Source: Blautia sp.
Lineage (GTDB): Bacteria; Bacillota; Clostridia; Lachnospirales; Lachnospiraceae
Assembly (NCBI GenBank): GCA_017463155.1
Contig: JAFTPT010000038.1
Span: 31,392-95,391 of the forward strand
Direction of reading: 5' to 3'
Length of the DNA stretch: 64,000 nt
Below the pieces are notes generated by a model that worked only from the letters and a program-made list of their open reading frames with translations, ran no database searches and was not told the DNA's origin. The stretch's first letter is position 1; each line of letters begins with the position of its first letter. Positions 1 through 64,000 of this stretch are shown here, piece by piece. The translations under genes were made by a program, and so were the position numbers.

Positions 1-1
1 G

Positions 2-160
2 ATCACCCGTTCCGTGATCGTCAATGCGCTCCGTAAATTTGAAAGCGCGGGCGTTATCGAGTCCAGATCCTCCGGAATGAAAGGAACCTATATCAAGGTG
101 CTGAATGAAGTGATCTTTGACGAACTGGAGAATATCAAGGCCCAGCGTAAGAAAGACTGA
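2..160 (+). CDS. codY: CodY, C-terminal end (partial, 5' end outside window)
   Basis: The last 53 codons of the GTP- and branched-chain-amino-acid-sensing global repressor CodY. What is visible is its winged helix-turn-helix: the stretch beginning [20 protein letters not shown] is the conserved recognition-helix region, followed by the wing ([13 protein letters not shown]) and a short charged tail ending RKKD. CodY dimers bind operators upstream of amino-acid and stationary-phase genes. The sensing GAF domain lies outside the window. A rho-independent terminator follows 25 bases after the stop. Identification rests on the strongly conserved DNA-binding segment. Confidence 0.9.
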
Positions 161-184
161 ATCAAAGGAGGCGCGCTGCGCACG

Positions 185-215
185 AAAAAAGAGCATCTGC
201 GGGTGCTCTTTTTTC
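185..215 (+). terminator. rho-independent terminator after codY
   Basis: A GAGCA/TGCTC stem around a short loop, flanked by A6 on the left and T6 on the right, lies just past the codY stop. The flanking A and T runs extend the stem. Confidence 0.85.
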
Positions 216-309
216 TTTGATTATTTTTGAAATAAGAGAAAAATAAAGTAAAACAGAGAAATCAAAAGTATATATGAGTAATAAAGAGATAATCAAGTAA
301 TCCGTGAGG

Positions 310-338
310 TTGCATTGAACTGTAAAAACCAATAATAT
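310..338 (+). promoter_or_regulatory. sigma-A promoter of groES-groEL
   Basis: TTGCAT, a 17-base spacer and TAATAT, placed so that transcription would begin at or just before the CIRCE operator. This is the expected arrangement for HrcA repression. Confidence 0.75.
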
Positions 339-349
339 AGGGACAGTGA

Positions 350-701
<352 letters not shown>

Positions 702-755
702 CAGAAACAGACATTTCGCATCATTACGATCATCATTTTCAGAGAAACTGAGTAA

Positions 756-2396
<1,641 letters not shown>

Positions 2397-2414
2397 AGAA
2401 TAAAACGTGTTTAT

Positions 2415-2456
2415 ACAGAACAGGGACAGATGCTCCGGCATCTGTCCCTGTTCTGT
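2415..2456 (+). terminator. hairpin after groEL
   Basis: A perfect 19-bp stem (ACAGAACAGGGACAGATGC and its complement) with a four-base loop TCCG, 18 bases past the groEL stop. No long T run follows, so it may act as an mRNA-stabilising 3' hairpin as much as a terminator. Confidence 0.75.
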
Positions 2457-2463
2457 TCAGGGG

Positions 2464-2493
2464 TTGCGCTCCGGGGAAAAACCATGGTATAGT
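2464..2493 (+). promoter_or_regulatory. putative promoter of DUF6106 gene
   Basis: TTGCGC, 18 bases, TATAGT, directly after the groEL hairpin and about 40 bases before the next start codon. Confidence 0.5.
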
Positions 2494-2532
2494 ATCACTA
2501 TACGATTCGTTTTCATAAAGGAGAAAGACAAA

Positions 2533-3039
2533 ATGAGCGATCTTTACACAGAATTATTGGTAAAAAAAGAAAAAACATCGAAGGATTCCGGGATTAAATT
2601 CGGAATGATCGCCCTGATCGTGCTGGCTGCGGCAGCAGGGCTTCTTATCAATCCACTGCTCCTGATCCTTGCACTTGTACTGGGCGTTGCTGCTTATTAT
2701 TTCGTTTTTCCAAGAACAGACCTGGAGTATGAATACCTCTTTGTCAACGGCGATTTTGATATTGATATGATCATGGCAAAGACCAAAAGAAAGCGTGTCA
2801 TGAGCTTCAGCCTTTCCGAGGCTGATCTGGCAGCTCCGCTGACCTCGCACCGGATGGATTACTATAACGGAAACCAGAACCTGAAAGAGAGGGATTTCTC
2901 TTCCGGAGATCCGTCCCATAAAAGGTTTGCCGTGATCGTCCACAAGGACAGTGAGCAGTTTAAGATCATTCTCGAACCCGACGAAAATCTGGCGAGGCAG
3001 ATGAAAAATTCCGCTCCGTCCAAGGTCTTTCTGGATTGA
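2533..3039 (+). CDS. DUF6106 family membrane protein
   Basis: A 168-residue protein I recognise as the DUF6106 family found in Lachnospiraceae; its function is unknown. A charged N-terminus is followed by two adjacent hydrophobic segments (about residues 25-60, sequence rich in Leu, Ala and Ile). A conserved soluble part follows with the segment DLEYEYLFVNGDFDIDMIM. The start at MSDLYTELL is preferred over an upstream in-frame ATG because AAAGGAGA sits just before it and the upstream part overlaps the groEL hairpin. It sits alone between groEL and guaB. Confidence 0.85.
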   Translation: MSDLYTELLVKKEKTSKDSGIKFGMIALIVLAAAAGLLINPLLLILALVLGVAAYYFVFPRTDLEYEYLFVNGDFDIDMIMAKTKRKRVMSFSLSEADLAAPLTSHRMDYYNGNQNLKERDFSSGDPSHKRFAVIVHKDSEQFKIILEPDENLARQMKNSAPSKVFLD

Positions 3040-3066
3040 CAGCAAAAACTTTTTTTGTTACACTAG

Positions 3067-4563
<1,497 letters not shown>

Positions 4564-4572
4564 AGAAGCTTC

Positions 4573-4601
4573 TTGCATTTTTGAATTGCATATTGTAGTA
4601 T
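4573..4601 (+). promoter_or_regulatory. promoter of the purine operon
   Basis: TTGCAT, 17 bases, TAGTAT. It ends ten bases before the riboswitch P1 stem, which fits a transcript that starts with the aptamer. Confidence 0.75.
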
Positions 4602-4610
4602 AAGCATAGG

Positions 4611-4711
4611 CCTGCATGACTGGCGGAATCGTAGGAGTACCTACAGGGAGTGCAGGATCGAGATGTGCCGACCGCCTGGGCAGCCTGTGTTAGGGCTGAC
4701 CAGGCGTTTTT
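4611..4711 (+). promoter_or_regulatory. ZTP (pfl motif) riboswitch with terminator expression platform
   Basis: Aptamer 4611-4682: P1 pairs CCTGCA (4611-4616) with TGCAGG (4651-4656). Just inside it is the conserved ACTGGCGG. P2 pairs GTAGG with CCTAC (4631-4644), followed by the conserved CAGGGAG. The hallmark CCGCCTGGGCA lies at 4672-4682 and can pair with TGGCGG as the pseudoknot. The same CGCCTGG (4673-4679) also pairs with CCAGGCG (4700-4706), continued by CAGCC/GGCTG and T5, which forms an intrinsic terminator. Binding of ZTP or ZMP should therefore block the terminator and turn the downstream genes on. Confidence 0.95.
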
Positions 4712-4739
4712 GCGTTATAAAAACAGGAGGAAAAAAGGT

Positions 4740-5453
4740 ATGGAACGTATTTCTTTGGAAAAAGACCTGAAGGGCAACTCTTATCCCGGCAGAGGGATCG
4801 TGATCGGACGCTCCGCGGACGGCACGAAGGCAGTCACGGCCTATTTCATCATGGGCCGCAGCGAGAACAGCCGGAACCGGATCTTTGCCGAGGAGGGTGA
4901 AGGGATCCGCACGGAAGCATTTGACCCGTCCAAGCTGACGGATCCGAGCCTGATCATCTATGCACCGGTCAGGGTCCTGGGACCGGATACGATCGTGACC
5001 AACGGCGACCAGACCGATACGATCTACGAAGGACTGCAGAAAGGCCTCACATTCGAACGTTCATTGACGACAAGGGAATTTGAGCCGGATGCACCGAACT
5101 ATACACCGCGTATTTCCGGCATACTTCATGTCGAGAACGGCACCTACGGTTACATGCTTTCGATCCTGAAGAGTGATAACGGACGTCCGGAGTCCTGCAT
5201 CCGCTATACCTTTGATTATGCGGCACCCGTAGCCGGCGAGGGACGCTTTATCCACACCTATCAGGGAGACGGAAGTCCGCTTCCGAGCTTCGAAGGAGAA
5301 CCTAAACGTGTGGAAATCCCGGACGATATCGACAGCTTTACGGAAATGCTCTGGAACAGTCTTAACAATGATAACAAGGTATCACTGTTTGTCCGCTTTA
5401 TCTCCATTGCGGACGGCACCTATGAGACCCGCATCGTCAACAAGAACCAGTAA
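4740..5453 (+). CDS. PurO-like IMP cyclohydrolase
   Basis: A 237-residue protein of the archaeal-type IMP cyclohydrolase family (PurO-like), which closes the ring of FAICAR to give IMP. Visible family features are the N-terminal YPGRGIVIGRSADGTKAVTAY and the following MGRSENSRNR segment. It lies between the ZTP riboswitch and the AICAR formyltransferase gene (15-base gap), so the two enzymes together replace the usual bifunctional PurH. The start is set by AGGAGGAAAAAAGGT before ATG 4740; an ATG at 4650 lies inside the riboswitch. The family assignment is from recognised sequence pattern and context. Confidence 0.9.
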   Translation: MERISLEKDLKGNSYPGRGIVIGRSADGTKAVTAYFIMGRSENSRNRIFAEEGEGIRTEAFDPSKLTDPSLIIYAPVRVLGPDTIVTNGDQTDTIYEGLQKGLTFERSLTTREFEPDAPNYTPRISGILHVENGTYGYMLSILKSDNGRPESCIRYTFDYAAPVAGEGRFIHTYQGDGSPLPSFEGEPKRVEIPDDIDSFTEMLWNSLNNDNKVSLFVRFISIADGTYETRIVNKNQ

Positions 5454-5468
5454 AGGAGGACACGGTAT

Positions 5469-6653
5469 ATGAAAGAACTTGCTTTAAAATACGGATGCAA
5501 CCCGAATCAGAAGCCTTCCAGGATCTATGTGGCTGACGGAAGTGATCTGCCGGTCAAGGTACTCTGCGGAAAACCGGGTTATATCAATTTCCTGGATGCA
5601 TTTAACGGCTGGCAGCTGGTCAGAGATCTGAAAAAGGCGACCGGCCTTCCGGCAGCGACCTCTTTCAAGCATGTTTCCCCGGCAGGCGCCGCGATCGGCA
5701 CGCCGCTGACGGAAACGCTGGCAAAGATCTACTGGGTCGATGATATGGACTGGCAGAACTTCTCCCCGATCGCCTGCGCGTACGCAAGGGCAAGAGGAGC
5801 GGACCGTATGTCTTCCTTCGGCGACTTTATCTCGCTTTCTGATGTCTGCGACAAGGATACCGCCATGCTGATCAAGAGAGAGGTTTCCGACGGCGTGATT
5901 GCTCCCGGCTATACGGAGGAAGCGCTGGAGATCCTGAAGCAGAAGAAAAAAGGCAACTACAACGTGATCGAGATCGATCCGGATTATGTACCGGCCCCAC
6001 TGGAGCATAAAGAGGTCTACGGAGTTACCTTTGAACAGGGACGGCAGGAGCTGGCCATCGACGATGAACTGATCTCCAACATCGTTACGGAGAACAAGGA
6101 ACTGTCGGAAGAGGCAAAGCGTGATCTGAAGATCTCCCTGATCGTACTGAAATACACACAGTCCAACTCTGTCTGCTTTGTCAAGGACGGACAGGCGATC
6201 GGTGTCGGTGCGGGACAGCAGTCTCGCGTACATTGTACCCGTCTGGCCGGACAGAAAGCCGACAACTGGTTCCTGCGCCAGTGCCCCAAGGTACTGGATC
6301 TTCCGTTCAAGGACAGCATTACGAGAGCGGAACGTGACAATGCGATCGATGTTTATATCGGCGAGGAGTACATGGATGTGCTCGCCGACGGTCAGTGGGA
6401 GAATATCTTTACGGAGAAGCCGTCCGTGTTTACCCGGGAAGAGAAGCGGGCGTGGCTCGACCAGATGACGGATGTGACGCTTGGATCGGATGCGTTCTTC
6501 CCCTTCAGCGACAACATTGAGAGAGCGCATAAGAGCGGTGTAAGATATGTGGCAGAGCCGGGCGGATCGGTCCGTGATGATGCCGTGATCGAGACCTGCA
6601 ATAAATATGGAATGGTAATGGCCTTTACGGGTATCCGCCTTTTCCATCATTGA
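5469..6653 (+). CDS. purH: AICAR formyltransferase (stand-alone, PurH-type)
   Basis: A 394-residue phosphoribosylaminoimidazolecarboxamide formyltransferase. It transfers a formyl group from 10-formyl-THF to AICAR. The N-terminal methylglyoxal-synthase-like IMP cyclohydrolase domain of normal PurH is absent; that activity is supplied by the preceding PurO-like gene. Conserved pieces are LKYGCNPNQKPS at the start, the TSFKHVSPAGAA segment with the catalytic Lys-His, the SNSVCFVKDGQAIGVGAGQQSRVHC core, and the C-terminal AEPGGSVRDD. AAAGGAGG precedes the ATG. It is controlled by the ZTP riboswitch upstream, which senses its own substrate (ZMP) or the derived ZTP. Confidence 0.95.
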   Translation: MKELALKYGCNPNQKPSRIYVADGSDLPVKVLCGKPGYINFLDAFNGWQLVRDLKKATGLPAATSFKHVSPAGAAIGTPLTETLAKIYWVDDMDWQNFSPIACAYARARGADRMSSFGDFISLSDVCDKDTAMLIKREVSDGVIAPGYTEEALEILKQKKKGNYNVIEIDPDYVPAPLEHKEVYGVTFEQGRQELAIDDELISNIVTENKELSEEAKRDLKISLIVLKYTQSNSVCFVKDGQAIGVGAGQQSRVHCTRLAGQKADNWFLRQCPKVLDLPFKDSITRAERDNAIDVYIGEEYMDVLADGQWENIFTEKPSVFTREEKRAWLDQMTDVTLGSDAFFPFSDNIERAHKSGVRYVAEPGGSVRDDAVIETCNKYGMVMAFTGIRLFHH

Positions 6654-6660
6654 TAACACA

Positions 6661-6692
6661 AGCGGAGTGTACATGCATATGTACGCTCCGCT
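6661..6692 (+). terminator. hairpin after purH
   Basis: A 14-bp stem (AGCGGAGTGTACAT with ATGTACGCTCCGCT, one G-T pair) and a GCAT loop, eight bases past the stop. The T tract is weak. Confidence 0.65.
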
Positions 6693-6735
6693 CATTTGTT
6701 CCATGGGACCAGGACAGAGTACTTTCCCATGAATC

Positions 6736-6769
6736 AAAAAAAAGACCGGAACACGATCGTTCCGGTCTT
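6736..6769 (-). terminator. terminator of tRNA-Gly (minus strand)
   Basis: Read on the minus strand: AAGACCGGAAC, a short loop, GTTCCGGTCTT, then a run of T. It is four bases downstream of the tRNA 3' end. Confidence 0.85.
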
Positions 6770-6772
6770 CAG

Positions 6773-6845
6773 AGCGATAGACGGGGCTCGAACCCGCGGT
6801 CTCGACCTTGGCAAGGTCGCGCGTTACCAACTACGCCACTATCGC
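6773..6845 (-). tRNA. tRNA-Gly (anticodon GCC)
   Basis: The minus strand folds as a 73-nt cloverleaf. Acceptor GCGATAG pairs with CTATCGC, the discriminator base is T, the D arm is GCGT...CGC, the anticodon arm CGACC-TTGCCAA-GGTCG carries anticodon GCC, and the T arm contains GGTTCGAGCCC. The CCA end is not encoded. It is monocistronic with its own promoter and terminator. Confidence 0.97.
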
Positions 6846-6880
6846 ATCTCTGTGATCAGGTCTCCCTGACGACAAAATAT

Positions 6881-6909
6881 ATATTACTACAATCGGAGCG
6901 GTTTGTCAA
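6881..6909 (-). promoter_or_regulatory. promoter of tRNA-Gly (minus strand)
   Basis: On the minus strand a perfect TTGACA, 17 bases, TAATAT. It ends 35 bases before the tRNA 5' end. Confidence 0.9.
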
Positions 6910-7015
6910 ACACTTTTTTAAATAAATTTTCGGAATTTGCAGTTCAATTTTACCAATATCGGTTTTGTGTATATTTTCACAACACCATGCGCCGTGTTTC
7001 CGAGGGCTCCGGCAG

Positions 7016-7044
7016 TTGCAAATCAGAAGTCTATGTGCTATGAT
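7016..7044 (+). promoter_or_regulatory. promoter of the 3D-domain protein gene
   Basis: TTGCAA, 17 bases, TATGAT preceded by TGC (extended -10), 37 bases before the GTG start. Confidence 0.75.
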
Positions 7045-7080
7045 GAACGGGATCTCAAAAGATCAGAGGAGGTAACAAAC

Positions 7081-8373
7081 GTGAGAAAAAAAAGCATGGC
7101 TGTACTGCTTGCCTGTCTCTTCCTGCTGAGCGCAGACGCCTCTGCGGTGGTCAGGGATTACGAGATGATCATGGCAGAATCAGACGGCAGTTCCTCTGAG
7201 GAAACAAAGGATGAAAAAGATCGTCAGGACGGTGTACAGACGCCTGTGTCCACGGACGATACGAAGGAAGAAGCACTAAAGGAACCGGCGGAGGCAGCAG
7301 CAAAGGAACCGGCCAGGGATCCGGCGGAGGCAGCAGCGGATGAACCTGCAGAGGAAACGGCGGAGCCGGCAGCTGATGAACCTGCAGAAGAACCGGCGGA
7401 AGAGAAGGTGAATTCCCTGCAGGTCGAGGACAAGGTTTATGTGATCGGCAAAAGGGTTCCGGTCCTTGAGACACCCGATGATGCGGGAACAGTTGTCGGG
7501 ATTACCGGCATCGGCCACAAATTCAAGCGCACCGAGGTGTTGGAGAACGGCTGGAGCAAAGGAAAGGTAAAGGCGGTCGGCAAGAATGCGCCATGGCTTG
7601 AGGGCTATGTGCGGAATGTGCACCTGAATGATACCAATCCGCTGGTCAAGGTGAATGATGCGGTGACGCTGGCCTCGGATGGAGAGGTACTCGATTTTCC
7701 CGGGTTCAAGAACGGAAACGTGATCGGCACCGTCTCAAAGGATGACATTCTGGAGAGAAGCGCAGAGGTGTACGGGGAATGGAGCCGTGTCCTGTTTATG
7801 ACGGACAAGAATACGGAACGAATGGGGTACATTCCTTCCAGCATGCTGGTAGGGTATTCGCCTGTTCCGACAGAGGTGCCGGAGCAGGAGGCGGATAATC
7901 CGACCGGAGATGGTGAAATACCGGTTTCCGGTGTGGTAGAAGCCGGTGTGATCCACAAGAGTACAGGCGTGGGGATCTTTGCCGATGCGGTGAACGAGGT
8001 CTCTGCCGAAGGCGGTGTGACGGTGGATGAGAACGGTGTGCAGGTCGGATCCGCGATCGCGGCCTCCTCCGATGATACACTGATCCCGCTGGGGACATTC
8101 CGCATAACGCATTACTGTCCCTGCAGTATCTGTAACGGCCCATACACCAACGGTATAACATCGACCGGGGTCACGGCCGTCACCAACCACACGATCGCGG
8201 TCGATCCTTCACAGATCCCCTATGGTTCCAAGGTCGTGATCAACGGACAGGTATATGTGGCGGAGGATTGCGGCGGCGCGATCAAACACAACTGCATTGA
8301 TGTCTATGTGGCGACACACGAGGAATGCAACCGGAAGGGCGTATTCTACACAGAAGTGTATCTGGTTAAGTAA
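7081..8373 (+). CDS. Secreted SH3-like / 3D-domain cell-wall protein
   Basis: A 430-residue secreted protein. The GTG start is chosen because GAGGAGGTAAC sits just before it and because it gives a clean signal peptide (RKKS, a hydrophobic core, then SADASA); an upstream ATG at 6937 overlaps the promoter region. Next comes an acidic Ala/Pro/Glu repeat (about residues 60-118, units like DEPAEEPAEE). Two SH3-like stretches follow (about 120-270), then a C-terminal 3D domain (about residues 340-430) of the RlpA/MltA-type double-psi barrel. Its three Asp are visible in AVDPSQIPYG, VAEDCGG and NCIDVYV, plus Cys pairs. 3D proteins (Rpf/YabE/YocH-like) act on peptidoglycan. The exact activity here is inferred. 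Confidence 0.88.
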   Translation: MRKKSMAVLLACLFLLSADASAVVRDYEMIMAESDGSSSEETKDEKDRQDGVQTPVSTDDTKEEALKEPAEAAAKEPARDPAEAAADEPAEETAEPAADEPAEEPAEEKVNSLQVEDKVYVIGKRVPVLETPDDAGTVVGITGIGHKFKRTEVLENGWSKGKVKAVGKNAPWLEGYVRNVHLNDTNPLVKVNDAVTLASDGEVLDFPGFKNGNVIGTVSKDDILERSAEVYGEWSRVLFMTDKNTERMGYIPSSMLVGYSPVPTEVPEQEADNPTGDGEIPVSGVVEAGVIHKSTGVGIFADAVNEVSAEGGVTVDENGVQVGSAIAASSDDTLIPLGTFRITHYCPCSICNGPYTNGITSTGVTAVTNHTIAVDPSQIPYGSKVVINGQVYVAEDCGGAIKHNCIDVYVATHEECNRKGVFYTEVYLVK

Positions 8374-8380
8374 ATGAGAA

Positions 8381-8414
8381 CGGACGGCAGATAAGTTCTG
8401 CCGTCCGTCTTTAC
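8381..8414 (+). terminator. bidirectional terminator between 3D gene and metY
   Basis: CGGACGGCAG, a seven-base loop, CTGCCGTCCG, then TCTTT. It lies between two converging genes and can serve both. Confidence 0.8.
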
Positions 8415-8416
8415 AA

Positions 8417-9697
8417 TTATGCGTTTTCCAGAGCTGCGGAGAGGTCCGCAATGATATCGTCGATGTTCTCGATCCCGACAGATAGCCGGATCATTCCGGG
8501 AGAGACCCCCGCTTCGGCAAGCTGTTCGTCGTTCATCTGGCGGTGTGTGTGGCTGGCCGGATGCAGGACCATGGTCTTGGAAGCGGCGACGTGGGTCGCG
8601 ATATTGGCAAGCTTCAGGCTGTCCATGAAACGGACGGCGGCTTCCCGTCCGCCGGTGAGCTCAAAGGAGATGACGCCGCAGGTTCCGTTCGGCAGATACT
8701 TTTGCGCCAGGGCATGGTACTTATCGGAAGGAAGGCCCGCAAAATTGACGCTGGATACTTTTGGATGCGCAAAAAGGAATTCCGCAGCCTTCTGCGCGTT
8801 TTCGCAATGACGTGCCATACGGAGAGGCAATGTCTCAAGACCGATGTTCAGGAGGAAACAGTTCATGGGGGAAGGGATCGATCCCAGATCCCGCATCAGC
8901 TGCGAAGTGGCTTTTGTGATGTAGGCGTTCCTGCCGAACTGCCTGGTATAGACGATGCCGTGATAGGATTCATCCGGCTCGGTAAGACCCGGGTATTTCT
9001 CCTTGCAGGCTTCCCAGTCAAAATTGCCGCTGTCTACGATGGCTCCGCCGACCTGCAGGCCATGCCCGTCCATATACTTGGTGGTGGAATGCGTGACGAT
9101 ATCGGCGCCCCATTCGAACGGACGGCAGTTGACAGGCGTTGCGAAGGTGTTATCCACGATCAGCAGTACTTGATGCGCGTGGGCAACACGGGCGAATTTT
9201 TCAATGTCCAGGATGACCAGTGCCGGATTGGCGATGGTTTCGGCAAACAAAGCCCTGGTGTTGGGCCTGAACGCGGCCGCGATCTCTTCCTCGGAGGCAT
9301 CCGTATCTACAAAGGTACAGTCGATGCCGAGCTTCCGGAAGGTGACGGATAACAGGTTGAAGGTACCGCCATAGATCGTGGACGCGGCGACCACATGGCT
9401 TCCCGCTTCGCAGATATTGAAGATCGCGTAGAAATTCGCCGCCTGGCCGGAGGAAGTGAGGATCGCTCCTACGCCGCCTTCCAGGGCAGCGATCTTGGCG
9501 GCTACCGCATCGTTGGTCGGATTCTGCAGACGGGTATAGAAATAGCCCTCCGCTTTCAGGTCGAACAGCTGTCCCATTTCATCCGTTGTATCGTATTTAA
9601 AGGTCGTACTCTGACAGATCGGAAGAGCACAGGGCTCGCCCCGGCCGGGAGTATATCCGGCGTGGAGACAATTGGTTTCCAGCTTATACTGACTCAT
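8417..9697 (-). CDS. metY: O-acetylhomoserine sulfhydrylase (MetY family)
   Basis: A 426-residue PLP enzyme of the Cys/Met-metabolism family, matching O-acetylhomoserine aminocarboxypropyltransferase. It combines O-acetylhomoserine with sulfide to give homocysteine. Conserved parts: N-terminal LETNCLHAGYTP, the cofactor region TSSGQAAN, the Asp of LLIVDNTFATP, and the PLP-binding Lys in THSTTKYMDGHG (Lys207). The C-terminus has ETLPLRMARHCENA and a SVGIENIDDII segment. The length is right for MetY, with the insertion typical of it compared with MetB/MetC. AAAGGATC precedes the ATG on the minus strand. No SAM riboswitch or T-box is visible upstream, although such elements are common for this pathway in Firmicutes. 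Confidence 0.95.
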   Translation of the reverse strand: MSQYKLETNCLHAGYTPGRGEPCALPICQSTTFKYDTTDEMGQLFDLKAEGYFYTRLQNPTNDAVAAKIAALEGGVGAILTSSGQAANFYAIFNICEAGSHVVAASTIYGGTFNLLSVTFRKLGIDCTFVDTDASEEEIAAAFRPNTRALFAETIANPALVILDIEKFARVAHAHQVLLIVDNTFATPVNCRPFEWGADIVTHSTTKYMDGHGLQVGGAIVDSGNFDWEACKEKYPGLTEPDESYHGIVYTRQFGRNAYITKATSQLMRDLGSIPSPMNCFLLNIGLETLPLRMARHCENAQKAAEFLFAHPKVSSVNFAGLPSDKYHALAQKYLPNGTCGVISFELTGGREAAVRFMDSLKLANIATHVAASKTMVLHPASHTHRQMNDEQLAEAGVSPGMIRLSVGIENIDDIIADLSAALENA

Positions 9698-9732
9698 AAC
9701 ATCAGATCCTTTCTGTTGTATTCACTGTAAGA

Positions 9733-9761
9733 ATCTTATCATATACCGCGGATGTTTGCAA
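9733..9761 (-). promoter_or_regulatory. promoter of metY (minus strand)
   Basis: On the minus strand TTGCAA, 17 bases, TAAGAT, about 35 bases before the metY start. Confidence 0.65.
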
Positions 9762-9800
9762 GTGAGTGACCTTGAGCGACGGACATTTGTCTTTTGTACG

Positions 9801-9829
9801 TTGACATGGAGACCTTTTTCCGCTATAAT
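9801..9829 (+). promoter_or_regulatory. consensus sigma-A promoter of glyA operon
   Basis: A perfect TTGACA, 17-base spacer and TATAAT, 38 bases before the glyA start codon. It is the strongest-looking promoter in the window and is divergent from metY. Confidence 0.95.
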
Positions 9830-9867
9830 GCTCATTGATGCAATGGTAATCGTAAGGAGGGAAATTC

Positions 9868-11106
9868 ATGTATTCAATTGAAGACATTGATGTAGTAGAC
9901 AAAGAAATAGCTGATCTGATCCGTGCCGAGGTGGCACGTCAGAATTCTCATATCGAACTGATCGCTTCGGAAAACTGGGTGAGCAAGGCCGTGATGGCGG
10001 CAATGGGAAGCCCTCTTACCAATAAATATGCCGAAGGATATCCGGGCAAGCGGTTTTACGGCGGCTGTGTGTGCGTGGACGAGGTAGAGACCCTGGCGAT
10101 CGAAAGGGCCAAGAAACTCTTCGGCTGCGAATATGCCAATGTGCAGCCTCATTCCGGCGCACAGGCCAATATGGCCGTATTCTTTGCCATCCTGAAGCCG
10201 GGTGACACGGTCCTTGGCATGAACCTGAATCATGGAGGACATCTGACCCACGGCAGTGCGGCCAATATGTCCGGCTCCTATTACAATGCGGTAAACTACG
10301 GCGTAAACGATGACGGAGTGATCGATTACGAAGAAGTCAGAAGGATCGCGAAAGAGTGTTCTCCGAAGCTGATCGTTGCCGGGGCAAGTGCCTATGCCAG
10401 GATCATCGACTTTAAGAAATTCCGTGAGATCGCCGATGAGGTCGGTGCTTATCTCATGGTCGATATGGCGCATATTGCCGGCCTGGTGGCTACCGGACAG
10501 CATCCGAGCCCGATCCCCTATGCGGATGTCGTTACGACAACGACGCACAAAACTCTCCGGGGACCCCGCGGCGGCCTGATCCTCAGCAGCGCGGCCAACG
10601 CGAAGAAATTCAATCTGAACAAGGCCGTTTTCCCGGGCGTACAGGGCGGTCCTCTCATGCATGTCATCGCAGCAAAGGCAGTCTGCTTCCAGGAAGCCCT
10701 GCAGAGCGACTTCCAGGAATATGGAAAACGGATCGTGGAGAATTCCAAGGCACTCTGTGAAGGCCTTAAAAAGCGCGGCGTCGACATCGTTTCCGGCGGC
10801 ACGGACAATCATCTGATGCTTGTGGATCTTCGGAGCATCGGCGTGACCGGCAAGGAGATGGAGAACCTGCTGGATGAAGTAAACATCACCTGCAACAAAA
10901 ATGCGATCCCCAATGATCCGGAGTCACCCTTCGTGACAAGCGGCGTGAGGCTCGGAACAGCCGCCGTAACTTCCCGCGGCATGCAGCCGGAAGACATGGA
11001 TCTGATCGCGGACGCGATCGCCATGACGCTAAAAAGCCGTGACCGCAAAGAAGAAGCCCGCTCGATCGTAAAAGGCCTGACAGAAAAGTATCCGCTGGTG
11101 GGCTGA
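9868..11106 (+). CDS. glyA: Serine hydroxymethyltransferase
   Basis: A 412-residue PLP enzyme that interconverts serine and glycine while charging tetrahydrofolate with a one-carbon unit. Visible motifs are [10 protein letters not shown] near the start, [23 protein letters not shown], the substrate-site segment DMAHIAGL, and the PLP Lys in [14 protein letters not shown] (Lys228). AAGGAGG precedes the ATG. The radical SAM gene begins two bases after the stop, so the two are probably translated together. The one-carbon units it makes feed the formyl-THF used by the AICAR formyltransferase nearby, though that link is metabolic and not an operon. Confidence 0.98.
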
Positions 11107-11108
11107 TC

Positions 11109-12779
11109 ATGAAGATCCTGCTGGCGGCATGCAATGCCAAATACATACATTCCAATCCGGCGGTCTACGACCTTAAGGCCTACGCGGCGGAATTTGCGGA
11201 CAGTATCGAGATACATGAATTCACGATCAACCAGACGCAGGATGAGGTCCTGAAGGAGCTTTTCCTTGCGGCTCCGGATGTTCTGTGTGTTTCCTGCTAT
11301 ATCTGGAATATCCGCTTTATAACAGCATGGACAAAAGAACTGAAACAGGTCCTTCCGGGCACCGCCTTCTGGGCGGGAGGCCCGGAAGTTTCTTATGCGC
11401 CGGAAACCTTTCTATCGGAGCATCCGGAATTCTGCGGGGTCATGATCGGTGAGGGAGAGGCCGTATTCCGGGAACTGGCGGCAGGCTATCTGTCCGGTGA
11501 ACCTGATCTTTCGACCATCCCGGGTCTGGCATTCCGGGATAACGGCGTTATCCGGCTGACCGGACTTTGCCCGCCGGTCAGCCTGGACGATATCCCGTTC
11601 ATTTATAAGGACGTGGAGCTTTTTCACCATCGGATCATCTATTACGAGAGCAGCCGAGGATGTCCTTTTTCGTGCAGCTACTGCCTGTCATCCATCGACC
11701 GTCATCTGCGGTTCCGGAGTCTTTCGCTCGTACTGCCCGAGCTCCAGAGTTTTCTGGATCGGAAGGTTCCGCAGGTCAAGTTTGTGGACCGGACCTTCAA
11801 CTGCAGAAAGGATCACGCCATGGCGATCTGGAGGTATATCCGGGATCACGACAATGGCGTGACGAATTTTCATTTTGAGATCTCCGCCGACCTTCTGGAA
11901 GAAGACCAGATCAGGCTGCTTGGCACAATGCGGCCCGGGCTTGTACAGCTGGAGATCGGCGTACAGTCCACCAATCCGCTGACACTGCGTGCGATCAGGC
12001 GCAGCATGGATTTTGAACGTCTGGCCAGGGCTGTGCGGGCAATAGCGCGCGGCGGCAATATCCATCAGCATCTGGATCTGATCGCGGGACTTCCCTACGA
12101 GGATTACGAGAGCTTTCACCGCTCCTTCAACCAGGTCTTTCAGCTGCAGCCGGAGCAGCTGCAGCTCGGCTTCCTGAAGGTCCTGAAAGGATCCAGAATG
12201 CATGAGGAGGCTGACACCTACGGGATCCGGTACAAGCAGGAGGCACCGTATGAGGTGCTTTCTACACAGTGGCTTTCGTATTCGGAGATCCTGAAGCTGA
12301 AAACACTGGAAAATATGGTGGAAATATATTATAATAGTGGGCAGTTTCAGATGACGACGGCGTACGGGATCTGCTGTACGGGCGGGGATGCTTTCCGGTT
12401 TTTCGAACGACTGGCCGGTTTTTATGAAGAAAAAGGGTATGACAGGGTATCCCATTCCCGTATGGAAAGAGCCGAGATCCTGCTGGAGTACCTTGGGTCG
12501 CTTCCGGAGACACGGGATGACAGGAGCAGCGACCTTCTCCTGTATGACATGTATGTCCGCGAGAAGCTGAAGAGCAGTCCCTCCTTTGAACAGGACCAGA
12601 AGCCGTTTGAAAAAGCCGTCTGGAGCTATCGAAAGGAGCACAGGATCCCGCGGACGGCACATGTAGAGGTGTTCCGGGATGGCCGTGTTATCCTGTTTGA
12701 CTACGAGAGGAGAGATCCCCTTACGAACAATGCCATGGCCGTTGACATCACGGATGACGTGAAGCCGCTGACCGGCTGA
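11109..12779 (+). CDS. B12-binding-domain radical SAM protein (DUF4080 type)
   Basis: A 556-residue protein with an N-terminal cobalamin-binding-like Rossmann domain (about residues 1-140, ending in the GEGEAVFRELA segment). A radical SAM barrel follows, with its [4Fe-4S] cluster motif CxxxCxxC at Cys185, Cys189 and Cys192 (SSRGCPFSCSYC). The C-terminal part corresponds to DUF4080. Family members are annotated only as B12-binding radical SAM proteins; the substrate is unknown. The gene starts two bases after glyA and belongs to the glyA transcript. It is followed by a 40-residue membrane peptide gene. Confidence 0.9.
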   Translation: MKILLAACNAKYIHSNPAVYDLKAYAAEFADSIEIHEFTINQTQDEVLKELFLAAPDVLCVSCYIWNIRFITAWTKELKQVLPGTAFWAGGPEVSYAPETFLSEHPEFCGVMIGEGEAVFRELAAGYLSGEPDLSTIPGLAFRDNGVIRLTGLCPPVSLDDIPFIYKDVELFHHRIIYYESSRGCPFSCSYCLSSIDRHLRFRSLSLVLPELQSFLDRKVPQVKFVDRTFNCRKDHAMAIWRYIRDHDNGVTNFHFEISADLLEEDQIRLLGTMRPGLVQLEIGVQSTNPLTLRAIRRSMDFERLARAVRAIARGGNIHQHLDLIAGLPYEDYESFHRSFNQVFQLQPEQLQLGFLKVLKGSRMHEEADTYGIRYKQEAPYEVLSTQWLSYSEILKLKTLENMVEIYYNSGQFQMTTAYGICCTGGDAFRFFERLAGFYEEKGYDRVSHSRMERAEILLEYLGSLPETRDDRSSDLLLYDMYVREKLKSSPSFEQDQKPFEKAVWSYRKEHRIPRTAHVEVFRDGRVILFDYERRDPLTNNAMAVDITDDVKPLTG

Positions 12780-12819
12780 AGGATACCCGGAGATCCGGGA
12801 GAAAGGGCGTTCCATTCCG

Positions 12820-12942
12820 ATGGAACAGGTGATAAAAATGGGAATGTTTGATCCGAAAAAAAGAAAGATCATTACAGCGATCATCGTGATCGCGCTGGTA
12901 CTGGCGATGGTGATCCCGACGGCACTCGCGTATCTTCTGTAA
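12820..12942 (+). CDS. Small single-pass membrane peptide (40 aa)
   Basis: A short open frame encoding 40 residues: a basic segment (FDPKKRKI) followed by one hydrophobic helix of about 24 residues (Ile, Val, Leu, Ala, ending AYLL). AAAGGG lies 12 bases before this ATG; a second in-frame ATG at 12838 would give 34 residues. The stop codon overlaps the ribosome binding site of the next gene (TAAGGAGG). Position in the operon and codon use support a real gene. Function unknown; short proteins of this look are common in Clostridia. Confidence 0.6.
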   Translation: MEQVIKMGMFDPKKRKIITAIIVIALVLAMVIPTALAYLL

Positions 12943-12957
12943 GGAGGAGCTGCAGCT

Positions 12958-13578
12958 ATGATGCTGGGACCGGAAGCGATGGAAAAACTGCGTCAGGAAG
13001 TCCCGGGGCGTCTGTATCCGGAGGAGGAACTGCTCGTGGTATGCCCTGTCGCTCTTGCGGGAACGGTACAGCTTGTACAGAAGAACAGAGAAAGACTGTC
13101 CCCGCACTTTGCAAAAGGATTCCTGTGGAGGGCGGAACGTCTTGCGGAGGAATATGGCCTGGCGTCTGCCGGAGAAGGGCATGACGCCCGCACGCTCGAG
13201 CATCTGGCGGCCTCTTATGGCGCTACGCTTTTCATGCCTATGGGCGAGGGAGGATTTCTGGCCTGCCTGTGGAAAGCGGCCGAGGCGTCGCAGGTCGGAC
13301 TCGAGGCGGATCTTCGCGCCGTGCCGATCAGGCAGGAAACCATCGAGATCTGTGAGAACCTGTCGCAGCATCCTTACCGGCTGCACGCAGGCGGATCATA
13401 CCTGGTCGGCCTTACCGAAGGTGAACGGATGGCGGCACGGCTCCGGCGGGACGGTGTACAGGCATCGGTGATCGGATGTGTCCAAAAAGGCCGCAGGCGG
13501 CTTCTGTACAGCGGGAGCAGCGCAAGGTATCTGGACAGACCATCCATGAGTGAATACTGGGAGGTCCCGGAGGAATAA
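12958..13578 (+). CDS. AIR-synthase-related / hydrogenase maturation factor-like protein
   Basis: A 206-residue protein resembling the C-terminal domain of the PurM/HypE (AIR synthase-related) superfamily. The best matching part is the glycine-rich GEGGFLACLWKAAEASQVGLE (start shown), followed by the C-terminal half with LHAGGSYLVG. Database entries of this kind are often called hydrogenase maturation factor, but no hydrogenase genes are near and the N-terminal ATP-binding domain of HypE is missing, so that name should not be read as function. AAGGAGG precedes the ATG; the stop codon overlaps the start of trmL (TAATG). Confidence 0.65.
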   Translation: MMLGPEAMEKLRQEVPGRLYPEEELLVVCPVALAGTVQLVQKNRERLSPHFAKGFLWRAERLAEEYGLASAGEGHDARTLEHLAASYGATLFMPMGEGGFLACLWKAAEASQVGLEADLRAVPIRQETIEICENLSQHPYRLHAGGSYLVGLTEGERMAARLRRDGVQASVIGCVQKGRRRLLYSGSSARYLDRPSMSEYWEVPEE

Positions 13579-14072
13579 TGAAAATACATATAGTACTGCA
13601 TGAACCGGAGATACCGTCCAATACCGGCAACATCGGCAGGACCTGTGTCGCGGCGGGGGCGGATCTTCATCTGATCGAGCCGCTGGGGTTTCACCTGAGT
13701 GAAAAGGCGATCCGCAGATCCGGCATGGATTACTGGGACAAGCTTACGGTCAGCAGGTATCTTGATTACGAGGATTTCCTGAAGAGAAATCCGGGGATCA
13801 AGATCTATTATGCGACGACAAAAGCACGTAAGACCTATGCGGATGTGCGGTATGAGGACGGATGCTTTATCATGTTCGGCAAGGAAAGCGCAGGGATTCC
13901 GGAGGAGATCCTGTCGCAGCACCCGGAGGAGTGTATACGGATCCCCATGGGGGACGAGATACGGTCGTTGAACCTCAGCAACTCCGTGGCAGTGATCCTT
14001 TATGAAGCGCTTCGTCAGAACGGCTTTTCTGATCTTGAGAAAAAAGGAAAAATGAGAAACGGTGCCTGGTAA
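13578..14072 (+). CDS. trmL: tRNA (cytidine/uridine-34-2'-O)-methyltransferase TrmL
   Basis: A 164-residue SPOUT-class methyltransferase of the TrmL (YibK) family, which methylates the ribose of the wobble base of certain tRNA-Leu species. It has the N-terminal MKIHIVLHEPEIPSNTGNIGR, motif 2 with FGKESAGIP and motif 3 SLNLSNSVAVILYEALRQ, which together form the SAM-binding trefoil knot. It is of normal family length. The ATG overlaps the stop of the preceding gene. The last codons form the left arm of the terminator hairpin. Confidence 0.96.
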   Translation: MKIHIVLHEPEIPSNTGNIGRTCVAAGADLHLIEPLGFHLSEKAIRRSGMDYWDKLTVSRYLDYEDFLKRNPGIKIYYATTKARKTYADVRYEDGCFIMFGKESAGIPEEILSQHPEECIRIPMGDEIRSLNLSNSVAVILYEALRQNGFSDLEKKGKMRNGAW

Positions 14073-14101
14073 TAAAACCGGGGATCGTTTCTCATTTTTT
14101 A
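14048..14101 (+). terminator. bidirectional terminator between trmL and sensor kinase
   Basis: AATGAGAAACG pairs with CGTTTCTCATT, with an inner CCTGGT/ACCGGG stem, flanked by A-rich and T-rich runs on both sides. The left arm lies within the last codons of trmL, and the hairpin can stop transcription from both directions. Confidence 0.85.
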
Positions 14102-15523
14102 TTGTTCCGTTTCCTGTTTCGCTTTTGGAAGGGTGAAGATGAATTCTGATCCGACCCCTTCCGTACTGATCACATTGATATGCTCGTCATGTGCGAGAAT
14201 GATCTCCTTTACGATGGCCAGACCCAGACCGGATCCGCTGCGGTCCTTTCCGCGGGAGGCGTCTTCTTTGTAGAACCTGTCCCAGATCTTGGGAAGAGCT
14301 TCCTTGGAGATTCCGATGCCCTGGTCCTTGATGCTGAAAAAGATCTTTTCATTTCGCGAAGCGGTCTCCACGTTGATCGTCGTGTACGGCTTGCTGAATT
14401 TGATAGCGTTGTCCACAAGATTGTAGATAACCTGCTGGATCTTTTCCAGATCCGCGATGGTGAAGAGCGGGTCGTTGGAGGTATTGAACCATAATGTCGT
14501 GTGAGATTCCCGGCTTCGGCCTTCGAAGGTTTCCAGAACGGCCCGGACAACGGCGTTCAGGTCAAAGGTCTGCATCTGTAGATTCCGCTTGGATGCTTCC
14601 AGGCTTCCCAATGCGTTGAGATTGTGTGTCAGCTTTTCGAGCCGGGAGGCTTCATAATCGATGATACGGAGGTATTTTTCATACATTTCCGGAGGGATCG
14701 TGTGGTCCAGCATGGCTTCGGCATATCCCTTGATCGAAGTGAGGGGAGAGCGGAAATCATGGGATACATCTGCAATATACCGGCGCTGGAACTCCCCGTT
14801 CTCATTGATCTTATCCGCCATATAGTTGAGTGTCTTTGCCAGATACCCGATCTGGTTTTCTGTCTGGACAGGTATTGTATAGGAGAGATTCCCTCTTGCA
14901 AATTCCTCCGCGCCTTTCCCTACTTCCAGGATTGGCTTGTGGATGAATTTCCAGTAGAACAAAACCGGCAGCACGTTGGCTGTGGCCATGATCACCATCA
15001 GCAGGAGCAGGACGGGCAGGAACAGTCTTTCAAGACGTGCAACACGGTCCATATGATAATGCAGTGCAATATAACCGAGCAGGACGGGCCCATCGTGGAC
15101 CGGTTGGATGATGGTAATGTTTTTCTCTTCAAGAATTCCGCCGAAGGTGCCGACTTCGTAGTGGTGCCTTTTGTTGAATCTGGCTGCCATCTCCAGAAAA
15201 TAAGATTCTGAATAGCCTTCCGGTACGGAATCGCTGGAGCTTAGCAGCACGCCGTTTGCGTCCGTGAGCCACACAGTAAAGCGTCTGTAATCGGACAGGT
15301 ATTCGGTCTGTCTGACCGCCTGTGTAAATTTGCCGTCTGAAAACTGCTGCATGAATTCCTCGTCCATGGTAAGCGCATGGACCGTTCCTGCGTATTCGTC
15401 AGCCACGATGATGACGAAAATATGCTCGATCAGCGCACTTCCGAAGGGCGGGAGGATCAGAATGCAGATGCCAAGGATCAGCAGCTGTGTCAGAAGAGGA
15501 TGCACCGAAGCCAATCTGGTCAT
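14099..15523 (-). CDS. Membrane sensor histidine kinase
   Basis: A 474-residue two-component sensor kinase. Layout: first membrane helix about residues 9-39, an extracytoplasmic sensing region to about 160, a second helix about 167-190, HAMP linker about 190-243, then HisKA with the phosphorylated His255 in DVSHDFRSPLTS. The HATPase_c domain has N box NLVDNAIKFS, G1 DQGIGIS and G2 GSGLGLAIVKEI. The start codon overlaps the stop of the response regulator gene by four bases (ATGA), so the two are translationally coupled. The stimulus cannot be told from sequence. The overall form resembles PhoR/WalK-type kinases. Confidence 0.95.
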   Translation of the reverse strand: MTRLASVHPLLTQLLILGICILILPPFGSALIEHIFVIIVADEYAGTVHALTMDEEFMQQFSDGKFTQAVRQTEYLSDYRRFTVWLTDANGVLLSSSDSVPEGYSESYFLEMAARFNKRHHYEVGTFGGILEEKNITIIQPVHDGPVLLGYIALHYHMDRVARLERLFLPVLLLLMVIMATANVLPVLFYWKFIHKPILEVGKGAEEFARGNLSYTIPVQTENQIGYLAKTLNYMADKINENGEFQRRYIADVSHDFRSPLTSIKGYAEAMLDHTIPPEMYEKYLRIIDYEASRLEKLTHNLNALGSLEASKRNLQMQTFDLNAVVRAVLETFEGRSRESHTTLWFNTSNDPLFTIADLEKIQQVIYNLVDNAIKFSKPYTTINVETASRNEKIFFSIKDQGIGISKEALPKIWDRFYKEDASRGKDRSGSGLGLAIVKEIILAHDEHINVISTEGVGSEFIFTLPKAKQETEQ

Positions 15524-16221
15524 CTGTTCTTAACCTCAAATTTGTATCCGATCCCCCAGACCGTCGCGATCGACCAATCTTCGTGATCTTTGATCTTTTC
15601 ACGCAGACGCTTGATGTGGACGTCGACGGTGCGGGTATCACCGATATATTCATAGCCCCAGATATGATCGAGCAGCTGCTCCCTGGTAAAAACCTGATTC
15701 GGAGATGCGGCCAGGAAATAGAGAAGCTCCAGTTCCTTTGGAGGCATGTCGATCTGTTTTCCCATGTAGGTGACGGAATAGTTCGTCAGATTAATGGAAA
15801 GATCCGGATAGCTTACGGATTTTTCACCGGCCACGGAATGTCCCGGATGATTGCTGTACCTTCGCAGGACAGCCTTCACGCGCGCCACAAGTTCCTTGGC
15901 ATCGAAGGGTTTGATGATGTAATCGTCAGCCCCGAGCTCCAGCCCGAGAACTTTGTCGAAAGTGTCTGTCTTGGCGGACAGCATGATGATGGGAATATCA
16001 GAGGACTGACGTATTTCACGGCAGACCTGGTATCCATCAATGCCCGGGAGCATCAGGTCAAGGATGATCATATCCGGCGAATCGCTCCGGAATTTTTTCA
16101 GGGCTTCAATACCATCGTTTGCAATACTGGCTTCAAAAAATTCTTTCGTGAGATATAGCTGTATCAGTTCGGCAATGTTGTTGTCATCGTCAACGATCAG
16201 AATCTTCTGCTTTGTGGTCAC
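15520..16221 (-). CDS. OmpR/PhoB-family response regulator
   Basis: A 233-residue DNA-binding response regulator. The receiver domain spans about residues 6-118, with acidic pocket DDD (11-13), phosphoacceptor Asp55 in ILDLMLPG, a conserved Ser/Thr switch (MLSAK) and Lys in IIKPFDAKEL. A winged-helix Trans_reg_C domain (about 135-230) contains PPKELELLYFLA and the VDVHIKRLREKI recognition helix. It lies 19 bases downstream of mutS2 on the same strand and overlaps the kinase gene, so mutS2, regulator and kinase probably share a transcript. Confidence 0.95.
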   Translation of the reverse strand: MTTKQKILIVDDDNNIAELIQLYLTKEFFEASIANDGIEALKKFRSDSPDMIILDLMLPGIDGYQVCREIRQSSDIPIIMLSAKTDTFDKVLGLELGADDYIIKPFDAKELVARVKAVLRRYSNHPGHSVAGEKSVSYPDLSINLTNYSVTYMGKQIDMPPKELELLYFLAASPNQVFTREQLLDHIWGYEYIGDTRTVDVHIKRLREKIKDHEDWSIATVWGIGYKFEVKNR

Positions 16222-16240
16222 GTCTTTTTGTCCTCCGTTT

Positions 16241-18628
16241 TTACTTTTTGAATTCGACGATCGTTACCCCGGAGTCGCCTTCTCCGAATTCACCGAGACG
16301 GAAGGAAGCGACATGCTTGTTCTTTTTCAGATAGTCCTGGACCCCTTTTCTGAGGGCTCCGGTTCCTTTGCCATGGACAATACGTACCGTGGACAGATGC
16401 GCAAGGTACGCGTCATCCAGGTATTTATCCAGCTCTGTCACGGCTTCATCGACGGTCTTTCCGAGAAGATTGAGCTCGGTTGAGACAGAGGAGGATTTTG
16501 ACATACGGATCCGGCCGGCGCCTGTTTTCTGCAGGGAAGGTCCGGTGATCTCTGCTTCATCCAGAAGCTCAAGATCGGATATGTGCACCTTTGAACGGAT
16601 GATCCCCATCTGAACAAAAAGGAATCCTTTCGGATCAGGGCGGCTGGCGACCGTTCCCTTAAGGTTCATGCTCAGTACGCGGACAGCCTCGCCCGGTTTC
16701 AGATCTTCGGGCTTCAGCTCCTTTGAAGGCTTCCTGCGCTCTGCACTCTGCAGGGACATTCCCTGCTGGGCGTCATTCATCCGTTTCCGTATATTCTGCC
16801 GTTCCCGCTCGACGGCGGCCGTATCCACATGATCCTTCTGGAACTTGTGAAACAGTTTCATGGTCTGATCCGCGTATTCCTTTGTATCACGGAGGATCAC
16901 ACTGGCCTGTTCATTGGCTTCACGGAGGATCCTGGCTTTCTGTGCTTCCAGCTTCTGGCGGCTGTTTGCCAGTTCTTCGCGGATCCGTTCGGATTCTGCC
17001 TGGAGGCGGTCGATCTCCTCACGCTTGTTCTCCATTTCGATGCGGCTCTGCTCAAGGGAAGAGAGCACGTCTTCAAAGGATTCATCCTGCTCGCTGATCT
17101 GGTCTTTGGCTCTTTCGATAATGTGCTCGGGAAGGCCGAGCTTTAAAGAGATCGCAAAGGCATTGCTCTTGCCCGGAACACCGATCAGAAGACGATAGGT
17201 GGGACGAAGCGTCTCCACATTGAACTCGCAGCTGCCGTTCTCGACACCGGGCGTGGAAAGCGCATAGACCTTCAGCTCACTGTAGTGCGTCGTCGCCATC
17301 GTGCGGATGCCTCTCTCATGCAGATAGGAGAGGATCGAGATAGCGAGGGCGGCTCCTTCCGTCGGGTCGGTTCCGGCCCCGAGTTCATCGAACAGGACCA
17401 GCGAATGCTCATCGGCTTTTTCAAGAAACGATACCACATTCGTCATGTGGGAAGAGAAGGTACTCAGCGACTGCTCGATGCTCTGTTCATCTCCGATATC
17501 CGCGTAGATCTCTTCGAATACGGCCAGCTCACTCTGCTCGGCCGCGGGAATATGAAGCCCTGCCTGTCCCATCATGGTCAGCAGGCCGACGGTCTTCAGC
17601 GAAACTGTCTTGCCGCCGGTATTGGGACCGGTGATCACGAGCAGGTCAAAATCCTCACCAAGACGGATGTCGATGGGGACAACGTTTCCGGAAGGAATCA
17701 GCGGATGCCTGGCTTTACGGAGCCGGATCCGGCCTTCTTCATTGAACTGCGGCTCGGCTGCCTTCATATCCATGGCAAGGTACGCTCTCGCAAAGATGAA
17801 ATCAAGATCGACCATCAGCTGCAGATCGAGCAGGATCTCTTCACGGCAGGTAACAGTCTGCTCACTGAGACCAGCCAGTATGGCCTCGATCTCTTTCTGT
17901 TCCTTCAGTTCCATCTCACGGATCTCGTTGTTCAGCCGTACGATGGCCATCGGTTCGATAAACAGAGTGGAACCGGTGGAGGACTGATCATGGATCATGC
18001 CGGGGACCTGGTTCTTGTATTCAGCCTTGATCGGAATGCAGTAGCGTCCGTTTCGCGTGGTGATGACAGAATCCTGCAGATAGGATCTGGCGCTCCCGTT
18101 CAGGATGCTGTTCAGCTGGGAGTGGATCCGGTCGTTCGAGAGCCGGATGCTCCGCCGGATCTGGCGAAGGGCAGGGCTCGCGTCATCACTGATCTCATCC
18201 TCGGAAAGGATACACCGGCGGATCTCCGTAGTGAGAGGCGTCAGCGGTTCCAGCTGACTGAACATGGCATCCAGAGAGTCCATCTCTTCCTGGGAAGCAC
18301 GTTCTCCGCGGGAATAGGCTTTGACCCGGGAGACATTCTCAAGCAGCCTGCAGACGGTCAGCAGTTCCTGAATGCTGAGCGAGCTGCCGATCTCCGAACG
18401 CTTCAGTGAACCGCGGATGTCGCGGACGCTTCCGAAGGTGATCCCGCTTTTTTTGTACAGCCGTGTCAGTGCATCGTGGGTCTGTACCTGCATCAGGCGG
18501 ATGTGTTCAAGATCCGTGGAAGGCTCAAGTGTCCGGCAGATCTCCTTTCCCATCGGGGAAGAGGCTTTTTCGACCAGCATGTTGATAACTTTATTATATT
18601 CCAGTGCCTGGTATGCTTTTGTATTCAT
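16241..18628 (-). CDS. mutS2: Endonuclease MutS2
   Basis: A 795-residue MutS2 protein, of the standard length. It contains the MutS-type core and clamp (to about residue 320), ATPase with Walker A in ITGPNTGGKTVSLK (334-341) and Walker B/D-loop in LVLFDELGAGTDPTEGAAL. A coiled-coil region (about 520-620, rich in Glu/Arg/Lys) and a KOW-like segment follow, then a C-terminal Smr nuclease domain (about 718-795) with LNLLGKTVDEA and VHGKGTGALRKG. MutS2 acts on recombination intermediates and, in Bacillus subtilis, in rescue of collided ribosomes. It leads a three-gene leftward operon with its own promoter. Confidence 0.97.
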   Translation of the reverse strand: MNTKAYQALEYNKVINMLVEKASSPMGKEICRTLEPSTDLEHIRLMQVQTHDALTRLYKKSGITFGSVRDIRGSLKRSEIGSSLSIQELLTVCRLLENVSRVKAYSRGERASQEEMDSLDAMFSQLEPLTPLTTEIRRCILSEDEISDDASPALRQIRRSIRLSNDRIHSQLNSILNGSARSYLQDSVITTRNGRYCIPIKAEYKNQVPGMIHDQSSTGSTLFIEPMAIVRLNNEIREMELKEQKEIEAILAGLSEQTVTCREEILLDLQLMVDLDFIFARAYLAMDMKAAEPQFNEEGRIRLRKARHPLIPSGNVVPIDIRLGEDFDLLVITGPNTGGKTVSLKTVGLLTMMGQAGLHIPAAEQSELAVFEEIYADIGDEQSIEQSLSTFSSHMTNVVSFLEKADEHSLVLFDELGAGTDPTEGAALAISILSYLHERGIRTMATTHYSELKVYALSTPGVENGSCEFNVETLRPTYRLLIGVPGKSNAFAISLKLGLPEHIIERAKDQISEQDESFEDVLSSLEQSRIEMENKREEIDRLQAESERIREELANSRQKLEAQKARILREANEQASVILRDTKEYADQTMKLFHKFQKDHVDTAAVERERQNIRKRMNDAQQGMSLQSAERRKPSKELKPEDLKPGEAVRVLSMNLKGTVASRPDPKGFLFVQMGIIRSKVHISDLELLDEAEITGPSLQKTGAGRIRMSKSSSVSTELNLLGKTVDEAVTELDKYLDDAYLAHLSTVRIVHGKGTGALRKGVQDYLKKNKHVASFRLGEFGEGDSGVTIVEFKK

Positions 18629-18674
18629 GGGATGCTCCTGTCTGCTGTCTCAACAGCAGTTTTTTGATACTTTG

Positions 18675-18703
18675 ATTATAACAATGCATGGAGACCCATG
18701 CAA
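18675..18703 (-). promoter_or_regulatory. promoter of mutS2 operon (minus strand)
   Basis: On the minus strand TTGCAT, 17 bases, TATAAT, about 45 bases before the mutS2 start. Confidence 0.85.
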
Positions 18704-18844
18704 TCTTTTTTCTCCCGTATGGATATTTCATTGCCGGACGGTAAAAATATGCTGTGAAGCACAGACGTGGACAATCCACTGGCTTTTCTAATGGAAGTAT
18801 GGTATGATTACAGCACAAAAAAACGGTATCAGAAAGGATACATT

Positions 18845-19792
18845 ATGCGATATATCAATGAACTCCGTGAAGGAGACAGGATCAATGCAATCTATCTGTG
18901 CAAGCAGAAGACTTCGGCCGTCACAAAGAATGGAAAACCATATGAAAACGTGACGATTCAGGATAAGACAGGTTCTCTGGACGGAAAGATCTGGGACCCC
19001 AATTCACAGGGGATCGATGATTTTGATGTGCTGGATTATATTGAGATCATGGGTGATGTGACCAGCTTTGCCGGAGCGCTTCAGATCAGCATAAAGCGGC
19101 TTCGCAAAGCGTCAAAGGGTGAATATGACCCTGCGGATTATCTGCCTGTCAGCGGAAACAGCGCAGCTGATATGTATGCAGAGCTGCTGCAGTTCGTGGA
19201 CAGTGTCGGGAATCCGTTCCTGCATGCGCTTCTGACAAATCAGTTTACGGATGACGGGGCTTTCCGTGAGAAATTCTGCAGCCATTCAGCAGCCAAGTCC
19301 GTTCATCACAGCTTTGTGGGGGGACTTCTGGAGCATACACTTAGTGTGACGAGGCTTTGTGATTATATGGCCAAAACCTACCCGGTGCTGAAGAGAGATC
19401 TTTTGATCAGCGCTGCACTTCTCCATGATATCGGGAAGGTGGATGAGCTTTCAGAATTCCCGCTGAACGATTATACGGACATCGGGCAGCTGGTCGGTCA
19501 CATTGTGCTCGGGGCGCAGATGGTACGTGATCTTACAAAAGAAATACCGGATTTTCCGGAAGTCCTCCGGAATGAACTGATGCATTGTATTCTTGCTCAT
19601 CATGGGGAGCTGGAATATGGTTCACCGAAAAAGCCGGCTCTCGCAGAGGCTGTGGCATTGAATCTGGCTGACAATCTGGATGCCAGGATGGAGACACTGA
19701 CAGAGGTATTCACTTCCGATAAGAGCAAAAAGGACTGGATCGGATATAACCGTCTGTTTGAATCCAATTTACGGAAAACCGGTGAGGTCTGA
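18845..19792 (+). CDS. yhaM: YhaM-like 3'-5' exoribonuclease (OB-fold plus HD domain)
   Basis: A 315-residue protein with an N-terminal OB-fold nucleic-acid-binding domain (about residues 15-95, containing the VTIQDKTGSLDGKIWD signature) and an HD phosphohydrolase domain. The metal ligands of the latter are visible in HHSFVGGLLEHT, LLHDIGKVDEL, GHIVLG and ILAHHGELEYGSP. This matches the YhaM/CbfI family of Firmicutes. The start at MRYINELREGD is preferred over ATG 18767 because AGAAAGGATAC precedes it, the upstream ATG lies before the likely -10 box (TATGAT 18803-18808), and the family begins this way. rlmD follows after five bases. Confidence 0.92.
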   Translation: MRYINELREGDRINAIYLCKQKTSAVTKNGKPYENVTIQDKTGSLDGKIWDPNSQGIDDFDVLDYIEIMGDVTSFAGALQISIKRLRKASKGEYDPADYLPVSGNSAADMYAELLQFVDSVGNPFLHALLTNQFTDDGAFREKFCSHSAAKSVHHSFVGGLLEHTLSVTRLCDYMAKTYPVLKRDLLISAALLHDIGKVDELSEFPLNDYTDIGQLVGHIVLGAQMVRDLTKEIPDFPEVLRNELMHCILAHHGELEYGSPKKPALAEAVALNLADNLDARMETLTEVFTSDKSKKDWIGYNRLFESNLRKTGEV

Positions 19793-19797
19793 GCTTT

Positions 19798-21165
19798 ATG
19801 GAATACCGTAAGAATGATCTTGTCACGATCAGGATCGAAGACTGCAGCACAGAAGGACAGGGGATCGGCAAAGCGGACGGCTATGCTGTCTTTGTCAAGG
19901 ATACCGTGATCGGCGATCTGGCCGAGGTACGGATCGTGAAAGCAAAAAAGAACTATGCCTATGGCCGGCTGGAAAAGATCCTGGAAGGATCTCCCTGGAG
20001 GCAGGAGCCGGTCTGCCCGGTCGCGAGACAGTGCGGCGGCTGTCAGCTGCAGTCCATGAAGTACGAGGAGCAGCTTCGGTTCAAGGAGAAGAAGGTCCGG
20101 GATCATCTGGAAAGGATCGGCGGATTTGCGAATCTTCAGATGGAGCCGGTGATCGGCATGGATACGCCTTATCATTATCGGAACAAGGCGCAGTTCCCTG
20201 TCGGAAGAGATCGGGATGGCCGGCTTGTCGCCGGGTTTTACGCAGGAAGGACACATACCATCATAAAGACAGATAACTGCGCTCTCGGCGTGTCCGTTAA
20301 CCAGGATATACTGAACAGAGTCCTTGCTCATATGGAGGCTTTTTCCATCGATCCCTATGATGAGAGAACAGGACATGGGCTGATCCGGCACGTGCTGATC
20401 AGGACAGCCTTTTCAACCGGGGAGATCCTGGTTTGCCTGGTGGTGAACGGGAACAGGGTGCCGGGTGAAAAAGAGCTTACGGCATCCCTTCGGGAGATTC
20501 CCGGAATGACCAGCATCTCTCTCAATGTAAACAGGAAAAATACGAATGTGATCCTTGGAGATCAATTGCGTATTCTCTGGGGAAATCCATATATCGTGGA
20601 CAGCATCGGGGATATAAAGTATCAGATCTCTCCGCTGTCCTTTTTTCAGGTCAACCCACTTCAGACCGTACAGCTATACCGGAAAGCCCTTTCCTATGCG
20701 GGACTAAAGGGCGGCGAAACGGTTTGGGATCTTTACTGCGGAATCGGCACGATCTCTCTCTTCATGGCGCAGAAAGCCCGCAAGGTACTTGGCGTGGAGA
20801 TCATTGACGCAGCCGTTGAAAATGCCCGCAGCAATGCAGCGCTGAACGGCTTTTCCAATGCTGAGTTTTTTGTCGGAAAATCGGAGGATGTCCTGCCGGA
20901 GCAGTATGAAAAGACAGGCGAATATGCGGATGTCATCGTCGTTGACCCGCCTCGAAAAGGTTGTGACGAAACCCTGCTCTCCACGATCATCCGGATGCAG
21001 CCGGAAAGGGTCGTCTATGTCAGCTGTGACAGCGCGACACTGGCCCGGGATCTCAAGTACCTGTGTGAGAGAGGATACGAATTGAAAAAAGTATGTCCCG
21101 TGGACATGTTCCCGCAGACAGTACACATAGAGACTATAGTGTTGCTACAAAGGTTGAATTCGTAG
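19798..21165 (+). CDS. rlmD: 23S rRNA (uracil-1939-C5)-methyltransferase, RlmD/RumA family
   Basis: A 455-residue SAM-dependent RNA uracil-C5-methyltransferase. Order: TRAM domain (about residues 3-62), [4Fe-4S] cluster cysteines Cys73, Cys79, Cys82 (CPVARQCGGC) with a fourth Cys in DNCALGV, then the methyltransferase fold with LYCGIGTISL, the DPPRKGCD motif and the catalytic Cys in VVYVSCDSATLARDL. Firmicutes have several paralogues (RlmCD, TrmFO-independent types), so the exact uracil modified is not certain. It forms a pair with the yhaM-like gene five bases upstream. It is the last clearly core gene before the accessory island. Confidence 0.93.
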   Translation: MEYRKNDLVTIRIEDCSTEGQGIGKADGYAVFVKDTVIGDLAEVRIVKAKKNYAYGRLEKILEGSPWRQEPVCPVARQCGGCQLQSMKYEEQLRFKEKKVRDHLERIGGFANLQMEPVIGMDTPYHYRNKAQFPVGRDRDGRLVAGFYAGRTHTIIKTDNCALGVSVNQDILNRVLAHMEAFSIDPYDERTGHGLIRHVLIRTAFSTGEILVCLVVNGNRVPGEKELTASLREIPGMTSISLNVNRKNTNVILGDQLRILWGNPYIVDSIGDIKYQISPLSFFQVNPLQTVQLYRKALSYAGLKGGETVWDLYCGIGTISLFMAQKARKVLGVEIIDAAVENARSNAALNGFSNAEFFVGKSEDVLPEQYEKTGEYADVIVVDPPRKGCDETLLSTIIRMQPERVVYVSCDSATLARDLKYLCERGYELKKVCPVDMFPQTVHIETIVLLQRLNS

Positions 21166-21532
21166 AAATCCTTTATTTTAAGCACTTTTACGAGCATTTC
21201 ACCTTCGGTGAGACCGACTGGTCGAAGCGCGGAAAACGCCTCGAAAAGTTTGTCCGGGTGGCTATAGCAATAGAACTCGTCACTGTAGGTACAAAACTTG
21301 AGGACTTATAGACAATAGAATATTGAACTGATTATGGACGATTGATTACTGTGTTTCTGCGGTAAACAAGCGTCCATTTTCTGTTTATCGGAATATGTAG
21401 GAGCAGAATAGAATGGATATGAATGATTACAAACAGGTTCTGCTTGACAAGGTCTATAAAAAGAAATAATATTTAATTGAAAATCGGCATCTTCGAAATA
21501 TGCCGAAATTAAAAGGCTTTTGGTGTTAAGAG
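21166..21532. other. Gene-free stretch at the left edge of the accessory island
   Basis: No convincing gene. AT content rises sharply after rlmD. There is a small frame at 21413-21469 (MDMNDYKQVLLDKVYKKK) that may be debris. A short inverted repeat TCGGCAT...ATGCCGA (21484-21506) sits 26 bases before the AbiEi-like start and could be its operator. No terminator for rlmD is obvious, which suggests that the original downstream sequence was replaced. Confidence 0.5.
21484..21506. repeat. Inverted repeat upstream of AbiEi-like gene (possible operator)
   Basis: TCGGCAT, nine bases, ATGCCGA. Antitoxins of the AbiEi class repress their own promoters by binding inverted repeats. The position fits, but this is inference from context. 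Confidence 0.4.
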
Positions 21533-22120
21533 ATGAAAAATAAAGAGAACCTGCCAGAGGATCAGAAAATTATTTCCATGAAGGAGTTAAGGGATATAGG
21601 CTATTCTCAATACATGGTCAGCAAACTGGTTGATGGAGGAAAACTGATCAAACTGAATAAAAGCAATTATGAGAATACAGGCTATCAAGGAGAAGAATCG
21701 GATTTTTATTATGTGGAGGCATATGCGCCGAAAGGCGTAATCTGCCTGATGAGTGCAGCAGTATATTATAACCTGACTGCCTATATTCCAGATGCAGTTG
21801 AGATTGCTATTCCAAGGAAGGCAAAAGTCTCGACAATTCCTGAATGGCCGCCCATGAAGATTCACTATTATACAGATGAGAGGTATGCCTTGGGAATGGT
21901 AACTGTTCAGGAAGGTAAGAATCAGTTCCGGATCTATGATATTGAAAAGACAGTAGTGGATATTGTGTTTTACAGAGAAAAAGTCGGGATTGAAGAAACA
22001 AAGGAAATACTTCATAGCTATCTTCGAAGACAGGATAGACAGCTTGATCGACTTTACGCATATGCCCAAAAGCTTCATTGTGAGAAGACTATCAGAACAT
22101 ATCTGGAAGTTCTGATATAA
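21533..22120 (+). CDS. AbiEi-type antitoxin / transcriptional regulator-like protein
   Basis: A 195-residue protein of the type IV toxin-antitoxin AbiEi family look. An N-terminal winged helix (about residues 14-52, ISMKELRDIGYSQYMVSKLV) is followed by the C-terminal AbiEi_4-like domain with YYVEAYAPKGVICLMSAAVYY and IYDIEKTVVDIVFYREKVG. In the classic pair it is followed by an AbiEii nucleotidyltransferase toxin, often with overlapping codons. Here no such toxin follows; instead a DUF1016 nuclease gene begins 24 bases downstream. It may be an orphan antitoxin or may control the nuclease. Confidence 0.82.
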   Translation: MKNKENLPEDQKIISMKELRDIGYSQYMVSKLVDGGKLIKLNKSNYENTGYQGEESDFYYVEAYAPKGVICLMSAAVYYNLTAYIPDAVEIAIPRKAKVSTIPEWPPMKIHYYTDERYALGMVTVQEGKNQFRIYDIEKTVVDIVFYREKVGIEETKEILHSYLRRQDRQLDRLYAYAQKLHCEKTIRTYLEVLI

Positions 22121-22176
22121 CAATCACCATTTATCAAACCACATTGGAAAAGAATAGTTTAAGGATGATATGTGCC

Positions 22177-23421
22177 ATGAATAGAAATGAGAAGCCAAGA
22201 GCAGTTCGTTTGCATGATACAAAGCTTGATAAAGAATATGTGCAGTGGATATATGACATTAAGCAGCGATTTCGCAATGCTCAGATAAAAGCAGCGGTAA
22301 AGGTGAATTCCGAGCAACTCCTTTTCAACTGGCAGCTAGGCAGAGATCTTGTCGTACGTAAGGCAGAAGAAAAATGGGGAAACGGAATCGTCGAACAGGT
22401 GAGCCTTGATCTTCAGGCGGCATTCCCAGAGGCGAAGGGATTCTCTGCACGTAATCTATGGAACATGAAGAAATGGTATTCTTTTTATACTTCGTATGAG
22501 GATTTCGGGAACGCTGTTAATGCTCTGAGTGGCCAGATGGATATCAGCAGCTTAAAACTGCAGCAGGTTGCTGCAGAAATTCAGGAGACGGCATCAGAAG
22601 AAAAACTGCAACAAGTTGTTGCAGAAATACCATTCCCGGCGATATTCGGATTTATCCCTTGGGGACATCATATTGAGATAATCACTAAATGCAAGGACTT
22701 GCATGAAGCTCTGTTTTACGTAAAAAGAACAATAGAAGAAGGCTGGAGCCGCAATGCTTTGGATAATTGCATTCGTGCCGATATGTACCATGCGGTTGGT
22801 ACTGCAGTGACAAATTTTTCGGAGAAGCTTCCGACAACACAGGGAGAACTTGCGCAGGAGATATTGAAAAGCAATTACGACCTTGGATTTGTCAGCTTAC
22901 CGCCAAAATATGATGAGAATGCATTAGAAGATGTATTGGAGCAGAGGATGACCAGGTTCCTGCTTGAGCTCGGTGAAGGTTGGGCTTTTGTAGGAAGACA
23001 GAAAGAAATCATCATCTCTGGGAAAACCAGAAAGATAGATTTGCTGTTTTATCATATCTACCTGCGATGTTATGTAGTGCTGGAACTGAAGGTAAAGCCT
23101 TTCGATCCGGAATACGCAGGGAAGTTGAACTTCTATGTAAATGCTGTAAACGAGTTCATCCGAAAGGATAGCGACAATCAGACGATTGGACTTCTGATCT
23201 GCAAAGATATGGATCGTACGGAGGTTCAGCTGGCGTTTCAAGGAATTACAACTCCGATGGGCGTGGCTACATACGATAATGTGAAAATACAGGAGATTCA
23301 GGAATACCTGCCCACTGCGGAGCAGATTCAGCAACAGATAGAAATTGCTGAAGAGGAATACAGAATAAGCCTTAGCGAAAAGACAGATAATACTGAAAGG
23401 AAACCATCTGGGTCTGATTGA
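22177..23421 (+). CDS. DUF1016 PDDEXK nuclease domain protein (YhcG-like)
   Basis: A 414-residue protein (425 if the ATG at 22144 is used). The N-terminal DUF1016_N domain (about residues 20-120) carries the pattern NWQLGRDLVVRKAEEKWG and FSARNLWNMKKWYSFY. The C-terminal DUF1016 nuclease domain (about 240-390) contains a PD-(D/E)XK core, visible as GKTRKIDLLFYHIYLRCYVV followed by ELK (Asp, Glu-x-Lys). Such proteins (PDDEXK/YhcG) are common in mobile and defence regions and are linked to DNA cleavage. A duplicated QQVVAEI-type stretch occurs at about 125-155. The neighbour upstream is an AbiEi-like regulator and the neighbour downstream is an IS. Confidence 0.88.
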   Translation: MNRNEKPRAVRLHDTKLDKEYVQWIYDIKQRFRNAQIKAAVKVNSEQLLFNWQLGRDLVVRKAEEKWGNGIVEQVSLDLQAAFPEAKGFSARNLWNMKKWYSFYTSYEDFGNAVNALSGQMDISSLKLQQVAAEIQETASEEKLQQVVAEIPFPAIFGFIPWGHHIEIITKCKDLHEALFYVKRTIEEGWSRNALDNCIRADMYHAVGTAVTNFSEKLPTTQGELAQEILKSNYDLGFVSLPPKYDENALEDVLEQRMTRFLLELGEGWAFVGRQKEIIISGKTRKIDLLFYHIYLRCYVVLELKVKPFDPEYAGKLNFYVNAVNEFIRKDSDNQTIGLLICKDMDRTEVQLAFQGITTPMGVATYDNVKIQEIQEYLPTAEQIQQQIEIAEEEYRISLSEKTDNTERKPSGSD

Positions 23422-23456
23422 AATTGCCAGTGGAAATTCTGTCTGGATAGGAATGG

Positions 23457-23466
23457 ATTATTTAAA
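23457..23466 (+). repeat. Candidate target-site duplication, left copy
   Basis: ATTATTTAAA directly outside the left IS end. The right flank has ATTAATTAAA (25281-25290), nine of ten bases equal. AT-rich sequence makes a chance match possible. Confidence 0.4.
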
Positions 23467-23468
23467 GG

Positions 23469-23492
23469 TTTCCCAACCTGCCGTACTATACA
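23469..23492 (+). repeat. IS terminal inverted repeat, left
   Basis: Contains TTTCCCAA and GCCGTACTATACA, matched as inverse complement at 25255-25278. Confidence 0.85.
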
Positions 23493-23503
23493 GTGACGGC
23501 AGG

Positions 23504-25057
23504 TCAGGGATTCTTCCTTGGACGTCCTCTCGGACGCTTTGGCTTTTGTTCTGTTGGTTCCTTCTTCGGTCTACCTCGTTTCTTCGGCTCCGGTCCGGGA
23601 ACCGGTATGGATAAACCGAGAGCTTCGAGCTCTTCGAATACACAGGTAATAGTATGTACCCAGCATCCGTCGTCTGATCGCGGCTGCTCTGGTGAATCCA
23701 CCATGCGCCATGCGGAACTGAGATCATCCATAAGGTCTTTATAGGACATCTTGTTCAGCAGGCCGGCATCCCTGGCCTTTCCGATCATACGGCAGGTGGT
23801 GACGGTAGCAATAAAGTTGACGAATTCCGATCCCATCAGGGAAAAGTCACCCTGGACATTGGTCTTGTCAAGGCATTGGTCGTTTTTATATTGGCGAAAG
23901 ACAAGTTCCAGCATCCATCGTTCGTCGTAACAGAGGTAAGCAGTTTTCGGATCCATATCCAGGTCCGACTCGAATACGATAACTCCGAAAACACTGCGCT
24001 TGTTTTCATACTTGCTGCCAATGAAATCCTTGTTCTTCTCGCGGCGGGCAAGATAGTCGGCTTCCTCAATAGCAGCTTTCCTTGCCGACTTGTAGGAGTA
24101 AAGGTAACGGCCGCCCTTGATGCAGCACTTTTTGTAAAGCACATGGTCGCCGACTCCTTCGAGGACACCTTCAAAAGCAAGCATAGCATTGTTCCCAATC
24201 CGGGAATCATTCCTCTTGATGGGTGTGAGGAAATGAAGATCCGGCCGGTCTCCCAGTTCCTGAATGATACGGACGGGAGGGACCCCCTTGTCTGCGATAA
24301 TGATACCACTCTTGATGTCATTATCCAGAATGAATGAGCGATAAGACACTGCATCGATGCTGTTGCCGGGAAACACCTCGGCACAGATCGGTTCCATAGC
24401 TTCGATGTCATAGGCATAGATAACGGAAACATCCCGGCAGCCTTTGATCCTGGCTTTATAGGAAAAGGCCGAAAGATCATTGACTGTACTGGTGTCCTGC
24501 TTGAGCATTCCGTCGATCGCCACATGATGGTCGGCTGCGACCCGTGCTGCGCGCTTTTGGTAAAACAGCCGGCGTTTCTTTCCATCCTGCCCAAGACGCT
24601 GCAGGAAACCGGATATGGTATTTGTCGACATCCCAATGCCGGGATAGTCCCTGGAGACGAAAGTGCGGTTGTATTCAGAAGAAAGCCTGCTGTTTACAAT
24701 AGACGGCTTGATGATCCGCAGGGTCGCGATCGCCATGATCGTATAGGCCTCTTTGATTGGATAAACATCCATGAGGTCATCCAGGAGATCGCGTGAGACC
24801 GACTTTACAAAAGCACATGCCCCATAAGAAAGCATGTCAGGGCCGGTAACAGCGGATGGGTCCTGTTTAGATACAAACCTTCCGTCACGGATGTGCCCGA
24901 TGACCCTGCCATTGCGAGGCTGCGGGTTTCCTCCGGGAATGTATCGTGTGCTGATTCGCTCCCGGACAGCGTAACGGTTGGGACCGTCACGGCCGTTGTC
25001 CTCGACAATGGTGTTGACCGGGCGTGGTACTTTGCGGATATGATCTGGAACTGCCAT
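23504..25057 (-). CDS. DDE transposase of IS1634/IS4 type
   Basis: A 517-residue DDE transposase. The start MAVPDHIRKV is preferred because AGGGGTGAT precedes it; an in-frame ATG 54 bases upstream adds a hydrophobic stretch unlikely to belong. The acidic triad can be placed at HVAIDGML (Asp), GIIIADKGVPP (Asp) and RWMLELVFRQYKN (Glu, with the Y-(2)-R-like surroundings of IS4). The C-terminus carries two AT-hook-like motifs, KKRGRPKK and RPRGRPRK, which are unusual in bacterial transposases and could aid binding to the AT-rich ends. Confidence 0.9.
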   Translation of the reverse strand: MAVPDHIRKVPRPVNTIVEDNGRDGPNRYAVRERISTRYIPGGNPQPRNGRVIGHIRDGRFVSKQDPSAVTGPDMLSYGACAFVKSVSRDLLDDLMDVYPIKEAYTIMAIATLRIIKPSIVNSRLSSEYNRTFVSRDYPGIGMSTNTISGFLQRLGQDGKKRRLFYQKRAARVAADHHVAIDGMLKQDTSTVNDLSAFSYKARIKGCRDVSVIYAYDIEAMEPICAEVFPGNSIDAVSYRSFILDNDIKSGIIIADKGVPPVRIIQELGDRPDLHFLTPIKRNDSRIGNNAMLAFEGVLEGVGDHVLYKKCCIKGGRYLYSYKSARKAAIEEADYLARREKNKDFIGSKYENKRSVFGVIVFESDLDMDPKTAYLCYDERWMLELVFRQYKNDQCLDKTNVQGDFSLMGSEFVNFIATVTTCRMIGKARDAGLLNKMSYKDLMDDLSSAWRMVDSPEQPRSDDGCWVHTITCVFEELEALGLSIPVPGPEPKKRGRPKKEPTEQKPKRPRGRPRKNP

Positions 25058-25254
25058 AAAAATCACCCCTATATATAGTGCTATTATATAATATGCAGTA
25101 CTATATATCAAGGATTTTCGTTGTGATTTTTCAATAATCTGAGGCAGTTTTCGGACTCACAGACTGCAGAAAAAGCAGAAAAGCTGTCACTTTTCAAGGA
25201 ACTGTTAACGAACGCATAGCGTTCAGACACTGAACCGTACCATTTTCACTGTTT

Positions 25255-25278
25255 TGTATAGTACGGCGAATTGGGAAA
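25255..25278 (-). repeat. IS terminal inverted repeat, right
   Basis: Inverse complement of the left end: TGTATAGTACGGC followed by TTGGGAAA. Confidence 0.85.
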
Positions 25279-25280
25279 GT

Positions 25281-25566
25281 ATTAATTAAACTATCGTCTG
25301 CATGAATCAGAGCCTGCACTGGTCTTATAAAGGACGGTGACCGGTCGCTTACGATCTTCCTCATAGGAACGGCAGTGTTTATGATCGTCCGAGGCAGCAG
25401 GCAAATCAAAAAGCTGCAATAGTCCCGATCCCCGGAAGAAATTCCGGGGATTTTCATGAATAACATTTCTTTAACATAACTTCATCATCTCGCAAACATT
25501 CCCGGGGTAGTCTTATGCCAGTGAAAGGGAAAAACCCCACAAAAAACCTGAAAGGATGTCATTGAT
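25281..25566. other. Debris between IS and small ORF
   Basis: No intact gene. A short frame ending at the TAG near 25422 reads GDRSLTIFLIGTAVFMIVRG and then SRQIKKLQ, which looks like the tail of a membrane protein cut off by the IS. A terminator follows at 25428-25454. Confidence 0.4.
25428..25454 (+). terminator. rho-independent terminator
   Basis: ATCCCCGGAA, loop GAAA, TTCCGGGGAT, then TTT. It follows the membrane-protein-like remnant. Confidence 0.75.
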
Positions 25567-25767
25567 ATGAAAACCATCACCGTCACCGATCTGAACAACC
25601 TCGCACTGGCCGCTCTGGGCAGAAGCATGTGCTGCGCCGAAACCAGCCCCGCTCCCAACACAGCGGAAGCCGCCTTCCTCCGGGAACTGAGCGCCCGGGC
25701 CGCCAGCCGCAGCGTCCTGTTCTACCATCCCCAGGCAAGTAAAGCCATCCTCGGCCATACCGCATAA
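25567..25767 (+). CDS. Hypothetical small protein (66 aa)
   Basis: A 66-residue frame preceded by AAAGGATG. It is Ala-rich (SARAASRS) with two Cys in MCCAETS and no recognised domain. Its GC-rich codon use is close to that of the following broken SnoaL-like gene, 50 bases downstream. It could be a real small gene or a remnant; I do not recognise it. Confidence 0.4.
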   Translation: MKTITVTDLNNLALAALGRSMCCAETSPAPNTAEAAFLRELSARAASRSVLFYHPQASKAILGHTA

Positions 25768-25817
25768 GTAGGCCGGCTTATATCCTATAAACAAATAAAA
25801 GAAAGAAGGAATCAACT

Positions 25818-26252
25818 ATGGCAGTCACAGAAATCAAGAATCCCACTCCCATCGAAAGCGATCTGGAAAAGGCCATCAAGGACCGGCTGTTCAACGGCTT
25901 CAACAACTGGAACGGCGGCTACGACGGCTGGCTTGAGTGGTGCAAACCCTTTATGAGCCAGACGCTCACCACAACGTCTACGGCAAACGCCTGACCCTGG
26001 AGGAGTACAAAGGCATGATGGGCCAGCTGTTCCAGCACTTCACCATGGAGCTGGGCGACTTTGAGAACATGATCATCCGAGACAACTCTGTGACTGCAGC
26101 TTTATTACGCACCACACCATCTCCGGCGTCAACCTGACCGGACCGGATTTCCTGCGCCGTAAGGATAAAATAATTGCCTCACTGGATCGTGAGATCCAAC
26201 ACGGCGATCTTGACCGCATGGCGGCGATTCGTAGGAACAAGAGAACGTTGTA
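25818..26252 (+). pseudogene. SnoaL/NTF2-like protein, broken by two frameshifts
   Basis: It starts at ATG 25818 after AAAGAAGGAA. Frame 1 gives a normal SnoaL-like start (IESDLEKAIKDRLFNGFNNW). Near 25945 the coding sense moves to another frame (TLYEPDAHHNVYGKRLTLEEY, then GQLFQHFTMELGDFENMII). Near 26097 it moves again (SFITHHTISGVNLTG), and the last part, DFLRRKDKIIASLDREI onward to the stop, does not look SnoaL-like and may belong to another gene. SnoaL/NTF2-like folds are small-molecule-binding or cyclase barrels. The continuity of the coding sense across frames shows a recently inactivated gene or sequencing errors. Confidence 0.75.
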
Positions 26253-26267
26253 ATAACAAAATGAGTA

Positions 26268-26305
26268 ACCTGTGAGTATCTTCGGATGCTCACAGGTCTT
26301 TTTTT
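26268..26305 (+). terminator. rho-independent terminator
   Basis: ACCTGTGAGTATC, loop TTCG, GATGCTCACAGGT (one G-T pair), then CTTTTTTT. Confidence 0.9.
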
Positions 26306-26459
26306 CGCTCTGATAAACAAGAAATAGCCATACGTTCGGAAAAGCGCTGTCGGAAAACATTGCCTTTTCAAAATAACACTACTTTAACAAAACGCAAGCA
26401 TCCCATAAACATTGCAGCGGTACGATAATCGCGCAATTAAAAAAACACGGAGGTGTGTC

Positions 26460-26552
26460 ATGAAAAAGCATATAGTCTGGATCATCCCTGCCCTGGCGGC
26501 CATCATCGCCTGCATCACGTTGCTCATTAAGAGGAAAAAAGCAGGTTTCTAA
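26460..26552 (+). CDS. Small single-pass membrane peptide (30 aa)
   Basis: A 30-residue frame with GGAGGTG eight bases upstream. It has an N-terminal MKKH, one hydrophobic helix (WIIPALAAIIACITLLI) and a basic tail KRKKAGF. Its stop codon overlaps the AAAGGAGGG ribosome site of the next frame. Such peptides often sit at the head of membrane-protein operons. It may be a real small gene whose partners have been lost. Confidence 0.5.
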   Translation: MKKHIVWIIPALAAIIACITLLIKRKKAGF

Positions 26553-26565
26553 AGGAGGGAAAGAA

Positions 26566-27740
26566 ATGAATGCGATTGTAAAGGCTATTTTGGAGTTTTT
26601 AAAGTTATTTGGGCTCTTACATCTGCATTGGGCAGTGCTCGCGGGGGCTGCTGTGCTGGCAAACCGAAAGCTTCACCTGAATGATGAAATGTTTCGGAAG
26701 CTTCTGCATTTGACAGCGGTGTTTGCGATCATACCCATTGTTTTGCCGTCAGCCGGTTCTGCAATACCCTCCGCTCCCTGCTCCTAAATCATCTTTTACT
26801 GGTGATCGCAGGCAGTGTCGCGGTGACGGCCCTGACAGCGCAAACCAACCTGAATAACTTTTTCGCCTCGGTCAGTACGGGAATCAGTATGTCTACACTC
26901 CTTGTAGTCGGCGTTCTTTACGGTGAAGAGGACAGGACAGGGATCCGAGCGCTGATGAAAACGGCATTACAGACAGGAGCAATCCTTGTCAGCCTGTTGG
27001 CGGCTGTACTGTTCCTTGCTGCCCCGCAGTTGGTTGGCTTGTATATTGAGCCGGGGCATGAGGCCTTTTCTATGGCAGTAACCTGTGTACGGATCTTTGC
27101 GTTCAGTATGCCGCTGCACGTGATCATCAACGTGTTTATGAATTATCTTCAAGGGACGAGAAACCTCAGAAAGTCACATGTCTCCTGTATCTTGAATGAA
27201 CTTGTTGCAGTTGTAGGCTGCGCCATACCGTTCGGGTTCCTCTTTGGTGTGAACGGCGTATGGCTGGCCTTCCCTGTCGGCAAAGCGCTGACACTTCTGG
27301 TGATCGCTTTGATGGCATGGCATGATGCGAAAAAAGTTCCGCTCCATCTATCGGATTACCTGTTTCTTCCTGTCGACTTTGACTCGTCTCCCAGTGTGGA
27401 AATGGAACTGCAAAGCATGTCTTCCGAAGAGATTTCAAATGCCATAGATACCATGAAAACCTTTTGCATAGACGAAGGAATGGAACAAGAGACCGCAAGT
27501 CAAATCGCAGGGGCCATTTCCAAGCTGCTTGCAGACATTTTACAGGGAAGCTCGTCCAGCAGGAATAGGGTATCCGCCGATGTTCGTCTCCGTCGAACCG
27601 AAAAGAGCTTTCTCATTCGCATTCGGGACAGCGGCAAATCGAAGGATCGCAGTCAGGCTGCCAGGGAATTGCTTCCTGCGTGCGCATCCGTTCATTACGT
27701 CAATACGATGAGCACGAATTATCTTCATCTTATCGTCTGA
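26566..27740 (+). pseudogene. Chimeric remains: CTP-transferase-like start joined to MATE-family C-terminal half
   Basis: The first frame (26566-26787) begins like a dolichol kinase/phosphatidate cytidylyltransferase-type membrane protein: LHWAVLAGAAVLANRKLHLN, then FRKLLHLTAVFAIIPIVLPS. It then runs into a different gene in another frame. From about 26753 the frame reads NTLRSLLLNHLLLVIAGSVA and continues (to 27740) as the second half of a MATE multidrug exporter with about six membrane helices, plus a soluble tail. The MATE first half is missing. A complete related CTP-transferase domain occurs at 36500-37260. The good ribosome site belongs to the first piece only, so the MATE half is probably not made. 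Confidence 0.75.
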
Positions 27741-27771
27741 CTTGCCAGGAATCATGAAAGGAGAACAAGCA

Positions 27772-28674
27772 ATGAATGCCATTGAAATTCGTGGACTCAA
27801 AAAGTCCTTCCGTGGACTGTATGCCCTGGACGGCCTGGACATGACTGTACCGGTGGGCGCCATCTACGGCTTCATCGGGGAAAACGGCTCGGGCAAGTCC
27901 ACCACGGAAAAGCTGATCTGCGGGCATCTGGTGCCCAGCGGCGGCAAAATCAAGCTGTTCGGAAAGAGCTACAAAAACGCCGGAGTGCGCGCCAGAGTGG
28001 GAGCACTCATTGAAAACACCGGGTGCTTCCCCAATTCCAGCATCTATCAGAACCTGATGATGCAGTGCATCAACCTGAACCTGCCGAATCCCGACGGGGA
28101 GATCGGTCGTGTGCTGCGGATCGTCCGCATGGAGGAGCACAAGAATCTGAAATTCAAAAAATGTTCACTCGGCATGAAGCAGCGCATCGGCATCGCCATG
28201 GCGCTCTTGGGCGACCCGGCGCTGCTCATTCTGGACGAGCCCATCAACGGCCTTGATACCGACGGTATGCGCATCATGCGGGAGATCCTCGTGGACATCA
28301 CGAAGAACTACGGATGTACCGTTTTGATTTCCTCCCACATCCTCGGCGAGCTGGAGAAGATCGCCACGCACTACGGCATCATCCGGCAGGGGAAAATGAT
28401 CCAGGAGCTGACCGCCAAGGAGATGGAAAGCCGCTGCCGGAATTTCACCACAGTCAAATCTCCCGATCTGCAGCGGGCTTTCTGCGCGCTTCGCCAGAAA
28501 TACCCGGACGTGAGAGCCGAAGAAGGTGCCATTCGCGTCTATGACGTGAATGATACGGAAGAGATCGTGGACTGGCTGTTGAGAAGCGGGATCGACGTCA
28601 GCGAGATCGAGAAGAACCGCATCGGCCTGGAGGAATATTACATCGAGCTCATGAGCCGGAAGGAGGCTGTCTGA
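27772..28674 (+). CDS. ABC-2 exporter ATPase, copy 1 (BcrA/CcmA type)
   Basis: A 300-residue ABC ATPase. Walker A GENGSGKST (36-44), signature CSLGMKQR (about residue 128), Walker B LLILDEPINGLD (about 150) and the H-loop region SSHILGEL are all present. A C-terminal extension of about 80 residues is typical of bacitracin/lantibiotic-type exporters. The start is set by AAAGGAGAACAAGC before ATG 27772. The permease gene begins two bases after the stop. Genes 27772-31230 form an operon of two ATPase-permease pairs. The substrate is unknown; peptide antibiotic export or immunity is a family-based guess. Confidence 0.92.
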   Translation: MNAIEIRGLKKSFRGLYALDGLDMTVPVGAIYGFIGENGSGKSTTEKLICGHLVPSGGKIKLFGKSYKNAGVRARVGALIENTGCFPNSSIYQNLMMQCINLNLPNPDGEIGRVLRIVRMEEHKNLKFKKCSLGMKQRIGIAMALLGDPALLILDEPINGLDTDGMRIMREILVDITKNYGCTVLISSHILGELEKIATHYGIIRQGKMIQELTAKEMESRCRNFTTVKSPDLQRAFCALRQKYPDVRAEEGAIRVYDVNDTEEIVDWLLRSGIDVSEIEKNRIGLEEYYIELMSRKEAV

Positions 28675-28675
28675 G

Positions 28676-29491
28676 ATGGAGAGAACACGAATTCCAACAT
28701 TTGAAACGCCAAGTTTTTCCAGGCGCCTGAAAAGCATGCTGGGCGTTGATTTTTACCGGCTGTTCCACACGCCGCTTTTCTATATCATGCTGGCAATTTC
28801 CGCAATGATCCCTGCGCTGATCATGTCGATGGGCAAGGGCGGCGGTGAGGGAGCGCTCTACGCCAACACCTGGAACATCGTTGCGGCAGATATACCACTT
28901 TATATTGTTCGGGATATAGGCGACTACGCCAATATGAACATGGTCTTCATTTTCGGCGGAATCATGGTGTCCATCTTCATCGGGCATGATTATCGCTCCG
29001 GCTATGTCAAGCAGCTCTTCACCACCCACGCGAAAAAGAGGGACTATATGATGAGCAAATCCATCGTCTGCGCATTCGGTATGGCCTGTATGTGTGTGGC
29101 CTATCTGATCGCAGGTGCAGGCGCGGGCCTCATCACCGGCGCGGATATGCACGTCAATGTAGGTTCGCTGCTGGTGGCGGTGTTGGGCAAGATGATCATG
29201 AGCCTCGGCTGGGCCAGCCTTTACACCTTCCTGAATGTCGTACTGCGTCGGCACTTCGGGATCTCCATTGCGCTGAGCTTTTTCATTGGTACGGGCATCC
29301 CGGTCATCGGTGCAGCGGCGCTCCTTGGAAATAATTCCGCTTTGAATGTATTCCTTTACGGTTCGTCGGTCAATGCCTGCCTGTCGGGTAATCTCGTGAC
29401 GCTTATCACCTGCCTGGTTGTATCGGTGACATGGGCGATCATCTATAACGTGCTGGGCTCTGCCGTGCTGGCCCGCAGCGACGTGTATTAA
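28676..29491 (+). CDS. ABC-2 permease, copy 1
   Basis: A 271-residue membrane protein with about six hydrophobic segments, paired with the ATPase two bases upstream. It is paralogous to the second permease: both share an N-terminal amphipathic stretch (RLKSMLGVDFYRLFHTPLF) and a cytoplasmic loop of the form DYRSGYVKQLFTTHAKKRDY. This fits the ABC-2/BcrB-type permease superfamily. It ends in a soluble LARSDVY tail. AAGGAGG for the next gene begins right at the stop. Confidence 0.88.
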   Translation: MERTRIPTFETPSFSRRLKSMLGVDFYRLFHTPLFYIMLAISAMIPALIMSMGKGGGEGALYANTWNIVAADIPLYIVRDIGDYANMNMVFIFGGIMVSIFIGHDYRSGYVKQLFTTHAKKRDYMMSKSIVCAFGMACMCVAYLIAGAGAGLITGADMHVNVGSLLVAVLGKMIMSLGWASLYTFLNVVLRRHFGISIALSFFIGTGIPVIGAAALLGNNSALNVFLYGSSVNACLSGNLVTLITCLVVSVTWAIIYNVLGSAVLARSDVY

Positions 29492-29504
29492 GGAGGCGGC
29501 GAAC

Positions 29505-30464
29505 ATGAATGCAATTGAAATCAGAAATCTGAACAAGAGCTTCGGCAGCAAACAGGCTGTCAGAAATCTGAATATGACTGTGCCGCAAGGCGCTATCTAC
29601 GGCTTTATCGGGGAAAATGGAAGCGGCAAGTCCACCACAGAGAAGATCATCTGCGGCCTCATCCACGAAAACAGCGGCAGTGTGAAACTCTATGGCAGAG
29701 ATCACACGAATCCCGGTGTAAGGGAACACATCGGCGTATTGATCGAGTCTCCCGGCTGCTTCCCCAATATCAGTGTATGGAACAACATGATGCTTCAGGC
29801 AACGAATCTCGGCATCAAAAATCCTGAGAAAGAGATCGCCCGGGTGCTGAAAACTGTCCGTATGGAGGGTGCAGCGTCGAATAAGTTCCGTAACTGTTCT
29901 CTTGGTATGAAACAGCGCATCGGTATCGCCTTTGCTCTTTTGGGAGACCCTGCACTTCTCGTACTGGATGAGCCCATCAATGGCCTGGACGCCGACGGCA
30001 TGCGCATCATGCGAGAGGTGCTGACGGATATCACCCGGAAGGATGGCCGAACAGTGCTCATCTCCTCCCACATCCTCGGCGAGCTTGAAAAGATCGCGAC
30101 CCATTACGGCATTATCCGCCATGGGCGAATGGTGAAGGAAATGACGGCGCAGGAACTGGAGGAAAGCTGCCGCACCTACATCGCCCTGAAAACAGGTGAT
30201 ATGGCCCGGACGAAACGGCTGCTCCAAAGCCGGTACGCCCGTGTGGAAGAAGACGAAGGCGGGTACCTTCGCATCTATGACCTTGTTCCCTCGCGGGTGG
30301 TGGTGCGGTTCCTCTATGAGAACGGAATCATTACCGGGGAGATTAAATCAGCCAGGATCAATCTGGAGGAATACTATATCGACCTGATGCAGGAAAAGGA
30401 GTCGAGCGCGCACCGCGAGGAGCAAGCGCCACACGCACCGTACACGGAAATGGAGGGCAGATAA
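29505..30464 (+). CDS. ABC-2 exporter ATPase, copy 2
   Basis: A 319-residue ATPase, closely related to copy 1 across its whole length (MNAIEIRNLNKSFGSKQAVR; Walker A GENGSGKST; signature CSLGMKQR; Walker B VLDEPINGLDADG). The tail is about 19 residues longer, rich in Glu and His (EKESSAHREEQAPH). The gene starts after AAGGAGGCGGCGAAC and is followed one base after its stop by its permease. Tandem duplication of an ATPase-permease pair is the simplest explanation. The two ATPases could drive one mixed transporter or two separate ones. Confidence 0.92.
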   Translation: MNAIEIRNLNKSFGSKQAVRNLNMTVPQGAIYGFIGENGSGKSTTEKIICGLIHENSGSVKLYGRDHTNPGVREHIGVLIESPGCFPNISVWNNMMLQATNLGIKNPEKEIARVLKTVRMEGAASNKFRNCSLGMKQRIGIAFALLGDPALLVLDEPINGLDADGMRIMREVLTDITRKDGRTVLISSHILGELEKIATHYGIIRHGRMVKEMTAQELEESCRTYIALKTGDMARTKRLLQSRYARVEEDEGGYLRIYDLVPSRVVVRFLYENGIITGEIKSARINLEEYYIDLMQEKESSAHREEQAPHAPYTEMEGR

Positions 30465-30465
30465 A

Positions 30466-31230
30466 ATGGCACATGTGAAAGAAAAAAGGCTCCCGTCCCG
30501 GAACTTTGCAGAAAGACTTGGCAGTATGCTTCGGGTGGATGCCAGAAGAATGTTCGGCACTCCGCTGTTCTGGATCTGCCTCGGTATCGCCTTTGTGATT
30601 CCTGTCCTTGTGCTCGTGATGACTTCTGCCTTCGGCGGTGAGGGAAACGCAATGTTTACGAACACCTGGCAGATCATCGGTTCGGAAAGCGCTGATCTCG
30701 GCGCCATGATGAACATCAACCTCATGTACTTTATGATGGCTGTATTCGTCTGCCTCTTTACCGCAGAGGACTTCCGCAGCGGCTATGCAAAGAACCTGTT
30801 CACCGTCCGTGCCCGGAAAACCGACTATGTGGCGTCCAAGACCATCATCGGCTTCATTGCCGGTGCGCTGTTCCTGATCGCTTTCTTTATCGGCGGTGTC
30901 GTCGGCGGCTCTGTGGCCGGGCTGTCCTTCGAACTCGGCGCAGCGGGCGTCAGCGGCCTTGTGATGTGCATGCTGGCGAAGATCTTCCTTACGGCAGTCT
31001 TCGTGGCAATCTTCCTGCTCATGAGCGTCATCGCGAAAAGCAGAAGCTGGATGAGCATCTGCCTGTCTCTATTTGGCGGGATGCTGCTCTTCATGATGAT
31101 TCCCATGATGACGCCGCTGGATTCGGGCATAATGAATGTGGGTCTGTGCCTGGCAGGCGGCGCCATCTTCGCCGCAGCCATCGGCGCAGTCAGTAATGTA
31201 GTACTTAAAAAATCAAGTCTTGTAGGATAA
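30466..31230 (+). CDS. ABC-2 permease, copy 2
   Basis: A 254-residue membrane protein with about six helices, paralogous to the permease at 28676: RLGSMLRVDARRMFGTPLF and DFRSGYAKNLFTVRARKTDY match the corresponding parts. It is the last gene of the four-gene exporter operon, and a terminator follows at 31308. No lanthipeptide or other precursor gene, and no intact two-component pair, is seen beside it. Confidence 0.88.
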   Translation: MAHVKEKRLPSRNFAERLGSMLRVDARRMFGTPLFWICLGIAFVIPVLVLVMTSAFGGEGNAMFTNTWQIIGSESADLGAMMNINLMYFMMAVFVCLFTAEDFRSGYAKNLFTVRARKTDYVASKTIIGFIAGALFLIAFFIGGVVGGSVAGLSFELGAAGVSGLVMCMLAKIFLTAVFVAIFLLMSVIAKSRSWMSICLSLFGGMLLFMMIPMMTPLDSGIMNVGLCLAGGAIFAAAIGAVSNVVLKKSSLVG

Positions 31231-31307
31231 GGAGGCTATCAGGGAGGAATTCGAATATTTTCAAATGATTGAATAAAACAATGACTTAACAATAGCAGTA
31301 TATTTTG

Positions 31308-31344
31308 CAGCTGATAGAAATCCTCAGTTCTATCAGCTGTTTTT
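31308..31344 (+). terminator. rho-independent terminator after exporter operon
   Basis: CAGCTGATAGAA, eight-base loop, TTCTATCAGCTG, then TTTTT. Confidence 0.92.
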
Positions 31345-31432
31345 CGTTGATCTTTTATTTGAATATATTATAATAAACATGACATATAGCTGTCGTGTTA
31401 GACTTGGTATGATATATATGGGTGTGAGAGAA

Positions 31433-31983
31433 ATGAAGATAGACAGGCTGATGGGGATACTCTCGGTGTTGCTGCAGGAAGAGAAAACGACAGCACCGGA
31501 ACTTGCAGAGCGGTTTGAGGTATCGAGAAGAACAATCAATCGGGATATTGAGGATCTGTGTAAGGAGCGAGGATTGAAGTGCTGGAAAAAATGCGTAAGA
31601 AGGGCATTCCAACGATTGTCTGGCTTACGCCGATTCTGCCATTTATCAATGATTCTGAGGATAACATCACGGCAATTCTGAATGAATGTGTAAGAGTCGG
31701 GGTAAAGGGCATTATTGATTTCGGAATGGGGTTGACGCTTCGGGAAGGAGACAGGGAATATTATTATGCAGCGCTTGACAAGTTTTTTCCGGGAATGAAA
31801 GAACGGTACATCAAACGGTATGGGAATGCGTATGAACTGCCAAGTCCGAATGCAAAAGAATTGATGGGGATATTCCAGAGAATCTGTAAGGACAATGGAA
31901 TCCTTTCAAATCCAGATGAGTGTTTCAGCTTTATGCAGGAACTACCGGATAAATATCCGCAGATGAGTATATTTGATCTGTAA
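31433..31983 (+). pseudogene. Chimeric remains: HTH regulator start joined to SPL radical SAM C-terminus
   Basis: The first part (31433 to about 31563) encodes the DNA-binding domain of a DeoR/WYL-type regulator: MKIDRLMGILSVLLQEEKTT, then ELAERFEVSRRTINRDIEDL. It then stops matching just where the WYL domain should begin. From about 31567, in a different frame, the sequence reads RIEVLEKMRKKGIPTIVWLT and then ILPFINDSEDN. That is the C-terminal half of an SPL-family (spore photoproduct lyase-like) radical SAM protein, through PQMSIFDL at 31983. The radical SAM CxxxCxxC motif is absent. A deletion fused two unrelated genes; neither product would be functional. Confidence 0.8.
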
Positions 31984-31999
31984 AGATTGGAGGCTGATT

Positions 32000-32746
32000 A
32001 TGGAATACATCAGGGTCACAAAGGATAATTTGGAAACGGAACATATCTGCTGTGCGATATCAAACAACAAAGATGTGCAGGTATCTTCAAAGAAAGCATG
32101 GCTTGCGGACAGGTTTGATGAAGGGCTTGTTTTTCTGAAGAGCGTGGAGCGCGGTAAGTGCTTTATCGAATATCTTCCGGCAGAAAACGCCTGGATTCCG
32201 CTTGAAGCTGATGGGTATATGTATATTGACTGTCTGTGGGTGTCCGGGTCTTTCAAGGGACATGGATACTCTTCAGATTTGCTGAATGCCTGTATAGAGG
32301 ATAGCAAGGAAAAGGGACGAAGCGGGCTGTGCATTCTGTGTGCTGCAAAGAAGAAGCCATTTCTGGCTGATCCGAAGTTTCTGAAGTACAAGGGCTTTGT
32401 CGTCTCTGATGAGGCAGATAACGGTATCGGGCTCTGGTATTTGCCGTTTGATGAGAAAGCAGATGTGCCACGATTCAAAGAATGTGCTAAGCATCCGCAT
32501 ATAGATGAGATGGGATATGTTCTGTATTACACAAGCCAGTGCCCATTTAATGCGAAGTATGTGCCTGTCTTGGAGCAGACAGCTAAAGAGAATGATATTC
32601 CGTTCCGGGCAATCCATATAGAGAGCAGGGATGAAGCACAGAATGCTCCGACTCCGATTACGAATTATGCGCTGTTTCATGATGGGGAGTATGTAACGAA
32701 TGAACAGATGAACGATAAGAAGTTTCTGAAGTTGGTTAATAGGTAG
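32000..32746 (+). CDS. GNAT acetyltransferase with C-terminal YoaP domain
   Basis: A 248-residue protein. The N-terminal GNAT domain (about residues 1-160) has the acetyl-CoA loop in WVSGSFKGHGYSSDLLNACI. The C-terminal YoaP-like domain (about 185-245) is thioredoxin-like with a single CPF motif (YYTSQCPFNAKYVPVL). This matches the YoaP family of Firmicutes; the acceptor substrate is not known. GGAGGCTGATT precedes the ATG. GNAT-YoaP genes are often followed by a DUF3781 gene, and a remnant of one is present directly downstream. Confidence 0.88.
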   Translation: MEYIRVTKDNLETEHICCAISNNKDVQVSSKKAWLADRFDEGLVFLKSVERGKCFIEYLPAENAWIPLEADGYMYIDCLWVSGSFKGHGYSSDLLNACIEDSKEKGRSGLCILCAAKKKPFLADPKFLKYKGFVVSDEADNGIGLWYLPFDEKADVPRFKECAKHPHIDEMGYVLYYTSQCPFNAKYVPVLEQTAKENDIPFRAIHIESRDEAQNAPTPITNYALFHDGEYVTNEQMNDKKFLKLVNR

Positions 32747-32758
32747 GAGATTGTCAGA

Positions 32759-32951
32759 ATGGAAACAGCGGATATTGACAGGCTGCATACTACAGAGCTG
32801 GGAGTGGGTCGCATTGATGATAGAGAAGTACGCCGGGGAGATGGATCTGGACACACTGCCGGATCTGGATAATTATTTCAAGATGAAACGAATCAAAGAA
32901 ATGTACCGAAAATATATGCGGCTGAGTGCGCTGGCACGTAAGGCGGCATAA
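32759..32951 (+). pseudogene. DUF3781 gene remnant joined to an unknown C-terminal fragment
   Basis: ATG 32759 begins METADIDRLHTTELGVGRI, which looks like the conserved start of DUF3781 proteins (LHTTxxGVxRIKRNL), but sense is lost right after RI. Another frame then takes over (LMIEKYAGEMDLDTLPDLDN, followed by a basic helix RIKEMYRKYMRLSALARKAA) up to the stop at 32951. I do not recognise that second piece. The join looks like a deletion between two genes. Confidence 0.55.
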
Positions 32952-32957
32952 GTACTG

Positions 32958-33011
32958 GCCGGTTCATTGGTATATGCATAAGTATTTGACCAATGGACCG
33001 GCTCCTTTTTT
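32958..33011 (+). terminator. rho-independent terminator
   Basis: GCCGGTTCATTGGT pairs with ACCAATGGACCGGC (one mismatch) around an 17-base loop, then TCC and T6. Confidence 0.85.
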
Positions 33012-33086
33012 ATTGTAATAAGAGAGCAAATATGCTAAGATTAACGTGACAACTAAGTCCAAACTTAAAGCAGAAGGAAGATCAAG

Positions 33087-34856
33087 GTGAATCTGGAAAA
33101 AAAGAAAGTATATGTTTACACCCGCGTCTCAACCGCAATGCAGATCGATGGGTACTCCCTGGAAGCACAGCGCACCCGTATGCGGGCCTTCGCTGAATTC
33201 AATGAGTATGAGATCGCGGGGGAGTATGAAGACGCCGGCAAGTCCGGAAAGTCCATAGAAGGCCGCGACGAATTCAACCGCATGATGGAAGACATCAAGA
33301 CCGGCAAGGATGATGTTTCCTTTGTCTTGGTCTTCAAATTGTCACGCTTCGGACGGAACGCCGCCGATGTCCTTTCCGTACTGCAGACCATGCAGGATTT
33401 CGGTGTCAATCTGATCTGTGTGGAAGACGGCATTGATTCTTCAAAAGATGCCGGTAAGCTGATGATCTCGGTCTTGTCGGCAGTGGCAGAGATAGAGCGT
33501 GAGAATATCCGTGTCCAAACCATGGAAGGACGGATTCAGAAAGCAAGAGATGGAAAGTGGAACGGCGGCTTCCCTCCATACGGCTACAGTCTTAAGGACG
33601 GCGTATTGGAGATCAATGAGGAGGAAGCCCTTGCGATCCGTACCATATTTGAACAGTGGGTTTCCACGGATATCGGTGCGAACGGTCTTGCCAAATATCT
33701 GGAGAACCATGGAATCCGTAAAATTCCCAGACACAACGGGAAGAATCCTCTGTTTGATGCGGCACTGATCCGCAATATCATTAAGAACCCGGTATATTGC
33801 GGGAAGATCGCCTATGGCCGACGGAAGACGGAGAAGGTTCACGGTACCCGTAATGAGTACAAGCTGGTCGAACAGGATGATTATCTTGTGGTTGATGGTC
33901 TGCATGCGGGCATTGTGTCTGAAGAAATGTGGAATCAGGCTCAGATCAAGATGATCGCTCAGGCAAAGAAATACGAGCATGTGAATAAGGCCAAGGATAC
34001 CAGGACACACCTGCTTTCAGGACTGGTGAAGTGTCCGATCTGCGGAACCGGCATGTATGGCAACAAGAGCATCAAGCATCGCAAAGACGGAACCAAGTAC
34101 AAGGATTTCTTTTACTATGGCTGCAAGCACAGAACGATGACCAGAGGCCATAAGTGCGATTATAAAAAGCAGATAAATGAAGATGTCCTGGATGCGGCCG
34201 TAGTGGAAGTGATCACAAAACTGGTGGCCAATCCCCGGTTCGCATCTATGATGCAGGAAAAGATTAACATGAAGGTGGACACCACCGTCCTTGATCAGGA
34301 GATCACGTCCTTGGAAAAACAGCTGAAACAGTCCTATTCCGTAAAGCGGAAAACGCTGGAGGAGATTGAGGCGCTGGATCCGGACGGCAGACACTATAAA
34401 CGCCTGAAAACAGATCTGGACGACCGTCTATACCGGATGTATGACAAGATCGATGACCAGGAGCAGAGCCTTATAGAGGCGAGGGCGAAAAAGCAATCCA
34501 TCGAATCCGAAAAGGTCACCGGGGACAACATCTATAAGATTCTGATCTATTTTGACAAGTTCTATTCACTGATGAATGAGGAGGAACGGCGTAAGCTGAT
34601 GGAGTCGCTTATTGAGGAGATTCAAATCTACGAAGAGCGCCAGCCAAACGGTCAGTGGCTGAAGTCGATCACCTTCCGTCTGCCAATCATCGAGAAAGAC
34701 ATGAAAATATCCGTTGGAAATAGTTTGGACAGTGAACAACATGTCGAATGCGTTTCACTTTTACAGCGAATGAGCAACACCCGGGAGAAAACGATTACCC
34801 TTGATGTTGACATTGAGGATTATCATAGGATTAAGAGTGAGAGAAGAGAGGTGTGA
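33087..34856 (+). CDS. Large serine recombinase (site-specific integrase)
   Basis: A 589-residue serine recombinase. The start is GTG 33087 after AGAAGGAAGATC. The resolvase domain (about residues 7-150) has the catalytic Ser15 in YTRVSTAMQ and the conserved SRFGRNAAD and EIERENIRVQT segments. Then a Recombinase domain (about 165-270; GGFPPYGYSLKDG), a zinc ribbon (CPICGTG and the later GCKHRTMTRGHKC) and a coiled-coil (about 395-490). This class integrates and excises conjugative or mobilisable elements. No conjugation genes are nearby, so the element it served is lost or lies outside. The next gene begins five bases after the stop. Confidence 0.95.
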   Translation: MNLEKKKVYVYTRVSTAMQIDGYSLEAQRTRMRAFAEFNEYEIAGEYEDAGKSGKSIEGRDEFNRMMEDIKTGKDDVSFVLVFKLSRFGRNAADVLSVLQTMQDFGVNLICVEDGIDSSKDAGKLMISVLSAVAEIERENIRVQTMEGRIQKARDGKWNGGFPPYGYSLKDGVLEINEEEALAIRTIFEQWVSTDIGANGLAKYLENHGIRKIPRHNGKNPLFDAALIRNIIKNPVYCGKIAYGRRKTEKVHGTRNEYKLVEQDDYLVVDGLHAGIVSEEMWNQAQIKMIAQAKKYEHVNKAKDTRTHLLSGLVKCPICGTGMYGNKSIKHRKDGTKYKDFFYYGCKHRTMTRGHKCDYKKQINEDVLDAAVVEVITKLVANPRFASMMQEKINMKVDTTVLDQEITSLEKQLKQSYSVKRKTLEEIEALDPDGRHYKRLKTDLDDRLYRMYDKIDDQEQSLIEARAKKQSIESEKVTGDNIYKILIYFDKFYSLMNEEERRKLMESLIEEIQIYEERQPNGQWLKSITFRLPIIEKDMKISVGNSLDSEQHVECVSLLQRMSNTREKTITLDVDIEDYHRIKSERREV

Positions 34857-34860
34857 CACT

Positions 34861-35679
34861 TTGAAAAAGTATTGGCCATCGATAGTGATGTTGGTGATCT
34901 TTGAAATAGTAGCTGTGACGTTAAGGCTGACAAAAGATAATCTGTTCTATCTTTTTAATTTTAGCTATATTGGACTTTCTATATCCTTTGGCGTTTTTCT
35001 GTTTATCAGGAAATACAAGCATGCCCGCCGTGTTGTACAGCTCCTTGTCGGACTATATATGCTGATATATTTAGGGTTGATCTGCAACGAAAATATGCAG
35101 ATTGAGGGCTTTTGGTATTATTTGTTTACAGGAGTATTTGAAGCAGCAACAATACACTACGCCGTAGCAAAGATATTCGGGCCTATGATATTCGGCAGAG
35201 GTTGGTGTGGCTATGCCTGCTGGACGGCAATGGTTCTTGACTTCCTTCCGTACAAGATTCCAAAGACACCGCGTAAAAAGATCGGATGGATCAGATATAT
35301 TGTTTTTGCGGCATCTCTGGTATTTGTTGCAGCATTATTCCTCGCAAAAGTTGGAAATATCGAAAGGATTATGTTCTGGGCGTTCATAGTGGGAAATATA
35401 ATCTACTATGCAGTCGGGGTAATTCTGGCATTTGCGTTTAAGGACAACAGGGCTTTCTGCAAATATATTTGTCCAATAACAGTATTTCTGAAGCCGATGA
35501 GCTACTTCTCATTGCTGCGTATCAAATGTGATAAGGAGAAATGTGTTTCTTGTGGAAAGTGTAAAAAAGTATGCCCGATGAATGTTGATGTAACGGATAA
35601 CAGTAGGAAACGTCAGAATGGGACAGAATGTATACTTTGTATGGAGTGTGTCAAAAGATGTCCCCAAAATGCGTTATAG
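34861..35679 (+). CDS. NapH/NosR-like membrane protein with two [4Fe-4S] motifs
   Basis: A 272-residue protein. It is probably initiated at TTG 34861, because GAGAGGTG lies upstream and the frame before it overlaps the recombinase. It has about five membrane helices, a conserved cytoplasmic-side GRGWCGYACWTAMVLDF segment typical of NapH/NosR/CcoG-type ferredoxins, and a C-terminal pair of ferredoxin motifs (CVSCGKCKKVCP and CILCMECVKRCP). Such proteins pass electrons across the membrane. No partner reductase is nearby, so the role is open. It may be cargo of the recombinase-bearing element. Confidence 0.85.
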   Translation: MKKYWPSIVMLVIFEIVAVTLRLTKDNLFYLFNFSYIGLSISFGVFLFIRKYKHARRVVQLLVGLYMLIYLGLICNENMQIEGFWYYLFTGVFEAATIHYAVAKIFGPMIFGRGWCGYACWTAMVLDFLPYKIPKTPRKKIGWIRYIVFAASLVFVAALFLAKVGNIERIMFWAFIVGNIIYYAVGVILAFAFKDNRAFCKYICPITVFLKPMSYFSLLRIKCDKEKCVSCGKCKKVCPMNVDVTDNSRKRQNGTECILCMECVKRCPQNAL

Positions 35680-35701
35680 TTATAGTATAAAGTAGATGCT
35701 A

Positions 35702-35741
35702 AAGCCTTGCGCTGCCACGGCCGGTAGTAAGAGGCTTTTTT
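35702..35741 (+). terminator. rho-independent terminator
   Basis: AAGCCT pairs with AGGCTT around an internally paired loop (GCTGCCACGGCCGGTAG), then T6. Confidence 0.7.
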
Positions 35742-35842
35742 GTACAGTTTTTCGTTTGTATTCACATTCACGTAAACAAAACTTTAACATTTGGGGTGTA
35801 TGGTATATATACTATCACTACTGCTATTGCCAAGGAGAAGTC

Positions 35843-35884
35843 ATGTTTAAGATACTCATTGTAGAAGATGATAAGGGATTGTAA
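35843..35884 (+). pseudogene. Truncated response regulator start
   Basis: After AAGGAGAAG an ATG opens MFKILIVEDDKGL and then stops. This is the first beta strand and acidic pocket (EDD) of an OmpR-type response regulator. The rest of the gene is missing and the TauE fusion gene begins 18 bases later. It looks like the 5' scar of a deleted two-component system, and the promoter and ribosome site of that system may now drive the downstream gene. Confidence 0.7.
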
Positions 35885-35901
35885 AGCTAAGGGAGAAACC
35901 T

Positions 35902-37287
35902 ATGGAATGGATATGGTATATTATTGCCGCACTCGGCGCAGGGATCGGCACAGGTTTGGCCGGTCTGTCCGCCGCCACCGTCATGGTGCCGATACTGATC
36001 GTGCTCTGTCCGTCCTTTGCCGGAGAGACCGGCGCGTATCAGGCCACAGCGATCGCTTTGGCGTCAGATATTCTCGGCTCGGCGGTAACGACCTACACCT
36101 ATGCCAGGCATAAGAACATTGCCCTGAAACGGGGATGGATCATGCTGGTGTGCATTCTCGCCATGTGTACCGTGGGGAGCTATGTGGCTTTTATTGTAGG
36201 CAATGTGGTACTGGGCAGTTTTACACTCTTTCTGACCTTCTTCATTGGCATCCGTTTTCTGGTCAAACCTGATACCAGCAGGAAGAACACAGCCGGTAAA
36301 GGTGAGAAGTTGGACTGGAAAGGCGTGGTAATCTCCCTGTTCTTCGGCTTGACCATCGGCTTTGGTACCGGTTTTGTGGGTACGGGCGGCGGCATGATGA
36401 TGCTGCTCTGTATCGCAGTAGCCACAGTCGCCAGTCTGCTCTCAGCCAGATTTGCCAACAGAGTGAATAACCGAACAGTGGGACTTGTTACGGGCGCTGT
36501 TCTGACGGTACTCGGCGCGTCAATGTTGATACTCAATTATTGGGAGATCTTATCGCAATACGCACTGTTCATCGATACTCTTCGTTGTCTGGGAGTGCTC
36601 GCTGCGTATATCATCCCGTGCGTGCTTGTGCTCCTGCCCGTAAGGTTTCTTACAAAGATCCCATCCTTTATATTCCGCAAGCTGCTGCATATCGTCGCGT
36701 TTTCCTGTGTGACGATCATGACGCTGACGGCGGGAAGCTGGCAGTCGGCGGCACTGGCAGCCGTTGTGATCGCTGCACTGATCTATCCCGTACTGCGTAT
36801 TCTTGAGAACGAAACGTGGTATGGCAGGCTGTTTGTTCAAAAGGAGCCCGGAGAAATCCGCAAAAGTCTTCTTATGCTGTTTCTGATGTTCGCGGTGTTA
36901 ATCTCCGTGGCATGGGGCTTTTTCCGCAAGCCGTATATTGCGGCAGCTGCGATTTTGATGTGGGGAAAGGGAGACGCTGCTGCCGCGCTTATCGGTATCC
37001 CGTTTGGCAGGCATAAGGTCAGGCTCAAAGGAACTGACGGAAAGAAATCGTGGGAAGGCAGCACAGCAATGCTTGCGGTATCGTTTATCTGCGGCTTCTG
37101 CGTGTTATACTTCGGTCACGGATCACAGCTTCTTTCTGCGATGCTGACAGGACTTGCAGGCGCACTTCTCGGCGCTGCGACCGAGCTGTTTACACCGAGC
37201 AAATACGATACAGTTACCGTTCCGGCCATGATCGCCGCGGTGCTTTTGATCCTCGGATCTCTGAAGCTCCTGGGGTTGAACCTGTAG
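35902..37287 (+). CDS. TauE/SafE permease fused to a dolichol-kinase/CTP-transferase-like domain
   Basis: A 461-residue membrane protein. Residues 1 to about 215 are a TauE/SafE (DUF81) anion-exporter-like permease, including GTGFVGTGGGMMMLLCIAVA and the family's closing ARFANRVNNRTVGLVTG. From about 225 it continues in frame as a dolichol kinase/phosphatidate cytidylyltransferase-like protein: FRKLLHIVAF, FRKPYIAAAAILMWGKGDA with its acidic residue, GTDGKKSWEGS. These are normally separate genes. The last codons (LKLLGLNL) are antisense to a transposase fragment, so the natural C-terminus has been cut off. AAGGGAGAAA precedes the ATG. Whether the product works is doubtful. Confidence 0.75.
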   Translation: MEWIWYIIAALGAGIGTGLAGLSAATVMVPILIVLCPSFAGETGAYQATAIALASDILGSAVTTYTYARHKNIALKRGWIMLVCILAMCTVGSYVAFIVGNVVLGSFTLFLTFFIGIRFLVKPDTSRKNTAGKGEKLDWKGVVISLFFGLTIGFGTGFVGTGGGMMMLLCIAVATVASLLSARFANRVNNRTVGLVTGAVLTVLGASMLILNYWEILSQYALFIDTLRCLGVLAAYIIPCVLVLLPVRFLTKIPSFIFRKLLHIVAFSCVTIMTLTAGSWQSAALAAVVIAALIYPVLRILENETWYGRLFVQKEPGEIRKSLLMLFLMFAVLISVAWGFFRKPYIAAAAILMWGKGDAAAALIGIPFGRHKVRLKGTDGKKSWEGSTAMLAVSFICGFCVLYFGHGSQLLSAMLTGLAGALLGAATELFTPSKYDTVTVPAMIAAVLLILGSLKLLGLNL

Positions 37288-37430
37288 CAGAACTCGCTGA
37301 GATAAGACTGCAAGTATTTCGTGCTTGTACCGTGGTAAGTACCCTTCAGAAAGGCTTTCGCGTTGCCAATGATGGTGTGGAGCCATTTCAAATGCTCACT
37401 GTTTGGATCAAAATCCGCCGACTCATGGTT
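37262..37430 (-). pseudogene. IS1595-family (ISXO2-like) transposase C-terminal fragment
   Basis: On the minus strand a frame reads NHESADFDPNSEHLKWLHTI, then GNAKAFLKGTYHG and YLSEFCYRFNPRSF. This is the well-conserved C-terminal signature of IS1595/ISXO2-type transposases. The rest of the element is missing on both sides, and its end overlaps the 3' end of the TauE fusion gene. Confidence 0.8.
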
Positions 37431-37719
37431 GTATCCTTTCCGTATCTGGCCGGTCAGAGTGAAGATGGCAAGAATATCTGGAAGGATGAGAAGACGATCG
37501 TCAGCAACCGTGAGCTGAAAGCCATGGTCGAGTTCTACAAAAAGGATCTAGTCCCGAAATACGATATTCCGGAGCTTTGATCCGGCGGGCAGCGAATGTT
37601 GCCCCATACATATGAAACAGGCTGAAAAGCCTTCTCACATTGACAAACAGGGCAATTCAGAGTAAACTACAAGCACAGGTGCGAAATTTTAAAAAATTTT
37701 CAATTTCGGAAGTGTTGTT
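37431..37719. other. Debris and promoter region before the DUF4143 gene
   Basis: A short plus-strand frame ends at 37580 with FPYLAGQSEDGKNIWKDEK and FYKKDLVPKYDIPEL. It looks like the tail of a lost gene, which I do not recognise. TTGACA (37640-37645), 17 bases, TAAACT (37663-37668) forms a promoter for the downstream ATPase gene. Confidence 0.5.
37640..37668 (+). promoter_or_regulatory. promoter of the DUF4143 ATPase gene
   Basis: TTGACA, 17-base spacer, TAAACT, about 50 bases before the start codon. Confidence 0.7.
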
Positions 37720-38919
37720 ATGAACTATATTGAAAGACCAGAATACATGCAGCGGCTTCTTGATCTTATGGGAACCCCGGATATCAAGATCATTACCGGA
37801 GTGCGCCGCAGCGGCAAGTCGGAACTGATGAAGGCATATATCCGCAGAATCAGAGAGATTCAGCTGGAGGCCAATATAATCTTTGTGGACTTCTTTGATC
37901 TGAAATATGAAGGATTAAAGGAATACCATGCTCTGTATGATTACATTGAAAGCCATTATGCTGCCGGAAAACAGAACTATGTATTCGTGGATGAAGTACA
38001 GCTTTGTGAGAAATTTGAGCTGGCGATCAACAGCCTGCATACTTCGCGGAAATATGATCTTTATATCACCGGTTCCAACGCTTTCCTTCTATGCTCTGAT
38101 CTGACAACGCTGTTTACAGGGCGCTATATTGAGATCCATGTGTTCCCGTTCAGCTTCGCGGAATTCTGCCGTTACTATGCAGATGAGCAGGATACAGCAA
38201 AGCTCTTTGATGATTATGTGATCAAAGGCGGTCTGGCTGGCTCCTATGAATACCGTACGGAGAGAGACCGGACAAACTATATTAGAGACGTTTACGAAAC
38301 GATCATCAACCGGGATCTGGTCACGAAGTATCATTTGCCGGATACGACAACGCTGGAGCATCTGGCAGAGTTCATGATGGATAACGTATCCAATCTGACT
38401 TCGCCCAACAACATCAGTGATACACTGACGGCAAATGTGGTTGTGACCAATCACAAGACTGTCGGAAACTATATCAAGTATCTCTGTGATGCGTATGTTT
38501 TCTATGGCGTGCGCAGATATGATATCCGCGGAAAGAAATACCTGAAGACCTTCATGAAATACTATCTGAGTGATACCGGCATACGTTTTGCCAGACTTGG
38601 CAGACGGAATCTTGATTACGGACGGATGTATGAAAATATTGTATGTATCGAACTGATGAGAAGAGGCTATGAAGTCTACGTTGGAAAGCTGTATCAGAAG
38701 GAAGTGGATTTTGTGGCAGTCCGCGGCGATGAAAAGAAGTATATCCAGGTCAGCGATGATATCTCACGCCCGGAGACCTTTGAGCGGGAGTATGATCCCC
38801 TGCTCAAGATCAAGGATGCGTATCCAAAGCTTATCCTGGCCAATACCAGACATGAGACCTATGATTATGAGGGCATTAAAATCCATAATTTATCAGACTG
38901 GCTGCTGAAGATTGAATAA
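37720..38919 (+). CDS. AAA ATPase with DUF4143 domain
   Basis: A 399-residue ATP-binding protein. The N-terminal AAA_14 domain has Walker A TGVRRSGKSELM (about residues 26-37), Walker B NYVFVDEVQLCEKFE (about 86-100) and a sensor-like LYITGSNAFLL. The C-terminal DUF4143 domain (about 200-360) ends in a restriction-endonuclease-like part: GYEVYVGKLYQKEVDFVAVR followed by KKYIQV. The arrangement (ExD...QV) resembles PD-(D/E)XK folds noted in this family. These proteins are frequent and variable in gut Firmicutes and archaea; the biological role is not established. Confidence 0.92.
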   Translation: MNYIERPEYMQRLLDLMGTPDIKIITGVRRSGKSELMKAYIRRIREIQLEANIIFVDFFDLKYEGLKEYHALYDYIESHYAAGKQNYVFVDEVQLCEKFELAINSLHTSRKYDLYITGSNAFLLCSDLTTLFTGRYIEIHVFPFSFAEFCRYYADEQDTAKLFDDYVIKGGLAGSYEYRTERDRTNYIRDVYETIINRDLVTKYHLPDTTTLEHLAEFMMDNVSNLTSPNNISDTLTANVVVTNHKTVGNYIKYLCDAYVFYGVRRYDIRGKKYLKTFMKYYLSDTGIRFARLGRRNLDYGRMYENIVCIELMRRGYEVYVGKLYQKEVDFVAVRGDEKKYIQVSDDISRPETFEREYDPLLKIKDAYPKLILANTRHETYDYEGIKIHNLSDWLLKIE

Positions 38920-39069
38920 AGACAGCAAGAGAGTGATGGAATTAAGCAAATCGCAGTTGTGGGGAGGATTACGAAGGTCGTGACGTCAGGTTTACGATGG
39001 ATACTTTGTCTGCGCATTTTCCGGGAGGGAAAAAGAATAAAGAAAAGTCACAGCGGGATAAGGTACAGC

Positions 39070-39098
39070 TTGAATTTGAAAGCGCCGTGCATTATAAT
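39070..39098 (+). promoter_or_regulatory. promoter of the PG-binding/HAD gene
   Basis: TTGAAT, 17 bases, TATAAT, 35 bases before the start. The stretch 38920-39069 upstream has an open frame (EDYEGRDVRFTMDTLSAHFP) without clear start that I take as debris. Confidence 0.75.
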
Positions 39099-39133
39099 AA
39101 CCGTAACTGTAAATATTTCAAGGAGGATAGCAA

Positions 39134-40558
39134 ATGAAAAAAATAGTTACTTCAATGATTTGCGCCATGACGGTGCTCTCCATGTCCGTGAGCAGCTTTG
39201 CGGTGGAGAATATGCAGAGGGGCAGCAGAGGCGATGATGTAAAGGAGATGCAGGAGATGCTGATCTCTTCCGGCTACCTGGCGGAAGGAGAGGCGGACGG
39301 AATCTTCGGCGCCAAAACCGAGAAGGCTGTTCTTGCATTCCAGCAGGAGAAAGGCCTGGACGCGACCGGTATTGTCGGTGAAGGAACCTACAATATGCTG
39401 AAGCAGGGCGACGCAGAGCAGGAAGAAGCGGCGCCGGCTGAAGAAGCAGAAGCTGCCCAGACAGAAGAAACAGCCCCGGCTGAAGTAGCAGCCCCGGCAG
39501 AAGAAGCAGAAGTGGCGGAGGAAGCAGCCGCCGGCGATGTTGACATTGCGGAGACCTTCCCGTCCTGGAATCCGGACAGTGAAAACCTCACGAAGCTCGT
39601 GGATTTTGTGAAGGCTGCCACGGATGAATCCGGGGACGGCTACATTGACCCTGCAGACCGTATTGCCACCTTTGACATGGATGGCACGATTCTCTGCGAA
39701 AGAGCGCCCGTTTACATGGACTGGTGCCTGACGATGTATCGTGTCCTGGATGATCCGACGTTCAACGCGACCGAAGAGGAACGTGCGGTCATGCAGGAGA
39801 TCCGTGAGCATACGTATACGTATGGAGAGACGTACACCCCCGAAAGCGGCCTTACCAAGGACGATATCGTCTCAACAGCTTTTGCCGGTATGACGCCTGC
39901 GGAATTCCGTTCCTACGTACGCGATTTCGCTGCCAAAGTTGACGTGGTGGGTTTTGAGGGCATGACTTATGGCGAGTCCTTCTACAGGCCCATGCTTGAG
40001 GTGATCGCTTTCCTGAAGGCGAACGACTTTGATGTATGGATGGTTTCCGCCTGTGAGCGAGAGGTCGTTCGTGCGGTTGTCGAGCAGTATGATATTCCGT
40101 TTGACCATGTCATCGCGACAGACGTACCTTACGTTGCTGCCGGAAAGGGAGACGAGGATGCGGACGAATACAATATGAGCCTGGGCGAAGAGATCGTGCT
40201 TGGCGCACCTCTCGACAGCGTGGAATGCGGCAAGTCCGGCAAGCCGGCGGCCATTATCCGCGAGATCGGAAGACAGCCTGTGCTCACCTTCGGCAACAGC
40301 AGCGGTGACTTCTCGATGCTCAACTTTGCACAGAGCAACCCCGACCACGCCGGTATGGGTGTTCTCATTGTGAATGATGATACGGTAAGGGAATACGGCA
40401 ACGATGAGAAGGCGGCCGAGTTCTACGCGGAGGCTGAAAAGCAGGGCTGGACAGCCATTTCGATGGCAAATGACTGGAAAGAGATTTACGGTGAAGGCGT
40501 TGAGAGAACCGAAATGCCCGGCGTAGAGGAAGAGGAAGCACTGGCCGACGCAGCATAA
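39134..40558 (+). CDS. Secreted peptidoglycan-binding / HAD-family phosphatase fusion
   Basis: A 474-residue secreted protein. Signal peptide about residues 1-23 (MKKIVTSMICAMTVLSMSVS then SFA). A PG_binding_1 domain follows (about 27-93) with the repeats RGSRGDDVKEMQEML and DGIFGAKTEKAVLAFQ. An acidic Ala/Glu/Pro linker (about 95-138) leads to a HAD hydrolase domain (about 155-460). Its motif I is TFDMDGTILCE (DxDGT), motif II MVSACE, and motif IV LTFGNSSGDFSML. An extracytoplasmic HAD phosphatase tethered to the cell wall is unusual for Gram-positives. AGGAGGATAG precedes the ATG. The physiological substrate is unknown. Confidence 0.9.
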   Translation: MKKIVTSMICAMTVLSMSVSSFAVENMQRGSRGDDVKEMQEMLISSGYLAEGEADGIFGAKTEKAVLAFQQEKGLDATGIVGEGTYNMLKQGDAEQEEAAPAEEAEAAQTEETAPAEVAAPAEEAEVAEEAAAGDVDIAETFPSWNPDSENLTKLVDFVKAATDESGDGYIDPADRIATFDMDGTILCERAPVYMDWCLTMYRVLDDPTFNATEEERAVMQEIREHTYTYGETYTPESGLTKDDIVSTAFAGMTPAEFRSYVRDFAAKVDVVGFEGMTYGESFYRPMLEVIAFLKANDFDVWMVSACEREVVRAVVEQYDIPFDHVIATDVPYVAAGKGDEDADEYNMSLGEEIVLGAPLDSVECGKSGKPAAIIREIGRQPVLTFGNSSGDFSMLNFAQSNPDHAGMGVLIVNDDTVREYGNDEKAAEFYAEAEKQGWTAISMANDWKEIYGEGVERTEMPGVEEEEALADAA

Positions 40559-40598
40559 TCAACAGACTTTATCATACCGATGACAGAGGGGGAATGAC

Positions 40599-41072
40599 AT
40601 GTTCAGGGAGATGAGACGCTTTAAGCAGCAGGTCAGCGAGGAAGAATGCAGACGAGTCCTTCGGGAACAGCCACGGGGCGTTCTTTCCATGATCGGCGAC
40701 AACGGATATCCGTATGGCATCCCCCTCAGCTACTGGTACTGTGAGGAGAACGGAAAGATCTACTTTCACGGCGCCAGGACCGGACACAAGATCGACGCCG
40801 TAAAAAGGTGCAGCAAGGTCAGCTTCTGCGTGTATGATGAAGGCTATCGGAAGCCCGGAGAATGGGCCCTCAATATAACCAGTGTGGTTATTTTTGGAAG
40901 GCTCCGGCTTGTCGAAGATGAGGAAGAGGCCGAAAGGATCTGCACGGAGCTGTACAGAAAGTTTACAGACGAAGAAGAAAAACTGGAGAAAGAGCTCCAG
41001 GCGCTGCCAAGAGTGCAGTGCCTGGAGCTCACGGTGGAGCATATGACGGGAAAACTGGTCAATGAATCATGA
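40599..41072 (+). CDS. Pyridoxamine 5'-phosphate oxidase-like flavin-binding protein
   Basis: A 157-residue PPOX/NimA-type split-barrel protein. Typical features are the N-terminal helix VSEEECRRVLREQPRGVLSM, the strand pair GYPYGIPLSYWYCEENGKIYFHG in the FMN site (first part shown), then TGHKIDAVKRCSKVSFCVYD. Such proteins bind FMN or F420-like cofactors, and some reduce nitroimidazoles. AGAGGGGG lies before the ATG. The gene follows the HAD fusion by 40 bases and may be on the same transcript. A strong terminator comes after. Confidence 0.9.
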   Translation: MFREMRRFKQQVSEEECRRVLREQPRGVLSMIGDNGYPYGIPLSYWYCEENGKIYFHGARTGHKIDAVKRCSKVSFCVYDEGYRKPGEWALNITSVVIFGRLRLVEDEEEAERICTELYRKFTDEEEKLEKELQALPRVQCLELTVEHMTGKLVNES

Positions 41073-41089
41073 TCAGCAGTCATAACCAT

Positions 41090-41128
41090 GCCGGCATCAC
41101 AAAACCAGGTGATGCCGGCTTTTTTTTT
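41090..41128 (+). terminator. rho-independent terminator
   Basis: GCCGGCATCAC, eight-base loop, GTGATGCCGGC, then a long T run. Confidence 0.95.
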
Positions 41129-41193
41129 AAAAGCATACGAAAGATTTTAACATTTTTTTTACATTTAAGGGATACCAGAAAAAAATGGATCGT

Positions 41194-41201
41194 GCTATAA
41201 T
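41194..41201 (+). promoter_or_regulatory. extended -10 promoter of the giant surface-protein gene
   Basis: TGCTATAAT (TATAAT at 41196-41201 with an upstream TG); no good -35 box at the right distance. About 115 bases of leader follow, with a palindrome CTATCCC-T-GGGATAG at 41246-41260 of unknown role. Confidence 0.6.
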
Positions 41202-41313
41202 AAACTATTAATAAATTGTTACTATTTTATCGTAAAGAATCGCGGCTATCCCTGGGATAGTACGGAGGAATGCGTGATCATAGACTATCAAATGTAAGGA
41301 GCGAAGAGACGAT

Positions 41314-44300
41314 ATGAAGAAAATTGTTCAGAACGGCGGCAAAGGTTTCTTTAGTCACAGACGTAGAAAAGGCAGCAGGGTGCTGAGTCTTGCTCTTTCG
41401 GCATCTATGCTTTTGGGAACACTGCCATCCGGCGCGTTTCCGGTGTATGCGGAATCACAGGTGATCTACGGATCCTCGGATGACGACGCTGACGAGGCGA
41501 TTACCTTATCTTCCGGAACGGGCGATAATTCGTCTTATATTGACGAATCTGAACCCTCCGGGGGGGGGGTACGACACCTATGAGGATACATACCTTGATG
41601 AGGGTTACGGAGCGGCCGGTTTGTCCTATGGGACGGATGAGGAGCCTGACTATATAGAAGACTTCCCTGAAGAGGACGCGCTGCAGGAGGATTCTGAATT
41701 AACCGGCGAGAATGATCAACAGAAGGTGGCCGAGGTCCGGTGGGATGCAGGAACAGAAAGCTTCTCTGATTTTGCCGATGCCTGGGACGCCGCGGTTCTG
41801 CATGCCGGGAGTGGTGCAGAGGTCACAATGACCCTTAATGAGGACTGGATCAGTAATGAGGAAGGCTATTTCGGCTACAGCGACAATTTCTCCTCGGAGG
41901 GAAGCATTGCGCTTGATATCTCAAAAGGCGAAGTGACGATCGACGGAAACGGATGCAGCATCATCCGCCAGGGACAGGCAGGTACAGGTGCCTGTGTTCT
42001 TTGCGTGTTTGACGGAACGCTCACCGTACAGAACGCGGATATCCGGGGCGGCAATTCCACCAGCGCGGGCGGCGGTGTTCTGGTCATGGGAGGAACGGTT
42101 CTCCTGGATGACGTGACGATCCTGGACAACCACGCGAAGGACGGTGCCGGACTGTGTATCACGGCCGGTAATGTGACTGTGAAGGACAGTACGATCCACG
42201 GAAACAGTTCCGATGGCTTAGGCGCCGGTATTTATGTAAATACAGATACGGCAGTCCTGACATTTGCAGGGAAAGCAGTTGTTGCCGGAAATACGTCCGG
42301 GATCGGCGGAGATGTGTACCTTGACGGCAGTGCACCGGTTGCTCTGTCCGGACTGTCAGCGAAAAGCAGCGTAAATGTTTCGGCGGATGTAAGCGGCGGA
42401 AGCAGGCTGATCGCCGAAGCGGACGAGAAGATTGCCAATTGCTTCAATACTTCTGAGGATGATAAAGAGATCCGCTGGGAAAACGGAGTGCTTTATCTTG
42501 CGGCAAAGGAAACAGATACAACGGAAGAGGAGCCGGCAGAATCCGCGGATGAGGAGCAGCTGGAGTCTGGGGAAGAGACACAGGCGGAACCGGAAGAGGA
42601 AGCAGAATCTGCGGAAGATGAAGCGGAGGCGGATTCGGATGCAGGTACCGATACAGATGCCGGAGAGGCATCCGCGGCTGCCCTTACCGGCCATACGCTT
42701 GGCAGCAACGTAAATATGCGTGCGCAGGCTGATATAAACAGCGGCGTGGTGACGACGATCGCTGCCGAAGGAACACCTGTGACTATCTATGAAGCAGTTA
42801 CGGTCGGAGAAGACACCTGGTTCCATGTGTCCGCAGAAGGACTGGAGGGCTATATCTTCGGGGAACTGCTTGCAGTGGATGAGGAAGAAGAGGCTCTGGA
42901 TGAGGAAGATGCGCTTGACGAGGGGGAAGCACCTGTAGAGGAAGATGAGACGGAGGATCTGGAGAAGAGTCCGAAGCTGAAATCTGCCCCGCTTGTGTTT
43001 GGCAGCAGCGCAAACGATTCTTTCCTGAAGCTGGGAAACGATGACGAGGAAGAGGATGAACTGTTAGGTTCCGGATCTGAGAAGTCGAATGGCTCTATAC
43101 TAAACAATGATGAGGCCGATGATGATTTTGCGCGTGACATCACAAACGTCACCGACGCCGACAATTCGAGAAATTTCAGGGGATATTATCTTAGACGTTA
43201 CGAGAATGGCGACATACCGTTCAGTTTGTATATTTTTTATGGATGGGAAAACGGGCCGAAGACACTCAAAATTTATTCCAAGGGATATAGCCCATATGTA
43301 TTCTCTAAATTTCATTATGATTATGATACCAGTACTACGACCATTGAAGAAATCTCGCGCAATACTGAGGAGATAGGCGAGGATCTGTTTTTCTATGATC
43401 AGGTGACAAATGGTCCCGGTGAATTCGAAGGTAAAATATTCTACAATAAACTGGATGCAAACGGTAATAAAGGGGAGGAACTCTCTTCATATCCTATCGA
43501 AATAATAATGGCACCTCCTGTAGAGAGTCTTTCTGTTACGGACGCTAACGGAAAATCGTACGATGCAGTTGTCGATACAGATTCAAAAACTATCGATATA
43601 AAGGTGGATATGATGGATCTGGTTGATGGTGCGGCGGTCGATATCCGGGGAGTACTTGATCCAAAAAAGCTGAATCAGATTAATAAACACCTGGCCACTA
43701 TTGGTGTTGGGCATAATATCTATGCTGTTTTGGCACCGATGGCCGAGGATGATAATAATCCGGCATCGATTTATCCGGCAGAATGGGTTAACAATTACAC
43801 AGAAAGAGTTTTTACCCAACAGAACGTAAGTCTGAAAAGAAATATGAAGCTGCTGATTTATGCCGCGAGATATTATGATAAAGATCCCCTTAAAGATATC
43901 CCCATCTTTATCGACAGCTACGATGTGAACGTCACCCCTGAACGTTATATCTATGACGAGGTGCAGATCGATGTAGATGCTTTGGAGGAGGGTGAGATTC
44001 TCACCCCGTCCCTTTCGAGCATGTCCCTGATGAAAAAACAAGCATGGGATGGGTATGATAAGTATTTTCCGGATGGACAGGTTCCCATCGTCTATGATCA
44101 TTATGACAACAGAGTTGTTGCCGGAAAAACATACGACTCATCGATTGTTCTTCACGCGGACGACGATTCCTATGTGATTACCAAAGATGCGGAGATCAGA
44201 GTTTATGTGAAGAAGCCGGACGGGGACAGAGATTTTCTTTTTTCAACAGACGCGGGGAGCGGCGTTTCAATAGATTCGTACATGCCGATGTATGAAGACG

Positions 44301-47300
44301 AGGAGGGATATTACAAATACGCGCGCATTTCCTGGCCGATGCTGGCCGAGAAGGTCACGGGGGACATTAAGGGGCAGATTGTCTGGGAGGACGATAGCGA
44401 CGCCGCCGGAAAACGCCCCGCGCATGTGGAACTGAGACTGGTAGAAGGAGGCTCCCGCACCGCGGATGCCATTACGGTGAGTGCAGCGAATGCGGTGAGC
44501 GGTAATCCCAATACCTGGGCATTTACGTTTAAAGACATCCCGCTGCTCAGAAACGGGAATGCGATCAATTATGATATCTTCCAGGACAAGATTGCGGGAT
44601 ACAGTGTCAAGTATCAGGAATTGGAACCCGAAAGCAATGGGGGTAACAACTTTATCGTTCAAAACACACTGGTTCAGCAGACAACCGGTGTGCAGGGTAC
44701 GATCGTCTGGGAAGATGAAGATAATGTTCTGAACAATCGTCCGGAGACTTTGCGCGTGAAGGCGGTCGATCAGAACGGCCGTCTGGTGCAGGGGACGAAC
44801 GCGGTCACTGTAAGAAGCGGGGACAGAGTGAATGTCTGGACATTTACCCTGAACGTGCCGGGCTGGGATCCGGACAGTATGACCATTTCGGTGGAAGGCC
44901 TGCCGGATTGCTATTCGTATGCCGTGAAGACGGGAGATGGGACAGCAACCATCACAAACACCCAGCAGGCCAGAGCCACCATCAATGCCAGAGTCAACTG
45001 GGACGACACCGGTTATGCAAGAAGCAGGCCGGAGTCCATTGACCTTTATCTGGTTCCGTCTGTCGGCGATCCCATAAAAAAGACACTCTTTAAGGCGGAT
45101 TTCCAGATGAATACCTGGAATGTGACTTTTGAGAATGTACCGACCTGCGTGAATGGCAGCAGGATCACCTATACGATAGCCGAAGGCGCATTGGAAAACT
45201 ATGATATCACCTATGATCAGAACGGAATTTCTGTAACCAATACGTACAAGGAAGAGGCCACCATCGATCTGACGGTTCAGAAGGTCTGGAAGGACGGAAA
45301 CAATGCGGCGGGAGTACGCCCCTCCGAGGTATGGGTGCAGATCTACCAGGACGGGAAGGAATATGGCCGGCAGGTTGCCTTGACGGAAAACACCGGCTGG
45401 AAGACGGTTATTCAGGATCTTCCGGTATTCCACGAAGACCCGGGACCGGACGGCAGAAAGGTGCGCTATATTTACAGCGTTGTGGAGGAAGGATATCCAC
45501 AGGCATCTGCGGACGGCGGAGCCCCGGAGGACATGAAGGAAGGGGATGCTTACTACTACACCTGCAGCCTGGATAACGGCCTTGCGACGATCACGAACAT
45601 TCTCGCGACACAGCTGACCACACTGACTTACAAAGTCACTTGGAGGGACAACAATAACCAGGACGGAAAACGCCCGGCTCTTGACGAGATTAATATTCAG
45701 GATCTTTTTGAACTCCTGTACTGGGAAGATGCTGAGACAGTGGCGAATGTCGACATGGAAGCTGTCGTAACAGACGATCCGAACGTCTGGACGATCACCG
45801 TTAAAAACCTGCCAAAATACGATGAGAACGGAGATGAAATCAGATACTTTCTGCATAATCTGAATAATGATTTGCTGGCCGGATATACCGATGTAGGAAG
45901 CGGCAATGAGTTTATCATGAAATACCTCCCGGCGACCCGGATTGTCTCCGTACAAGTTGTCTTTGAGGATGATAACAATCGGGACGGCACTCGGCTTACA
46001 TTTACCCAGGTGCAGCTGTACCGTGACGGCGCGCCTGTGGATAAGCCTGTAACTCTGAACCAGAATAATGGTTGGAAGTATGATTTCAGGGATGTGCAGA
46101 TGTACGCCGATGGGAAGGAAATCGTTTACACAGTCGATCAGATGGATCCCACAGCGTCTCCGATCGGATACACCAAGGAGATACGGGGAGACCTTGAACA
46201 CGGATTCGAGCTTGTTTACAAGCACGAGCCGGCCGAACTGAAATATACGGTACAGGTGAACTGGGACGACGATAACAATAGCAAGGGGAAGCGCCCGGAG
46301 GAAGTCGGGTTACAACTGATCAGCCTGGAGACCGGCGATGTCTACTCTGGTACGATTAGTGCGAAAGAAAACTGGACCTGCGAGATTGCAGTGCCTCAGT
46401 TCAATGACGGAAAGCCGTGCACCTATGATGTGGTCCAGACTCCCCTGGATGATTACAGAACCTCCACAAGCGCACCTGACCAGAACGGACTGATCTATGT
46501 TCTGAACACTCTTAACAGTGAAGGCGGCAAGGAAAGGACGATAAACGTTATCATCAATTGGCAGGATAACGCCAATGCAGCGGAGCTCCGTCCGGATGGC
46601 ATCCGGGTAGCTGCGAAAAACGGAAATGATTATGTTGCCACTATGATGGTATATCCCAAAGAAAACAGCGAAGTAACCGATCCGTGGGAAGGAAGGTTTG
46701 ACTACCTTCCGATGTATGATTCAAACGGGAACGTGATTCAGTATACCCTGGAACAGTTGAACTTTCCGTGGGGTTATACCCAGACAATAGAGAAGGATAA
46801 CAATAATCCGCTGAATGATGATATCGATCTCACTGAATTTACCATCACCAATACCGTCATGCAGACGGACGGCAATGTTCAGGTGGATATCGTATGGGAC
46901 CACAGAGGAAATCCGAATGCCAATGCCATTCCCACACAGGCATCGGTGCAGCTTACGCTGAATGGCAAGGATTACCGCTCCACGGTTCTGCGACCTGACG
47001 CAAATGGGAACTGGAACAGCTATGTTTTCCAGAACGTGCCAACCTCCACACAGGAGAATCCGGTATTCTTCCGTATTGTGCCGGAGAATATCGAGCATTA
47101 TTACTGGTCATGTGTTCCGACTGACCAAGGGTTCCGGGTTCTCTACCAGTACAAGTACAATTCATGGACCATGCCTGTGCGGATCGACTGGGATGATGCA
47201 GATGACGCGGATGGCCGGCGCCCGGATGAGGTGAAGGTTTATCTGATCAAGAATGGCGTGAAGACAGATCGTTTCGTGACACTTTCGAAGGAAAATGGCT

Positions 47301-50300
47301 ACACCGGTTCGTTCGAGGATCTTGATGTCAATGATTGGCAGACCGGAAATCGAAACAGCTATAATCTGGACATGGGGGAATTCGATTCAAATTACATTAC
47401 GAATACCCACATGAACAGTGAAGGTGTTCTGGTGGTGACTTGCACACACAAGCCGTCGACAGTGGATATTGCGGTGAACGTGACATGGGACGATGCAGAC
47501 GATGCGGATGGGGTGCGCCCGGCGGAGCTGGATTTCGATCTGTATCAGGATGGTACCTGGTTACAGATGGTAACCGTGACCAATGAGACGTGGTCCACCA
47601 CCGTGTCCGATCTTCCGCAAATGAAAGCGGGAGAGTGGGTGACCTACAGACTGGAACCCAATCTCGATGAGCTTCCGGCCTATACTTACGAGGTGACGAC
47701 GGAAGGCACGGATGAGTACAGCATCACGATGAAGCATCCGGTGGAAGAAAATCTGCGCATTGCCCAGGTAACGTGGGAAGACAATGATGACAGCGATGGT
47801 CTTCGCCCGGATTCCCTGGATATGCATGTATATGTCAACGGAAAACCGCTGAAAAGCGACAAAACAGGCGTCGCAGGACCGGACGATGAGATTTTTACGC
47901 TTACAATGCGGCCCGATGAACTCGATAACGGCGTCTGGTTCGAGGAGCTTTCGCTTCCGGACTATGTGATCGGATCGGGCGGCGTGGCTGCTTCGTATTC
48001 CTTAAAGGCAATCGATCTTCCCGACAAGGTGCAGGAGGGCTATACGGTTACCGAAGAAGGCTTTACGACCATATATACCCATAAAGCCGCGATGACGGAT
48101 GTGAAGGGTGTCATTTCCTGGAACAAGGAGACACCGGATGCCATGCAGAAACGGCCGGATCAGGTGGTTGTGAGGCTTCTGGAAGACGGAAAGATAATTA
48201 AATCCCTCACTGTTGAAAAACCGGCCGGTAACCCGGTTACGTCCTGGTATTTCGATTTTGGCACCATGCCCGTAAATAAGAAAGGAAACAAGATCAACTA
48301 CAGCGTTTCCATTGCACCGGTCGACGATTATACCACGGAGTACCGGGGAGATGCATCTTCCGGCTTTGAGATCGCGAATTACTACGACGAGGAGCACAAG
48401 TCCATCACACTGACGGTCCGCTGGGAGGATGAGGACAACCTTGAAAAGATTCGTCCGGACAGCGTGGAGGTAACCCTCCGGAACGCAGACGACAGTGAGA
48501 TCGATACCGTCGAGATCACGGAAAGAGACAACTGGATCTACACCTTCGAGGTTTCGGATTCCCTGACCGATTACTACTTCACAGAAACCGGCTATCAGGT
48601 TCCTGACGGCTACGAGGTAGTTGAAAAGGACGATAAGCAGTTTACCGGCAGTGAGCGGGACGGCTATGTCCTGGTGAACCGACATACAGTCGAAAAGCAG
48701 GACATTCCGGTGCTGATCAAGTACGATGACAAGGACAACCGGGACGGCTTCCGGAAGACGGAGAGCGGTTATCTGGATCTTTCCCTGGTCTATCAGGGGA
48801 ATACCATTGGGACGACCCGCGTGAAGATTTCCACAAACACCGTGCAGCAGTATGCGGCCTTTAAGGATGTTCCCGTATTCTATGACATCAGCAAGGCTTC
48901 GCTTTCCATCAATAAGCTTGCCGGCTATGAGCTTGCTGTTTCGAAGTACGGAAACATGCCGGGTCAGGATGGCAAGGACACACAGGGCTTTACGGCAGGC
49001 TATACCCACGAGCCGGCCATGACCGAATGGACCATCCGGAAGGTGTGGCAGACCGGGGTCAACGATGCGATCCCGGCTCAGATTCAGGTGGAGGTGCAGC
49101 CCACAAGGGGAAGCGGGGCGAAGCAGACCGTTACGCTTGACAGGAGCAAGTTGGATAAGAGCGGAGACTTTGTCACCTGGTCGGCCACCATTTCACTTTA
49201 TGATTATGCCGAAGGACTGCAGGGCGTGAAGACAAACTACATGTTCGGTGAGGTGCTGCCGGACGGAACCGCAGACTCCTATTCCACGACAGGGGAGGTG
49301 GATGACGAGAACCATATCGTCACGATCACCAACCATAGTAAGCAGCAGGTGGCCCTGACCGTACTCTGGGATGACGGAACCGACCGGGACGGCGTGAGAC
49401 CTGGCGCAGTGACGGTATCCCTCTACAAAGGCGATCCGGATGAAGACGGTGCCGTTCTTCTTGGAAAGCAGACGCTGTACGGAACGGATGAGTTTAAAGA
49501 TCACTGGAACACCTGGACGATGACGTTGGAGGCGGAAGACGATGAGCTTGTAAACGGTGAGTCCAACCTGTATGTGAAGGTGGATACGGTCGGCGATGCA
49601 TACGAGCAGACCAAGGTTGTCAGAAAGACGGATGCGCAAGGACACCTGGAATCCGTGCGTGTCACGCTGACCCATGAAATCGAGACGGTCAGCTTCCCGG
49701 TGACCGTGACCTGGGATGACGAGGATGACGCGGCGGGAGTACGTCCCAACCGTGTCGACGTGATGGTCTATCCGGCCAATCTGGATCTTTCGGACACTTC
49801 ACAAAAACCGGATTATGTCCTGGATGAATACTATACTGCTTCGATCAGGCCGAATGCACAGAACGAGTGGAAGACGACCGTAAAGATGCCGAAATACATG
49901 GCGGTGGAACCGGACAAACGACCGTCCGCAACGGGCGTTCCCGCGCAGTATTCGCTGAATACGAGCGGGCTTGGAAGACAGTACCAGCAGGAGATCGAAG
50001 GGAACACCTCCGCCGGGTTTACGATCATCTACCATATAAAGGCGCGTACCATCACCGTGGAGAATACGTTTGAGGATGACAATGACCGCGACGGCATCCG
50101 TCCGGAATATGTAAACGTACAGCTGCTTGCGGATGGTGTGCCCTATAAGACCGTGAAGGCCAGCTCCCTGGACGGCTATGTGGCTGTATTTGAGGACGTT
50201 CCCAGAAACAATGAGAAGGGCGAGGTCATCAAGTACACGACCCGGGTCGATGTAGAAGGCTATACGACCACCCTGACAAACGGCGGGGAGGATGAGGACA

Positions 50301-53300
50301 CCGGGAACCTCCGGAAGTATCTGCATGAATATACGCCGGCGACGGTAGCTATCAGAGGTAATATTGTCTGGGATGACAATGACAACAAGGAAGGCTACCG
50401 CCCGGACAGTGCGACCGTGTATCTGTACAACGGGTCAAAGCAGCTTTACGCCAAAACAGTAAAACCCGATCATGATGGAAACTGGAATTTCATCTTTGAA
50501 AATTCTCTTGGATGGCCGCTCTATGAGAACGGCGAGGAGATTCCGTACTCGATCAAGCTGAAGGACGTGAACGGCTATACCTGGGAGGAGATCCAGACCA
50601 GGACCATGACGGCGGACGGCATGCAGATCTCTTCTGTGCTTCATGCGGAGCAGAAGGATATGCGCCCGGCCTACGACAAGGTGAAGTTCGCCATCACGAA
50701 GCCGGCAGCCGGCAGCGCAGCGCCGCAGAAGACGGTAAGTGAAGAGTTTGTGACGATCTCCGATTCAACCGGAAAGAGCTATGAACTGATCCTGAATCCG
50801 CAGGATATCTCCTGGAACCCGAATGAGAGCCCTGTGAAAGCGAACCGCACCTATCAGGCAAATATCAGGATCACGCCGGACGCAGGATGGAGATTTGCGG
50901 ATTCTGTGGACGGAACGATCTATATTCAGGATCAGACGGATATCCCGGACGTGGATAAAAAGGTAATGACGGTAACGCCCGCGGAAGACGGCAGCGTTAC
51001 ATTCTCCGTGCTGATCTCGACCGGCGGCGAGCTTCAGGTGAGGCAGCCGGATGATCTGTACTTTGAAAACGGGACCGCGCGGAATATGATCAATCTTCCG
51101 ACCAATGTGTTCGTGGAGACAACCGACAAGAAGACCTTCTATTCCGCAACGCCGGAGTGGGATACCAAGCCGCTTGATTCCTACAATCCGTCGAGTAAAC
51201 TGCCGCAGCAGTTTACGCTCAAGACAAAGAAGCTGAGACTGCAGAACGGGATTTCGACGGAAAGCAGCCTGGAGGCCACGGTGAACGTGATCATTGCGGG
51301 AGCCGACGATCTGGTACCGCCAAAGGCGGATCCGGAGGGAGGCACGTATTCCGGGCCGCAGAATGTCACCCTGTTCACCGAGCAGCAGGATGTAGACATC
51401 TTCTACTCGATCCTTGACATTAACGGGGATGAAGTTAAGAAGAATTCGGAGAAGTATGACGGAAATGCGATTCCGATCACCGAGAACAGCATCATTCAGG
51501 CCTACTGCATGAAGACGGACGGATCGGAAATGAGCGCGCTTGCTTCGTTTACCTACCGCCTGAAGGAAGGCTCGCATACGGTTACGGTCACCAACGGATC
51601 CGGAAGCGGGGAATATGCACCCGGCGAAACTGTTTTCTGCCTTGCATATGATAAGGCCGGTTTACAGAATATGGGCGATACGGCAGGAACGGTTGCGGGT
51701 ATGCTGGGATATGATAATGTGTCGTCTCTTCTGGACAACATCCCTGGGATGGATGAGAAGGCAGGCGCATTTACCGGATGGACCGTGGTGACTCCGACCG
51801 GACTGGAGCTGCAGGAGGGCGCGGTCAAACAGTATATTTCCTTCGTCATGCCGGATGAAGATGTGGAGATCAAGGCTGATTTCGAAAACGAAGATATCAC
51901 GGATGCGAGCCAGATCAGCGATGATAAGAAGATCAAGCGAGTGGATCTGATCATGTCCAGAACGCCGAAGCCCGGCAGGAGCAAAGTGCTGTCCAAGGCG
52001 TACTACATCAACACAGAGCATGTCGGTTTTGCAGGCACGAAGGGTGTGTGGGCATTGTTCCCGCAGGCAGAGCAGTGGCTGAAGAGCGTGAAGATCCTTC
52101 CGGTGGTGAACCGGACGGGCGTCATCCCGGTCTTCAATAACCTGCTGGATGATTCTGACTGGGAACAGGAGTTCCAGTTTAACCGGTCCTACACGGCGGA
52201 GTTCCCGCTGATCGCATGCGACGGTTATGTCTTTGATGAGGACGTAAAGGTGTATGTGGACGGAGAGGAAGCAAAGCTGAACACAGGCGGAATGGTTTCG
52301 GTCATCATGGGCGTCGCCAACGCGCTGGTCGGATTCCAGGGCATCACGGCAGGCTATACCTGGACCATGCCCAAGGCAAAGGTCATGGCCGTTCCCAAGC
52401 CGGCCGAGATGGAATTCCCCAACATGACTTCCCTGAAAACGATCGCTGAAGCGCTGCCGGATACGTTGGATGTTACGGTACAGACCGTGGGCACCAGCAC
52501 CGCCATCGGAACCGAAAATATCAAGTGCGATGTTTACTGGGATACCATGGAGCCTGCCTATGGAACCTACGACATCATGAGCAGGTATGAGCAGCGCTTC
52601 CAGCTGCGTGGACACATTACGACAACGAACACGAGTGTCTGGTATCCGGATGAGGGCACCTATCAGGTCGAGGGGCAGGAGGACTATAAGGTTTTCGTGA
52701 CCAATAAGTATGACCCGAACGGCTTTGCACAGAAGGCGGGAGATACGATCGATGTGCTGATCCCCATTACGGTGCTGCGTGCAGAAGTCATGAAAGTGCC
52801 TGTACCGGATCTTGACCCGGGCACGTATGCCGGAACCCAGAAGGTACGGCTCACGCAGGAAGACGGCTGCACGATCTATTACACGACGGACGGCACGGAT
52901 CCGACCTATACGAACCAGTACTACTACAGTTCACGGAAAGTGATCCAGGGCGAGAACAGCTACATCCTTCTGCCGGAGGTGGAAGGCGAAACGGTCACCT
53001 ATACGATTGCATGCTATGGAACAAAGTACGGACGGGATACGAAGGTGGCAACCTACACCTACGAGATCACGCCGGCACTCACGAACATCAATGTCGTGAA
53101 GCAGTGGGTCGATGAGAATGACTATGCGGGCATCCGCCCGGACACCGTTACGTTCACCCTGTACGCCAACGGTGAGGAAAGCCGGAAGATCATACTTTCG
53201 GAGGCCGACGAGAGAGCGGACGGCACCTGGGCCACATCGCTCAGAAACCTTCCGACGAACCGGAACGGCTCGCCGATCGATTATGTTCTGGTGGAGGAAG

Positions 53301-56300
53301 ATGTGGATGGCTACCGCAAGGTGGTAAGGATCGAGCAGACACCGAAGGAAAACTCTGACGGCTCCGGAAATTCCGGATCGGGATCCGGTGACTCCGGTGA
53401 CGGTTCGGAGGATTCCGACGACGGCGACGATGACCCGGATTCGGACACTGAGGCCGGAAGCTCCGGAAGCGGGGCTGAAAGTGGAACAGGGACGGGAACT
53501 GAGACCGGAACCGGTGCAGATACTGGAGCCGGAACGGGAACAGACACAGGAGCCGGAACGGACAGCGGAACCGGAATCGACAGCGGAACCGGAACCGAGA
53601 CAGATACCGGAACGGAAAGCGGAACTGGTACCGATAGCGGATCTGGAACAGATACCGGAACTGAAAGTGGAACGGAAACAGGAACGGACACCGGTTCAGG
53701 TACGGGCACGACTCTTCCGAAACAGGTGGTAAGCAACGAACCGACTGTGATCAATTTCGTTGCGACCAACACCGCGATCGTCGAGACGGTCAACATGAAG
53801 GGCCATGTGGCCTGGGAAGACCTGAAAGATCGGGACGGCAATCGTCCGAAGAGCGTGAACGTCCATATCTGGAATGAGGACGGAGAGTGTGCTTCCGTGA
53901 AGGTTTCGGCCTCCACGGGCTGGCGGTTCGCCTTCAACAAGCTGCCGAAGTACAGCTATGGCTTTGTAAACCACTATTATCTGACCGTGGATGAGATCCC
54001 GGACTATGTGATTTCGGTCACCGAGACCGATGCCGCGGCGACCGGAGAGAACTTCCTGGTGGTCGGAACCTATTCACCGGAGAGCGTAAATCTCTCCATC
54101 ATCAAACACTGGGAGGATGAGGACAATCTGGGCGGAACCCGTCCGGAGGAAGTGACGGTGCATCTGTACCGTACGCTGGGAGACCTTGTGATTCCCGAGG
54201 ATGACAGTACAGACACATCTTCTGACGACGGAAACGATATCGAAGATGGAGAGGATTCCGGACAGGATCCCGCGGACAGCGGAAATACTGAAGACGAAAG
54301 CGGTCCGGCAGACGGAGGTAGCGCCGCGGATAGCGGAAGCACCACGGATGGCGGAAGTACAGCGGATAGCGGCAGTGCAGCTGACGATGGGACAACCACA
54401 GACAGTGGCAGCACCGCGGATAGCGGAAGCACCGTGGATGGTGGAACTACCACAGATGACGGGACAACACCGGATGGCGGAAGTACCGCGGATGGCAGCA
54501 GCACAGATGATGGGACTACACCAGACAACAATAATCCGGCAGACGTTCCTTCTCTCCCGGAAGAGATCGATACCGGCGTCACGCTTACCCTGAACGCGGA
54601 AGGCGAGTGGCAGGGTACCATCGAAGGCCTGCGTGCGCATCTGAATGGACGGTACGTGACCTATTCCATTAAGGAAGAAACGGTTCCGGAAGGCTATACG
54701 ACGACAGTCTCAGCTGAGGTTCCGAACGAATTCGTTGTGATCAATCGCCTGAAGATGCCGTATACAACCGTAACCTCCGACATCATCTGGGAAGACGGAG
54801 ATGATCAGGATGGAAAACGTCCGGAATTCGTGACCGTGAATCTCCTTGCGAATGGTGAGGAAATTGCAAGCCAGGATGTATACAGGAACGAAGAAGGCCT
54901 GTGGAATTATCGTTTTGCAGGAATTCCGATGCTGGATGAAGACGGAAACGAGATTGTTTATACCGTTGCAGAGGATCCGGTTGCCGGATACACGACGACT
55001 GTAAACGGCTATCAGATCACGAACACCCGCGAAGCAGAGAAAAAGTCGATCATGGGTACCATCACCTGGAATGATGACAACGACCGGGATGGCATGCGCC
55101 CGACCTTCGTGACGATTTCTCTTCAGAAGGGTACAGAAGAGCCTGATGTGAAGCTGGTGCGTCCGGGCGAGGACGGCACATGGACATACACGTACGACAA
55201 CCTGGACCGCTATGAAGCCGGACTTGAGGCGGACTACAAGCTGACCGTCAATGAAGAGGAAGGCTACGATGTCACGGTGAACGGTTATGACGTGACCTTC
55301 ACAAGGGCAAGTGAAACCGTTGACATCACAGTGACCAAGGTCTGGAACGACAATGAGAACCAGGATGGATTCCGTCCGGACAGCGTACATATCCGTCTGC
55401 TGGCAAACGGTGAGGAGATTACCAACAGGTATCTGGAGACAGATCCGGATGCCGGCCCCGATGCTGCGGATGATCCCTGGACCGTGACCTTCACAGACCT
55501 TCCGAAAAACGAGAGCGGGGAACCGATCGAGTATCGTGTCAAGGAAGATGCCGTGGAAGGATACACTGCTTCTATTACAGGCAGTGTTTCAAAGGGCTTT
55601 ACTGTAATGAATACCCACGTTCCGGAGACAAGGAATATTGTTGCAAGGAAGGTGTGGGTGGACGATGACAATCTCGAGAACACGCGGCCTGACCATGTGG
55701 TTCTCCGTCTGCTTGCGGATGGAGAAGTCGTCGATTCGCAGCCTGCAGAGGAAGATGCCGGCCCGGATGGCTATGGAACCTGGGCGGTTATGTTCCGCAA
55801 TGTGCAAATGTACAAAGACGGCAGGGAGATCGTCTATACCGTCGATGAGGAACGCGTGGAAGAAACCGGAGACGCCGCATCTGACGAGCGTCCGGAGAAT
55901 GAACCGGTGCCGGGATACACGACGGAAGTCACCGGAAATGCGGCGGATGGATTTGTTGTAACCAACACCCTCAAACAGGAGACAAAAGGCATTGACATCC
56001 GGATCTCCAAGGTGTGGGACGATGATAACAACCGTGACGGAGTCCGCCCGGAGAGCGTCCATGTACGCCTGCTCGCGGACGGCGACGAGGTGAGAAGCGC
56101 CGATCTGAAGGCGGCGGATAATTCAGCAGCTGACGGAAGCGATGCGGCGGATGATACCGGTGAGGAAGAAGACTGGACTGTCACATTTACCGGACTTCCC
56201 TACGCAAAAGCAGATGGGACGGCGATTGTCTACAGCGTAGCTGAAGATGAGGTTCCCGGATATACCACAGAGGTTACTGACGATGCCGAAAACGGCTTCA

Positions 56301-59300
56301 CTGTCACGAATACCCATAAGACAGAGAAGATCAAGCCCGTCACGCTGACGGTTCGTTGGGAAGATGATCACAACTGGGATGCTCTCCGTCCGGATGAGCT
56401 CAAAGTGCAGATTCTGGCGGACGGTAAGGAAGCAGGAACGGCAGAATTGACTGCACCGACAGGAGATTCGGATAAGGATACCTGGCAGACGACGGTCGAA
56501 GACCTTGACCGCTATGCGAATGGGCAGGAGATTGCCTACACCGTCAAGGCACCGGAGATTTCCGGATACACCTCTACTTTGGAGGGTGATGCCGAAAGCG
56601 GCTTTGAAATCACTTATGCACATGAGCGTGAGAGACTCTCCATCAACGTCACCAAGGTATGGGAGGATGACGATAATAAGTACGGCAGTCGTCCGGAAAG
56701 CATCTATGTTTCTCTTTGGGCGTTCGACCAGTATATGGGTTCGAAGGTAATGACCGCAGAGAACAGCGCTATTGATTCCAACACCTGGAAGTACACCTTC
56801 GAAGGTATGCCGAAGTATTCAAGAGGCACACCGTATAAATACTATGTGAAGGAAAAAACCTTTGCAGACGGATATACTTCCAAGGTAGAAGGCGATGCCG
56901 AAAACGGCTTTGTCATCACCAACACCTATGTGCCGGAGACGAGGTCCGTGGAGGTTACAAAGGTCTGGGATGACAACAATAACCAGGAAGGCTTGCGTCC
57001 GGAGTCTGTCACCATTCGTCTACAAGCGAACGGTAAGGAGGTTGATCATAAGGAACTGACGGCGGATAACTGGAAGTGCTCCTTCGCAGACCTTCCGAAA
57101 TATGCGGACGACGAAGAAATTGTTTATACAGTAACCGAGGATCCTGTGGACAACTATCAGTCTAAAGTCAGCGGAAGTGCAGAAACCGGCTTCACTGTCA
57201 CGAACACCTTTGAAGAAGGAACGACATCTGTCTCCGGCGTGAAGTCCTGGGATGACGGAAACAATGCGGCGGAAATCCGTCCGGATAAGATCACTGTCAC
57301 GCTGCTGGCGAATGAAGAGCCCACAGAGCAGACCTTCGAAACGGACTCTGCAAAGGGATGGAAGTATACCTTTACCAATCTTCCCATCAAGGCTGAGGAT
57401 GGAGCCACGATAAAATACAGCGTGAAAGAGGAGTCTGTTAAGGGCTATGAGTCCACGGTGTCTGGTTTCAACATCACAAATATCCTGGTTGAAGAACTGC
57501 GGAGTGTACCGGTAAGCATTGTCTGGGAAGACGATAACAACCTGGACCATATACGGCCCGAAGCCGTCGAGATTCAGCTTTCCCCGGCAGCACCAAAGGC
57601 TGCAAAGCTCAGCGAATTTGGCGGATGGACGTATACCTTTAAGAATCTAAAAAGTATTGAAGGTACATACACAGTTGATAAGACTTCGCTCAAAGTTGAG
57701 GGCTATACAGTCTCCGTCTCCGGAAATGAGGAGGAAGGCTTCACCGTAACACTGACACACACGCCGGAAACCATTCCGGAGATTAAGGTTACTAAGGTCT
57801 GGCACGATCAGGATAACCGGGACGGCATACGGCCTGCGTCTGTGAAGTTCACTTTGAAAGCAGGTGAAGAAGCAGTTGACAGTCTGACCCTCAGCGCAAA
57901 GGATAAAGTGGAATCATCTGAAGACACGGATGAAACCTGGAGCGGCTGCTTCACCGGCGTTCCGAAGTACAAGGACGGCAGCGAGATCAGCTACACAGTA
58001 ACGGAAGAGGAAGTACCGGAGTACACTTCTACGATTACAGGGACCGCAGAAGATGGCTTTGTCATCAGGAATAGCTACAGTCCGGTGAAGTTCCGTTCTT
58101 TTGAAGGGACAATCGTCTGGAAGGATGATAATAACCGGGATGGTAAACGTCCGGAACACTTGCGTGTAACGATCTTTGCAAACGGCTCTGAAGAAATCGG
58201 CGTAGACACCGCGGAACCGAACGCTGACGGAAACTGGAAATGGACGTGTGAGTCTAAATACGGAGAACTGCCGAAATACGAGGCAGGCACCGAGATAGCC
58301 TATACAGCTGTACCGGCGTATGTGGACGGCTACAAAATGTCCGTAAGCGGAAATCCGGAAGATGGTTATACCATCACGGCTTCCTATACCCCGGAAAAGA
58401 TCAGCATTCCTGTGACCAAGATCTGGGAGGATTATGACAACAGCCTTGGCAAACGTCCGAACAACATTACCGTTACGCTGAAGGGCACAGATGGAACGGA
58501 GCAATCCCGTGTCATCTCCCCCAACGCGGATAATGTCTGGACCACTACCTTTACGGACCTGTACAAATATGAATCAGGAAGCGAAATTGTCTACACGGTT
58601 TCCGAGACACAGATCAACGGGTATGAGGCTCCTTCGATTTCGGGAGATGCTTCAAAAGGCTTTGAGATCACCAACAAAGTGATCGATCCGGATACGGAAG
58701 AGATCACCATCCAGGGCACCAAGGTCTGGAAGGACGCAAATAATCAGGATGGCCTTCGTCCGGAGAAAGTAACGGTTACTTTGCTGGCGGATGGCGAAGA
58801 AGTGAGGAGCATCGACGTTTCCGCAGTCAACACAGGAAGCGGCGCTTCTTCGAATACCTGGACATTCGCGTTTGACAAGCTGCCGAAGGCAGAGGGCGGT
58901 AAAGAAATCCTTTACACCATCAAAGAAATGACGGTAAAAGGATACGAAACGAAGATCACCGGAAATGCGGATGACGGCTTCACCGTAACGAACACGCACA
59001 ATCCGGAACTCATCACGGTCACCGGCACAAAGACCTGGGAAGACGGTGAGAATGCAGACGGACTGCGTCCGAAGAATGTCAAGCTTTCGCTTTTGACAGA
59101 TCAGGACAATCCGGTGGATTCCGTCACGGTTTCTCCGGATGAGAACGGCGAATGGAAGTTCCGTTTTGCAAACGTGCCGAAGTATAAGGACGGCAAGGAG
59201 ATCGACTATACCATATCCGAACAGGAAGTGTCCGGATATGAAATGAAGGTGAGCGGAAGTGCGGAAGAAGGCTTTGTCGTTACCAACACGCACGATACGG

Positions 59301-62300
59301 AGACCGTCGACGTTGCCGTCACCAAGGTCTGGAATGACAACGATGACGCACAGGGCCTGCGGCCGAAGAGCATCGTCCTCCGCCTGCATGCAGACGGCGA
59401 AGAGGTCGATGTGAAGGAGATGGTTCCGGATCAGGACGGTGAATGGACCTGGACCTATAACGGACTGCCGAAGTACAACGGCGGCAGGGAGATCCTGTAC
59501 ACCGTCACGGAGGACGCCATCGCAGGCTACGATACGGAAGTTACCGGAAATGCGGCAGATGGTTTTGTGATCACCAACACATGCACCACTCCGACGATTG
59601 ACATCAGCGGTACCAAAACCTGGGATGATGAGGAGAATGCAGCCGGTGAGCGTCCGAAGAATATCACGGTGAACCTTCTTGCAAACGGTGTGAAGAAGGA
59701 CAGCCTGGTGGTTTCGGAGGATCCGTACGGAGCATGGAACTATCGTTTCGCAGGCCTTCCGAAGTTCGCTTCCGGCAGAGAAGTCGTCTACAGCATCACA
59801 GAAGAGCCGATAGAAAACTACCAGGCGAAGACGAACGGGTATGATCTTGAAAACCGGTATACAGCGGAGCTTACGAATATCAGCGGAATAAAGATCTGGG
59901 ATGATAATGACGACCAGGATGGGAAACGTCCGTCCCGCGCGATCGTGGTTCTTTCGATCAACGGAGAAGAGAAGAAGAGCGCGGTGCTGAACGAGGAGAA
60001 CGGCTGGAAGTACAGCTTCAACGACCTGCCTGTCAAAGACGCGGATGGCAAGGACTATGTGTACACGGTGAAGGAGGAACCGGTCAAGGGGTATCAGTCA
60101 GAGATGGATGGGTACAACCTGATCAATACGCACACGCCGGAACAGATTGACGAAATCTCGGGCACAACGGTCTGGGAAGATGACAATGACAGGAACGGTC
60201 TGCGTCCGCAGAGCTTCACTGTAAAACTGCTTGCGAACGGCCGTCAGGTGCGTGAGACCATAGTTTCCGCGAACGAAGCCGGAGAATGGACCTACAGCTT
60301 CGTGAGTCTGGATAAGTATGAGAACGGTGAGGAGATCACCTATACGGTAGAGGCGGATGTGGCAGAAGGGTATACCACCGCAGTCGAGGGCGACGCAGAG
60401 GAAGGCGTTACCATCAAGAACACGCTGGAGCCGGACAAGATCCAGATTGGCGGAAAGGTGTTCTGGACAGACGCCGGAAACCAGGATGGTATTCGTCCGG
60501 AAACCGTCACATTGCACCTGCTTGCTGACGGGAAAGAGGTGGACAGCCTTACCGTGCAGGCAGGCGGGGATACCTGGAGTTACAGCTTCGGTGTACAGCC
60601 GAAGGCCGAAAAAGGGAAGGAGATTGTGTACACTGTCACGCAGGACGAGGCAGACGGTTATGAGACGAGCGTGAACGGGTTTACGGTGTACAACACCCAT
60701 ACGCCCGAAAAGCTTGATGACATTTCCGGAACCAAGACCTGGGATGACGGGGACAATGCGGACGGCATCCGTCCGGAACGTATCACCGTTACCCTGCTGG
60801 CAAACGGCAGAGCCTATGGAAGCAAGCCTGTAACAGAGCAGGATGGAAAGTGGACCTACAGCTTTACCGACCTCTATAAGTACGAGGACGGAGAGGAGAT
60901 CGACTACAGCATCCGTGAGAACGCAGTGGCGGGCTATGAAGCTTCCTACGATGACAATTACAACATCACCAACACGCATGTACCGGTGGAGGAAGATCCG
61001 GATAAGACTTCGGTTTCCGGAACGATCACCTGGGATGACAACAACAACCAGGACGGCAAACGGCCCGCGAAGGTGGCCATCCGCGTACTGGCGGACGGCA
61101 TTCCCGAGAGGACGACAACGATCGAGCCGGACGAAGACGGAAACTGGACCTATAAGATCACCGGCCTTGCTAAGAATAACTCCGATGGAGAAGAGATCAC
61201 GTATACCATCGTAACGGCTGCGGTGAACGGCTATGTTCAGGAAGTAGACAGTTATAATGTAACCTACACACATGAAGCGTCGAAAACCGATGTTACGGTG
61301 AATAAGATCTGGAATGACCGGAATAACGCAGCCGGCGTGCGTCCGGACAGCATCACGATCCACCTGCTCCTGAACGGAGAAGAGAAGGACAGCCACAAGG
61401 TTACAGAGGCTGATAACTGGAGCTGGACATTCAAAGGCCTGGATGTATACAGCGATGGAAATCTGAACAACTATACCATTACGGAGGATCCTGTTCAGGA
61501 TTATCAGTCCGAGGTGGACGGATATACCGTTACCAACACCTGCACGGTCGATCTTACGAATGTGTCCGGTACCAAGACCTGGGATGATAAGGACAACAAG
61601 GACGGAATCCGCCCGGAGACGATCACCATCAATCTGCTTGCGGACGGCGAGACGATCAGCAGCAAGTCTGTGGGTGAAAGCGACAACTGGCGCTGGAACT
61701 TTGAGAATCTGCCGGTTTACGAAGGCGGAAAGGAGATCGTTTACAGCATCACCGAGGACGAGGTGAAAGGATACACTTCGAAAGTGGATGGTTACAATGT
61801 GACCAACACGCACGTGCCGGAGGATGAGCCTGAGACGATCGAGATATCCGTTTCCAAGGTATGGGATGATGCGGATGACAAGGACGGCATCCGTCCGAAG
61901 AGCGTTACTCTGCACCTGATGAAGGGTGATGAGGAGGCAGGCAGTGTTACCGTTGCTTCCTCCGATGACTGGAAGGGGACGTTCCAGGCTGTGGATCAGA
62001 AGGATGCCGAAGGAAACGACATCACGTACACCGTCAAGGAAGATGTACCGGAAGGCTATACATCCGAAGTAAGCGGCGATGCCGAAAAGGGCTTCACGGT
62101 GACCAACACGCATATGCCTGAGGATGGCCCGGAGCAGAAGTTTATTTCCATTCCTGTCACGAAGGTCTGGGACGATGGAGAGGATAAGGACGGCCTGCGG
62201 CCGGAGAAGATCACCCTCTATCTGCTTGCGGATGGCGAACAGACTGCAAAGAAGGACGTCAGAGAAGCAAATACGTGGAAAACTTCCTTTGAGAATTGCA

Positions 62301-64000
62301 AGAAGTTCAATACGGATGGCTCCGAGATCGCCTACACCGTTACAGAAAGAGCGGTTCCGGAATATGTGACAAACATTACCGGAAATGCCGGGGACGGCTT
62401 TACCGTGACCAACACCCATGTACCGGATTCGGAGCAGGAGATCATCCATATCACGGGTGCCAATACCTGGGATGACGCGGATAACGCGGATGGGATCCGT
62501 CCGAAGCAGATCGTTGTAAGTCTCTATGAGGATGGAGAGAGGATCGGCTCCATTCGTGCAAATGAGAGCAATGGCTGGGCCTGGGATTTCGGTGAATTCA
62601 AGCGGTATGCCGATGACGGACATGAGATCAGCTACACCATTAAGCAAGCGGACGTAAACGGATATGAAGCGGTCGTTGACGGATTCAACATCACGAACCG
62701 GCATGAAACAGAGGTGACGGTAACGCCCGAACCGAGCGTAACGCCAGAGCCGAGCGTAACAGGAGAACCGACAGTAACGCCGGAACCGAGCGTAACGCCA
62801 GAACCGGGCGTGACAGGAGAGCCGACGGTAACGCCAGAACCGAGCGTAACGCCAGATCCGGGCGTGACAGGAGGACCGACAGTAACGCCGGAACCGAGCG
62901 TGACGCCAGAACCGAGCGTAACGCCAGAGCCGGGCGTGACAGGAGAGCCGACAGTAACGCCGGAACCGAGTGGGTCGCCAGAACCGAGCGTAACGCCAGA
63001 GCCGGGCGTGACAGGAGAGCCGACAGTAACGCCGGAACCGAGCGTGACACCGGAGCCGAGCGTAACGCCTGAGCCGGATCCCGATAAAGTCATCATCGCA
63101 GGACGTAAGACCTGGAATGATGGGAATAATAAGGATGACCTGCGTCCGGAACGCATCACCATAAGGCTCTATGCGGATGGTGAGAACATCGGTAATAAGT
63201 ATGTCCGTGCAAAGGATGACTGGAGCTGGAACTTTGGAGAGTATGATAAGTACAATGCGGATGGCACTGAAATCTCCTATACTATCAAAGAGGACATGGT
63301 GCCTGAGTATGAGACCATCATAGATGGCTTCAATGTAACGAATACCCATGTTCCGGAACCGGTAAGCCAGGAGAAGATTACCATTGCCGGTGCGAAAACC
63401 TGGGATGACAAGGACGATCAGGACGATCTGCGTCCGGCGCGCATCACCGTCAGCTTGTATGCGGATGGTGAGAACATTGGCAATATGTACGTGCGCGAAA
63501 GCAATGGCTGGAGCTGGGACTTTGGTGAGCAGGACAAGTACGGCGAAGATGGTCATAGAATCATCTACACGATCCGGGAGTCTGCTGTGAGCGGTTATAC
63601 CGCGACAGTGAAGGGCTACAACATCACGAACGTTCATACGCCGGAGTCCGAGGAGCCGGAGCCGACGGTGACACCTGAACCGACGGTGACACCGGAGCCG
63701 ACGGTGACACCTGAGCCGACGGTGACACCGGAGCCGACGGTGACACCTGAGCCGACAGTAACACCAGAACCGACGGTGACGCCTGAACCGGGCGTGACAG
63801 GAGAGCCGACAGGAACACCAGAACCGACGGTGACGCCGGAGCCGGGTGTAACAGGAGAACCGACAGGAACACCTGAACCGACGGTAACGCCTGAACCTAG
63901 CGTGACAGGAGAGCCTACAGGAACGCCTGAGCCGACGGTGACGCCTGAACCGGGCGTGACAGGAGAGCCGACAGGAACACCTGAGCCGGGCGTGACAGGA
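41314..64000 (+). CDS. Giant secreted Cna_B-repeat surface protein (frame switched at a G10 tract; 3' end outside window)
   Basis: One gene fills 22.7 kb. ATG 41314 (AAGGAG upstream) opens a long signal peptide: basic FFSHRRRKGSR, hydrophobic core, cleavage near VYAES. After 82 codons the frame meets ten G bases (41560-41569) and as written stops at 41583. The frame shifted by one base, open from the tract to the window end with no stop that I can find, carries everything else. With nine G the product has at least 7,562 residues. Order: acidic segment, beta-helix, acidic linker, SH3 domain, unique region, 20 Cna_B domains, a 2.4 kb middle region with chitobiase-C-like domains, 32 more Cna_B domains, and proline-rich TPEP repeats. 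A sortase signal is expected beyond the window. Likely a wall-anchored, isopeptide-stabilised stalk or adhesin. Confidence 0.9.
41560..41569 (+). repeat. G10 homopolymer tract (candidate phase-variation switch)
   Basis: Ten consecutive G between CCTCC and TACGAC. Frame 0 runs Gly-Gly-Gly-Val-Arg-His-Leu-stop. The downstream giant frame starts at TAC 41570, one base out. Nine or twelve G would join signal peptide and body. Confidence 0.9.
41926..42320 (+). other. Beta-helix region of the giant protein
   Basis: Repeated short strands of the right-handed beta-helix kind: VTIDGNGCSIIRQG, LTVQNADIRGGN, VLLDDVTILDNHA, VTVKDSTIHGNSS, followed by GAGIYVNTD. Such regions occur in pectate-lyase-like and adhesin proteins. 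The role here is probably ligand binding or a cap. Confidence 0.75.
42690..42880 (+). other. SH3-like domain of the giant protein
   Basis: LGSNVNMRAQADINSGVVTT, then TWFHVSAEGLEGYIFGELL: the NxR...W...GYI pattern of bacterial SH3 domains, which often bind cell-wall glycans. It is bordered by Glu/Asp-rich linkers on both sides (42510-42680 and 42880-43110). Confidence 0.8.
43130..44330 (+). other. Unique region of the giant protein
   Basis: About 400 residues between the SH3 domain and the first Cna_B domain. They contain strand-rich segments such as IPFSLYIFYGWENG and YDVNVTPERYIYDEVQIDVD. I do not recognise a domain. It is the best candidate, with the beta-helix, for a specific binding head. 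Confidence 0.6.
44350..50640 (+). repeat. Cna_B domain block 1 (20 domains)
   Basis: Twenty diverged copies of about 95-115 residues with the pattern W-x-D-D-x-N-x-x-G-x-RP, then V-x-V-x-L, a central W-x-x-x-F/V, LP, Y-x-V and often a final TN. W positions begin at about 44380 (QIVWEDD), 44700 (TIVWEDE) and 45000 (RVNWDDT), and the last is near 50366 (NIVWDDN). Copies are clearly diverged at DNA level. The position two before the Trp, where the bond-forming Lys of Cna_B domains is expected, is Lys in only two (near 45270 and 49040). Confidence 0.9.
50641..53080 (+). other. Middle region of the giant protein (chitobiase-C-like and other beta domains)
   Basis: About 810 residues separating the two Cna_B blocks. 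Two segments look like CHB_HEX_C_1 (chitobiase C-terminal-like) domains: PKADPEGGTYSGPQNVTLFT with IFYSILD near 51330, and VPDLDPGTYAGTQKVRLTQE with CTIYYTTDGTDPT near 52800. The stretch VTVTNGSGSGEYAPGETV (near 51580) resembles bacterial surface repeats of the InlB type and closes with YISFVMPDEDVEIKADF. The rest is not recognised. Confidence 0.7.
53360..53710 (+). repeat. Low-complexity Gly/Thr/Ser/Asp insert 1
   Basis: About 117 residues of Ser-Gly then Thr-Gly-Thr repeats (GTDTGTESGTETGTDTGSGT type), lying inside a Cna_B domain, before its last strand (PTVINFVATN). Confidence 0.9.
54200..54550 (+). repeat. Low-complexity Ser/Asp/Thr/Gly insert 2
   Basis: About 117 residues of units such as DSGSTADSGSTVDGGTTTDD, lying inside the next-but-one Cna_B domain between LVIPEDD and the strand VTLTLNAEGEW. 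Confidence 0.9.
62713..63082 (+). repeat. TPEP proline-rich repeat 1
   Basis: About 123 residues of tandem TVTPEPSVTPEPGVTGEP (18-residue, 54-base unit) and shortened variants, lying between Cna_B domains 30 and 31 of block 2. High DNA identity between units suggests length variation by recombination. Confidence 0.95.
63083..63642 (+). repeat. Cna_B domains 31 and 32 of block 2
   Basis: Two Cna_B domains between the proline-rich repeats, starting GRKTWNDGNN and GAKTWDDKDD, both with Lys before Trp and both highly similar (TVSLYADGENIGN type, WSWDFGE). Confidence 0.9.
63645..64000 (+). repeat. TPEP proline-rich repeat 2 (runs off the right edge)
   Basis: A run of seven to eight TVTPEP hexapeptides followed by about four TVTPEPGVTGEPTGTPEP units up to the last base. 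Proline-rich repeats of this type usually span the cell wall ahead of a sortase signal. Confidence 0.95.

What the first reader, a model, noticed from the sequence alone, without database searches (positions are those of the whole stretch)
41314..41640. G10 tract out of frame just after the signal peptide of a giant surface protein: candidate phase-variation switch
As written, the signal-peptide frame ends 13 bases after ten G (stop 41581-41583), while a frame one base off is open for the remaining 22.4 kb. Nine or twelve G would give one protein of at least 7,562 residues. Placement between signal peptide and mature body is where an on/off switch is most effective. Poly-G switches are well known in Campylobacter, Helicobacter and Neisseria but rarely described in Clostridia. 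Alternatives are a sequencing or assembly error in the homopolymer, or transcript slippage on the G run that yields a fraction of in-frame product.
Basis: partly seen in the sequence, partly recalled or inferred. Interest (0 to 1): 0.9.

Follow-up and report, generated by a model that had tools for sequence, protein, structure and literature searches.

The report
Poly-G switch in giant surface protein
A gut bacterium of the Blautia group carries a run of ten G that splits the gene for a huge surface protein just after its export signal, most likely a natural on/off switch of a kind known from Bifidobacterium and Campylobacter, and related species carry similar runs in surface genes and promoters.

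Summary
Confirmed: G10 lies at 41560-41569, the 89-residue signal-peptide frame stops at 41581-41583, and another frame stays open to the window end, also the contig end. The genome's only other G10 likewise breaks a gene at the tract, an acyltransferase among surface-glycan genes. In the genus, 51 of 64 genomes (own included) hold runs of nine or more G. Of 149 tracts read, 25 have coding on both sides: 11 in one frame, 14 shifted, of which I read nine as single broken genes. Fourteen of 149 sit between good -35 and -10 boxes, 0.5 expected. Five other exported proteins carry a tract after the export signal, three in frame, two out. Most likely this is a slipped-strand phase-variation switch drawn OFF; the closest precedent is the Bifidobacterium breve pilus G-tract (PMC9187656). 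Not shown: length variation in this species. No reads, sister strains or orthologue were available, so a miscounted homopolymer remains possible, and the bare number of G10 runs is not above a Markov expectation. New member of a known kind; the genus-wide set is the more interesting part.

The parts
41090..41128 (+). intrinsic-terminator-like stem and T tail upstream of the gene
   Evidence: stem 41090-41119; T9 at 41120-41128
41158..41186 (+). weak promoter-like match (TTTACA / AAAAAT), not above chance; the true promoter is not identified
   Evidence: 1 found, mean 1.3 in shuffles
41296..41301 (+). AAGGAG, candidate ribosome-binding site, 12 bases before the ATG
   Evidence: read by eye
41314..41451 (+). 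signal peptide (46 residues, likely cleavage after VYA), judged by eye
   Evidence: no signal-peptide predictor was available
41452..41559 (+). 36-residue acid-rich linker (10 D/E) between signal peptide and tract
41560..41569 (+). G10 tract, the proposed slippage site
41570..41583 (+). out-of-frame tail and TGA stop of the signal-peptide ORF
41570..64000 (+). long open frame (7,477 residues, runs off the contig end): sub-threshold beta-helix match, SH3_3, many Cna_B domains, CHB_HEX_C_1, PEPT-type repeats at the end
   Evidence: 45 Cna_B-like motifs by my own pattern

Best explanation
The gene encodes a giant exported, probably wall-anchored surface protein built of Cna_B repeats, with a G10 tract between signal peptide and mature body. 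DNA polymerase slippage on the tract during replication adds or drops G at a high rate. One length class mod 3 puts signal peptide and body in one frame (ON); the other two stop translation soon after the linker (OFF), and the untranslated 22 kb is then likely subject to transcription polarity, as reported in B. breve. The assembled genome shows an OFF length. Shown: the tract, the frame break, the surface-protein content, and the same layout in both states in related species. Inferred: slippage, reversibility, polarity, anchoring and adhesive function.
For: Tract and frames. The body is intact over 22.4 kb with Cna_B domains. The end of contig C5 carries the same repeats and a C-terminus with TGDET, a hydrophobic stretch and KRRK, sortase-signal-like by eye. 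The second G10 breaks an Acyl_transf_3 gene exactly at the tract, beside a glycosyltransferase, a polysaccharide flippase and a glycerophosphotransferase. Same layout elsewhere: in frame L161, L191, L058; out of frame L084, L187. Tracts occur in 51 of 64 genus genomes, own included. Of 149 tracts, 25 have coding on both sides on the G strand (11 same frame, 14 shifted) against 1 on the C strand. 14 of 149 score at least 10 of 12 as a -35/-10 spacer, 0.5 expected, 0 on the C strand. At one orthologous promoter the tract is 10, 9 and 9 in three species. Precedent with measured slippage: PMC9187656.
Against: No reads and no second strain were available; no orthologue of this gene was found (only the own genome among 64 by DNA; none in the genome-contig scan), so a miscounted homopolymer cannot be excluded. 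The number of G10 runs in the genome is not above a Markov expectation. Not every tract is a switch: 11 of 25 lie in frame, among them one in what I read (from memory of the family) as the housekeeping release factor gene (L067) and one in a transposase-like frame (L088); at least one of the 14 shifted is a junction of two genes (L194). The genome has a MutS1 over its cut-off, so it is not obviously repair-deficient; MutL was not tested. The upstream frame scored just under my coding threshold (5.8 against 6).
Confidence: 0.74

Rival explanations
1. Sequencing or assembly miscount: the true tract is in frame and the gene is ON. The tract would still be slippage-prone, so this changes the drawn state more than the mechanism.
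For: Homopolymers are a common place for such errors; in PMC9187656 measured lengths differed from the published reference. The assembly is a draft in 55 contigs.
Against: Both G10 tracts of the genome break genes exactly at the tract, while 8 A or T runs of 6-7 inside ten other window genes leave frames open. Relatives show both states at such tracts.
Confidence: 0.13
2. A fixed pseudogene: the gene was broken once and is decaying.
For: No orthologue in the other 63 genus genomes at DNA level, and the assembled state is broken.
Against: 22.4 kb stays open in one frame with Cna_B domains in all three pieces scanned; the only break seen is in a homopolymer.
Confidence: 0.05
3. The break is bypassed in RNA or at the ribosome: transcript slippage on the G run or frameshifting gives a steady fraction of full-length protein without DNA change.
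For: Long homopolymers can promote polymerase slippage (established knowledge; touched on in PMC9187656).
Against: No structure beyond chance around the tract (z -0.75). It does not account for tracts between -35 and -10 boxes.
Confidence: 0.05
4. Poly-G artefact of two-colour short-read chemistry.
For: Several tracts in draft relatives sit within 150 bases of contig ends.
Against: The window tract is 22.4 kb from the nearer contig end; tracts within 200 bases of a locus end were left out of the 149; the single-contig genomes G001, G049 and G078 also have tracts.
Confidence: 0.02

Closest known systems
Bifidobacterium breve UCC2003 sortase-dependent pilus loci bbr_0113 and bbr_1889 (PMC9187656; abstract, passages, sections 15 and 21 read)
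   Same: Short ORF with Sec signal, G-tract, then a long ORF (2,674 aa for bbr_1889b) lacking Shine-Dalgarno and export signal; the reference genome shows the out-of-frame state; Gram-positive gut commensal; surface structure.
   Different: Clostridia, not Actinomycetota; a single giant Cna_B repeat protein of more than 7,400 residues; a pilus cluster with dedicated sortase is not established here (contig ends inside the gene); slippage not measured here.
Campylobacter poly-G phasome (PMC6321876, PMC8355987: search listing and start of abstract only)
   Same: Intergenic and intragenic G/C homopolymers tied to surface structures.
   Different: Here Gram-positive surface proteins and surface-glycan genes; length variation within a strain not shown.
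Gardnerella homopolymer tracts (PMC11287997: passages read)
   Same: Abundant G/C tracts of at least 8, about 70% of them upstream of ORFs, several in surface proteins, one shown to vary.
   Different: Different phylum; no giant Cna_B protein in the passages read.
Haemophilus influenzae fimbrial promoter-spacer switch (as described in PMC9187656)
   Same: Slippage changes the -35/-10 spacing, like the promoter class in the relatives.
   Different: The window tract is inside a gene and is not a promoter spacer.

Membership tests
Slipped-strand (simple-repeat) phase-variable gene | homopolymer long enough to slip, within or just before the gene | tested here: met
   G10 at 41560-41569
Slipped-strand (simple-repeat) phase-variable gene | length change switches the downstream reading frame | tested here: met
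   signal-peptide frame and body frame are out of register at the tract
Slipped-strand (simple-repeat) phase-variable gene | tract length varies between strains or species at the same site | tested here: inconclusive
   no orthologue of this gene found; lengths 10, 9, 9 at another, promoter tract of the genus
Slipped-strand (simple-repeat) phase-variable gene | tract length varies among cells of one culture and expression follows | not testable with these tools
   needs reads, RNA or protein
B. breve-type G-tract pilus switch | short export-signal ORF, G-tract, long ORF without own start signals | tested here: met
   signal peptide and lack of an AGGAG-like site before ATG 41480 judged by eye
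B. breve-type G-tract pilus switch | sorting signal on the long ORF | tested here: inconclusive
   frame runs off the contig; the end of contig C5 has the same repeats and a sortase-signal-like tail, link inferred
B. breve-type G-tract pilus switch | pilus gene cluster with dedicated sortase | not tested
   downstream genes lie beyond the contig end; upstream genes scanned show none, but only ten window genes were scanned
Cna_B repeat surface protein | multiple Cna_B domains in an exported protein | tested here: met
   4, 13 and 28 stretches in three pieces; export judged by eye and only in the joined frame

The most novel reading that the evidence does not exclude
Blautia-group Lachnospiraceae, and probably many other gut Firmicutes, run a phasome comparable to that of Campylobacter: poly-G tracts inside surface-protein, acyltransferase and glycosyltransferase genes, together with poly-G spacers between -35 and -10 boxes, randomise the cell surface of common gut commensals. 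The giant Cna_B protein of the window is one such switch.
Probability: 0.6. Interest if true: 0.8.

Novelty: new member of a known kind. Interest (0 to 1): 0.62.

Why it matters
If real, a common group of gut commensals diversifies its surface by hypermutable G tracts. Adhesion, immune recognition and phage sensitivity would then differ within a clone, and reference genomes would often record such genes as broken. It can be tested directly on existing reads.

Tried and rejected
Promoter reading of the window tract: rejected, best score 6 of 12. RNA structure around the tract: no signal. Orthologues of the giant gene: none by DNA in the other 63 genus genomes, none in the genome-contig scan, only weak domain-level hits in 4 of 41 genomes, the own included. 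Loss of mismatch repair: MutS1 is present, MutL not tested. NCBIfam on six N-terminal or body pieces: nothing; on the C5 piece one sub-threshold repeat. The genome's G9 on C43 lies just ahead of the likely start of a minus-strand gene, without a promoter pattern; its role is unclear. No shuffled or reversed control was run for the pattern scan, and no baseline of gene functions was computed for the 29 genes below, which I chose for their long frames beside a tract. Frame labels are mechanical; for L187 the script took a non-signal frame and I corrected it by eye.

The genus name rests on one identity: genome G015, listed as the same genus, shares exact sequence with the named record of Blautia luti MSK.16.34.

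Full report
The thing itself. At 41560-41569 the window has ten G. The ORF from ATG 41314, with AAGGAG 12 bases before it, gives a basic N-terminus, a hydrophobic stretch and VYA, then a linker with 10 D/E of 36 residues, the tract, and a stop at 41581-41583. From 41570 another frame is open for 7,477 residues to 64000, the end of contig C39. It starts equally acid-rich (21 D/E of 60), followed by a beta-helix match below its Pfam cut-off, an SH3_3 domain and many Cna_B domains (4, 13 and 28 stretches in three pieces; 45 by my own motif), and ends in PEPT-type repeats. The end of contig C5 (53,779 bases) carries these repeats at 86% identity over 237 bases and continues, through a stretch that looks like Cna_B by eye, to TGDET, a hydrophobic segment and KRRK.

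Chance. G runs in the window fall from 549 of length 3 to 92, 10 and 1 at lengths 4, 5 and 6, none at 7-9, then one of 10. Genome: 9 of seven, 2 of eight, 1 of nine, 2 of ten, against Markov expectations of 249, 66, 17 and 6.3 for ten or more. The count alone proves nothing; long runs are depleted, and the tens stand where frames break. GGG is 12% of Gly codons in the giant frame, and none of its 26 Gly-Gly or longer runs is all GGG.

The second G10. At C50:91925-91934 the tract breaks a membrane-protein gene: 121 codons open upstream in one frame, 247 downstream in another; the downstream part matches Acyl_transf_3 above its cut-off, the upstream part has no Pfam match. Of five neighbours scanned, three match: group 1 glycosyltransferase, polysaccharide flippase, CDP-glycerol glycerophosphotransferase. 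The G9 on C43 lies just ahead of the likely start of a minus-strand gene.

The genus. 51 of 64 genomes, own included, hold a run of nine or more G, and 43 of 60 family members, one per genus, own included. I read 149 distinct tracts in 144 loci, at least 200 bases from a locus end: a part of all tracts, chosen by fetchable lists with better assemblies preferred. By my codon model 25 have coding on both sides on the G strand (11 same frame, 14 shifted), 1 on the C strand (shifted), and 62 none on either. Of the 14 shifted I read nine as one gene broken at the tract (L052, L061, L072, L093, L104, L139, L143, L154, L197) and five as a gene junction or unclear (L077, L083, L090, L193, L194; L194 is clearly a kinase end followed by a regulator start) from the translations. 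Of the 11 same-frame ones, L161 is a large surface protein, but L067 reads like a release factor gene (recalled) and L088 like a transposase, so a tract is not by itself a switch.

Functions. Of 29 tract-bearing or tract-adjacent genes that I chose for Pfam: 18 belong to surface-glycan synthesis or modification (5 Acyl_transf_3, of which 3 partial pieces score below the cut-off; 6 hexapeptide transferases; 3 glycosyltransferases; 1 each FdtA, TupA-like, pyruvyl transferase, GNAT fused in frame to an epimerase), 6 are exported or surface-type proteins, 3 signalling, 2 other. Ten other window genes held none of the glycan families; no wider baseline was computed.

Same anatomy, both states. In frame: L161 (G055), signal peptide, about 85 acid-rich residues, G10, Cna_B protein of at least 999 further residues; L191 (G020), signal peptide ending AFAS, G9, at least 1,000 residues; L058 (G046), lipoprotein signal, G9, binding protein. 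Out of frame: L084 (G048), signal peptide, G10, at least 1,332 residues with F5/8 and malectin domains; L187 (G079), signal peptide, G9, at least 999 residues with an MBG domain. With the window, three of six are in frame. I picked these by eye among the tracts; signal peptides were judged by eye.

Orthologous tracts. An acyltransferase in G001 and G065 has G9 at nearly the same place, out of frame in both. A promoter ahead of the start of the same signal-peptide protein has TTGAC, then G10, G9 and G9, then TATAAT, in G010, G058 and G059; the flanks of the first two are close and the tract differs by one.

Promoter class. With the -10 box 0-2 bases after the tract and a spacer of 15-22, 24 of 149 tracts score at least 9 of 12 (2.7 expected; 6 on the C strand) and 14 at least 10 (0.5 expected; 0 on the C strand); 77 of 149 are followed by TA. 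No control was run for it.

Literature. Ten searches, several with capped lists, gave no listed paper on poly-G phase variation in Lachnospiraceae or other Clostridia. Passages of four papers that held Clostridia or Lachnospiraceae terms show invertible switches in C. difficile, a Campylobacter tract, and one remark that some C. ljungdahlii genes appear frameshifted in homopolymeric tracts. The library lacks most subscription papers and preprints. The closest case is B. breve UCC2003 (PMC9187656), where a 65-aa signal ORF and a 2,674-aa ORF are separated by a G-tract, slippage was measured, and polarity on downstream transcription was reported. Gardnerella (PMC11287997, passages), tatajuba (PMC8808543, passages) and a study of A/T tracts (PMC2831843, abstract and outline) are context.

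Judgement. Slipped-strand phase variation is the best account, about 0.74. Missing is direct evidence of length variation in this species. The intragenic class, the promoter class and the kinds of gene involved make the wider claim, a genus-wide phasome, more interesting than the single tract.

Noticed in passing
L195, L047, L165, L099, L101, L103, L160, L162, L181, L185: Poly-G spacers between -35 and -10 boxes, in three species ahead of the start of the same signal-peptide protein with lengths 10, 9 and 9.
   Followed up: partly
   Followed up: no
G000:C5:53543-53779 (L320): Contig end with the same PEPT-type repeats and a sortase-signal-like C-terminus, possibly the missing end of the giant protein.
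   Followed up: partly
G000:C10:51262-51567 and G000:C31:102519-102929 (L011, L014): Two further giant open frames (4,169 and 4,071 residues) in the own genome with weak similarity to the beta-helix part; no run of nine or more G lies on these contigs.
   Followed up: no
window 16241-18628, minus strand: MutS2-like gene (MutS_V, Smr domains); a separate MutS1 is on C19.
   Followed up: partly
window 4606-4688, plus strand: ZMP/ZTP riboswitch above gathering score, ahead of an AICARFT/IMPCHase-like gene.
   Followed up: no
L105, L023, L178, L190, L122: Intergenic G9 or G10 tracts near regulator-like genes similar to each other in several species (not Pfam-tested).
   Followed up: no
L070 and L110: Homologous membrane proteins in two species, each with a G run (11 and 10) just before the open frame.
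   Followed up: no
L067:4001-4009: A G9 in frame inside what reads like a release factor gene (recalled), an odd place for a slippery run.
   Followed up: no
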